This document shows positions 1-43,803 of a DNA stretch of 43,803 nt, piece after piece. The notes under the pieces are model-generated. The model was not told the DNA's origin and did not search any database. It saw nothing but the letters and a program-made list of their open reading frames with translations. The first letter of the stretch is position 1, and each line of letters opens with the position of its first letter. A program made the translations under genes and the position numbers. Location of the stretch: NCBI GenBank assembly GCA_019308995.1, contig JAFDHD010000014.1, forward strand, positions 1 to 43,803. The letters run 5' to 3'. This DNA comes from Deltaproteobacteria bacterium. GTDB taxonomy: Bacteria > Desulfobacterota > Desulfarculia > Adiutricales > JAFDHD01.

Positions 1-186
1 GACCGGCCGCACTTCTAAATGCCCGGTTTTCATATTCCGAAAGGCGCGCTCGACTTGGGCCAGGTCCTTGTAACGGTCGTGTATGGTGTCCATATCCGCG
101 GCCTCATCAGGCAGGTCGGTCTTGATGACATAGCAGCCGTCAAGTTCGGCGATTTCCGCAAATTTAAGCAAGCTCACGCAGCGCTT
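1..186 (-). pseudogene. IS1634-like transposase, C-terminal fragment
   Basis: Read on the minus strand, this stretch encodes residues typical of the late catalytic region of IS1634/IS4-type transposases: ELDGCYVIKTDLP, then DTIHDRYKDLAQVERAFR, then MKTGHLEVRP. The part N-terminal to this is not transposase: the same open frame continues directly into a NuoF-like C-terminus. Only the 3' portion of the transposase is therefore present here, and its end lies beyond the window edge. No terminal inverted repeat can be seen on this side. It is best read as a remnant left by insertion or recombination, not an active element. The family is assigned from remembered motif similarity, without a database search. 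Confidence 0.6.
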
Positions 187-357
187 GGCCGGACAGCGTT
201 TTTCGAGGATGTGAGCCTCATATTCATCCCGAAAGTATCTGAGCGTGGAGAGGACAGGCTTGGGGCCGGTCTGGCCCAGACCGCAGAGGGCGGCGTCTTT
301 AATTTGCCCGCTCAGTTCTTCAAGGGCAGAGAGGTCTTCCGGCTCGCCGCGACCCTC
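184..357 (-). pseudogene. NuoF/HydB-type C-terminal fragment, second copy
   Basis: The minus strand encodes a piece of a NuoF-type 4Fe-4S domain: EGRGEPEDLSALEELSGQI, then ALCGLGQTGPKPVLSTLRYF, then EYEAHILEKRCPAKRC. It aligns without gaps to residues near 478-534 of the intact NuoF-GltD gene at 960-4010, and the DNA at 190-357 matches 2415-2582 closely. It has no start, no FMN or NADH domain, and its upstream end is out of frame with the molybdopterin-oxidoreductase fragment before it. Downstream it is fused in frame to a transposase end. It is a relic of a paralogous NADH-binding subunit, or of a duplicated copy of the neighbouring gene. Confidence 0.7.
190..357. repeat. Diverged repeat of nuoF 3' segment (copy at 2415-2582)
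   Basis: A 168-base segment aligns gap-free with 2415-2582 inside the intact nuoF-gltD gene. The two share identical stretches such as the CTCGCCGCGACCCTC block at one end, but differ at many third positions. The divergence argues for paralogues or an old duplication rather than a recent copy. Confidence 0.75.
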
Positions 358-861
358 TCGGCCCAGAGGGCTTTGATCAGTTGAACTTCCTGCCCGTTTT
401 TGACAGGCAGATAGAAGGAACTCCACGGTTGCAATGGATTTTCCGGGCCAATCACCATTAATTTTGTTCCATTTTCCAGGACAGACCTGCGCATAAGGGA
501 TGAAACGACCGGCTGGCTCTTGTATGGATCTCCGCTGACGACAATGAGACAATCACAATCAGGGATCAGCATTGGAACATCGGCTTGAGACCAGACCAAA
601 AATGCCCTCGCCCCTGGTGTCTTTTACCAGGGAATTCATTTTTTCGGCCAGAAAGTCCAGGGTGGTTTCCCAGGTTTCTTTCGCCCATTTACCATCGGTT
701 CCTCGGATCAAGGGCTTGACCAGCCGGATGCCGTTACTTTTCAGGGGTTTGAATCTGCGCATATAGCAGAGTTATCCGCGATCCGGCCTTGATGGGTCCG
801 TCCGAAGCTTCCCTTCTATCTTGACGATGGCTTTATTATGAACGGTCATGCCGGTTGGGCG
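358..861 (-). pseudogene. Decayed molybdopterin oxidoreductase (FdhA/NuoG type)
   Basis: The remains of a formate dehydrogenase alpha or NuoG-like subunit are visible in two minus-strand frames. The first part begins near 849 (MTVHNKAIVKIEG) and reaches the usual RGxLCxKGRF region, where a TAA stop at 772-774 replaces the arginine codon. It then continues as RRFKPLKSNGIRLVKPLIR and SSRCSNAD. The second part is frameshifted at about 560-600 (ADVPMLIPDCDCLIVVSGDP, then LPVKNGQEVQLIKALWAE). The roughly 60 residues usually found between these blocks are missing, and everything C-terminal is gone. The position just downstream of nuoE/nuoF suits the catalytic subunit of an NAD-linked formate dehydrogenase or hydrogenase-like complex. 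The fragments cannot decide between FdhA and NuoG. Confidence 0.7.
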
Positions 862-959
862 CATCAATCCGCGCTAAGGGCGGAAAGACTCAAATGATCT
901 CTCCCGGACATTAGGGAAGGTTATTAAGACTCGATATTTAACAGTCAAAGTTGAATGTA

Positions 960-3900
960 TTAAGCTTCTTCTTCCTCTGAAAGATCACACCTGAGGCAGC
1001 GACAGGCCTCAGCCAGAGCTGCCTCTTTAGAGAAACCGAGTTCCACCTCGCTGAAATCTCGGACTCTCTCGGCTGCAGAGGTTTCGGGCATGATCTCTCG
1101 AAGCCTGTCTGGAATCTCTTCAAGGACTTTTGGGATTTCAATCTCTTCCTGAGGAGGCGGGATGTAGGCCGGCTCGCCATTGTTTTCCCGAATGGCTGTA
1201 TCGATCTCAACCGCTGCCTTTTGTCCCGCGGCAATCGCTCCAATTACCGTGTCAGGACCGGTGACCACGTCTCCTCCGGCGAATATCATGGCTTCACTCG
1301 CTCGTGCCCGCATGCCTGCTTCGATTTTCACGAAGCTTCTCTTTGAGACATTGATGTCCCCATTCTGAGTGGCAAAGGCCAGATCAGTGGCCTGCCCAAT
1401 GGCCACGATCACCTGATCCGCATCCACCGTTAGGAAATCATCCTCCAGAGGCACAGGCCTTCTTCTTCCGCTGGCGTCGAATTCACCAAGTGACATTCTC
1501 TGGCAAACGACCTTCCCCACATGACTATTGTCACCTGTAAAGCGCAGGGGATTTACCAGGAACTCGATGTTCACGCCTTCATCCTCAGCCGCCTTGATCT
1601 CCTCTTCCTGAGCAGGCATATCCGGCCTTAGTCTTCGATAAAGAATAGTAACTTCCTCGGCCCCAAGTCTTAAGGCGGAGCGTGAGGCGTCAACAGCCGA
1701 ATTGCCGCCTCCGATGACCGCGACCCGCTTCCCCACTGTGGGCTTCTCTCCCATGTTAAGTTCGCGCAGGAATTCCACGGCTCCGTCCACGCCTTTAAGC
1801 TCCTCTCCTTCCACTCCCAGACTGGTGCTCTGAGGGGCGCCTGTCGCCAGGTAAATAACATCGAAATCCTTTCGGAGGTTATTCCAGGAGATGTCCTGGC
1901 CAACTTTGGTCTTGCATCGGAGTTCGACACCCAGGCTCAGGATGTCGTCAATCTCTTCCTGAAGGATATCTCTGGGAAGCCGGTATTCTGGAATTCCCCA
2001 GCGAAGCATCCCGCCGGCTTGGGAAAGTTCTTCAAAAACTGTTACGGCATATCCTCTCAGGGCCAGCTCCCGGGCGGCCGTCAGACCCGACGGGCCCCCG
2101 CCGATGACGGCGATCTTTTGCTGTCGCGTCACCGGTACCTTCTCTAGCGTGGGTTTCTGGCCATTGTCTGTAATGAAGCGTTTGAGGTACTTGATGCTGA
2201 TCGCTTGATCCAGCGCGCCTCGCCTGCATTTGGATTCGCATCGGTGGTTGCAGACCCGGCCGCATACGGAGGGGAAGGGGTTGGTTTTCAAAAGGACTTT
2301 ATAGGCGTCATTTAACCTCTCGGCGCGCACCAGGGCTACGTAACTGGAGATATCCATCTCCACAGGGCAGGCGTGTTGACAGGGCGTCTTGAAAAGGCTG
2401 GAACACACCACGGCCGGACATCGTTTTTCATAAATATGGGCTTCGTACTCATTCCGGAAATACCTGAGCGTGGAAAGGACTGGATTGGGCGCTGTCTGGC
2501 CAAGGCCGCAAAGGGCGGAGTTTAAAATCTGTGCGCTAAGCTCCTCCAGGGTGGTCAGGTCTTCCGGCTCGCCGCGACCCTCACAGATTTTTTCCAAAAT
2601 TTCAAGCATGCGCTTGGTTCCCTCGCGGCAGGGTGGACATTTTCCACAGGATTCGTCCTGAACGAATTCCATGAAGAAGCGGGCCATATCCACCATACAG
2701 GTGTCCTCGTCCATGACGATCATCCCGCCTGAACCCATGATGGCCCCCAGTTTAGTTATTGATTCATAGTCCACAGGGGCATTAAGATGCTGGATCGGAA
2801 TGCACCCCCCGGAAGGACCGCCTAGCTGGACCGCCTTGAATCGTTTCCCATTGGGAATCCCGCCGCCAATATCATAAATAATGGTCCCGACGGTGGTCCC
2901 CATAGGCACCTCCACCAGGCCATTATTATTAACATCACCAGTCAAGGCAAATACCTTGGTTCCCTTGCTCGTTTCCGTCCCAATAGAGGCATACCATGCT
3001 GAACCTTGAAGGATAATCCTGGGGATGTTGGCGTATGTTTCGACGTTGCTATTGATGGTAGGATGGCCAAATATACCTGATTCCGCCGGAAAGGGCGGCC
3101 TCGGCCGCGGCATGCCTCGTTTACCTTCGATGGAGGCTATCAAGGCTGTTTCTTCGCCGCAGACAAAGGCCCCGGCGCCCTGGTAAACCTCCAGGCCAAA
3201 CTCAAAGCCGGAGCCCAATATATCTTTGCCCAGGAGCCCGTACTCGGTTGCCTGTTCGATGGCGATATTAAGGTTTCTCACAGCCAGGGGGTATTCTGCC
3301 CGGCAGTAAATATATCCATAATGGGCGTTAATGGCCTTGGCGGCAATGATCATGCCTTCCAGGATGACATGGGGATCAGACTCCAGGACCGAGCGGTCCA
3401 TGAAAGCCCCGGGGTCCCCTTCGTCTGCGTTACAGATCATATACTTGAGCCGGCCATTGGACCCTGCCCCAAGTTCTAGTTTCCGGCCGGTAGGGAAACC
3501 AGCTCCGCCACGGCCCCGGAGGCCTGAAGCCTTTACTTCTTCAATAATTTCTTGAGGCGCCATTTCTAAAAGCGCCTTGGCCGCGCCCAGATAACCGTCC
3601 CGGGCAATATACTCATCTATTTTCTCTGCGTTGATCAGGCCCTTGTTACGCAGGACCACAATACGCTGGTTGGCGAAGAAGGGAAGCTCCAGCATCTCGG
3701 GGATTTTTTCTTTTTTATCGGGTTCCCGGTAAAACAGCCTTTCAACCGGCCGGCCTTTTTGGAAATGTTCGCTGACTAATTCAGGGACATCATCAACTGT
3801 CAAATTTTGGTAAAGCACCTTTTCAGGGTAAACGCTCATGAACGGCCCGGCGGCGCAATAACCAATACAGCCGGTTTCTCCAACCTCGACTACATCAGCC

Positions 3901-4010
3901 AGCCCCTTGTTTTTCAGTTCAGCCTCCAGCGCCGCTTTAACCTCCAAACTCCCTGAGGAAATACATCCAGTGCCTGTGCATATCAAAGCATGGGAACGAA
4001 AAGTCTTCAT
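960..4010 (-). CDS. NuoF-GltD fusion flavoprotein (NADH-binding subunit)
   Basis: This 1016-residue protein joins two oxidoreductase modules. Residues 1-100 are a thioredoxin-like [2Fe-2S] domain (CTGTGCISSGS, GCIGYCAAGP). Residues 110-535 are NuoF/HydB-like, with the FMN/NADH motif GLRGRGGAGFPTG near 164, CNADEGDPG near 194, CGEETALIASIEG near 285, and a 4Fe-4S site CGKCPPC plus a later cysteine near 456-502. From about 545 a GltD-like half follows, with cysteine clusters near 545-596, an FAD motif VIGGGPSG near 637, an NAD(P) motif VIGGGNSA near 767, and a C-terminal EACRCLRC motif. The start chosen is ATG at 4010, preceded by GGAG and overlapping the upstream stop; a TTG one codon earlier is less likely. 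It probably oxidises or reduces NAD(P)H in a soluble multi-subunit complex. Its usual catalytic partner is decayed downstream. Confidence 0.9.
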   Translation of the reverse strand: MKTFRSHALICTGTGCISSGSLEVKAALEAELKNKGLADVVEVGETGCIGYCAAGPFMSVYPEKVLYQNLTVDDVPELVSEHFQKGRPVERLFYREPDKKEKIPEMLELPFFANQRIVVLRNKGLINAEKIDEYIARDGYLGAAKALLEMAPQEIIEEVKASGLRGRGGAGFPTGRKLELGAGSNGRLKYMICNADEGDPGAFMDRSVLESDPHVILEGMIIAAKAINAHYGYIYCRAEYPLAVRNLNIAIEQATEYGLLGKDILGSGFEFGLEVYQGAGAFVCGEETALIASIEGKRGMPRPRPPFPAESGIFGHPTINSNVETYANIPRIILQGSAWYASIGTETSKGTKVFALTGDVNNNGLVEVPMGTTVGTIIYDIGGGIPNGKRFKAVQLGGPSGGCIPIQHLNAPVDYESITKLGAIMGSGGMIVMDEDTCMVDMARFFMEFVQDESCGKCPPCREGTKRMLEILEKICEGRGEPEDLTTLEELSAQILNSALCGLGQTAPNPVLSTLRYFRNEYEAHIYEKRCPAVVCSSLFKTPCQHACPVEMDISSYVALVRAERLNDAYKVLLKTNPFPSVCGRVCNHRCESKCRRGALDQAISIKYLKRFITDNGQKPTLEKVPVTRQQKIAVIGGGPSGLTAARELALRGYAVTVFEELSQAGGMLRWGIPEYRLPRDILQEEIDDILSLGVELRCKTKVGQDISWNNLRKDFDVIYLATGAPQSTSLGVEGEELKGVDGAVEFLRELNMGEKPTVGKRVAVIGGGNSAVDASRSALRLGAEEVTILYRRLRPDMPAQEEEIKAAEDEGVNIEFLVNPLRFTGDNSHVGKVVCQRMSLGEFDASGRRRPVPLEDDFLTVDADQVIVAIGQATDLAFATQNGDINVSKRSFVKIEAGMRARASEAMIFAGGDVVTGPDTVIGAIAAGQKAAVEIDTAIRENNGEPAYIPPPQEEIEIPKVLEEIPDRLREIMPETSAAERVRDFSEVELGFSKEAALAEACRCLRCDLSEEEEA

Positions 4011-4420
4011 CAACTATCTCCTAATTCTTTCTCCGATCGGTTTGAGTGCTCACTGCCTTTGGCCATTACAAATTCGTCTTGGACCTCTCCTTCCAGAATA
4101 TGGCGTCTAAAAATCTGACGCATCTTGTTTGGCTCCACAAAGTGATAACGGATGGGCTCCTGATTCAACAGCTCAACCGTGACGATAGGTTCTTCACTGC
4201 ACAAACCTATACAGCCCGAGGTAGTGACCGTAATGTCCTTACGATCGCACTGACTGACCTCGTCCATCAATGCTTCCATTACCTGGCGCGCACCGGAGGC
4301 GATGCCACAGGTGCCCATATGAACCGTGATCTTAGCCGTGGCCCCTCCTTCACGTAAAGCGGTGTCTTTAAGGACCTGATCTTTAATTTTTTTTAAATCT
4401 TCCAATTTTAACTTGGCCAT
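4010..4420 (-). CDS. Thioredoxin-like [2Fe-2S] ferredoxin
   Basis: A 136-residue protein of the thioredoxin-fold [2Fe-2S] ferredoxin family that accompanies NADH-linked hydrogenases and formate dehydrogenases. The motifs HMGTCGIASGAR (Cys38) and SGCIGLCSEEP (Cys70, Cys74) are as usual in this family, in which the first site carries one cysteine. ATG at 4420 is preferred because GGAGGAG lies eight bases upstream; the GTG at 4429 overlaps that site. Its stop overlaps the start of the NuoF-GltD gene, so the two are translationally coupled. The likely role is electron relay between the NuoE and NuoF subunits and a partner enzyme in the cytoplasm. Confidence 0.85.
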   Translation of the reverse strand: MAKLKLEDLKKIKDQVLKDTALREGGATAKITVHMGTCGIASGARQVMEALMDEVSQCDRKDITVTTSGCIGLCSEEPIVTVELLNQEPIRYHFVEPNKMRQIFRRHILEGEVQDEFVMAKGSEHSNRSEKELGDS

Positions 4421-4484
4421 GTTAAGCACTCCTCCATAGATCTCAAAGCTCCGTTCAGATCGGCCCTAACTTGGCCAATCCTTC

Positions 4485-4856
4485 CTAGAGGTTTTCACGT
4501 AAAAATCTAATCACTTCAGGATGACTCAGAAGCACGCCTTCCAAGGCGGCCTTAATCTCCCGAGTATAAAGAATAAAAACGTTCGAGCCGACCTTCTGCG
4601 TATACAAAAAATCAACCTCCGCATGCCCCACAATCAGACCAGATATATTGGCTGTGTTGACTACCTGGATATTGATTAGATCGGTCAGAAGGAGGTTGCC
4701 TGATTTGACAAAGGTCAGAACCTAGCTCATGAGGTCTGTGCATTCAATATGTTCTACCGTCTGATCGAGATGATCCTCACTGGCCAGGACTTCGGCATCC
4801 AGAATCTCAACAACCTGGCGGAGGTTCACACCGCCTTCCGGATTAGACTCATGCAT
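4485..4856 (-). pseudogene. DRTGG-domain protein with one amber stop
   Basis: The minus strand holds a continuous 123-codon frame that resembles small DRTGG-domain proteins. Its pieces are NLRQVVEILDAEVLAS, ECTDLMS, VLTFVKSGNLLLTDLINIQV, NTANISGLIVGHAEVDF and NVFILYTREIKAAL. It is interrupted only by TAG at 4722-4724 (codon 45), where family members I recall have an acidic residue (LMSDVLxFV). Proteins of this type often sit between nuoE-like and nuoF-like genes in hydrogenase or formate dehydrogenase operons, as here. A single nonsense mutation in an otherwise intact frame points to recent inactivation. Sequencing error or amber readthrough are the alternatives. Confidence 0.65.
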
Positions 4857-4886
4857 ACAGGCTAGTATCGTCCCCCGAATTAAGAT

Positions 4887-5384
4887 TTATTCATATCGGT
4901 TAACAACATCCATGATTTTGTTCGAGGTCATGCCGCGGTGGCTTTCGCCATCGATCATGGTCACTGGAGCAAGACTACACGCCCCCAAGCAGCGAACAGC
5001 CTCTAAAGTAAACCTTCTGTCCTCAGTTGTTTCCCCGACCTTGATATTAAGTTTATGCTCCAGGCGGTTCAGTGTCTGGTTGGCCCCTTTGACAAAACAG
5101 GCCGTCCCTAAACAGACACGGATGATATGGCGTCCCCGAGGCACCATCGTAAAAAAGGAGTAAAAAGTCACCACGCCAAAGACGTCGCTCCCGGCAATTC
5201 CGAGTCCTTTGGCCAGATAATCCTGAATATAGGCTGGCAGATAACCACAGACTTCCTGGGTGGCCTGAAGGGCAGGAATAAGCGAACCCCGAGAACCTTT
5301 AAGCCGGGCGATTATCTCGTCAACCTTATTCAACATTTCATCCGTGATGTCGTCCGGCCTTGTATTAAAAATTGTTCGGTCCAT
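4887..5384 (-). CDS. nuoE: NuoE-like [2Fe-2S] subunit
   Basis: A 165-residue NADH dehydrogenase 24 kDa-type subunit (NuoE/HydC/HoxE family). The four cluster ligands are in standard positions: CLGTAC (Cys91, Cys96) and CLGAC (Cys132, Cys136). The N-terminal helical part LIPALQATQEVCGYLP and GVVTFYSFF are typical. ATG at 5384 is chosen because GGGAG lies eight bases upstream; an in-frame upstream extension carries no family similarity. It heads the run nuoE, DRTGG relic, [2Fe-2S] protein, nuoF-gltD, Mo-enzyme relic. The protein should pass electrons between NuoF flavin and the partner enzyme in the cytoplasm. NuoE could also belong to a bifurcating hydrogenase, but no hydrogenase gene is visible. 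Confidence 0.88.
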   Translation of the reverse strand: MDRTIFNTRPDDITDEMLNKVDEIIARLKGSRGSLIPALQATQEVCGYLPAYIQDYLAKGLGIAGSDVFGVVTFYSFFTMVPRGRHIIRVCLGTACFVKGANQTLNRLEHKLNIKVGETTEDRRFTLEAVRCLGACSLAPVTMIDGESHRGMTSNKIMDVVNRYE

Positions 5385-5504
5385 GCTCGTAACTCCCTGA
5401 GAATGACAATCAATCGTATATGCTGATAACATAAAACCCGCGGCGGGGCAAGGCTTTTTAGGATAGAAGGCAAGGCCCTTGAGAGGCCGAATTGGATTAA
5501 GCAA

Positions 5505-5527
5505 AATAAAAGCCTAAAAAGGCTTTT
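5505..5527 (-). terminator. Rho-independent terminator of the polysaccharide operon
   Basis: A seven-base stem (AAAAGCC/GGCTTTT at 5521-5527 and 5508-5514) with a six-base loop is followed on the minus strand by a T-rich run (TTTTATTTTG). It overlaps the stop codon of the methyltransferase gene. The symmetric sequence could also act on the plus strand. Confidence 0.5.
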
Positions 5528-6215
5528 GCGTGTAAACAACCATGCTTTTGGGGAAAAAGTGGTTGCAGGATTTCTCCCAGTGCTTGAGCTGATCGTTCAG
5601 AACGACCTGGTGAAGGAAGCGATGGTATAGCTTGGGAATCTTGGCCTCTTCATTGTCCAATCCGGAGAGGCACCTCAGGACCCAGTAAAAACTGTGAAAA
5701 GCATGGGCAAAGGTAATGGCGTAAATTTTTAGCCCGCTGGAGGTGAGAAGACGGAAGAGCTGTTGGGGACGGTAGATCCTGATATGCCCTCCCGGCGTGC
5801 GAAAATACTTCCAGGAAAGCCGCTTGTATACATGTTCCGTAAACGGCGTTGGCACGGTCACCGCCATCACGCCTCCTGGTTTCAGCACCCGAAACAGTTC
5901 AGAGACCACATGCCGATCATCGGGAATATGCTCCATGACCTCGGCGCAGATGATCCTGTCAAAAGTAGCGTTGGGGAAAGGGAGCTGAAGAGTGTCTCCC
6001 TGGATGAACAGGGCCGGGCCGTTCGCCTCGCCGTTTTTAACCATTTCCCGAAATACATATTGGGCCTTACTCACGCATTGATGATCAAAATCCAGGCCAA
6101 AAACTTTACAGCCGGCTTTGTTCAGGGCGAAGCTGTGCCGACCTTCTCCGCATCCGGCGTCCAGGATAAGATCACCCTCCGAAGGCTTCAATTGTTTAAA
6201 GTCAACGGTAAGCAC
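5514..6215 (-). CDS. Class I SAM-dependent methyltransferase
   Basis: A 233-residue methyltransferase with the SAM-binding motif ILDAGCGEGRHS near the N-terminus, an acidic strand end (VFGLDFD), LPFPNATFDRIICAEVMEHI and LFRVLKPGGVMAVTVP. These make it a UbiE/Methyltransf_11-type enzyme; the substrate is unknown. GTG at 6215 is preferred over TTG at 6221 because AGAGG sits six bases before it. It overlaps the end of the glycosyltransferase gene by 14 bases, so it is co-translated in the polysaccharide operon and probably modifies a sugar or lipid intermediate of that pathway. It is the last gene of the operon. Confidence 0.82.
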   Translation of the reverse strand: MLTVDFKQLKPSEGDLILDAGCGEGRHSFALNKAGCKVFGLDFDHQCVSKAQYVFREMVKNGEANGPALFIQGDTLQLPFPNATFDRIICAEVMEHIPDDRHVVSELFRVLKPGGVMAVTVPTPFTEHVYKRLSWKYFRTPGGHIRIYRPQQLFRLLTSSGLKIYAITFAHAFHSFYWVLRCLSGLDNEEAKIPKLYHRFLHQVVLNDQLKHWEKSCNHFFPKSMVVYTQKPF

Positions 6216-7464
6216 TCGCAACCTCTTGATAGACCTGCACCAATTGCTTGGTTGACTTTTCCCAGCTGAAGTCGTTCAGAATCCTCTGCCGCGCTGCCTT
6301 GCCCATTTCCTGGCACTTAGCCGGATCCTTGAGCAGGTCACCGATGGCCTCGGCCAGGCGCTCCGAGTTTCTGGGCGGAACCAGGTAGCCGCTCTTTTTA
6401 TTGGTCCCAACTACTTCAGGCAGGGCTCCAGCAGTGGTGGCCACGACCGGCAGCTCACAGGCCATGGCCTCGGCAGCAGGAAATCCAAAGCCCTCATAGA
6501 GAGAAGGCACGACCGCCACCTGTGCGGAAGAATACCATCTAACCAGCTCTTCCTGGTCAACCTGACCGGTAATGTGGATACGATCCCCGAGTTCATAGCG
6601 CTGGATCAGGTCCTGACTCGAAACTCGAGGCGGAGTCCCGCCATTAACGACGATCAGATGGACGTTCCGGTCCAGGAGAGGCATGGCTTTGAGCACATAC
6701 TCCAGGCCCTTCTTCGGGTCGGCCAAATTGCCTACGAATATTATCCGGTTGGGAAACTTCTCGACCTCAGGGATAGGACGAAATATTGAAGCGTCAAGAC
6801 CGTTGTAAACCACTCGAATCTTTTTCTCGTCAACCCCGAAATCCTTTTGAATCTGGACGGCTGAATCTCTGGAGACCGTAATGATGCCATCGAGGCGATT
6901 GGCCACAATCCGCTGCATGACCAAGGGGTAGTAAAGCATACGCTTGATCATCGTCCTCAAAGAGTGCGGTTGTTCGAACCAGATTTTGCGGTCAATGGAC
7001 AGGGGATGATGGATTGTGGAAATTATAGGGATACCAAAATTTTTCATCAAAAGGAAGCCATAGCCCAGGCACTGGTTATCGTGGATGATATCATACCTTT
7101 CCCGTTTCAGTATTTCCCGAAGGCGGAAGTAGGCTCTAAAACTAAAAGCCCGGATCTCAGGGAAGACACCTATTCTGGAAGCGGTATACTCATACAGGTG
7201 AAGAGGATTTAAAAGGTCCCGGAGCGAGGATCGCTTCAATATTTCCGAGGACTTGGACCCAAAGTAGATGTTGTTTGCGATCTGATCCACCCGGGCCCCA
7301 TCCATGGATATCGGGTAAGGAGGACCGATAAGCGCGTGAACCTCGTGACCTAGCTTCCTCAATTCCTGAGCCAGATACTGGATGTAGATTCCCTGTCCCC
7401 CGCAGTAAGGGTTGCCACGATAACTCAAAAGGCAAATTTTCAATTTATCTTTGTGGTCATGCAT
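6202..7464 (-). CDS. GT4-family glycosyltransferase (copy 1)
   Basis: A 420-residue GT-B-fold glycosyltransferase of the GT4 (RfaG/PimA-like) type. The N-terminal acceptor domain starts ICLLSYRGNPYCGGQG. The C-terminal donor domain includes IIFVGNLADPKKGLEYVLKA, the nucleotide-sugar site VPSLYEGFGFPAAEAMACE, and VVATTAGALPEVVG. AAAGGA lies eight to nine bases before the ATG, inside the end of the upstream paralogue, which it overlaps by 25 bases. It is very similar in layout and motifs to the next gene, so the pair arose by tandem duplication. Both probably add sugars to a lipid-linked or cell-surface glycan on the cytoplasmic side of the membrane. The donor sugar cannot be told. Confidence 0.9.
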   Translation of the reverse strand: MHDHKDKLKICLLSYRGNPYCGGQGIYIQYLAQELRKLGHEVHALIGPPYPISMDGARVDQIANNIYFGSKSSEILKRSSLRDLLNPLHLYEYTASRIGVFPEIRAFSFRAYFRLREILKRERYDIIHDNQCLGYGFLLMKNFGIPIISTIHHPLSIDRKIWFEQPHSLRTMIKRMLYYPLVMQRIVANRLDGIITVSRDSAVQIQKDFGVDEKKIRVVYNGLDASIFRPIPEVEKFPNRIIFVGNLADPKKGLEYVLKAMPLLDRNVHLIVVNGGTPPRVSSQDLIQRYELGDRIHITGQVDQEELVRWYSSAQVAVVPSLYEGFGFPAAEAMACELPVVATTAGALPEVVGTNKKSGYLVPPRNSERLAEAIGDLLKDPAKCQEMGKAARQRILNDFSWEKSTKQLVQVYQEVASAYR

Positions 7465-8741
7465 CGTGATGTTCCTTTCGGAAAAGCCGCGGTTCGTCGA
7501 GCCGTTTGATGATGGATCAGATTCTGATAGACCTGAACCGTATTTTTAGCGGTTCGTTCCCAGCTAAATAGGCGCTCGACGCGTTTGCGGGCGCGCTGAC
7601 CAAGCGCCTTGGAAAAATCCGGTTCAGAGATGACTTTGTGAATCGCCTCGGCCAAAGCTCGCGAGTCCTTTGGAGGAACCAACAACCCTCCTTCCTGGTC
7701 ATCTCCAACCACCTCTGGCAGGGACCCGGTTCGGGTGGTGACAACCGATGTCCCGCAGGCCATCGCCTCTGCCACAGGAAGCCCGAAGCCTTCAAACAGA
7801 GAAGGCATCACCAGCACCTGAGTCCGGCGATACCGCTCGATCAGCTCGGCTTCAGTCAATCTTCCTGTAAATGTGACCCGGCCTTCAAGGCTCATGGACC
7901 TGACCAGACCGGGAGCATAATGCTTGTCCGGTTCGCCCTTATCTACCACTGTCAGGCTCACTCTAGATGGCAGTTCAGGCATCGCCTCTAAAAGATAACG
8001 GAATCCCTTTCGCGGGTCCTCAGCGTTGCCTACGAAGAGGATGTCATCAGGATTCCGCTCCACCGAGGGGTCTGGTGAAAATGTATGCGCATTTACGCCC
8101 GTGTAAACGAGGTGAACCTTTTTGGGTTTCACACGGAAAGCTTCTTTCAGCTTTTTCAGACCAACATGAGAAGAGGTGATCATGCCGTCAATCCGGCGGG
8201 CCACCATCCCTTGCATCAAGAGAGGGTAAAAAACCGTGTTGTGATATTGTTCCCGCCAGGAAGACGCTCGTGGTAAAAATGCAGCCAGGTCGCGGATGAG
8301 CGGATGGTGTATCGTTGAAACGGCAGGAACCCCGTGTGCTCGGGCTAACAGGAGTCCAAATCCCAGTGTTTCGACATCATGAATCACATCAAAAGACCTG
8401 GCCCGGTGGAGTTCTTTGAATTTCAAAGCCGCCCTGAGACTGAAGGCCAAAGGCTCTGGGCAGTAACCCGTTCGGCTGGCCACATATTCAAAGAGGTTCA
8501 GTGGAGTTAATAAATCTTTCAGGTCGTGTAAAAGAAGTAATTTCTTTATCTTGATGCCCCAGACATGCTTATTGGGCAGCTTGATTACTCGCACCCCAGG
8601 CATGGGGTTCGGGTACGGAGGGCCGACGAGCATTGTCACCTCATGTCCCTGTTTTACCAGAGCCTGGCTTAAATTGTACAGATAAATTCCCTGCCCGCCA
8701 CAGTAAGGATTTCCGCGATAACATTGCAAACAAATGTTCAT
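7440..8741 (-). CDS. GT4-family glycosyltransferase (copy 2)
   Basis: A 433-residue GT4 glycosyltransferase, paralogous to its downstream neighbour. It opens MNICLQCYRGNPYCGGQG and carries ILFVGNAEDPRKGFRYLLEA, MPSLFEGFGLPVAEAMACG and TGSLPEVVGDDQEGGLLVPP. The start is set at ATG 8741, where family similarity begins. A longer in-frame extension to 8918 overlaps the upstream membrane-protein gene and looks non-homologous. No clear ribosome site precedes this ATG, but it follows the upstream stop by 13 bases, consistent with coupling. The probable role is in assembly of a surface polysaccharide or glycolipid. Confidence 0.9.
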   Translation of the reverse strand: MNICLQCYRGNPYCGGQGIYLYNLSQALVKQGHEVTMLVGPPYPNPMPGVRVIKLPNKHVWGIKIKKLLLLHDLKDLLTPLNLFEYVASRTGYCPEPLAFSLRAALKFKELHRARSFDVIHDVETLGFGLLLARAHGVPAVSTIHHPLIRDLAAFLPRASSWREQYHNTVFYPLLMQGMVARRIDGMITSSHVGLKKLKEAFRVKPKKVHLVYTGVNAHTFSPDPSVERNPDDILFVGNAEDPRKGFRYLLEAMPELPSRVSLTVVDKGEPDKHYAPGLVRSMSLEGRVTFTGRLTEAELIERYRRTQVLVMPSLFEGFGLPVAEAMACGTSVVTTRTGSLPEVVGDDQEGGLLVPPKDSRALAEAIHKVISEPDFSKALGQRARKRVERLFSWERTAKNTVQVYQNLIHHQTARRTAAFPKGTSRCMTTKIN

Positions 8742-8754
8742 GGCCGGCGCCGGA

Positions 8755-8970
8755 TTATTCTTCCTGAAGGTCTGCTTGGGGTTCAACCTGAATGGTGAGC
8801 AACGTCCAGCCGATCCAAAAACCAAGCCCGAGGAGCCACAAAAATCCGATGGCCACGGGTATAGCGAGGGCCCACCAATTTCTGGCGAAAACACCAATGA
8901 GAAATAAAAGAGCGGCAAAGAATGTGCCTAAACAAAGGGCCAATCCTTGAATACGCGAGTACTTATTCAT
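8755..8970 (-). CDS. Small two-helix membrane protein
   Basis: A 71-residue protein with two hydrophobic stretches, about residues 8-28 (LALCLGTFFAALLFLIGVFA) and 31-57 (NWWALAIPVAIGFLWLLGLG onward), and an acidic tail ending QADLQEE. No family is recognised. ATG at 8970 is chosen because GGAG lies eight bases upstream; a GTG at 8979 overlaps that site. It sits between a methyltransferase and the GT4 pair on the same strand with short spacing, so it is probably part of the same operon. It may help in membrane anchoring, but no function can be assigned. Confidence 0.65.
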   Translation of the reverse strand: MNKYSRIQGLALCLGTFFAALLFLIGVFARNWWALAIPVAIGFLWLLGLGFWIGWTLLTIQVEPQADLQEE

Positions 8971-9012
8971 TATCTTCACTCCAATCGTCTAAGCATTTCT
9001 TTCGGATTTGGA

Positions 9013-9834
9013 CTAAGTCTCAAAGGATTTTTCACCACCCATAGAGACTCGCTCAATACGAACCACCAGCACGTCAGCCAGGTTGGGACATTTGTGGGCT
9101 ATCCGGTCCATGGTTTGCAAGATCCTCTTGGCCGTCTTCTCGGGCAGGGACTTTAAGAATCTTCCCCATTTGGGGAAACCCCAAAACAAAGAGATCCCAA
9201 AATCCCGATCAATTCGGACATCCCGCGGGAGTATATTCAGGAGGAAAGAACGGTTGAACTTATAGGTGTGATCCTCAGGTTTGTCCCACATGTGAGAGCC
9301 TGAAATTCTTTTATCTCTGATAACCTTGTAGATTCGATCATATAACTTCGCGATTCTAAACCCCAGGTTATTGAAGTTGGCGACGGCGATAATTACTCGT
9401 CCGTCTGGCTTGAGGACCCTGATCATCTCACGCAAGGCTTGGCCAGGATCGTAAAAGTGATCAATGGCTCCCTTGCAGAAAATTTTATCAAAGCTCTGGT
9501 CAGCATAGGGAAGGTTTTCCGCGCTGCCACAAACCAGTCTGAGAGGAACGCCTCTTTTCGAGAAATTTGTTGCAGCCCTGCCTATCATAATATGTGAGCC
9601 ATCGAATCCGAAGAGGGTTGCCCCTTTGGGTTCTAAAGAAAGCAGGTCCAAGGCGCGGCCGCATCCGATGTCCAGGATCCATTCGCCAGGGCGGGGGTCA
9701 ACTGTCTCCAGAGTCTCACAGGTCATCCGGTCAATAAGATAATCCGTGTCTGGATTTATTGTGTCAGGAATAACCCCTTCATCGTCCCATTGCTGGTCTA
9801 TCTGTTCCTGTGTGACCATGGAAATGTTTTCCAT
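9013..9834 (-). CDS. Class I SAM-dependent methyltransferase
   Basis: A 273-residue Methyltransf_11/UbiE-like protein. It has motif I ILDIGCGRALDLL near residue 55, an acidic strand end FGFDGS, then GSAENLPYADQSFDKIFC and MIRVLKPDGRVIIAVANFNN. The C-terminal half (from about 165) has no domain I recognise. ATG at 9834 is kept; a second ATG five codons later is possible, and neither has a strong ribosome site. It is the first gene of the minus-strand polysaccharide operon, 42 bases upstream of the small membrane protein. The substrate is unknown; a glycan or lipid carrier is inferred from context only. Confidence 0.8.
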   Translation of the reverse strand: MENISMVTQEQIDQQWDDEGVIPDTINPDTDYLIDRMTCETLETVDPRPGEWILDIGCGRALDLLSLEPKGATLFGFDGSHIMIGRAATNFSKRGVPLRLVCGSAENLPYADQSFDKIFCKGAIDHFYDPGQALREMIRVLKPDGRVIIAVANFNNLGFRIAKLYDRIYKVIRDKRISGSHMWDKPEDHTYKFNRSFLLNILPRDVRIDRDFGISLFWGFPKWGRFLKSLPEKTAKRILQTMDRIAHKCPNLADVLVVRIERVSMGGEKSFET

Positions 9835-9931
9835 TACAAGACATGGTTATCAAAAAAAAGGGATGTTGAACGTATTAAATAAGGCCGAAGGCATATACTT
9901 CCTCTTTTGGGATTGTATAAACTATCTCACC

Positions 9932-9958
9932 ATAATACAACCTACTCCCAAAATTCAA
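9932..9958 (-). promoter_or_regulatory. Possible promoter of the polysaccharide operon
   Basis: On the minus strand TTGAAT (9953-9958) and TATTAT (9932-9937) are separated by 15 bases, about 100 bases upstream of the first methyltransferase. The spacer is short, so this is a weak call. Confidence 0.25.
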
Positions 9959-10098
9959 GACCCCTTAAAACAGAATTCGGGATTTTAATCTATGGCCTTA
10001 ATTTTTCCAGCCATTGAGACGAAAAGGGAACTCGGATGTCGCCAATCTCCTGGGCGTAGAAAAGTCGCCCTTTCATCCCGATGGGCCCCTATTCCTTA

Positions 10099-11028
10099 TT
10101 AAACCGTCGGCCGAGGCAGTAACCCGGCCGCTTCCACGATCTCAGGAACCTTTTCTTCCCATTCAATGGCCATCAGATGCACACCGGCCACGCCGGGAAT
10201 TTCTTTGAGCTCTTGAATCTGATCCAAGGCGATCTTTATGCCTTCTTGGGCCTGGCTCCCCTTTTCTGCACCTCGAAGGCGGCTGATGACCTCTTCCGGA
10301 ACGTCCATGCCAGGAACGGACCTTTGCATGTATCGAGCCATACCAACTGACTTCATGGGCGTGATTCCAGCCAGGATATAAACCTTTTCCGTTAGACCCA
10401 TGTCATAGGCCTGCTTCATGTACTCCCTGAATTTATCCATGTTGTAAATACACTGGGTCTGGACGAAATCAACACCTGCCGCAATCTTCATGGCTAGACG
10501 GTGAACCCTGAACTCAAATGGGTCGGCAAAAGGGTTTACCGCCGCCCCGATAAACAGCCTCGGCTCGGTTCCTTCCTCCATCTCCTGGCCGGAAATCAAC
10601 TTTCGCTCATCCCTCATCATCTTCACCGTCTGGATGAGCTGGATGGAATCCAGGTCAAAGACATTTTTGGATTCAGGATGGTCGCCGAATTTCTGGTGGT
10701 CGCCGGACAGACAGAGCATATTCCGGATACCCAGAGAGGTTGCGCCCAAAATGTCGGACTGGATGGCAATGCGATTGCGGTCCCGACAGACCATTTGCAT
10801 GTTGGCCTCAATGCCTTCCTGCTGTAAGATCAGGCATCCGGCCAGACTGGACATCCTGACCACACTGGTCTGATTGTCGGTCACGTTTACCGCGTCCACA
10901 TGATTTTTAAGATACTTCGCTTTCTCCCGAACGACCTCAGCATTCGAACTGCGCGGCGGACCGCATTCCCCGGTTATGACAAACTGGCCGGCGTTAAGAA
11001 GCTTTTCCAGGTTACTGTCTGATTTCAT
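10099..11028 (-). CDS. metF: Methylenetetrahydrofolate reductase
   Basis: A 309-residue MetF-family TIM-barrel flavoprotein. Recognisable parts are FVITGECGPPRSS at the start, AVNVTDNQTSVVRMSSL, the folate/FAD region NMLCLSGDHQKFGDHPESK, GAAVNPFADPFEFRVHRL, and DFVQTQCIYNMDKFREY. It catalyses interconversion of methylene-THF and methyl-THF, the last step of the methyl branch of the Wood-Ljungdahl pathway. Its start overlaps the stop of metV by four bases (ATGA), so MetV and MetF are translationally coupled, as expected for the MetVF enzyme. The upstream HdrA and MvhD proteins are its likely electron partners. It is the last gene of the operon. Confidence 0.92.
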   Translation of the reverse strand: MKSDSNLEKLLNAGQFVITGECGPPRSSNAEVVREKAKYLKNHVDAVNVTDNQTSVVRMSSLAGCLILQQEGIEANMQMVCRDRNRIAIQSDILGATSLGIRNMLCLSGDHQKFGDHPESKNVFDLDSIQLIQTVKMMRDERKLISGQEMEEGTEPRLFIGAAVNPFADPFEFRVHRLAMKIAAGVDFVQTQCIYNMDKFREYMKQAYDMGLTEKVYILAGITPMKSVGMARYMQRSVPGMDVPEEVISRLRGAEKGSQAQEGIKIALDQIQELKEIPGVAGVHLMAIEWEEKVPEIVEAAGLLPRPTV

Positions 11029-11693
11029 AATTTCAAGTCCTCCCTCACGATTTTGCGAGGACCGCCGTCACGGCTTGTGGTCCAATTCTTGAGGGGCTTA
11101 ACTTGTGTAAGTTGATTCAGCTTGCCCTGCTTCATGAGCTTGGTCACGATCAGGTGCCAGACGCAGTCAATCTCCTTATCAACCTCACACTTGCCATCTG
11201 CCGATCCTCCGCAGGGGCCGTTGAGAAGGCTCTTGGAACAGCGGGCGATAGGGCAGTAACCGCCGAAAAGGTGAACCTTGCAATCTCCACAGGCCTGGCA
11301 GTATTCGGCCCATATACCATGCTCCATGGATCCGCCCATGAAACAAGTATTAAGGGCCGGATAGACCTGGGCCTCAGGAAAACGTTCGGAAATAAACTGC
11401 GGGCCAATACTGCAAGCCATAGATAAAATGAGGTCGTAATTTGGCACCTGTTCATCGAGTGCCTCGATGTACTCCGGATCACATTGACGCTCCAACGTCA
11501 ATTCGTCCACCTCAAGAGGGTTATTGTCCTTTAACCTGGCAAGGCGGAGGGTAGAAGCCAGAATGCCAACTTCTTTGCTCCCACCGGCGTTACAGACCGT
11601 GACGCAGCCTTTGCAACCCACGATGAGAATCTTTTTCGCATCCTTGATCATTTCAATAATTTCATCAAGCGGTTTTCTCTCTCCTACAATCAT
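11025..11693 (-). CDS. metV: MetV, zinc/Fe-S partner subunit of MetF
   Basis: A 222-residue cysteine-rich protein of the 'methylenetetrahydrofolate reductase C-terminal domain' family (MetV). The cysteine groups are VGCKGCVTVCNAGG near the N-terminus, YCQACGDC near the middle, and GGYCPIARCSKSLLNGPCGG after it, which match the family's zinc and Fe-S ligands. MetV forms a heterodimer with MetF and links it to electron-transfer partners in acetogens. GAGGAAGG precedes the ATG. It lies between mvhD and metF in one minus-strand operon, with 22 bases to mvhD. Confidence 0.9.
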   Translation of the reverse strand: MIVGERKPLDEIIEMIKDAKKILIVGCKGCVTVCNAGGSKEVGILASTLRLARLKDNNPLEVDELTLERQCDPEYIEALDEQVPNYDLILSMACSIGPQFISERFPEAQVYPALNTCFMGGSMEHGIWAEYCQACGDCKVHLFGGYCPIARCSKSLLNGPCGGSADGKCEVDKEIDCVWHLIVTKLMKQGKLNQLTQVKPLKNWTTSRDGGPRKIVREDLKL

Positions 11694-11715
11694 GGCCTTC
11701 CTCTATGTATAACTC

Positions 11716-12144
11716 TCAGGCTGCCTGGGCCTTGGTTCTTGCAAACGGACTAGGTCCCAGCTCTTTAATTTTGGCGGTGAATTCTTCAGCTACCTGCGCG
11801 AAACGTGGTCCGTCGGCCGTAGACATGTTATACATCGCAACCCGCTCCGGTTCCACACCCATGCTTTCCAACACCGTCTGTACGTATTCCACTCTCTTAC
11901 GAGCTTTGATATTCCCGTTGATATAGTGACAGTCGCCTTCTATGCAGCCAGCCACGTACACCCCATCAGCTCCGTCTTCAAGAGCCTTAAGCAGGTGCAG
12001 GATGTCCACCCGACCCGTACAGGGCACGAGGATGATCTTGACATTGGGCGAATACTGCAGTCTCATCGAACCTGCCAGGTCCGCAGCAGCATAAGCTCAG
12101 TACTGACAGCAGTAAGCGATTATTTTCGGTTCAAACGCAGCCAT
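11716..12144 (-). CDS. mvhD: MvhD-type hydrogenase Fe-S subunit, predicted selenoprotein
   Basis: The full gene is 142 codons and contains an in-frame TGA at 12097-12099 (codon 16). Upstream of it the frame reads MAAFEPKIIAYCCQY, then the TGA, then AYAAADLAGSMRLQ; family members have cysteine at that place (CCxYCAYxAADLAG). A conventional reading would start at the internal ATG 12066 and lose the N-terminal cluster motif. Later cysteines are in VPCTGRVD and AGCIEGDCHY. MvhD-family selenoproteins are known, and a hairpin suited to a bacterial SECIS follows the TGA. The protein probably binds a [2Fe-2S] cluster and passes electrons to or from HdrA. It is cotranscribed with hdrA (24-base gap) and metVF. 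Confidence 0.88.
12067..12099 (-). promoter_or_regulatory. Predicted bacterial SECIS element after UGA codon
   Basis: Downstream of the TGA (12097-12099) the minus strand can form a seven-pair stem, CGGACCT with AGGTTCG (12083-12077 and 12073-12067, one G-U pair), around a three-base loop GGC. The loop's first G lies 21 bases after the UGA, inside the window usual for bacterial SECIS elements, and a loop G is the key recognition base for SelB. Confidence 0.6.
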
Positions 12145-12168
12145 ACTTCTTACCTCATCTCAATAGTC

Positions 12169-15100
12169 TTAAGCGATTAAAGCCTTCGTCTTGGCCAGCA
12201 GTTGCTCGTCCGTGAAGTGCTGAAGGCTGATGGCTTTACCCGGGCACTCGGAGACACAGGCGCCGCAGCCCTGACAGATTGCCGGCTCAATAACGGCATG
12301 GCCTTCTTCGCCAATATGGGGAACGCCAAAAGGACAGGTCCGAACACAGGTCAGGCAGACGGCGCATTTGTCCGGATCAACCACAGCCACAACACCGCCA
12401 ACGCTTATCGAATCCTTGGCTAAAATCGTTGTGGCCCTGGCGGCCGCGGCCCGAGCCTGCGCAATGGACTCCTCGATTGGCTTGGGATAATGGGCCAGAC
12501 CGGCCAGGAACATACCTTCATTGGTAAGGTCCACCGGCCGGAGCTTCATATGAGCCTCCAGAAAAAAGCCCTCGGCATTCAGGGAAATTTTATAAACCTC
12601 GGAAATCGCCTCACCTTCGTTGGGCAGGATGGCCGTGGCCAGGCATAAGATATCGCAGCTGATCTCAAGCGGTCGGCCTAAAATGGGGTCGGCCACCAAA
12701 ACCTTGAGTTTGTCCGGACTGACGGCCTCGACCTTGGGTTTGTCCTCGAGATCGTAACGGATGAAAACGACACCCAGTTTGCGGGCCTCGCGGTAAAGCG
12801 ACTCCCGGAAACCATAGGTCCTGATGTCGCGGTAAAGGATGTAAACTGAGGTTTCAGGGTTTGTCTCTTTGATTTTGATGGCGCTCTGCACGGAGTGACT
12901 GCAGCAGACCTTGGAACAGTAAGGCCGTTCCGGCTCCCGTGAACCGACGCACTGGATAAAGGCCACGGTCTCGGCCTCTTTGATGATTTCGGACCCTGCT
13001 GCCATGAGTTCATCCATCTCCAGAGCCGTCAAAACGCGGTCATGCCGACCGTATAGATATTCATCGGGTTTCAGCGGTGTTCCGCCGGTTGAGACGATGA
13101 CCGTCCCGTGGGGAATGCTGACCGTTTTTTCCGGGGTCTTGATTTCGGAGACAAAGTTACCCAGGAATCCGTCACACTTGGTAATCTCTGAGTTAAAGTA
13201 AATGTTTATCAATTCAGACGACTCAACCTTGTCAATCAAGCTGAGGGTGTAGGACTTGATGTCTTCGCCGCGCCAGGTTTGGTTGAGTTTGAGGGCGTTG
13301 CCGCCCAGGTGGTCGCTTTTCTCAACCAGATGGACCGGAAATCCTTGCTCAGCCATGGCCATGGCCGCGGTCATCCCGGCTACACCCCCGCCAACGATGA
13401 CGGCTTCTTTGGTCAGACCTAGTTCGGTCTGGTGCAGGGGCTCGAGTAAGGCGACCTTGGCCACCGCGCCGCGGACCAGGTCTTTGGCCTTCTGAGTGGC
13501 CTTTTCCGGATCGTCACGATGCACCCAGGAGTCTTGATCCCTGATGTTGGCCATTTCAAAGAGGTATTTATTCAGACCCGCCTGGGCCAGAGTCTCCCTA
13601 AACATCGGTTCATGGGTACGGGTCGAGCAGGAGGCCACGACGACGCGGTTGAGGTTGTGTTCGACCACGGCCTGTTGAATTTTGCCTTGGGTGTCCTGGG
13701 AACAGGTGAAAAGGTTATGATCCGCCAGCTCGACAAAAGGCAGCGTGCTGGCATATTCAGTCACAGCAGGCACGTCCACTACCCCGCCGATATTAATGCC
13801 GCAATGGCAGACGAAGACACCGATCCGGGGAGCTTGGCCAGATACGTCCTGCTCCGGGGGGTACTCGATCGTCTTGGTTTGGGTGAAACGAATTTCGGAC
13901 AGTTCTGATGTGGCGGCGCTGGCCGCGGCCGACGCTTCCATGACCGAGATGGGAATGTCCTTCGGTTCGCTGATGGCGCCGCAGACGTATATTCCCGGCC
14001 TGGAGGTCGCCACCGGCTCAAAGGAGGAAGTCATGACGAAACCGTCTTCGGTTAAATCAACCCCAAGCCGCTCGGCCAGTGCGGTGAATTCGGCGGTAGG
14101 CTCCAGGCCAACTGAGAGGACAACCATGTCAAACTCTTCGGTCTTACCCGCCCCGCTTTCGTCCACATAGCGAATAACGAGGTTTTCCTCGGGTGTCTGC
14201 TCCACGGTATGGACTCGGCAGCGAACGAAATGGATGCCTTCCTCCTTGGCCCGTTCGTAATATTTTTCAAAATCTTTGCCATAGGTGCGCATATCCATGA
14301 AAAAAATGGTGGTGTCCAATTCTTGGACCGAGTGCTCCTTGGCGATCATGGCCTCTTTGATGGCGTACATACAGCAAACGGCTGAGCAGTATGGCCGATC
14401 ACATGTATTGATATCCCGTGAGCCGATACACTGGAGCCAGGCAATTTTCTTCGGCTCCTTGTTGTCCGACGGCCTGATTAGATGCCCCTGATACGGCCCC
14501 GAAGCGGACAGGATCCGTTCAAACTCCATCGAAGAAAGTACGTTCGGGCTGGCGGCATACTGGTAGGTTTGAAAGCGAGCGGGGTCAAAGGCGTCAAACC
14601 CGGCGGCCAGAATCACGGAACCGATATCCATTTCGATGACTTCATCCTGCATCAGGTGCGTTTCAAGAGTCACCGCATCGGCTTCGCAGGCCGCAATACA
14701 TTGATGACACTCACAGCATATCCCGCAGGCCAGACATCGCCCCGCCTCAAGCTGACCCTGCTCAGGATCAAAGCCAAGCTCGATCTCATCAAAGGTTGTT
14801 TTCCGTTGCTTAAGTGAAATCTTAGGCATTTCAAGGCGGGACCTTTTCTCGTTATCCGTTGGTATGTCCCGCCAGTTTTTATCGTCCAGGCTTCGGTCAA
14901 TGGGTTTACGCCCGGCGGTTAAATCTTCACCCCTGAGGTAACGATCAATAGATATGGCCGCCTCCTTGCCACCGGCGACGGCTTCAATGGCCGAAGCAGG
15001 GCCGGTCTGCATGTCACCGGCTGCAAAGACACCGCTCCGACCGGTGGCCAGGCTGACAGGGTCAACCTCCACAGTTCCTCCCCGGGTGAAGGTCAGTCCG

Positions 15101-16608
15101 TCAACATTGGTCAAGGCGTCAACAATCGGCGCCTGACCAATAGCCACGATAACCGTGTCTGCGTCAATGGTCTCGATCCTGGTCTCGTCATACTCCGGGG
15201 CAAATCGGCCTTCAGCGTCAAATACCTGGGTCACGGCCTTGAGCTCTATCCCGGTGACGCGGCCGTCTTCCACCAGAAAACGACGGGGACCCCAGGAATG
15301 GAGGAAGCTGATCCCTTCTTCCGCAGCCTCTTCAAGCTCCCACTCCCAGGAAGGCATTTCATCGGCCGATTCCAGGGAAACCATGGTCACCTCTTTATCT
15401 CCCAGACGAAGGGCGCATCGAGCCGCATCCACGGCCACGTTGCCTCCGCCGATGACCGCCACTTTTTTGCCAAGCGGCGGCGCCTGACCCAGATTGACGT
15501 CCTTCAGAAAAGACATGGCCGGATGGATGCCTTCGGCATCCTCGCCTTCGACGTTTAGACTCCGGCTTCCATGAGCGCCCATGGCAAGAAAGAAGGCCTT
15601 ATAGCCTTGAGCCTCCAGATTCTCGAGACTCAGGTCAGGTCCAAGCGGCGTGTCGTACCTGATCTCAACCCCCAGCCGGGTGATAGCCTCAACCTCCCGG
15701 TCCAGGACCTCCGGCGGCAGCCGATAATCAGGAATACCGACGCGCAGCATCCCGCCAGGCACCGAATTGGCCTCAAAAATGGTTGATTTGTAACCTTTTT
15801 TGGCCAGATGAAAGGCCGCAGCGAGTCCAGCCGGGCCGGCTCCGATGATGGCCACCTTCTCCGATTTTTCTTCCTCACAGGAAGTCTCGACCTCCATAAT
15901 ATCGGCCTGATCGGCCGCCAGACGCTTGAGAGCCCGGATGGCCACAGGCCGGTCAACTTCAGAGCGCCGACAGACCTCCTCGCAAGGATGAAAACAAATA
16001 CGCCCCAGGACCCCTGGCAGAGGTAAAACCTCCATGATGACTTCCAGGGCTTCCTTGAAGCGCCCTTCCTTCACCAGAGAGACATACCCGTGAGCGTTGA
16101 CGTTCGCAGGGCAGGTTATGGTACACGGCGAGGGGTCAAGCTTCTGAATGGCAAAAGCATTCGGATAGGCTTGAGCATAAGGCTTAAAAGTGGCTCTGTC
16201 CATGTCAAGCCCCATGTTAAACAGGCTGGGCACCTCGATCGGACAGGCCGAGGCGCATTCTCCGCACCCGGTGCATTTTTCCAGGTCAATATACCGGGCC
16301 TTTTTCAGAACCTTGGCCTTCATGTTCCCAGATGCGCCCTTCACATCAAGCAACTCCGCACAGGTATGAACCTCTATATTGATGTGCCCGCCGACTTCGT
16401 TGAGTTTGGGCGAGATGATACACATGGAACAATCGTTGGTTGGAAAGGTCTTGTCCAACTGGGCCATACGTCCGCCGATAGCCGGTGTTTTTTCAACCAG
16501 GTGAACGTAATAGCCCATCTCCGCCAGGTCCAGGGAGGCCTGAATCCCGGCGATACCGCCGCCAACAACCATCACCGTGCCTATTTTGTCTATATTTATA
16601 TCTGACAT
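12169..16608 (-). CDS. hdrA: HdrA-GltD-HdrA giant fusion flavoprotein
   Basis: A 1479-residue protein with three flavin modules. Residues 11-125 are an HdrA FAD domain (VVGGGIAGIQASLDLAE, NDCSMCIISPKLNEVGGH) and its 4Fe-4S site CTGCGECASACP. Residues 160-560 are an inserted GltD-like NAD(P)H module, with cysteines near 162-213, an FAD motif IIGAGPAG near 254 and an NAD(P) motif VIGGGNVA near 385. HdrA resumes at about 605 (FDEIELGF, CLACGICCECHQC) and runs to 905. A second, complete-looking HdrA starts near 928 (GVFVCHCGINIGG) with an FAD motif VGGGVAG near 1072 and two C-terminal 4Fe-4S sites (1415-1455). It probably bifurcates or confurcates electrons among NAD(P)H, ferredoxin and MetVF through MvhD. 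ATG 16608 is preferred to an upstream TTG/ATG extension. No hdrB or hdrC is visible. Confidence 0.93.
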   Translation of the reverse strand: MSDINIDKIGTVMVVGGGIAGIQASLDLAEMGYYVHLVEKTPAIGGRMAQLDKTFPTNDCSMCIISPKLNEVGGHINIEVHTCAELLDVKGASGNMKAKVLKKARYIDLEKCTGCGECASACPIEVPSLFNMGLDMDRATFKPYAQAYPNAFAIQKLDPSPCTITCPANVNAHGYVSLVKEGRFKEALEVIMEVLPLPGVLGRICFHPCEEVCRRSEVDRPVAIRALKRLAADQADIMEVETSCEEEKSEKVAIIGAGPAGLAAAFHLAKKGYKSTIFEANSVPGGMLRVGIPDYRLPPEVLDREVEAITRLGVEIRYDTPLGPDLSLENLEAQGYKAFFLAMGAHGSRSLNVEGEDAEGIHPAMSFLKDVNLGQAPPLGKKVAVIGGGNVAVDAARCALRLGDKEVTMVSLESADEMPSWEWELEEAAEEGISFLHSWGPRRFLVEDGRVTGIELKAVTQVFDAEGRFAPEYDETRIETIDADTVIVAIGQAPIVDALTNVDGLTFTRGGTVEVDPVSLATGRSGVFAAGDMQTGPASAIEAVAGGKEAAISIDRYLRGEDLTAGRKPIDRSLDDKNWRDIPTDNEKRSRLEMPKISLKQRKTTFDEIELGFDPEQGQLEAGRCLACGICCECHQCIAACEADAVTLETHLMQDEVIEMDIGSVILAAGFDAFDPARFQTYQYAASPNVLSSMEFERILSASGPYQGHLIRPSDNKEPKKIAWLQCIGSRDINTCDRPYCSAVCCMYAIKEAMIAKEHSVQELDTTIFFMDMRTYGKDFEKYYERAKEEGIHFVRCRVHTVEQTPEENLVIRYVDESGAGKTEEFDMVVLSVGLEPTAEFTALAERLGVDLTEDGFVMTSSFEPVATSRPGIYVCGAISEPKDIPISVMEASAAASAATSELSEIRFTQTKTIEYPPEQDVSGQAPRIGVFVCHCGINIGGVVDVPAVTEYASTLPFVELADHNLFTCSQDTQGKIQQAVVEHNLNRVVVASCSTRTHEPMFRETLAQAGLNKYLFEMANIRDQDSWVHRDDPEKATQKAKDLVRGAVAKVALLEPLHQTELGLTKEAVIVGGGVAGMTAAMAMAEQGFPVHLVEKSDHLGGNALKLNQTWRGEDIKSYTLSLIDKVESSELINIYFNSEITKCDGFLGNFVSEIKTPEKTVSIPHGTVIVSTGGTPLKPDEYLYGRHDRVLTALEMDELMAAGSEIIKEAETVAFIQCVGSREPERPYCSKVCCSHSVQSAIKIKETNPETSVYILYRDIRTYGFRESLYREARKLGVVFIRYDLEDKPKVEAVSPDKLKVLVADPILGRPLEISCDILCLATAILPNEGEAISEVYKISLNAEGFFLEAHMKLRPVDLTNEGMFLAGLAHYPKPIEESIAQARAAAARATTILAKDSISVGGVVAVVDPDKCAVCLTCVRTCPFGVPHIGEEGHAVIEPAICQGCGACVSECPGKAISLQHFTDEQLLAKTKALIA

Positions 16609-16625
16609 AGTTCTGACCTTTATCT

Positions 16626-16637
16626 GTAACAAGTTAC
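16626..16637. promoter_or_regulatory. Inverted repeat in hdrA 5' leader
   Basis: GTAAC-AA-GTTAC forms a perfect five-base inverted repeat between the predicted transcription start and the hdrA start codon. Its position fits an operator, but it is short and no regulator is identified. Confidence 0.3.
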
Positions 16638-16652
16638 GCAAAAAACCCTATT

Positions 16653-16681
16653 TATATATCGGAATAAAAGGACCATGTCAA
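16653..16681 (-). promoter_or_regulatory. Sigma-70-type promoter of hdrA-mvhD-metVF
   Basis: On the minus strand a perfect -35 TTGACA (16676-16681) is followed after 17 bases by -10 TATATA (16653-16658). The predicted start near 16646 gives a leader of about 38 bases to hdrA. It lies downstream of the fhs terminator, so the operon has its own promoter. Confidence 0.65.
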
Positions 16682-16745
16682 AGGTTTAGAGAGTAATCTT
16701 CAAGATTCTTAATATGGGAAGCCGTTAAAACCAGGGTGTCCATAA

Positions 16746-16779
16746 GAAAATCCGGAGGGACCGTTAGGCACCCTCCGGA
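16746..16779 (-). terminator. Rho-independent terminator of fhs
   Basis: A perfect nine-base stem (TCCGGAGGG at 16751-16759 with CCCTCCGGA at 16771-16779) and an 11-base loop is followed on the minus strand by TTTTC. It lies 36 bases after the fhs stop codon and separates fhs from the hdrA promoter. Confidence 0.75.
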
Positions 16780-16814
16780 GTTAGATTTCCATCATGCACT
16801 GTCCGCTTTGATAA

Positions 16815-18581
16815 CTAGAAGAGCCCTTTGACTTTTCCGCTCACGGTGTCAACGTCAACACGTTTAAAAGCCGGATCCGAGGCCGTGCCAGGCATGAGGC
16901 TGATCGCACCGGCCACCGGTACGATAAAACCGGCTCCGCCGTATATCAGGATGTCTCGGATTCTGAGGTTCCATCCCTTGGGCACTCCCTTCACAGACGG
17001 GTTGTCCGTCAGGGAGAGGTGAGTCTTGACCATGCAGGTCCCAAGCCCGGAGAGCTCGGAATCCTTTTCTATCCGCTCCGCCTTCTGCAGCGCTTCAGGC
17101 GTATATTCTACACCGTCCGCGCCGTAGACCTCGACCGCGATCTTCTCGATGCGCTGACGCAGAGGCATATCAAGCTCATAGAGCAGCTTGAATTCATTTT
17201 CTTCCTCGCAGGCGTCAACGACGGCATCGGCAAACTCCAGAGCCCCGTCACTGCCTTTAAGCCAGTGGCTGGAAACGGGCGCCCGGGCCCCGGCCTGTTC
17301 AGCCAGACGGCGTACCATGGCAATCTCGGCTTCAGTGTCAGTGTAAAAGGAGTTGATGCAAACCACAGGATTGATCCCGGCCTTCTTAACGGTCTTAACA
17401 TGGTGAACCAGGTTTTCGCATCCCTTTTCAACCCATTCCACGTTTTCATCCTCGTACTCTTTTGGCATAGGCCGGCCCGGAATGGGAATAGGCGCACCGC
17501 CGTGGCACTTGAGGGCGCGAATGGTGGCTACAATAACGGCGCAGTGAGGCTTGAGGCCTGAAAAACGGCATTTCAAGTTCCAGAATTTCTCAAATCCAAT
17601 GTCCGCACCAAAACCGGATTCAGTGATATGGTAGTCGGCCAGCTTCAATGCGACCCGGTCAGCAATAATCGAGCTCTGTCCAATAGCGATATTGGCGAAG
17701 GGCCCGGCATGAACAAAGACCGGTTGACCTTCAAGGCTTTGAAGCAGGTTCGGGTTGATAGCTTCGACCATCCAGGCGGTCATGGCGCCGGCAACCTGAA
17801 GGTCTTCTGTGGTGATTGGTTTGCCGCTCTTATCATAGGCCACCACGATCCGGCCCATGCGTTCGCGCATGTCCTTCAGGTCCGTGGCTACAGCCAGGAT
17901 GGCCATAACTTCCGAACTGACCGCGATACCGAATTTGGAAGGCATCAGAAAACCATCCATCCTCCCGCCAATACCGATTACAATGTTGCGCAAGGCCTGG
18001 GCGCAGAAATCCATAATCCAGCCCATCTCCACATTTTTAGGGTCTATGTTGAGCCGTGAGCCCATGTTTCGTCTCGCCATGGTCTCGTCATCATAGTTGA
18101 ACTCGTGCTGAATGCGCGATGTCACCGCGACCATGGCGAGGTTGTGGGTGTTCATGATGGCGTTGATATCGCCGGTGAGTCCCAGGGAGAATGGTGTGAG
18201 AGGGATACACTGGGCCATACCGCCACCGGCCGCCGAGCCCTTGATGTTCATAGTCGGACCGCCGGAAGGCTGACGAATGGCGGCCATGACGTTTTGGCCG
18301 CGTTTGCCCATACCCTGAACCAGGCCCATGGTTGAAGTGGACTTACCTTCTCCCAAGGGCGTTGGAGTGATGGCCGTGACATCAATGTATTTTCCATCCG
18401 GCTTATCCTTCAGCCTTTCCAGGACCTTAGCAAAATCAACCTTGGCCACGTAATGGCCATGGGGGAGCAACTCCTCCTTTTCGAGACCCATCTCTTCCCC
18501 GAGCTGGTAAACAGTTTTCATTGTTTCTTCAATCGCTTCCGCTATCTGCCAATCTTCCATTTTGGTGGGATCTAGAGCCAT
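16815..18581 (-). CDS. fhs: Formate--tetrahydrofolate ligase
   Basis: A 588-residue formyl-THF synthetase of normal length or slightly longer. The ATP-binding loop [19 protein letters not shown] is near residue 92. [26 protein letters not shown]-like [10 protein letters not shown], and [17 protein letters not shown] near the C-terminus are family signatures. It joins formate to THF with ATP, giving 10-formyl-THF, the entry step of the methyl branch of the Wood-Ljungdahl pathway and the formyl donor for purines. A strong AAGGAGGAG precedes the ATG by five bases. It has its own terminator and a hairpin-rich upstream region. A missing FolD elsewhere in the window means the next step is encoded outside it. 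Confidence 0.96.
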
Positions 18582-18635
18582 ACCGTCTCCTCCTTAAAGT
18601 CATGCTTTTTTTTTACAATATAACCTTTTTAAGCT

Positions 18636-18753
18636 AGCCTTCTGAAGACAGAGGCTGCGGCAGCTTAATCAGGTTGGAAATTCCTTTTGCTATGTTATGA
18701 GATTTCAACCTTGACCGAGGTGATTTGTGAAAATAAATTTTCGAACAAACCTC
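18636..18753 (-). repeat. Three tandem stem-loops in the fhs upstream region
   Basis: Three stems follow each other: 18636-18656 (AGCCT-CTG with CAG-AGGCT, one bulge), 18672-18710 (GGTTG-AAAT with ATTT-CAACC, one bulge, 20-base loop) and 18717-18753 (GAGG, TTTGT and GAAAAT pairing with ATTTTC, ACAAA and CCTC, with small bulges). All lie 55-172 bases upstream of the fhs start and would be in its leader if transcription begins further up. They may be a structured RNA leader or overlapping operator sites. Confidence 0.4.
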
Positions 18754-19176
18754 AGCAGGCCAACACTTGTGAAAAATGTCATTACCACAGAAAAGTATAG
18801 CCAGTCAAGCGATTTAACTCAGAAAAATAAACTTTTTCGAAAAAACAAAGCATAAGATTAAATAAAAAATGATAAGGGGCCAGAATCGGGGGTCGAAATT
18901 AGCCCGCCTTGTCTTGTGGTCGCCCTGGACTTGAAGCCTATGTGGCCGCAGTTTCCTGATCAGAGCTAGAGAAGATGAAACGACTGCGTTAAGGTTGTAC
19001 AGACCATGTCATTGGGCGCTGGGCCTTGGTCAGACATCTGCGTCTTATTTGGTCCGAACACATTATTAGCTATTATTTTTACCAGCTATAACCAAGCTCC
19101 ATATTTTACTCTATAGAGAGCACTCCCCTTGTTTTAAAAAGGATTCCGGGATATATAACCAGTGAGGTATTTCCCT

Positions 19177-19205
19177 TTGACTCCGTCATTTTTTTCTGCT
19201 ATTAA
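19177..19205 (+). promoter_or_regulatory. Promoter of nfnAB operon
   Basis: TTGACT (19177-19182) and TATTAA (19200-19205) are separated by 17 bases. The predicted start near 19212 leaves a leader of about 66 bases before nfnA. Confidence 0.5.
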
Positions 19206-19277
19206 ACCTATTCTTACAGAATTATCCTTGACCGAGTTGAAGCTCAGATCCAACTTGATCAGAATGTAGAGGACTTT

Positions 19278-20129
19278 ATGTTCAAAATACTGGAAAGAGA
19301 AGAAATGGCCCAGGGCACTGTGGTTAAAAACGTTGTTGAGGCGCCTAAGGTGGCGGCCAGGGCCAAACCGGGTCAATTTGTCATTCTTAAGGCCAACGAG
19401 ACCGGAGAGCGTATACCGCTGACTATGGCTGACACGGACCTGGAAAAAGGCACCATCACCATTATTTATCAGGTCGTGGGTAAGTCCACTGCTTTGTTCA
19501 AAACGATGCAGGTCGGTGAAGGCTATCAGGACTTGCTCGGACCTCTCGGTCGGCCAACCCACATCGAGAAGCGCGACGGCCTGGTCATCTGCATCGGTGG
19601 CGGAACCGGGACGGCCGTAGTGCATCCCATAACCAAGGCTTTCAAGGAAAGAGGTAATGAAGTCGTGGCCATCATCGGTTCGCGCACCAAGGATTTGCTC
19701 ATTCTGGAAGACGAGATGACTGCGGCCTCCAGTGAGATCAGAGTCTGCACCGACGATGGGTCTTACGGCCACCACGGTTTTGTGACCGAAGTGCTTGAGG
19801 AGTACCTTAAAGGAGATAGAAAAATAAGTCTGGTCGTCGCCGCCGGCCCGGTGCCGATGATGAAGTTCGTTTCAAAGATGACCAAGGAATACGATGTCCA
19901 GACCATGGTCAGTCTTAATTCCATAATGATTGATGGCACCGGTATGTGCGGCGGCTGTCGCGTTTCAGTTGATGGGAAAACACGTTTCACCTGCGTCGAA
20001 GGCCCGGAGTTTGACGGGCACCAGGTTGACTTCGACGAACTGATGCAGCGCCTGTCCGCTTACCAGGAAATGGAAAAAGTGGCCATGGAAAAATTTGAAC
20101 ACGATTGCAAAATTGGTCTGAAAAGGTAA
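19278..20129 (+). CDS. nfnA: NADH-dependent ferredoxin:NADP+ oxidoreductase, subunit A
   Basis: A 283-residue protein of the ferredoxin-NADP reductase/PyrK-like group, the small subunit of NfnAB. The flavin-binding motif ERIPLTMAD lies near residue 44 and the nucleotide-binding stretch VICIGGGTGTAVVHPITK near 103. The C-terminal [2Fe-2S] site is GTGMCGGCR (Cys224, Cys227) plus Cys239 in FTCVEGPEFD. With NfnB it couples NADH and reduced ferredoxin to NADP+ reduction by flavin-based bifurcation in the cytoplasm. AGAGGA precedes the ATG. NfnB follows after 31 bases. In isolation it could be read as sulfide dehydrogenase subunit B, but the pairing and context favour Nfn. Confidence 0.9.
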   Translation: MFKILEREEMAQGTVVKNVVEAPKVAARAKPGQFVILKANETGERIPLTMADTDLEKGTITIIYQVVGKSTALFKTMQVGEGYQDLLGPLGRPTHIEKRDGLVICIGGGTGTAVVHPITKAFKERGNEVVAIIGSRTKDLLILEDEMTAASSEIRVCTDDGSYGHHGFVTEVLEEYLKGDRKISLVVAAGPVPMMKFVSKMTKEYDVQTMVSLNSIMIDGTGMCGGCRVSVDGKTRFTCVEGPEFDGHQVDFDELMQRLSAYQEMEKVAMEKFEHDCKIGLKR

Positions 20130-20160
20130 TAGTTTTCATCCGGATGCGGAGATAGAAAAG

Positions 20161-21561
20161 ATGGCAGAAAAAAAAGAAAAGATTCCCCGGCAGCATATGC
20201 CGGAACAAGAGCCCCAGGTTAGGCGTAGTAATTTTGACGAGGTTCCCCTTGGATATTCGCCTGAGACGGCCCAGCTTGAGGCCAGCCGGTGCCTTCAGTG
20301 CAAGAGACCATCCTGTATAAGCGGTTGTCCGGTCGAGATTGATATTCCCGGTTTTATCCGTTTAATCAAGGAAGGCGACTTCAGCGGCGCTATCGCCAAG
20401 CTCAAGGAGAAGACGGCTTTGCCAGCGGTTTGCGGACGAGTCTGCCCTCAGGAAGTCCAATGCGAGCTTGTGTGCGTCCTGGGCAAAAAGGAAGAGCCCG
20501 TGGCTATTGGTCGTTTGGAGAGGTTTGCCGCTGACATGGCTCGGGAGAAAGGCGACAAGACGTTGCCTCCGGTTGCCGACAAGACCGGAAAGAAGGCGGT
20601 GGTGGTAGGTTCTGGACCGGCCGGGGTGACGGTGGCCGGAGATTTGATCCTCAAAGGCCACGATGTAACTATTTTTGAGGCTTTCCACAAAGCCGGTGGA
20701 GTGCTTGTTTATGGTATTCCCGAATTCAGGCTGCCCAAGGCCATTGTTCAGGATGAGATGGACTCTTTGGCCGAGTTAGGCGTCAAGTTTGAACTGAATC
20801 AGGTCGTGGGCCGTACCATCACAGTGGACGAGCTTTTAGAAGAATACGATGCGGTTTTCATTAGCGTGGGCGCCGGGTTACCCCGTTTCTTGGGCGTCCC
20901 GGGCGAAAATCTCATCGGTATTTATTCGGCCAATGAGTATCTGACCCGTTCCAATCTCATGAAGGCCTATCTCTTTCCAGAATACGATACACCTATTGTT
21001 CGAGGTAAAGACGTTTGCGTACTCGGAGCGGGCAACGTGGCCATGGACTCGGCCCGCACAGCACTGAGACTGGGCGCGGAAAGAGTAAGGATCGTTTACC
21101 GTCGGTCGCGTGAGGAAATGCCTGCCCGGGCTGAAGAGATTCACCATGGAGAAGAGGAGGGCGTGGAGTTCTATCTCCTGTCGAACCCGGTCGAGTTTAT
21201 TGGTAACGAAAACGGCCGGGTCAAGGCCATGGATTGCATTAAGATGGAACTGGGTGAGCCGGATGAATCCGGCCGGCGGCGTCCTATTCCGATTAAAGGC
21301 TCCAACTTTATCCTGGAGACCGATCTGGTGGTTATTGCCGTGGGTGCTGGCGCCAACCCATTGATCACGTCCGCAACTCCAGGCCTGGAAGTCAACAAAT
21401 GGGGCTATATCCTGGCTGAACCGGAGACAGGCAAGACCAAGAAATCCAGGGTCTGGGCGGGCGGCGATATCGTTACCGGGCAGGCCACGGTTATTTTAGC
21501 CATGGGCGCCGGAAGAATAGCGTCCAACTCCATTCATCAATATCTTACCTGGGGTTGGTGA
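20161..21561 (+). CDS. nfnB: NADH-dependent ferredoxin:NADP+ oxidoreductase, subunit B (GltD-like)
   Basis: A 466-residue GltD-family flavoprotein, of normal length for NfnB/SudA. The N-terminal region has FDEVPLGYSPETAQLEASRC and a cysteine group at 44, 47, 52 and 56, then CGRVC (91, 95), Cys101 and Cys105, giving two 4Fe-4S sites. The FAD motif VVGSGPAG is near 148 and the NADP(H) motif VLGAGNVAMDSART near 287. YRRSREEMPARAEEI and WAGGDIVTGQATVI are typical. It binds NADPH and holds the bifurcating FAD. A GGAG site precedes the ATG. Together with NfnA it would supply NADPH and reduced ferredoxin balance to the one-carbon genes around it. Confidence 0.92.
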   Translation: MAEKKEKIPRQHMPEQEPQVRRSNFDEVPLGYSPETAQLEASRCLQCKRPSCISGCPVEIDIPGFIRLIKEGDFSGAIAKLKEKTALPAVCGRVCPQEVQCELVCVLGKKEEPVAIGRLERFAADMAREKGDKTLPPVADKTGKKAVVVGSGPAGVTVAGDLILKGHDVTIFEAFHKAGGVLVYGIPEFRLPKAIVQDEMDSLAELGVKFELNQVVGRTITVDELLEEYDAVFISVGAGLPRFLGVPGENLIGIYSANEYLTRSNLMKAYLFPEYDTPIVRGKDVCVLGAGNVAMDSARTALRLGAERVRIVYRRSREEMPARAEEIHHGEEEGVEFYLLSNPVEFIGNENGRVKAMDCIKMELGEPDESGRRRPIPIKGSNFILETDLVVIAVGAGANPLITSATPGLEVNKWGYILAEPETGKTKKSRVWAGGDIVTGQATVILAMGAGRIASNSIHQYLTWGW

Positions 21562-21577
21562 TCCCGATTTATAAGGG

Positions 21578-21603
21578 AAAGGGAGGGGCCTGCCCCTTCC
21601 TTT
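21578..21603 (+). repeat. Hairpin between nfnB and folE2
   Basis: AAAGGGAGGGGC (21578-21589) pairs with GCCCCTTCCTTT (21592-21603), with one G-U pair. It ends 12 bases before the folE2 start and includes the only Shine-Dalgarno-like purine run there. No T-run follows, so it is a poor terminator; it could slow read-through or mask the ribosome site. Confidence 0.45.
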
Positions 21604-21615
21604 ACGGATTTAAGA

Positions 21616-22398
21616 ATGCGCGAAGAAATAGTAGACGTACAAAACCAGAGAGATCACCGAAACATCGAGGTTGACAAGGTCGGTGTAAAGAATATCCGCT
21701 ACCCTATTACCGTCCTCGATAAGGCCAAAGGCAAACAGCGGACCGTGGCGAGCATAGATATGTACGTCAACCTGCCTCGCCAGTACAAAGGCACTCACAT
21801 GTCCCGCTTCATTGAGATTTTGTCCGAGTACTGCGACGAGATCTCCTTGAGGAGTTTGAGGATTATCCTTGAGGAGATGAATCGGCGTTTGAACGCCAAA
21901 TCAGCACACCTGAAGCTGACCTTCCCCTACTTCATTGAAAAAAAGGCCCCGGTGAGCGGCACGGCCAGCCTGATGGAGTATCAGTGTTCTTTCAACGGGT
22001 CCCTGAATCATGAGAGCCTGGATATCATTATCGAACTTGGAGTGCCCATCACCACGCTCTGCCCGTGCTCCAAGGAAATCAGTGAGGTGGGGGCTCATAA
22101 TCAGCGGGGTGAAGTGCGGGTGGCCGTTCGCTTTAATAAGTTTTTATGGATTGAGGATATCATTCGCCTGGTGGAAACCTCTGCCTCTGCCGAGGTCTTT
22201 TCCTTACTTAAACGAAATGATGAAAAGCTGCTCACTGAAACGGCCTACAGAAACCCCATGTTCGTGGAAGATGTGGTGCGCGAGATTGCCCAAAAATTGA
22301 ACAACGATAGGAATATCACCTGGTTTTCGGTCGGGGCGGAAACCTTCGAGTCCATTCACAATCATAACGCTTACGCCTTTATCGAACGTCGGAAATAA
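21616..22398 (+). CDS. folE2: GTP cyclohydrolase FolE2 (type IB)
   Basis: A 260-residue GCYH-IB/MptA-family enzyme. The active-site region TTLCPCSKEISEVGAHNQRG (Cys149, Cys151, His161) matches the metal-binding cysteine and histidine of the family, and VGVKNIRYPITVLDK and GTHMSRFIEIL are conserved. It converts GTP to 7,8-dihydroneopterin triphosphate, the first step of folate (or preQ) synthesis, and can work with metals other than zinc. The start has no clear ribosome site apart from purines locked in the hairpin just upstream. It follows nfnAB and precedes a folate-using purine enzyme, so the group has a folate theme. Confidence 0.93.
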   Translation: MREEIVDVQNQRDHRNIEVDKVGVKNIRYPITVLDKAKGKQRTVASIDMYVNLPRQYKGTHMSRFIEILSEYCDEISLRSLRIILEEMNRRLNAKSAHLKLTFPYFIEKKAPVSGTASLMEYQCSFNGSLNHESLDIIIELGVPITTLCPCSKEISEVGAHNQRGEVRVAVRFNKFLWIEDIIRLVETSASAEVFSLLKRNDEKLLTETAYRNPMFVEDVVREIAQKLNNDRNITWFSVGAETFESIHNHNAYAFIERRK

Positions 22399-22499
22399 GC
22401 TTTTTAAAAGATAAGGCTGTCTTCAATTAACAGAAGGAGCTTTTTAAAAAAAGTCCCCCTCTGAAAGCACGACATTTTCTTAAATTAGGAGCAGACCAA

Positions 22500-23789
22500 A
22501 TGAGTGACCTTAAGACCGCGTACCGGCGCCTGATGGATGACCACTTCCCTGATGAGATGAAGATCACCTTGGGCGAAACGACCCTTATTTACAGGAAACA
22601 GACGTGGAAAATTGAGGATGAGCAAGGGAATTTGGTGGAAAAAGGCTTGCGCTACGGCGAAAATCCCGGCCAGGAGGCCGCTCTGTACCGGCTGGTCAAT
22701 GGCAACCTGACCCTTGGAGAAATTGAGTTCATTGGCCCGGGCAGGGAACTGGTCAGCGGCCTGGACGCGGACGCCATGCTCCAGTTTGGCAAACATCCTG
22801 GCAAGATCAACCTGACCGACGTGGATAGCGCCTTGGGCATCCTTCGCTATCTGACCAAACGGCCCACAGCAGTAATTGTCAAGCATAACAACCCTTGCGG
22901 TGTGGCCAGTGCCGCCAGTCTGGCTGAGGCTTATGCTAAGGCCAACACGGCCGACCGAGTAGCCGCCTTTGGAGGAGCCGCCAGCTTTAACCGGGCCATA
23001 GACAAGGAGACCGCTAAACTGCTTCAGAATAACTACCTGGAGGTGGTGGTCGCCCCGGAATATGAAGAAGGGGTTCTTGACATTCTAACTAAAAAAAAGG
23101 ACCTGCGCATCATCCGGATCAAGGCTTTAGACCGCCTTGAGGATTACACCTTGACTCGTTTTCTGGACTTCAAGAGTCTTATGGACGGCGGTCTGATCGT
23201 CCAGCAATCGGCTGTCAATACCATTCTGTCCAAAGAAGACTTCCAGCCTGCGGTGGCCGAATACCAGGGCCGGACCTATAAGCCGGTGCGCGAGCCGACC
23301 GACCGTGAATACGATGACCTCGTTTTCGGCTGGGCCGTGGAACAGGGCGTGACTTCTAACTCCGTACTTTACATCAAGGACCAGGTTACCGTGGGCATCG
23401 GCACGGGTGAGCAGGACCGGGTCGGGGTGGCGGAGATCGCCATTTTCAAGGCTTACTCCAAATACGCTGACGCTCTTTGCTTCAAACTTCACGGCCGGTC
23501 TTATAAAGAACTGACTCTGGACGTGGCTGAAGGCAAGGCCGATAAAGAATTGCAGGATCAGATTGATAATGAAACCAAGGCCAATAAAGCCGGATTACCC
23601 GGCGCCGTCATGATCTCAGACGCCTTCTTCCCCTTTAGAGACGGTGTGGACGTGGCCATTAAAGAAGGCATTTCAGGCATCGCTCACCCGGGCGGCTCTG
23701 TCAGAGACTGGGAATCAATCGAGGCCGCCAACCAGGCCGACCCGCCCGTGGCCATGGTCTTTACCGGCCAGCGGGCCTTCAAGCATTAA
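22500..23789 (+). CDS. Stand-alone AICAR transformylase (PurH C-terminal type)
   Basis: A 429-residue protein equal to the AICAR formyltransferase part of PurH, without the N-terminal MGS-like IMP cyclohydrolase domain of the usual roughly 520-residue bifunctional enzyme. It shows LRYGENPGQ near 50, the catalytic-type KHNNPCGVA (Lys128, His129), and SDAFFPFRDGVDVAI followed by GIAHPGGSVRD near the end. It uses 10-formyl-THF to formylate AICAR in purine synthesis. AGGAG precedes the ATG by eight bases. IMP cyclohydrolase activity must come from another gene or from an unrecognised part of this one. A short direct repeat (AGCTTTTTAAAA) lies in the gap before it. Confidence 0.9.
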   Translation: MSDLKTAYRRLMDDHFPDEMKITLGETTLIYRKQTWKIEDEQGNLVEKGLRYGENPGQEAALYRLVNGNLTLGEIEFIGPGRELVSGLDADAMLQFGKHPGKINLTDVDSALGILRYLTKRPTAVIVKHNNPCGVASAASLAEAYAKANTADRVAAFGGAASFNRAIDKETAKLLQNNYLEVVVAPEYEEGVLDILTKKKDLRIIRIKALDRLEDYTLTRFLDFKSLMDGGLIVQQSAVNTILSKEDFQPAVAEYQGRTYKPVREPTDREYDDLVFGWAVEQGVTSNSVLYIKDQVTVGIGTGEQDRVGVAEIAIFKAYSKYADALCFKLHGRSYKELTLDVAEGKADKELQDQIDNETKANKAGLPGAVMISDAFFPFRDGVDVAIKEGISGIAHPGGSVRDWESIEAANQADPPVAMVFTGQRAFKH

Positions 23790-23821
23790 AGGCAGAAAAA
23801 ACGCCGCACCATAACGCAGGA

Positions 23822-24424
23822 CTATAAATATCCCAATTCAGTGAGTCGTTTTTTAATGACCTCGGCTTCCGCTTCTGAGTAGTCTTCACCGGGGATGGCC
23901 GGGATGCGACCCAGAATTTCCAAGGTGCGGATGATCCGCGCCAGGCCATCCTCAGGGCTTTCCTCGTGCGTGCGAACCACCACTTCAGGGTTTTCAGGGA
24001 CTTCATACGGGTCGTCTATGCCGGTGAAATGCTTGATTTCACCGGCCAGGGCCTTACGGTACAGGCCTTTGGGGTCCCTTTCCACACAGATTTCTAACGG
24101 ACAATCAAGAAAGACCTCGATAAAATTACCAATCTCCGCCCGAACCTCATCCCGGACGCTTTGATAGGGGGATATGGCGGCTACAATAACAGCCACGCCA
24201 TTGCGGGCCAGGAGATGGGCGACAAAGCCGATGCGCCGAATGTTGGTGTCCCGGTCCTCCCTGGAGAAACCCAGACCCTTGCTTAAATTTTTTCGAATGA
24301 TATCGCCATCTAAGATTTCCACAAGCAAGCCCCGCTCCAGGAGAGTCTCCTGAAGAAGCTTGCTCAGGGTGGTCTTGCCTGAGGCGCTCAATCCGGTAAA
24401 CCAGACACAGAAACCCTTACCCAT
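23822..24424 (-). CDS. cysC: Adenylylsulfate (APS) kinase
   Basis: A 200-residue APS kinase with the P-loop GLSASGKTT (residues 11-19), [35 protein letters not shown], and [14 protein letters not shown] containing the family serine. [20 protein letters not shown] is typical. It makes PAPS from APS and ATP, for sulfonation or assimilatory use. AAGGAG lies six bases before the ATG. It follows recO by 30 bases on the same strand and converges with the AICAR transformylase gene. No ATP sulfurylase or sulfotransferase gene is nearby, so the use of PAPS is unclear. Confidence 0.92.
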
Positions 24425-24454
24425 CTAACGCTCCTTCACTGTCTTTCATTTTTG

Positions 24455-25240
24455 CTATTTGCTGGAAGCTGGCTTGAATAACGGGCGATTTTTTTCCAGC
24501 TGGTCCATGAACTGAACCGATTTAAGCTCCCGGCCAAGGGTATAGGTAATATAAGCGCGTAAAAAGAGTTCGGTTTCCTCCAGAACCCGGGCGGACACCC
24601 TGACCCGGTTGATTTTTTCCAGTTCCAGTATCAGGGCCAGGTCCATGAGTTTAAGAGTCCCCATGGAGACGGGAAATCCAGATGGGCTGCAGTCCTGGCA
24701 GACGACCCCTCCATGCTCAGGTTTCATGGCCAGGGGCTGTCCCTCATGGGTTGATCGGCCGCAGAGCGGGCAGGCTGAAACATTGGGCCCAAAGCCTGTC
24801 TGGTTGAGGAATCGAAGCTTAAAAATGAAGGCATCTTCTTGCGGCCGCACTCCCGCATCAAGGCGATCCAGGAACCAAATTAGAAGATCAAAGACCATTG
24901 GAGCCGGATCAAGAGGAGCGCAGAAAGCATCCACAAGTTCCAGGGCGTAGCTGGCCAGGGCTAGCCGGTTCAAATCCTGAGCCACGGCTTCAAAACTCCT
25001 GACCAACTCGCCTCTATCCAGCCTCACCAGATCCCGCCCTGGGGAAGCGGTGAATTCCAACTTTACAAGGGCCAGGGAGGACAGGATGTTTCCGAAACGC
25101 TTGCGGCTCTTGCGGCCGTGTTTGGCCAAACCACCTATCTTACCTTGCTCCCGGGTAAAAAAAGTTACGATCAGATCGGCTTCACCGTAGTTGGTCCGAC
25201 CCAGCACCATGGCCGGGAGTCTGTACTGGCCTTTTTCCAT
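24455..25240 (-). CDS. recO: DNA repair protein RecO
   Basis: A 261-residue RecO. The N-terminal OB-fold part has AMVLGRTNYGEADLIVTFFT and GKIGGLAKHGRKSRKRF. A four-cysteine zinc site follows in the C-terminal half (CPLCGR and CQDC). Length and layout are usual. RecO loads RecA onto SSB-coated DNA with RecR during gap repair. No clear ribosome site precedes the ATG, only an A/T-rich stretch. It lies in a long minus-strand run with mfd, asnS and rodZ-like genes, 173 bases after the last. Confidence 0.9.
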   Translation of the reverse strand: MEKGQYRLPAMVLGRTNYGEADLIVTFFTREQGKIGGLAKHGRKSRKRFGNILSSLALVKLEFTASPGRDLVRLDRGELVRSFEAVAQDLNRLALASYALELVDAFCAPLDPAPMVFDLLIWFLDRLDAGVRPQEDAFIFKLRFLNQTGFGPNVSACPLCGRSTHEGQPLAMKPEHGGVVCQDCSPSGFPVSMGTLKLMDLALILELEKINRVRVSARVLEETELFLRAYITYTLGRELKSVQFMDQLEKNRPLFKPASSK

Positions 25241-25413
25241 ACTATTTTTTTTTATCTCTGGCAGGCGTTTTCAAGGGAACGCTTCCGCTTCACTTACTTC
25301 AAAAACTTCAGCCCAGGATTTTTCGCTCGTGGGACTCTGTGCCTGTCAGGAAAGATTCTAGGAAACGCCAGGGTCTGGCGCGTCTTATCAAAAAGATTTG
25401 GCTGAATTGCTGG

Positions 25414-26343
25414 TCAGGGATTTTCCCGGGGTTGAGGCAGGGTGATTTCTTTTACCTGCCCGCGCTCCCCAATGGGAGGCAAGGCCTCGCCATCCAGAAA
25501 AAGCTTGATTCCTCCAGCATTACCTATCTTGAGTTTGAACAATTTCTCAGCCTGCCACGACATGGTTTCACCGGCGCTCAGGAGGTACTGTTTAGTCCTC
25601 TGTCCGTCAATGAAGATTCGAATCCAGGTTTCTTCAATAACATCTACTCTCAAGGTATGCTGACCGCCCTCAAATGTTGGGGTTGCATCCTGGACAAGAG
25701 GCGCGCCCCCGGGTTCCTCAGCCGCGGCCTGGATTTCTTCAGGAGCCTCAGGCTGAGCCGTGCTATGTTCCCTGGCGGTTTCTTTGTCCGCGGTTCCTGG
25801 CGCCTCAGTTAATGGAGGTCCTGGTTCAGCGGTCTGCTCCATTGCTTCATCGGGTACCGGTATTTCAGCTAAGGAAGCAAACATCTCTGCGGTCGGTTTT
25901 TGCTCCACCGGCGCGGGCATAGAGACTTGGGGTGTAGGGGCTAGCGAGGCGGGTTTTTTTTGGCGGCTGAATAAATAATACCCCCCCAGTGCAAGGACCG
26001 CTGCCACAAACAGGGCGATGACAACGATGGGCAAGATATAATTATTCTGCGTCTGAACAGCGGTAATTGGCGGCTGAACACTTTCCGGCGCCACGTCGTA
26101 AATATTATTATACTCCTCAAGGAGTTCTTGCTCGTCCAGCTCCAGCTCCCGGGCATAAGCTCGAATGAAACCCTTGACATAGACTGAGGCTGGCAGACGA
26201 GTGTCATCACCAGACTCCAAGGCCTCCAAATTATGCACAGGAACCCGGATCGCCTTGGACACCTCCTCAAGGGTTAACCCTTTGTTCTCTCGTTCTTTCT
26301 TGAGGTGCTGCCCAAAGGTCTCTGATGTAACTTCCATGGTCAT
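25414..26343 (-). CDS. RodZ-like HTH/membrane protein
   Basis: A 309-residue protein built like RodZ. An N-terminal XRE-type helix-turn-helix spans about residues 9-75 (FGQHLKKERENKGLTLEEVS, LPASVYVKGFIRAYARELEL). A single membrane helix is near 105-128 (IVVIALFVAAVLALGGYYLF). A proline/glutamate-rich linker extends to about 220, and a C-terminal DUF4115-type beta domain follows (RVDVIEETWIRIFIDGQRT). RodZ links MreB to the cell-wall machinery at the membrane. A second ATG two codons in is equally possible as start. It lies 13 bases after asnS in the same operon. Confidence 0.85.
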   Translation of the reverse strand: MTMEVTSETFGQHLKKERENKGLTLEEVSKAIRVPVHNLEALESGDDTRLPASVYVKGFIRAYARELELDEQELLEEYNNIYDVAPESVQPPITAVQTQNNYILPIVVIALFVAAVLALGGYYLFSRQKKPASLAPTPQVSMPAPVEQKPTAEMFASLAEIPVPDEAMEQTAEPGPPLTEAPGTADKETAREHSTAQPEAPEEIQAAAEEPGGAPLVQDATPTFEGGQHTLRVDVIEETWIRIFIDGQRTKQYLLSAGETMSWQAEKLFKLKIGNAGGIKLFLDGEALPPIGERGQVKEITLPQPRENP

Positions 26344-26356
26344 AGCCTTTCCCTGT

Positions 26357-27658
26357 TCAGGGATAAAATCTATCCATTAATCGCGGAAATGGAATAGCCT
26401 CACGGACATGCTTGAGCCCGCAAAGCCAGGCCACGGTCCGCTCCAAACCCAGCCCAAAGCCGGAGTGGGGAACAGAACCGTAACGCCTCAGGTCCAGGTA
26501 CCATTCCAAAGGCTCTCGGGGAATACCTTCTTTCTCCATACGGTTTACAAGGGCATCAAGGTCGTCTTCTCTTTGTGAGCCTCCGATAATTTCGCCATAA
26601 CCCTCCGGGGCCAGCATGTCAACACAAAGGGACAGCCGCGGATCGGAAGGGTCGGATTTCATGTAAAAGGCCTTGGTTTGAACAGGGTAGCGGTGGATTA
26701 AAAGCGGGCGGTCGAATCGGCTGGATAGAAGTGTCTCATCCGTTCCACCCAGGTCCTGACCCCACTCAAGTCCGCTCCCCAGGCGTTTTAATTCTTCCAG
26801 CGCCTCATCGTAGGTCAGTCGGATAAAGGGAGGTGTGACTTTTTGAAGCGCCTGTGTATCCCGTTCAAGGGTCTCCAATTCCGCACTCCGTTTTTGAAGA
26901 ATTCTATCCATGAGAAAAGAGATAAGGTCCTCGGCCAGGTCCATAATGTCGTCAAGATCGGCAAAGGCCAATTCTGGCTCGACCATCCAGAACTCGGTCA
27001 GGTGCCGTCGGGTCTTGGACTTTTCAGCCCGAAAGGTGGGGCCGAAGGTGTAAACCCGGCCCAGGGCCATGGCCCCTGCCTCGGCATACAGCTGCCCGCT
27101 CTGGGTCAGGTATGCTTCGCTGTGGCCAAAGTATGGAACTGTAAAAAGGGTCGAGGCGCCTTCGCAGTTGGACGGACTAAAAATCGGAGCGTCCAGGCGT
27201 ATAAAGCCCTGCTGATCGAAGTATTCCTGGATAACGCGAATCAATTCCGCCCTGATACGCATGACGGCCTGCTGACGCCTGGACCGGAGCCAGAGATGCC
27301 GCCTTTTGAGCAAGAAATCCGAGCCGTGTTCCTTCGGAGTGATAGGGTATTCCTCTGCTAGCTTGATGATCTTCAGATTGGTAAGATTGATTTCATATCC
27401 GCCCGGAGCCCGTTTGTCCGCCTTCACCAGGCCGGTTATTTCAATCGAAGATTCCTGAGTCAGATCATGGTAAAGATTAAAAACCTCGGCTGGCACATCA
27501 GCCTGGCTCATGACCGTTTGAACGATCCCGGTTCCGTCGCGGAGCAGCAGGAAGTGAACCTTGCCACTGGTGCGTTTGTTATATAGCCAGCCGTTTAAGG
27601 TCACTGCCTGGCCAACGTGGTCGCCCAGTGTCTCAACTCTCATCCAGGGGTGCAGCAT
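26357..27658 (-). CDS. asnS: Asparagine--tRNA ligase
   Basis: A 433-residue class II aminoacyl-tRNA synthetase. The N-terminal OB-fold anticodon-binding domain (residues 8-105) carries VTLNGWLYNKRTSGKVHFLL. The catalytic core has motif 2 as TFGPTFRAEKSKTRRHLTEF, and motif 3 as GFGLGLERTVAWLCG. The sequence EFWMVEPE after motif 2 and the length fit AsnRS rather than AspRS. It charges tRNA-Asn with asparagine in the cytoplasm. It starts 13 bases after the SurA-like gene in the same operon. Confidence 0.93.
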   Translation of the reverse strand: MLHPWMRVETLGDHVGQAVTLNGWLYNKRTSGKVHFLLLRDGTGIVQTVMSQADVPAEVFNLYHDLTQESSIEITGLVKADKRAPGGYEINLTNLKIIKLAEEYPITPKEHGSDFLLKRRHLWLRSRRQQAVMRIRAELIRVIQEYFDQQGFIRLDAPIFSPSNCEGASTLFTVPYFGHSEAYLTQSGQLYAEAGAMALGRVYTFGPTFRAEKSKTRRHLTEFWMVEPELAFADLDDIMDLAEDLISFLMDRILQKRSAELETLERDTQALQKVTPPFIRLTYDEALEELKRLGSGLEWGQDLGGTDETLLSSRFDRPLLIHRYPVQTKAFYMKSDPSDPRLSLCVDMLAPEGYGEIIGGSQREDDLDALVNRMEKEGIPREPLEWYLDLRRYGSVPHSGFGLGLERTVAWLCGLKHVREAIPFPRLMDRFYP

Positions 27659-27671
27659 CAGTTGCCTCAGG

Positions 27672-28631
27672 TTAAAGCTTGATCTTGATGATAGATTTAG
27701 TTCGCGTTTCTCTCAACCATTCATTATACTTTTTTTCGAGCTCCAGGGTGATTAAAATCTCTTGGATTCTTCTCTTGGCCTGTATAACGGCCTTCTCATC
27801 CGAACCATACCTTGTCACAACCTGCAGGATTTGAATGGTTTGGCCTAACCTTATCGGATGAGTAACCTGACCGTCCTTTAAATTTTTGAGAGCTTCTTTG
27901 ATTGCGGGTGCCATCTCGTTCCATGCAACCAGCCCCATGTCTCCACCCGCAGCGGCGTTGCTGCCTTCAGAGTATTCACGAGCCGCATCGGTAAAATCCT
28001 GGCCGGCCTTGATTTTAGCAGAGATCTCTTGAGCCCGGGTTATTTTTTCCTGGACCGCGCTTTCCGAAGCGCCTAAAGGCAATTTGAGCAGGATATTGCG
28101 GATATGGACCTTATCCTCGTGAATGAAATCTTTGGAATGGGCCTGGTAATAGGTCTCGATCTGTTCATTTGAGATGATAATTCGAGGGCGCATCTCCTGG
28201 TTGATCAGTTTCATCTTGTTTAACTGCCCGTAAAGATCGCTTTTAAACATGGCTAGGGTCATGCTTAGCCGATCCAAATTGGCCTCGAATTCTTCCTGCG
28301 TGACTGAGTTTAATTTCTTGAACCGTTCCAGGGCCCGATCCACTTCATTATCGCTGACAGTAATACCAAGCTTTTTGTTCTCTTGTTGCAGCAGTTTGCG
28401 CTCGATCAGCATTTCCAGAATCTGTCTGCGTATCTGGTTAATCTGGGTCCGGTCTTGGGTCGGTTTCTGTTTCAAAAAGGCTTTCAGGCGGAGGTCAACT
28501 TCCTGTAAGGTGATAATGTCCCCATTGACCACCGCCACGATTCGATCCACTATCTCCGCTTCAGTTGAAGCGATGTTAATACTCAGTGTGAGGACTAGCG
28601 CCAACAACCCGATTATTAATGCTTTACGCAT
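27672..28631 (-). CDS. SurA-like periplasmic peptidyl-prolyl isomerase
   Basis: A 319-residue exported foldase. A signal peptide is at residues 1-25 (ALIIGLLALVLTLSINIAST, cleaved near AEA). The SurA_N-like chaperone segment follows (IVDRIVAVVNGDIITLQEVD), then a parvulin/rotamase domain at about 170-270 (VHIRNILLKLPLGAS, EYSEGSNAAAGGDMGLVAWN). It should help outer-membrane proteins fold in the periplasm. AAGGA lies seven bases before the ATG. It forms a tandem pair with the next gene upstream, a lipoprotein of similar design. Confidence 0.88.
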   Translation of the reverse strand: MRKALIIGLLALVLTLSINIASTEAEIVDRIVAVVNGDIITLQEVDLRLKAFLKQKPTQDRTQINQIRRQILEMLIERKLLQQENKKLGITVSDNEVDRALERFKKLNSVTQEEFEANLDRLSMTLAMFKSDLYGQLNKMKLINQEMRPRIIISNEQIETYYQAHSKDFIHEDKVHIRNILLKLPLGASESAVQEKITRAQEISAKIKAGQDFTDAAREYSEGSNAAAGGDMGLVAWNEMAPAIKEALKNLKDGQVTHPIRLGQTIQILQVVTRYGSDEKAVIQAKRRIQEILITLELEKKYNEWLRETRTKSIIKIKL

Positions 28632-28665
28632 TTGATGTTCCTTATTGATGTTTCGTTTCCCGTGC

Positions 28666-29598
28666 CTAACGTTTCAATGAAGTTAGAAGAGGGTTAATCT
28701 TTATTTTCGCATTGGCCCTGAGTTCTTTAATCCACTCAGTTAAAATCTCGGCCTCCTGACGGGCTATTATTAGCCGGTGTAAATATGCTTCTACTTCCTT
28801 AAGGCTCATGGGCCTGGCCGGTTTGACCTCGAGAACCTTGAAGATGGTGAATCCATACCTGCTCTCCACCACCTCACTGACCAGGCCAGGCTTGGTCTCT
28901 AAGATGGCCTGCCCTAATTCGGAAGGAAGGTTGTTCGGGTTGATCCAGCCGATCACTTCTTTTAAGGAACCGGCATCCCTGTCTTTATAATTTTGAGCTA
29001 TAGTCCCAAAATCCTGGCCCGAACGAATTCTGCGGAGGGCCTTTTCAGCCTCTGCCTTGGTAAGGCAGGTAATATGCTCCACCCTGACTAAAGGGGGATG
29101 TATTAGTTCGGATCGGTGAGTCTCATACAATGCCTGCCATTCCTGCGGGTTTATATTGACCCTGGACTTGACTTCAGTCTCTATAATCTTTGTTATGAGC
29201 AGGCTTCGCTTCAAGCTCTCCAGCCATTCATCCATGAGGAGGTACTCCTTGATGAGCATCTCCTCGAATGATTGACCGGGGTAGTCGGCCTTGATCTCAC
29301 TGACCTTGCGCGCCAATTCTGCCTGGGTGATGTTTACCTTTAGTTTTTCGGCCTCCTGTAAGATCAGCTCTTCCTCAATAAGCTGCTCGAGGATTTTCTC
29401 GATCACCTTGCCTTCATGTTCTGTAGTGTCCTGAAGTCCGGAGGATGAATGAAGGGCATGGCTCAGGTGCTCCATTTTAATAGGGCGGCCGTTCACCAGA
29501 GCCGCCACGTCCTCCCCCACGTCCGTTGCGCATCCAGTTAAACAGATGACAGAAGAAACTGCTATCAGGAGGATTTTCAGACGGCCGCGCCTAGTCAT
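28666..29598 (-). CDS. PpiC/SurA-like lipoprotein foldase
   Basis: A 310-residue lipoprotein of the PrsA/SurA group. Its signal ends in a lipobox, VICLTGC, with the lipidated cysteine near residue 23. A SurA_N-type helical domain follows (VAALVNGRPIKMEHLSHAL), then a parvulin domain at about 170-270 (VRVEHITCLTKAEAEKALRR, VIGWINPNNLPSELGQAI). It is probably tethered to the inner or outer membrane, facing the periplasm, and assists folding. GGAGGAG precedes the ATG closely. It lies between mfd and the soluble SurA-like gene. Confidence 0.88.
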   Translation of the reverse strand: MTRRGRLKILLIAVSSVICLTGCATDVGEDVAALVNGRPIKMEHLSHALHSSSGLQDTTEHEGKVIEKILEQLIEEELILQEAEKLKVNITQAELARKVSEIKADYPGQSFEEMLIKEYLLMDEWLESLKRSLLITKIIETEVKSRVNINPQEWQALYETHRSELIHPPLVRVEHITCLTKAEAEKALRRIRSGQDFGTIAQNYKDRDAGSLKEVIGWINPNNLPSELGQAILETKPGLVSEVVESRYGFTIFKVLEVKPARPMSLKEVEAYLHRLIIARQEAEILTEWIKELRANAKIKINPLLTSLKR

Positions 29599-29689
29599 TT
29601 GTGCTCCTCCGGACTAACCTGAGTTTCCCTCCTTGAACCCCAAAGGGTTGAGTAAAAAAGAGAGGCCTTTGATTCCCGAATGTAGTCCT

Positions 29690-33175
<3,486 letters not shown>

Positions 33176-33227
33176 CTCGCAGCCTCACACTAAGGGCCAA
33201 CAGACCCTTTACATCATTAACTAATTG

Positions 33228-33255
33228 ATTATACTCAAATCCTTTAAGAAGGCAA
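33228..33255 (-). promoter_or_regulatory. Promoter of mfd operon
   Basis: On the minus strand TTGCCT (33250-33255) and a consensus TATAAT (33228-33233) are 16 bases apart, about 50 bases before the mfd start. Confidence 0.5.
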
Positions 33256-33357
33256 GCCCTGGTTGCATGTCCGTTCCGATGAATATTGAACTCAAGATAT
33301 CTGCTAACAAGATTGTGGAATTTTCAGGGGCAATAGTGACCGCCTCATAAATGCTCC

Positions 33358-34137
33358 TTACTTTGGTGACCGTCTGATAAGAACCGGCGTTTCTAGAGTT
33401 AAATCAGGAGAATTTTCTGCTGAGCCCATGCTCCTGGCAATCTCCAAAAAACCGCTGCTGCCAGCAATGGCCATGTATTCTCCCGGCTTGACCGCGCGGT
33501 AGGAGGGGGCCAATCCCTTGAGAGTCACCGATCCGGCGGAAATGTCCAGATTCCAACCATTGCATTCTTTTACTGGAATATTGGTGATGAGGTTGCCAAA
33601 ACGATCAATATAAACCACCCGGCCCTCGATGAAATCCGGTTTGATTTCAGGCTTAAGGGGCGCCAATCTAACCGGGCCGGTTGCCAGGGGTCCAACCTCT
33701 TTAAAGGCGAACCCCAGGGAGAGGTGAGCAGCGGCCGGGGCCATATAATCCCTGCCGTGGAAGGTTCGGCTGATCTCAGGAAGGGTCAGAACCGGGTTTT
33801 CAATGTAACGGGCTTCAAAGGAAGCGGCCTCATCCAGGACGTAGCTAAACAGGCCATTGTCAGGGCCGACAAAGGTTTGGTTTTCGGCCTGAATAGCGAT
33901 GACAGCTCGATTCGTGCCCACACCTGGATCAACCACCCCGAGATGAATAGTTCCCGCTGGGAAATAGGGAAAGGCGCTCAAGAGAATAAAGGCAGCCTGA
34001 GTCAGGCCCTGTGGTGGGAGTTCGTGAACCAGGTCCACCAGCTTCACGGAAGGATTGATTCTGAAGATAACTCCTTTCATAACCCCGACAAAATGGTCCT
34101 GCAGGCCGAAGTCTGTGGTTAAAGTAATTACCGACAC
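33358..34137 (-). CDS. SAM hydroxide adenosyltransferase (DUF62 family)
   Basis: A 259-residue protein of the DUF62/SAM-dependent fluorinase-like family. LTTDFGLQDHFVGVMKGVI opens it, and VVDPGVGTNR carries Asp70 and Arg77, with His127 in RTFHGRDYMAP. This Asp-Arg-His set is the mark of the hydrolase type, which converts SAM plus hydroxide to adenosine and methionine, rather than of halogenases. It starts with GTG (34137) preceded by AAGGAG. It stands alone, about 180 bases upstream of mfd on the same strand. The physiological role of the family is poorly known. Confidence 0.88.
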   Translation of the reverse strand: MSVITLTTDFGLQDHFVGVMKGVIFRINPSVKLVDLVHELPPQGLTQAAFILLSAFPYFPAGTIHLGVVDPGVGTNRAVIAIQAENQTFVGPDNGLFSYVLDEAASFEARYIENPVLTLPEISRTFHGRDYMAPAAAHLSLGFAFKEVGPLATGPVRLAPLKPEIKPDFIEGRVVYIDRFGNLITNIPVKECNGWNLDISAGSVTLKGLAPSYRAVKPGEYMAIAGSSGFLEIARSMGSAENSPDLTLETPVLIRRSPK

Positions 34138-34584
34138 CCCTTTAATCTCCTTTTAAACCCAAATATAAAATATACAGCCTTGAGATCATACCAAAAAAAT
34201 AATCACTCTGCCTGCCTAAACAGGGCGTAAGGATACTCTGATCATTTTTATGCCTGGCGATTCCTTTACAGGGTTAGTTTGAAAGCCTTACAAACGAGAG
34301 GAAAATGTTTGACAACCCTTTCTTGATGAAATATATGCATTGCTTGAGGCCGCAGAGGGTTCTGATGACGCCGCTTCAGGCTGCTTCCAGACGTGGATTC
34401 CTAAAGATAAGAGGTATGGCTGAGTCGGCTTGACGTAAGATCAGCCAGGCTGTGATTAGGCAAGGCAAAGAAGCGACGGGTGGCTCCGACGGAAAAGGAT
34501 ACTTGAACACGATTCCTTTAAAAACAGATACTTACTAAATTACACAAAAAGTTTGGAGTAGACAAACCATCATAGGAGGAATAC
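34138..34584. other. Intergenic region upstream of thiolase
   Basis: This 447-base gap separates the divergent DUF62 and thiolase genes. It contains a plus-strand promoter-like pair at 34309-34337 and a long putative leader before thiolase. A 34-codon frame from ATG 34326 has no coding character that I recognise. No tRNA, repeat or clear operator is seen. Confidence 0.5.
34309..34337 (+). promoter_or_regulatory. Possible promoter of the beta-oxidation cluster
   Basis: A perfect TTGACA (34309-34314) is followed after 17 bases by TATATG (34332-34337). It would give a leader of roughly 240 bases to the thiolase start. Confidence 0.45.
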
Positions 34585-35763
34585 ATGAAAGATATTGTTA
34601 TTGCCAGCGGAGCTCGAACACCAACCGGACGCTTTGGCGGCGCTTTGAGGGATATTACTGCCGTGGAACTTGGAGTGGTAGCCATGAAAGAAGCTCTGAT
34701 AAGGGCCGATGTAAAGCCTGAAGAGGTGGACGAGGTCGTCTTGGGTAATGTCCTGCAGGCCGCTCAAGGCCAGAATCCCGCCCGGCAGGTAGCTTTAAAA
34801 GGCGGGTGCCCTGTGACCACCATCGCTGCGACGATCAATAAGGTTTGCGCTTCAGGGCTCAAATCGGTCGCCATGGCTGCTCAGTCCATCAACGCGGATG
34901 ATGCGGACATAATCCTGGCCGGAGGCATTGAGAGTATGAGCCAGGCCCCGTTTTATGTAAACAAGGCGCGCTGGGGAGTCCGTATGGGTGATGTCCAGAT
35001 GATTGACGGCATGCTTTACGATGGACTGATGGATATTTTCAACCGCTATCATATGGGCATAACTGCGGAGAATGTCGCAGAGCAGTTCGGGATCAGCCGC
35101 GCCGACCAGGATGCCTTGGCCTTTTCCAGCCAGGAGAAGGCCCTGGCGGCTATAAAATCCGGCCAGTTTAAGGATGAGACCGTACCGGTCATGGTCCCGC
35201 AAAGAAAAGGGGAGCCCAGTGTTTTTGACACAGAAGAACACCCGCGTTCCACCTCGGTTGAGGCCTTGTCGAAACTGTCTCCTGCTTTCAAGAAAGGCGG
35301 GACCGTCACCGCGGGTAACGCCTCAGGTATTAACGACAGCGGGGCCTGTGTTGTGGTTATGTCCAAGGAGACGGCGGCCAAGCGAGGTATTAAACCTTTA
35401 GCCAGAATTGTCTCATACGCGGCTGCCGGTGTGGACCCATCTATAATGGGTACCGGCCCTATCCCGGCCACGGAAAAGGCCCTGGCCCGAGCCGGTATGA
35501 CGGTTGACGATCTGGATCTTATTGAGGCCAACGAGGCTTTTGCCTCCCAGGCCATTGCTGTAAATCGCCACTTTGGATGGGATATGGAAAAGGTCAATGT
35601 CAACGGCGGGGCCATCGCTTTGGGGCATCCCATCGGCGCGAGCGGCTGCCGGATTCTGATTACCCTGATTTTTGAAATGATGAAGAGGGAGTCGAAGTAT
35701 GGCTTGGCTACGCTCTGCATCGGAGGCGGCCAAGGTTTTGCAATGATTGTCGAACGGATGTAA
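34585..35763 (+). CDS. Acetyl-CoA C-acetyltransferase (thiolase)
   Basis: A 392-residue type II thiolase of normal length. The nucleophile is Cys88 in [11 protein letters not shown], His348 is in GHPIGASG, and Cys378 in [25 protein letters not shown] at the start is typical. It condenses two acetyl-CoA to acetoacetyl-CoA or cleaves beta-ketoacyl-CoA. AGGAGG precedes the ATG. It leads an operon with an enoyl-CoA hydratase and an acyl-CoA dehydrogenase, so it serves short-chain fatty acid or butyrate metabolism. The direction cannot be told. A 3-hydroxyacyl-CoA dehydrogenase and EtfAB are not in the window. Confidence 0.93.
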
Positions 35764-35773
35764 AGGAGGGCTT

Positions 35774-36562
35774 ATGTCTTATCAACATATGATTTTCGAG
35801 GTTAAGGATGATATCGCTCTGGTGACGTTCAACCGGCCAGAGACGCTTAATGCCTTGAATCCGGAACTGATGCAGGAGTTCGGGGATATACTGGACGAGA
35901 TAGCCGCGCATGAAAGTATCGCCGTGGTTGTCCTGACCGGGGCTGGCAAGGCCTTTGTCTCCGGGGCGGATATCAAGGCCATGAGTGAGTTCACCCCGCT
36001 GCAGATTCGTAATTACCTCGCCAGGGGCCACGAGATCCTTTTTAAGATCGAGAGTCTCCTCCAACCGGTCATTGCTGCGGTCAATGGTTTTTGCCTGGGC
36101 GGAGGCAATGAGATCGCCATGGCCTGTGACTTCGTCTATGCCTCGGAAAAGGCCCGTTTCGGCCAGCCTGAAATCAAGCTGGGTATCATTCCTGGTTTCG
36201 GCGGCACGCAGCGTCTTCCCCGCCTGGTTGGCAAAGGCCTGGCAAAAGAACTTTGCCTCACCGGTGAATTCCTTAGAGGGCAGACCGCCCTGGCCGTGGG
36301 GCTGGCCAATAAGATTTTTCCTCCGGATAAATTAATGGAAGAGACCATGAAAACGGCCAGACTGATCGCCTCCCACGGCCGGTCTTCGGTCCGCGCGGTC
36401 AAACAGCTTGTTGACCGCGGCACTCAAATTGACCTTCGTGCCGCCTGCGCTCTGGAGGTGGAGACCTTTGCCGCGGTTTTTAGCAGTTCTGACGCCAAAG
36501 AAGGATTAACCGCCTTTCTCGAAAAGCGTCAGCCAGAATTCACGGGAACATACGAAAGTTAA
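35774..36562 (+). CDS. Enoyl-CoA hydratase (crotonase)
   Basis: A 262-residue crotonase-fold protein. Both catalytic glutamates are in place: Glu113 in GGGNEIAMACD and Glu133 in QPEIKLGIIPGFGGTQRL. The oxyanion-hole region is SGADIKAM. ATG 35774 has AAAGGAGGG just before it, ten bases after the thiolase stop; the in-frame upstream ATG overlaps thiolase and is less likely. It hydrates crotonyl-CoA or related enoyl-CoA. The pair of glutamates argues for a true hydratase rather than another crotonase-family reaction. Confidence 0.92.
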   Translation: MSYQHMIFEVKDDIALVTFNRPETLNALNPELMQEFGDILDEIAAHESIAVVVLTGAGKAFVSGADIKAMSEFTPLQIRNYLARGHEILFKIESLLQPVIAAVNGFCLGGGNEIAMACDFVYASEKARFGQPEIKLGIIPGFGGTQRLPRLVGKGLAKELCLTGEFLRGQTALAVGLANKIFPPDKLMEETMKTARLIASHGRSSVRAVKQLVDRGTQIDLRAACALEVETFAAVFSSSDAKEGLTAFLEKRQPEFTGTYES

Positions 36563-36624
36563 TACAACAAGATTAAGGACCAGGGGTGTGCTCAATGCCC
36601 CGGGTCGAACCGAAGGAGTTAGAC

Positions 36625-37773
36625 ATGGACTTTCAGCTTTCAGAAGAACACCAGATGGTCAGGGACATGGCCCGGCGGTTTGCCACGGAGAGAATTAAAC
36701 CTTTAGCTGCCGAACTGGATCGGACTCACAGGCATCCGGCCGAGATTATCGAGGAGATGGCCGAGCTTAGACTCATGGGGATTGCTGTGCCTGAAGAATA
36801 CGGGGGCGGCGGCATGGATAACCTTTCTTACGCCCTGGCTATGATAGAGATTTGCAAGGCATGCGCCTCGGTTGGAGTTATCATGGCCGCTAACAGCTCG
36901 CTTTATTGCTACCCGGTCATGGCCTTTGGCACTGAAGAGCAGAAAAAGAAATACCTCACGCCGGTGGCTTCGGGTGAACATTTGGGCTGCTACGGCCTGA
37001 CCGAAGCCGGGGCTGGTTCGGATGCGGCCGCCGTCAGAAGCACCGCCGTGCGGGATGGCGACGACTGGATTCTCAACGGTGAAAAAAAGTTCATCACCAA
37101 TGGCAATGTGGCTGACTACTGCGTCCTGGCGGCGAAAACGCAAAAGGATATGGGCTATAAAGGCATCTCCACCTTTGTGGTTAATTTGAAGGAAACCCCG
37201 GGCTTTTCCGTGGGCGTGATCGAAGAGAAACTGGGCATCCTGGCCAGCGGCACGGCCGAACTGGTCTTTGAGGACGCCCGCTTGCCAGGCGACGCCCTGC
37301 TGGGCAATGAGGGCGAAGGCTTCAAGCAAATGCTGACCACTCTGGACAGCGGCCGCATCGGTATCGCCGCCCAGGCCGTGGGCATCGGACGGGCCGTTCT
37401 GGAGGAGGCTGTGGATTATGCCAGGGAGCGGGAACAGTTCGGCAGACCCATCTCCAAGCTTCAGGCCATCCAGTTCAAGCTGGCCGATATGGCCATGGAG
37501 CTGGACGCAGCCGAACTCTTGACCCTGAGAGCCGCTTATAATGAAGATAATAATCTTCCCTTTGAGAAGGAGGCGGCCATGGCCAAGTGTTTTGCCGCGG
37601 ACGTGGCCATGCGTTCCGCGATTGAGGGCGTTCAGATTCTGGGCGGTTATGGATATATCAAGGAATATCCCATGGAGCGGCATATGCGAGACGCGAAAAT
37701 CTGCCAGATTTATGAAGGCACCAATGAGATCATGCGTGTGGTCATTGCCAATAATCTCTTGAAAGGAAAATAA
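36625..37773 (+). CDS. Acyl-CoA dehydrogenase (short-chain, Bcd-like)
   Basis: A 382-residue acyl-CoA dehydrogenase of the butyryl-CoA dehydrogenase size class. It shows MDFQLSEEHQMVRDMARRFA, the FAD motif CYGLTEAGAGSDAAAVRSTA, FITNGNVADY and the C-terminal ICQIYEGTNEIMR with catalytic Glu364. GGAG lies about seven bases before ATG 36625; an in-frame ATG at 36586 gives a non-homologous extension. It interconverts acyl-CoA and enoyl-CoA using electron transfer flavoprotein. It completes a three-gene set with thiolase and crotonase. Confidence 0.93.
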   Translation: MDFQLSEEHQMVRDMARRFATERIKPLAAELDRTHRHPAEIIEEMAELRLMGIAVPEEYGGGGMDNLSYALAMIEICKACASVGVIMAANSSLYCYPVMAFGTEEQKKKYLTPVASGEHLGCYGLTEAGAGSDAAAVRSTAVRDGDDWILNGEKKFITNGNVADYCVLAAKTQKDMGYKGISTFVVNLKETPGFSVGVIEEKLGILASGTAELVFEDARLPGDALLGNEGEGFKQMLTTLDSGRIGIAAQAVGIGRAVLEEAVDYAREREQFGRPISKLQAIQFKLADMAMELDAAELLTLRAAYNEDNNLPFEKEAAMAKCFAADVAMRSAIEGVQILGGYGYIKEYPMERHMRDAKICQIYEGTNEIMRVVIANNLLKGK

Positions 37774-37781
37774 ACCCGGAA

Positions 37782-37821
37782 GACATCTAGACCGATGTCA
37801 TTAAAAGCCTGCTCCGCAGGC
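37782..37821 (+). repeat. Two small hairpins after the acyl-CoA dehydrogenase gene
   Basis: GACATC/GATGTC (37782-37799) and GCCTGC/GCAGGC (37807-37821) form two short perfect stems. No T-run follows either, so factor-independent termination is doubtful; they may protect the mRNA end. Confidence 0.35.
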
Positions 37822-37904
37822 AATCAGATTGTGGAAAAGGATTTTAAAAAAATTTCTTCCGGGGAGGCCTTACTTAGGAGCTAGGATCGTTGAAGGAGTG
37901 CGCT

Positions 37905-38798
37905 ATGACCATGCAGCCCATTGAGAACGTGCTTGTCCTGGTCAACCCAGTTGCCGGTCGCGGACAGTTACACATGAACATGGGTGATGTGGAGCGCGCC
38001 TTCCAGCGTTGTGGGGTGAAAGCTAAGATGGTCCTTCTTTCCGATCCGGACATGGCCCTCAAGGCCGTTGAAACACAGGCCCGGGAGATGTCGGCTGTTG
38101 TGGCTGTGGGCGGAGACGGTACGGCCAACCTGGCGGCCAAGGCGATTCTGTCTGCGGGTGGGGACTGGCCTCTGGGCCTGATTCCGTTAGGTTTTGGGAA
38201 CTGCCTGGCACGGTCACTTGGTCTGCCTCTGGATGTGGACGCTGCCGTGGATGTAGTGGCGCGCGGGTGCGTCAGAACTTTAGACCTGGCCTGGGTTCGG
38301 GAGCGGCCGGTGGTTTATACCTTGGGCGCCGGCTTTGACGCGGACATAATAACCCGGGTCAGTGAAGCTCGAGTTGGCGGTGTCTGGATGGGGGATTACC
38401 TTAAGGCGTTTTGGAACTCCTTCTGGCATTACGACTGGCCAGAGATTGAAGTCGAAGTGGATAACCGGCTGCTTGAGGGCCGGTACGCCCAGGTTATCCT
38501 CAGTGCGGTGCAGGTATATGCCGTTTTCTTTAAACTAAGACCCAGCGCTGGATTCCAGGCCTATCTCTTTCGCAAACCCCAGCCCAAAGACCTGTACAAT
38601 TTCCTCGTCCGGGGCTTAAGTTCGGATCTCACCCGCGCCGCGGACCTGTCCGTGCCAGTCAAGAGCAGTCTGCGGATGACTTCCGCCCCCACACCTGTTC
38701 CCATGCAGATAGATGGCGAAGTCGGGGGGTTTCTGCCGGTTACCTGCGATATTAAGCCCGATGCGCTTAAGGTCCTGGTCCCCAGCGCTGATGATTAA
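37905..38798 (+). CDS. Diacylglycerol/sphingosine kinase-family lipid kinase
   Basis: A 297-residue DAGK-catalytic-domain protein (YegS/DgkB/BmrU group). VLVNPVAGRG near the start, the nucleotide-binding VVAVGGDGTANLAAKAI near 70, and LIPLGFGNCLARSLG near 96 are the family motifs. ATG 37905 is chosen because GGAG lies six bases upstream; a TTG at 37890 overlaps that site. It probably phosphorylates a lipid at the membrane surface, but the substrate is unknown. It may be read with the beta-oxidation cluster or separately, since two hairpins intervene. It converges with the response-regulator gene after 20 bases. Confidence 0.88.
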   Translation: MTMQPIENVLVLVNPVAGRGQLHMNMGDVERAFQRCGVKAKMVLLSDPDMALKAVETQAREMSAVVAVGGDGTANLAAKAILSAGGDWPLGLIPLGFGNCLARSLGLPLDVDAAVDVVARGCVRTLDLAWVRERPVVYTLGAGFDADIITRVSEARVGGVWMGDYLKAFWNSFWHYDWPEIEVEVDNRLLEGRYAQVILSAVQVYAVFFKLRPSAGFQAYLFRKPQPKDLYNFLVRGLSSDLTRAADLSVPVKSSLRMTSAPTPVPMQIDGEVGGFLPVTCDIKPDALKVLVPSADD

Positions 38799-38818
38799 TT
38801 ATAACAGATAATTAAGCC

Positions 38819-40174
38819 TTACAGATTATACTCCTTGATCTTGTTGAGAAGGGTCTGACGCGTGATACCCAGCATGGCCGCGGATTTAGTCCGGTTGCCG
38901 CCGGTTTCTTCGAGCGTTCTCTGAATCAGTTCCGCCTCGACCTCCTTAAGGGTCATGCCAGCGGTCAGGCTGCGGCCGGACTTGTCCCGGTCAGGTCCGG
39001 ACTGAATAGCCAGAGGCAGATCCTCGAATTCGATATAATCCCCCCGGGCCAGGACCACGGCCCGTTCGATAGCATTAATCAGTTCGCGCACATTACCCGG
39101 CCAGGTGTGGGAGATAAGGGCCTTGAGGGCCCGAGGCCGGAAGCCTTTAATGGATTTCCTGTTTCGAGACGCGGACTCAACGAGAAAATGTTCCGCTAAA
39201 AAGCCGACTTCGCCAGGGCCTCGCTCCCTGAGGCTCGGCACAATAATTTGCACCACGTTAAGACGATAATAAAGGTCTTCCCGAAACCGGCCTTTTTCGA
39301 TCTCCTCTTCCAGGTCCCGGTTAGAGGCGGTCAGGAGGCGCACGTCCACTTTGAGGGTCTTTGTCCCGCCCAGCCGTTCAAAGGTCTTTTCTTCCAGGAT
39401 TCTGAGCAGTTTGGCCTGGGTGGTCAGAGATAATTCGCCGACCTCGTCCAGTAAAAGGACACCCTGATGAGCCAGTTCGAACCGACCGATCTTGCGCTGA
39501 TGCGCCCCGGTGAAGGCCCCTTTCTCATGTCCGAAGAGTTCGCTTTCCAGCAGTGTTTCGGGCACCGCGGCACAGTTGATGGCAACAAAGGATTTGTTTC
39601 GGCGAGGGCTGTTTCTGTGCACCGCCCGGGCCACCACTTCCTTGCCTGAGCCGCTTTCTCCTAAAATAAGCACTGTTATCTCAGATGGGGCCACCAGAGC
39701 CAGCGTTTCCTTCAGAGCCAGCATTGGGGGGCTGCGACCCTTGAGATCGTCAAAGTCATACTTGCGGGCCAGATCTTCCTCCTGGCGCGTCCGAATCTCA
39801 TCCAGGTCCTTAAGCTTGAGGACCTTCTCGATTTTGAGCAAAAGTTCATCCGTGTCCAGAGGCTTGGTCAGGTAGTCCTCAGCCCCCATCTTGAGCGCCT
39901 TAACCGCAGAATTAATGGACCCGTAGGCCGTCATAATGATCACCGGAGCGGGGAGACCGGAATCGGACAGGTTTTCGAGCACCTCTAGCCCATCCATGCC
40001 CGGCATTCGGAGATCAAGAAGGATCAGGTCCAGGGCTTCGGAGGCAACCAAATCCAGGGCCTCCTCGCCCGTGCCTGCTTCAAGGATTGCAAAACCAGCC
40101 TCCTCCAAGTGGGCTTTGAGCATGAGCCGATGAGCTGGCTCGTCATCCACCACCATGATACGCTTTTGATTCAT
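38819..40174 (-). CDS. Sigma-54-dependent response regulator (NtrC/ZraR type)
   Basis: A 451-residue NtrC-family regulator. The receiver domain spans residues 5-115, with phospho-acceptor Asp54 ([12 protein letters not shown]) and Lys104 in YLTKPL. The AAA+ domain has Walker A GESGSGKE near 172 and the sigma-54 contact loop GAFTGA at 219-224. A Fis-type DNA-binding helix-turn-helix is near 425-450 ([18 protein letters not shown]). ATG 40174 has GGAG before it; the longer in-frame extension into the kinase gene is spurious. It should activate sigma-54 promoters when phosphorylated by the adjacent kinase, whose stop lies 22 bases upstream of this start. Targets are not evident in the window. 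Confidence 0.93.
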
Positions 40175-40196
40175 GCTTTCTCCATGCTTCTCTTTT

Positions 40197-41939
40197 TTAA
40201 GGCCGGGGAAAGTGCAGTGAAAAAACGGCCCCATGACCGGCCTGGCCGCCCACGACCACCCGCCCGCCATGAATTTCCATGATTCGGGCCACCTGAGCCA
40301 GGCCCAGCCCTGTTCCCTGGTCCTTGGTAGTGTAAAAGGGATCAAAAAGCCGGGAGCGGTCGTCGAGGTCAATGCCAGGCCCGGTATCTTCAATCTTGAC
40401 TAGCGCAAAGCCTGTTTCAAAATAGCTGGTGACCTTGAGCAGGCCGCCGTGAGGCATGGCCTCGATCCCGTTGAGCAGTATATTGAGAACGGCCTGAATA
40501 ACCTGATCCCGGTCGGCATTAGCGATTAAAGGATCCTGAGTCAGGTTCTCTACTATACTCACCCCTTGATGTCTCGCATCGTCGCTTACCAGGCCCAGGG
40601 TGTATTTCACCACTTCGTTGAGGTCTGTGGGCTTGAGGTCAGGTTCGCGAGGCCGCGCGAAATCGAGCAGACTGTTCATGACCCGGTTAAGCCGGTCAAT
40701 CTCAAAGACCATCACCTTGAGGTATTCAGCCTCCCGGCTGGTTTCGTCCAGGTCCCGGGCCAGAAACCGAGCCAGCCCGCGCATGGAACTCAAAGGATTC
40801 CGGACCTCATGAGCCATGCCTGCGGCCAGACGGCCCATCGCGGCCAGTTTCTCGCTCTGACGCACCTGCTCCTCCAGGTCTTTGATCTGGCTGAGATCAC
40901 GCAGAATGAAGACAGCGCCCGAGCCTTGCCGACCCTCAGCTCCCGAAGGCACCGCCGCGACACTGACAGCCAGAGGTATGGACCGGCCGTCTTTAGTGGA
41001 GACTTCAAACTCCTGGTCGAGCACTGACCTGCCCTGGGCCAGGCGAGGCAGAAACTCCTCGGCCAGGGCCTTAATCACCGGCTGATCGGCCAAGCGCTTT
41101 TCATCTGCATCTCCCCAGGCAAAAATTTCGCGGGCAGCTCGATTGATCATGACCAGTTCTTCGTGGGGGTTAAAAGTTATCAGACCGTTGGGCATGTTAT
41201 CCACGATACCGGCCGTATAGGTGCTCAGATTGGACAGTGTCCGGTCAATGGTGCGATAGTTCTGAAGAATAAAAATTAAATAAATAGCCCCGAAGCCAAC
41301 TAAAAAAAGCAGTCCGCCCATGATCAAGGCGCGGTGAAACTGATCTTGCCGGCTCGAGATATAGGCGTCGGTTTTTAGGCCAATCAGAATAACCCGAGGC
41401 TCCAAAAACTCAAACAGCCCTTCAGGCCGATTCCTCATGATGCCCGGTTTATGCTCCCTCATCCCCGGCCTGTGCGTCATCCCCGGCCTTCTGAACTCAA
41501 GCGGCTTGAGGCGCCGTCCGGAAAGATAAAGGTTCCCATCCTGAAACCAGCTCACGATGCGATCGGTCCTGAGCGGACTGGTAATTTGATGATAATTTTC
41601 GAGAACCCGCCCGGTAAGCTCAGGGTTGGAGTGAGCCAGAACGACTCCCCGATTATTGAGGAGGGTGATAAAGGCCACATCACTGCTCTGGGACATCTCA
41701 TGGATAAGTCCCTGCAGGGATTCCGGCCGCCAGGTCCAGAAGCGCCACCCGGTCCTGAGACCGGCGGCCAGACCGGAGACAACGGCTGTGCCTTGAGCGG
41801 CCAGGATGCGCTCGGCTTGCTTTCCCGCCCGATCCAGATTGAGATAGGTCGTAACGGCCAGGACCGCTAAAAGCACCATCGCGGCGGCCAGAAGGCCAAT
41901 TACCGGCAGAAAGAGGGTCTTGGCAGCAAACCGAGGCAA
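40197..41939 (-). CDS. Membrane sensor histidine kinase (ZraS/NtrB-like)
   Basis: A 580-residue kinase. Membrane helices lie near 8-30 and 204-226, bounding a periplasmic sensor of about 175 residues. Within it, residues 150-171 hold a short repeat, RPGM-TH-RPGM-REH-KPGIM. A PAS domain covers about 240-345, followed by HisKA with His377 (AGMAHEVRNPLSS) and HATPase_c (NILLNGIEAM, EDTGPGI, GTGLGLAQV). The start is TTG at 41939, directly after the upstream stop, with GAGG eight bases before; no better start precedes the first helix. It pairs with the sigma-54 regulator. The neighbouring metal-binding protein suggests a metal signal, but this is inference. Confidence 0.9.
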   Translation of the reverse strand: MPRFAAKTLFLPVIGLLAAAMVLLAVLAVTTYLNLDRAGKQAERILAAQGTAVVSGLAAGLRTGWRFWTWRPESLQGLIHEMSQSSDVAFITLLNNRGVVLAHSNPELTGRVLENYHQITSPLRTDRIVSWFQDGNLYLSGRRLKPLEFRRPGMTHRPGMREHKPGIMRNRPEGLFEFLEPRVILIGLKTDAYISSRQDQFHRALIMGGLLFLVGFGAIYLIFILQNYRTIDRTLSNLSTYTAGIVDNMPNGLITFNPHEELVMINRAAREIFAWGDADEKRLADQPVIKALAEEFLPRLAQGRSVLDQEFEVSTKDGRSIPLAVSVAAVPSGAEGRQGSGAVFILRDLSQIKDLEEQVRQSEKLAAMGRLAAGMAHEVRNPLSSMRGLARFLARDLDETSREAEYLKVMVFEIDRLNRVMNSLLDFARPREPDLKPTDLNEVVKYTLGLVSDDARHQGVSIVENLTQDPLIANADRDQVIQAVLNILLNGIEAMPHGGLLKVTSYFETGFALVKIEDTGPGIDLDDRSRLFDPFYTTKDQGTGLGLAQVARIMEIHGGRVVVGGQAGHGAVFSLHFPRP

Positions 41940-42164
41940 TCAACTGGCCTCATATCCGGCTGCCTTGACCGCGGCCACCAGATCCTCGCGATTAACCTTG
42001 TCTTTTTCTAGGTTAACAACTGCCTTTTGAGCCTGGTGATCAGCGATGGCCTTTTTAACACCCTCAACATTGAGAAGGGCCTCCTTCACACGGGCTTCAC
42101 AATGGCCGCAGGTCATCCCGGTGACTTTAAGCTCGATCTTTTCGCTTCTGCTAAAAATTCCCAT
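41940..42164 (-). CDS. Heavy-metal-associated (HMA) domain protein, CopZ-like
   Basis: A 74-residue HMA-fold protein. The metal site GMTCGHC has Cys19 and Cys22. The rest (ALLNVEGVKKAIADHQ, VNREDLVAAVKAAGYEAS) is typical of copper chaperones and MerP-like proteins. ATG 42164 is preceded by AAAGG; an upstream in-frame extension to 42236 has no similarity. Its TGA stop abuts the TTG start of the sensor kinase, so the two are probably translationally coupled. Copper is the commonest ligand for this motif, but the metal is not shown by sequence. Confidence 0.88.
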   Translation of the reverse strand: MGIFSRSEKIELKVTGMTCGHCEARVKEALLNVEGVKKAIADHQAQKAVVNLEKDKVNREDLVAAVKAAGYEAS

Positions 42165-42492
42165 ATTCTCTGCCTTTGGTGGCTGTTGAATAGTAATTAT
42201 AAAAGAATATCCTAAACTTGGCCAGAGGGGAAACAAGATTTAGATCACCCAGGGTCTATTTAATATAAGGCAAAATGTGGACCACAACCAGTCAGCAGGT
42301 CGGTTTGCCTGTCTAACATATTGAAAAAACAGCATTTAACTATCTGGGATGTAAGGAAAATTTGGATTATGGATATGAGCTGCTTGGATGATTTTTTTAC
42401 ACCTGAAGGGAGAATGTAAAAAAATTAGACGCGGGGCCTTGAAACCACTGCCCAGGCTGCCCTGAAAGCGAATCAAGAAGGTAAAGATATCG
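42165..42492. other. Intergenic region between HMA gene and uspA
   Basis: This 328-base gap lies downstream of uspA and upstream of the HMA gene, both on the minus strand. It is A/T-rich, with no recognisable gene. A nested possible stem (CAGGC and CCCTG at 42453-42464 pairing with CAGGG and GCCTG at 42494-42507) spans the uspA stop, but no T-run follows. No convincing promoter for the HMA gene was found. Confidence 0.4.
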
Positions 42493-42942
42493 TCAGGGCG
42501 AAGCCTGCCTGGGGGGTTTGATGATTAAAATTGGAACCGGGCTATGGCGAGCTATCTTCTCGGCCATGCTGCCAAAGACAATCCGGTTCAACCCCTGTCG
42601 GCCATGCGTGCCCATTATTACCAGGTCTATGCCATTTTCCTCAATGAAAGTAACGACCTCTGTGGCTGGGTCACCCACGAGTATATGGCTGGAATAGCTC
42701 TTTTCCATAAAATTTTTGTCACAAAATTCCTTCATCTTCTTTTCCGCGCCCTTTTGAATGTCCTGATGAAAGCTGTAAATGGAAGGGTGCGGCACATCCA
42801 ATTCGGTGAAATAGGTGAGGTCGCGAGCAACATAGAGGATGAAGATTTCGGATTGGAATTTTTCTGCGGTCGTAAGAACATATTCTATCATGCCTTCCTG
42901 GACCTCAGAAAAATCCACTGGGAAAAGGATTCTTTTAAACAT
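42493..42942 (-). CDS. Universal stress protein (UspA family)
   Basis: A 149-residue UspA-fold protein. It starts MFKRILFPVDFSE and ends with the ATP-binding-type motif GTHGRQGLNRIVFGSMAEKI, followed by SPVPILII. ATG 42942 is preferred, with GGGAGG before it; the GTG at 42951 overlaps that site. Such proteins are cytoplasmic and are induced under growth arrest or stress. The G-2x-G-9x-G-type motif suggests ATP binding. A leader of about 185 bases with a palindrome and a hairpin lies upstream. Confidence 0.9.
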   Translation of the reverse strand: MFKRILFPVDFSEVQEGMIEYVLTTAEKFQSEIFILYVARDLTYFTELDVPHPSIYSFHQDIQKGAEKKMKEFCDKNFMEKSYSSHILVGDPATEVVTFIEENGIDLVIMGTHGRQGLNRIVFGSMAEKIARHSPVPILIIKPPRQASP

Positions 42943-42979
42943 AGTTGGCACCTCCCGGACAGAACAAGGCAGAAAAACG

Positions 42980-42991
42980 TTGATTAATCAA
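42980..42991. promoter_or_regulatory. Perfect palindrome upstream of uspA
   Basis: TTGATTAATCAA is a perfect 12-base palindrome 38-49 bases upstream of the uspA start. Its half-sites equal those of FNR boxes (TTGAT/ATCAA), but the spacer is two bases instead of four, so an FNR site is not supported. It lies in the predicted leader, a possible repressor site. Confidence 0.3.
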
Positions 42992-43063
42992 AGCATTACA
43001 CTGGCAGCTTAAACTATGGAGACATACCCCTGTCATTGGTCAAGATCACGTCAGTTAAGGTTT

Positions 43064-43107
43064 GGCCTTTCTGGCGGTACTGGAGTCTGAGATGGATACG
43101 AAAGGCC
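43064..43107 (-). repeat. Stem-loop in uspA leader
   Basis: GGCCTTTC (43064-43071) and GAAAGGCC (43100-43107) form an eight-base perfect inverted repeat with a 28-base loop, between the predicted uspA promoter and the gene. Confidence 0.35.
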
Positions 43108-43133
43108 TTGCTGTTTCCTTGAATTAATCTTGC

Positions 43134-43162
43134 ATTATAAGACTATCTTGATATTTTAACAA
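43134..43162 (-). promoter_or_regulatory. Promoter of uspA
   Basis: On the minus strand TTGTTA (43157-43162) and a consensus TATAAT (43134-43139) are 17 bases apart, giving a leader of about 185 bases. Confidence 0.45.
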
Positions 43163-43216
43163 AAAAAATTGCCATAACAAGAATTAATTTCAATTTACCA
43201 AACCACCCGATTATTA

Positions 43217-43245
43217 TTGACAGATACAACATTGGTTTTTAAAAT
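43217..43245 (+). promoter_or_regulatory. Promoter of the secreted-protein gene
   Basis: A perfect TTGACA (43217-43222) and TAAAAT (43240-43245) are 17 bases apart. The leader to the ATG at 43361 is about 109 bases. Confidence 0.6.
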
Positions 43246-43360
43246 AGAGATCCTCGAAGCAGTTAGAAAGAGGCTTCATGGACATTAAGGGGATGAATAA
43301 GCCTGATTGCCATTAAACAATTAAGTAATTTTATATCTTTTTGAAAGGAGATGAACAGGT

Positions 43361-43803
43361 ATGCATAAATTAATAATGAGGTTGGGTGTTGTTTGTGTAA
43401 TCCTTATGGCATTTTTTGTTTTGCCTTCACTCGCCAATGCTCAAGGGGCTTTTCTTTACAATATCAAGGGGTCCACCGGTTTTAGCCAACCCGATCTTCA
43501 GGGAATCTGGCAGTTTTCTGATGGTAGGGTTTATGGGAGTGTAACTCTTGACGAATCGGGAAATATTCTAAGCGGTAGTGTTACCGTCCCGGAAGAAGAC
43601 CTCCCTATAGATTTTGAAGGCGGAGCCCTCTTAATAACCGCTGCAGGCGAGATAACCGGCGAAATAGACCTCGAAGGCGGGGATACCGTGACCTTTAATA
43701 CCGGGAGGATGGACCAGGGAAGGAATCTGTTTGTGGCGATTGAAGACTCTCCTGAAGACGCGGGAGCGGTTTTTTTTATCAAGAGCGGCGGCCAAACCAG
43801 CGA
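43361..43803 (+). CDS. Secreted protein, 3' end outside window
   Basis: An open frame of at least 147 codons starts at ATG 43361, with AAAGGAG about ten bases upstream, and runs off the window end. Residues 1-27 are a clear Sec signal peptide (a hydrophobic stretch VCVILMAFFVLP, ending SLANA before QG). The mature part is glycine- and acid-rich, with beta-like units such as LDESGNILSGSVTV, ITAAGEITGEIDLEGG and TVTFNTGRMDQG, and contains no cysteine so far. No family is recognised. It has its own strong promoter and stands apart from the other genes. It may be a surface or extracellular beta-structured protein. Confidence 0.75.
   Translation, partial: MHKLIMRLGVVCVILMAFFVLPSLANAQGAFLYNIKGSTGFSQPDLQGIWQFSDGRVYGSVTLDESGNILSGSVTVPEEDLPIDFEGGALLITAAGEITGEIDLEGGDTVTFNTGRMDQGRNLFVAIEDSPEDAGAVFFIKSGGQTS

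Follow-up and report, generated by a model that had tools for sequence, protein, structure and literature searches.

A sulfate-reducer operon for a putative NADH-linked methylene-THF reductase with a GltD-containing HdrA fusion and no linked hdrBC

The methylene-THF reductase of Moorella thermoacetica, MetFV-HdrABC-MvhD, was reportedly described by Mock et al. in 2014. The purified complex reduces methylene-THF with viologen and reduces viologen with NADH, and near-equilibrium bifurcation (about -5 kJ/mol) was proposed for it, with an acceptor still to be named (PMC5861303). Its HdrA, which runs to residue 1487, carries an extra ferredoxin plus TrxR-like domain interrupted by GltD, three FAD sites, and the residue pairs E696/K750 and E1204/K1246 (PMC9430772). 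The Hdr-type enzyme of Sporomusa ovata also combines MetVF with HdrA and MvhD, with interactions shown by pulldown, but it includes HdrBC, lacks GltD, and has an H2-linked membrane chain; bifurcation went undetected, as did any coreduction of NAD(P)+ or ferredoxin (PMC9430772). According to excerpts of PMC6895022, Thermacetogenium phaeum has hdrA and an MvhD-like gene beside metVF, while hdrBC lies outside this cluster, adjoining formate dehydrogenase, and a quinone link was proposed; its HdrA is 31% identical to that of Moorella, the excerpts describe no GltD insert in it, and NADH-dependent activity was found in one fraction.

GltD within the HdrA ferredoxin domain also defines type III HdrA of methane-metabolizing archaea, although the pattern there is closest to type I (one TrxR-like unit) and the Bathyarchaeota gene clusters with mvhADG; the searched text of PMC12054007 does not mention MetF. 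Among sulfate reducers, HdrL of Desulfobacterium autotrophicum is an Hdr/glutamate-synthase fusion followed by mvhD, with selenoproteins in part, but HdrL1 adjoins dsr genes and a metVF link is not described (PMC2702500), and Seep-SRB1g bacteria carry HdrABC next to metF (PMC10553843). Our comparisons with these named organisms rest on the published descriptions. Given the Moorella and Thermacetogenium precedents, a GltD-HdrA fusion taken alone is not new, and the same holds for missing linkage to hdrBC.

We analyzed a 43,803-nucleotide stretch of a MAG contig (here called the window). The minus-strand order put forward in the original prediction, an hdrA fusion followed by mvhD, metV, and metF, was recovered with all of its parts, so that metV and metF share an operon with hdrA and mvhD as they do in Moorella. 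The features are as follows.

16815..18581, minus strand: fhs (formate-THF ligase), upstream neighbor; this order is kept in several relatives
16747..16779, minus strand: inverted repeat followed by TTTT, between fhs and hdrA; sequence reading only
16653..16681, minus strand: promoter-like TTGACA-17-TATATA; sequence match only
12169..16608, minus strand: hdrA fusion, 1479 aa; HdrA unit 1 with the GltD insert, followed by HdrA unit 2, which ends in a 2x[4Fe-4S] domain
14725..16140, minus strand: GltD-type NAD(P)H module (residues ~157 to 628), within the ferredoxin domain of HdrA unit 1
14356..14520, minus strand: E697 and K751 of HdrA unit 1, equivalents of the bifurcating-FAD residues E356/K409 (PMC9430772, PMC12054007)
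12886..13014, minus strand: D1199 and Q1241 of the second flavin unit, in place of E/K
11716..12144, minus strand: mvhD, 142 aa, predicted selenoprotein
12068..12082, minus strand: SECIS-like hairpin GGACCUGGCAGGUUC, downstream of the mvhD UGA
11025..11693, minus strand: metV, 222 aa, iron-sulfur subunit of methylene-THF reductase
10099..11028, minus strand: metF, 309 aa, flavin subunit of methylene-THF reductase

The genes are tightly packed (24 nt between hdrA and mvhD, 22 nt between mvhD and metV, and a 4-nt overlap of metV and metF), and fhs, on the same strand, ends 206 nt before hdrA. The single promoter that had been proposed stands as a sigma70-like sequence match, since a consensus scan listed neither the promoter-like element nor the inverted repeat; the scan rules accept only second hexamers with T as their sixth base and loops no longer than 8, and so passed over both. 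The window also carries NfnAB-like genes, with the Nfn GltD subunit at 20161 to 21561.

Since the window belongs to a MAG contig, and since two paralogous hdrA genes of the same MAG break at contig ends adjoining GltD, we considered whether the fusion, or the missing hdrBC, was an assembly artefact. The same fusion and gene order occur on a 48-kb contig of an independent MAG (L041/L051), and GltD is fused in 38 of 65 aligned homologs, including one from a single-contig genome (G041). With these relatives in hand, an artefact has a negligible chance of accounting for the locus and was ruled out.

Pfam and NCBIfam profiles resolved two HdrA units and a GltD/Fer4_20 module in the fusion: an HdrA N-terminal part (residues 1 to 155), GltD/Fer4_20 (157 to 628), an HdrA middle part (631 to 905), a linker (927 to 1060), and then a second TrxR-like unit ending in the 2x[4Fe-4S] domain. 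Mapping on the solved HdrA structure 5ODC placed the insertion after residue 290 and before residue 293, where it separates the two cluster motifs of the inserted ferredoxin domain, as in type III HdrA. The RCLAC motif lies at the C-terminal end of the GltD module in the fusion and at the N-terminal end in the window's Nfn GltD subunit. The original prediction of two HdrA units, the first with a full GltD module inserted in its ferredoxin domain, is thus upheld. The insert had also been taken to set this locus apart from Moorella; that part falls, as Moorella HdrA was published with the same interruption and three FAD sites (PMC9430772). The two proteins are in fact alike in near-equal length (1487 and 1479 aa), in GltD within the N-terminal ferredoxin domain, in two TrxR-like units, and in their MvhD, MetV, and MetF partners, and Moorella E696/K750 are co-linear with E697/K751 of the window. 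They differ in two respects: the Moorella operon includes hdrBC and its HdrA has E/K at each flavin unit, whereas the window lacks hdrBC and has D/Q in unit 2.

Profile searches found no HdrB or HdrC match near the operon within the window (27 kb upstream and 10 kb downstream), and none for an HdrB with the CCG domains of HdrABC heterodisulfide reductases, confirming the predicted absence; the closest relatives likewise have no hdrBC in cis. A distant CCG-domain gene was seen on contig C82. To place the locus among relatives, operon architectures were read from the neighborhoods of MetV-matching loci (genomes with a match: 33/41 in the order and 35/37 in the class at E 1e-20; 121/197 in the phylum at E 1e-50), and only one same-genus locus came from the MetV scan of genome contigs. 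The window and eight further loci share an HdrBC-less hdrA(GltD)-mvhD-metV-metF order, often preceded by fhs, as here; seven more have this HdrBC-less order without GltD. A Moorella-like hdrC-hdrB-hdrA(GltD)-mvhD-metV-metF order was found at seven loci, and six have an HdrC-only form. The domain order therefore recurs, and some homologous operons have hdrBC next to them while others do not. HdrBC-less operons, often arranged fhs-hdrA-mvhD-metV-metF, form a broad clade in Desulfobacterota to which the window operon belongs, a placement that is new here.

HdrBC encoded elsewhere could act in trans with the window operon, completing either a Moorella-like hexamer or a quinone-linked chain of the kind proposed for Thermacetogenium, which offers a precedent in the excerpts of PMC6895022. 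By profile, the window's genome has one HdrB, in an hdrCB set on contig C30, and most family f2 genomes searched carry one lower-scoring HdrB-like gene (~200 bits). The C30 set adjoins its own hdrA, though; the same-genus genome G038 (90% complete) has the operon and no HdrB at E≤1e-20; and the window lacks the E/K pair that operons with HdrB keep at unit 2. We regard completion in trans as improbable.

The unit-1 E/K pair is invariant (72/72 homologs). At unit 2 the pair occurs in 20 of the 22 HdrB-containing operons and in 0 of the 36 that lack both HdrB and HdrC; an operon was counted if its upstream sequence reached far enough or if HdrB had been detected, and L120 was scored as HdrB-less despite an hdrCB ~4.5 kb downstream. 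To present this as a statistical law would overclaim: on a tree built by a quick method, with GltD and the two E/K columns excluded, HdrB presence and the unit-2 pair each need only 2 changes, and the association is for that reason not an independent statistical test. GltD presence required 11 changes on the same tree, so the NAD(P)H port has been gained or lost often, and it showed no correlation with HdrBC presence among the operons compared. The earlier suggestion of three flavins coupling the reaction in one chain thus survives in part: unit 1 has a canonical bifurcating site, but bifurcation residues are kept only by this first HdrA flavin.

The originally predicted NAD(P)H port is supported, on a methylene-THF reductase that combines MetVF with HdrA and MvhD. 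At the GltD NAD(P) site, the NADPH enzymes that we aligned (NfnL, Stn, and GltD) have YRR at the end of the strand that follows the Rossmann glycines; VSLES takes its place in the window, and MLES, CLEK, or CLEQ in relatives of the same class. The window motif GGGNVA reads as GXGXXA, without the GXGXXG of type III HdrA (PMC12054007), and the following Arg-Arg is absent. Because the Arg-Arg of the NADPH enzymes is lost, NADH is probably the cofactor, a single-motif prediction in which GGGNVA has to be set against the GXGXXG rule. Most GltD-type members of family f2 retain YRR and possibly use NADPH.

The start of mvhD is corrected here to 12144. An in-frame TGA at 12099 to 12097 (codon 16, Sec16; Cys in homologs) occupies the CxxC position of MvhD/FrhD (PF02662, CxxU), and its reading as selenocysteine explains why ORF callers shorten the gene. 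The 18 nt coding for ADLAGS 3′ of the UGA occur in 7 distinct variants in the 53 UGA-type genes, compared with 44 in the 50 Cys-type genes; such strong codon-level conservation fits a SECIS hairpin, as expected, and the genome encodes a tRNA-Sec (77.6 bits). Folding energy was not distinctive (z, -1.14; Sec-type versus Cys-type, P = 0.55) and was dropped as SECIS evidence in favor of codon-level conservation. The UGA and the conserved SECIS-like hairpin thus mark MvhD as a selenoprotein by sequence, in line with the known selenocysteine-containing MvhD/FrhD family, Moorella included (PMC1794560, PMC13188914).

The operon is genuine and comes from a sulfate reducer; it serves the Wood-Ljungdahl pathway at its folate-reducing step and encodes a variant of the Moorella complex without HdrB/HdrC and with a selenocysteine subunit. 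The genome encodes ACS, DsrA, and a NiFe hydrogenase, had no RnfC match above the cut-off, and holds a second metVF copy with hdrA and mvhD on contig C5. We infer that the four subunits form an NADH-linked, probably bifurcating or reversible methylene-THF reductase, a reading to which we give about an even chance. NADH would enter at the GltD module, and electrons would pass through the GltD FAD and [4Fe-4S] clusters, cross the split ferredoxin domain, and reach HdrA unit 1 at its E697/K751 flavin. From there, one branch would lead through the MvhD [2Fe-2S] and MetV [4Fe-4S] clusters to MetF and methylene-THF; the second would serve a low-potential carrier, which is probably ferredoxin. When coupled in this way, the reaction would lie near equilibrium and might run backward (confurcation) during acetate oxidation. 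The domain and family matches, co-linearity with Moorella HdrA, and conservation of the operon across many genomes favor this scheme, as do VSLES in place of YRR, ACS and DsrA without detected RnfC, the fhs and NfnAB-like genes in the window, and the lack of HdrB in G038. Against it count the lack of detected bifurcation in S. ovata (PMC9430772), the GltD insert filling the usual ferredoxin port, which puts the path out for low-potential electrons in doubt, the many close relatives without GltD that retain the rest of the operon, and the C30 hdrCB set.

Several of these points would suit an NADH-linked enzyme that does not bifurcate, in which HdrA(GltD) and MvhD merely wire NADH to MetVF without ferredoxin coupling. 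E/K is missing from the second flavin, the same argument from an occupied ferredoxin port was made for type III HdrA (excerpts of PMC12054007), Sporomusa shows no coreduction (PMC9430772), and Thermacetogenium combines metVF-hdrA lacking linked hdrBC with its NADH-dependent fraction (excerpts of PMC6895022). Such an enzyme would leave two HdrA units superfluous and the E/K pair of the first flavin, kept by every homolog, unaccounted for, and we think it unlikely. Although the window departs from the Moorella type at two tested features, hdrBC and the second E/K pair, its enzyme most likely works like that of Moorella.

How the Wood-Ljungdahl pathway conserves energy at methylene-THF reduction has long been debated, and for the Moorella enzyme a second electron acceptor has yet to be found. 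New here are the HdrBC-less Desulfobacterota clade, E/K at unit 1 only, the lost Arg-Arg of the GltD NAD(P) site, and the predicted selenoprotein MvhD in this setting. A smaller natural version with one canonical bifurcating flavin, and with homologs that have or lack the GltD port, is a direct comparative system in which the identity of the bifurcating flavin, the purpose of HdrBC, and the role of the NAD(P)H port could each be tested. We tentatively suggest that a minimal HdrBC-free bifurcating (or confurcating) NADH:methylene-THF:ferredoxin enzyme, with an active unit-1 flavin and a relaxed second flavin, may be what a broad clade of sulfate-reducing Desulfobacterota uses as its standard coupling device in the C1 branch; in this group, GltD would serve as a swappable NADH/NADPH port that sets cofactor specificity.

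A second metVF copy and a third hdrA gene were located on other contigs of the window's own genome (loci L043 on contig C5 and L042 on contig C7), and other redox and folate genes were found in the window itself.

960-5504 of the window: nuoE-like gene, small gene and NuoF-GltD fusion (1017 aa)
19278-23789 of the window: nfnAB-like pair, folE2 and AICARFT/IMPCHase-domain gene
L043:8925-13699: second metVF copy, hdrA-mvhD(Sec)-metV-metF
L042:5314-11317: third hdrA, beginning at its GltD end on the contig edge

The metV genes of L043 and the window are 56% identical, and unit 2 of the L043 HdrA has K at the position equivalent to K409. At L042, hdrA is followed 3′ by a Cys-type mvhD and then Flx-like genes; no HdrBC was seen within this stretch. 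The NuoF-GltD protein, a further GltD fusion in the window besides hdrA, carries the YRR motif. The region with the nfnAB-like pair and folE2 forms a folate and redox neighborhood adjoining fhs and metVF.

Among relatives, six operons (L138, L140, L141, and L143 to L145) have the variant order hdrA-mvhD-hdrC-(degenerate mvhD-like, CCNYT)-metV-metF, with HdrC present and HdrB absent. Six others (L127 to L129, L136, L148, and L150), which lack HdrBC, carry a diverged MetF-like gene (~33% identity) directly 5′ of hdrA.

The L042 and L043 hdrA genes are paralogues situated at contig ends. Over the terminal 240 nt of the contig, on the GltD side, their DNA is ~95% identical, and identity falls to ~60% beyond. 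The pattern resembles the outcome of conversion, or of an exchange of GltD modules, and it accounts for the contig breaks at both genes.
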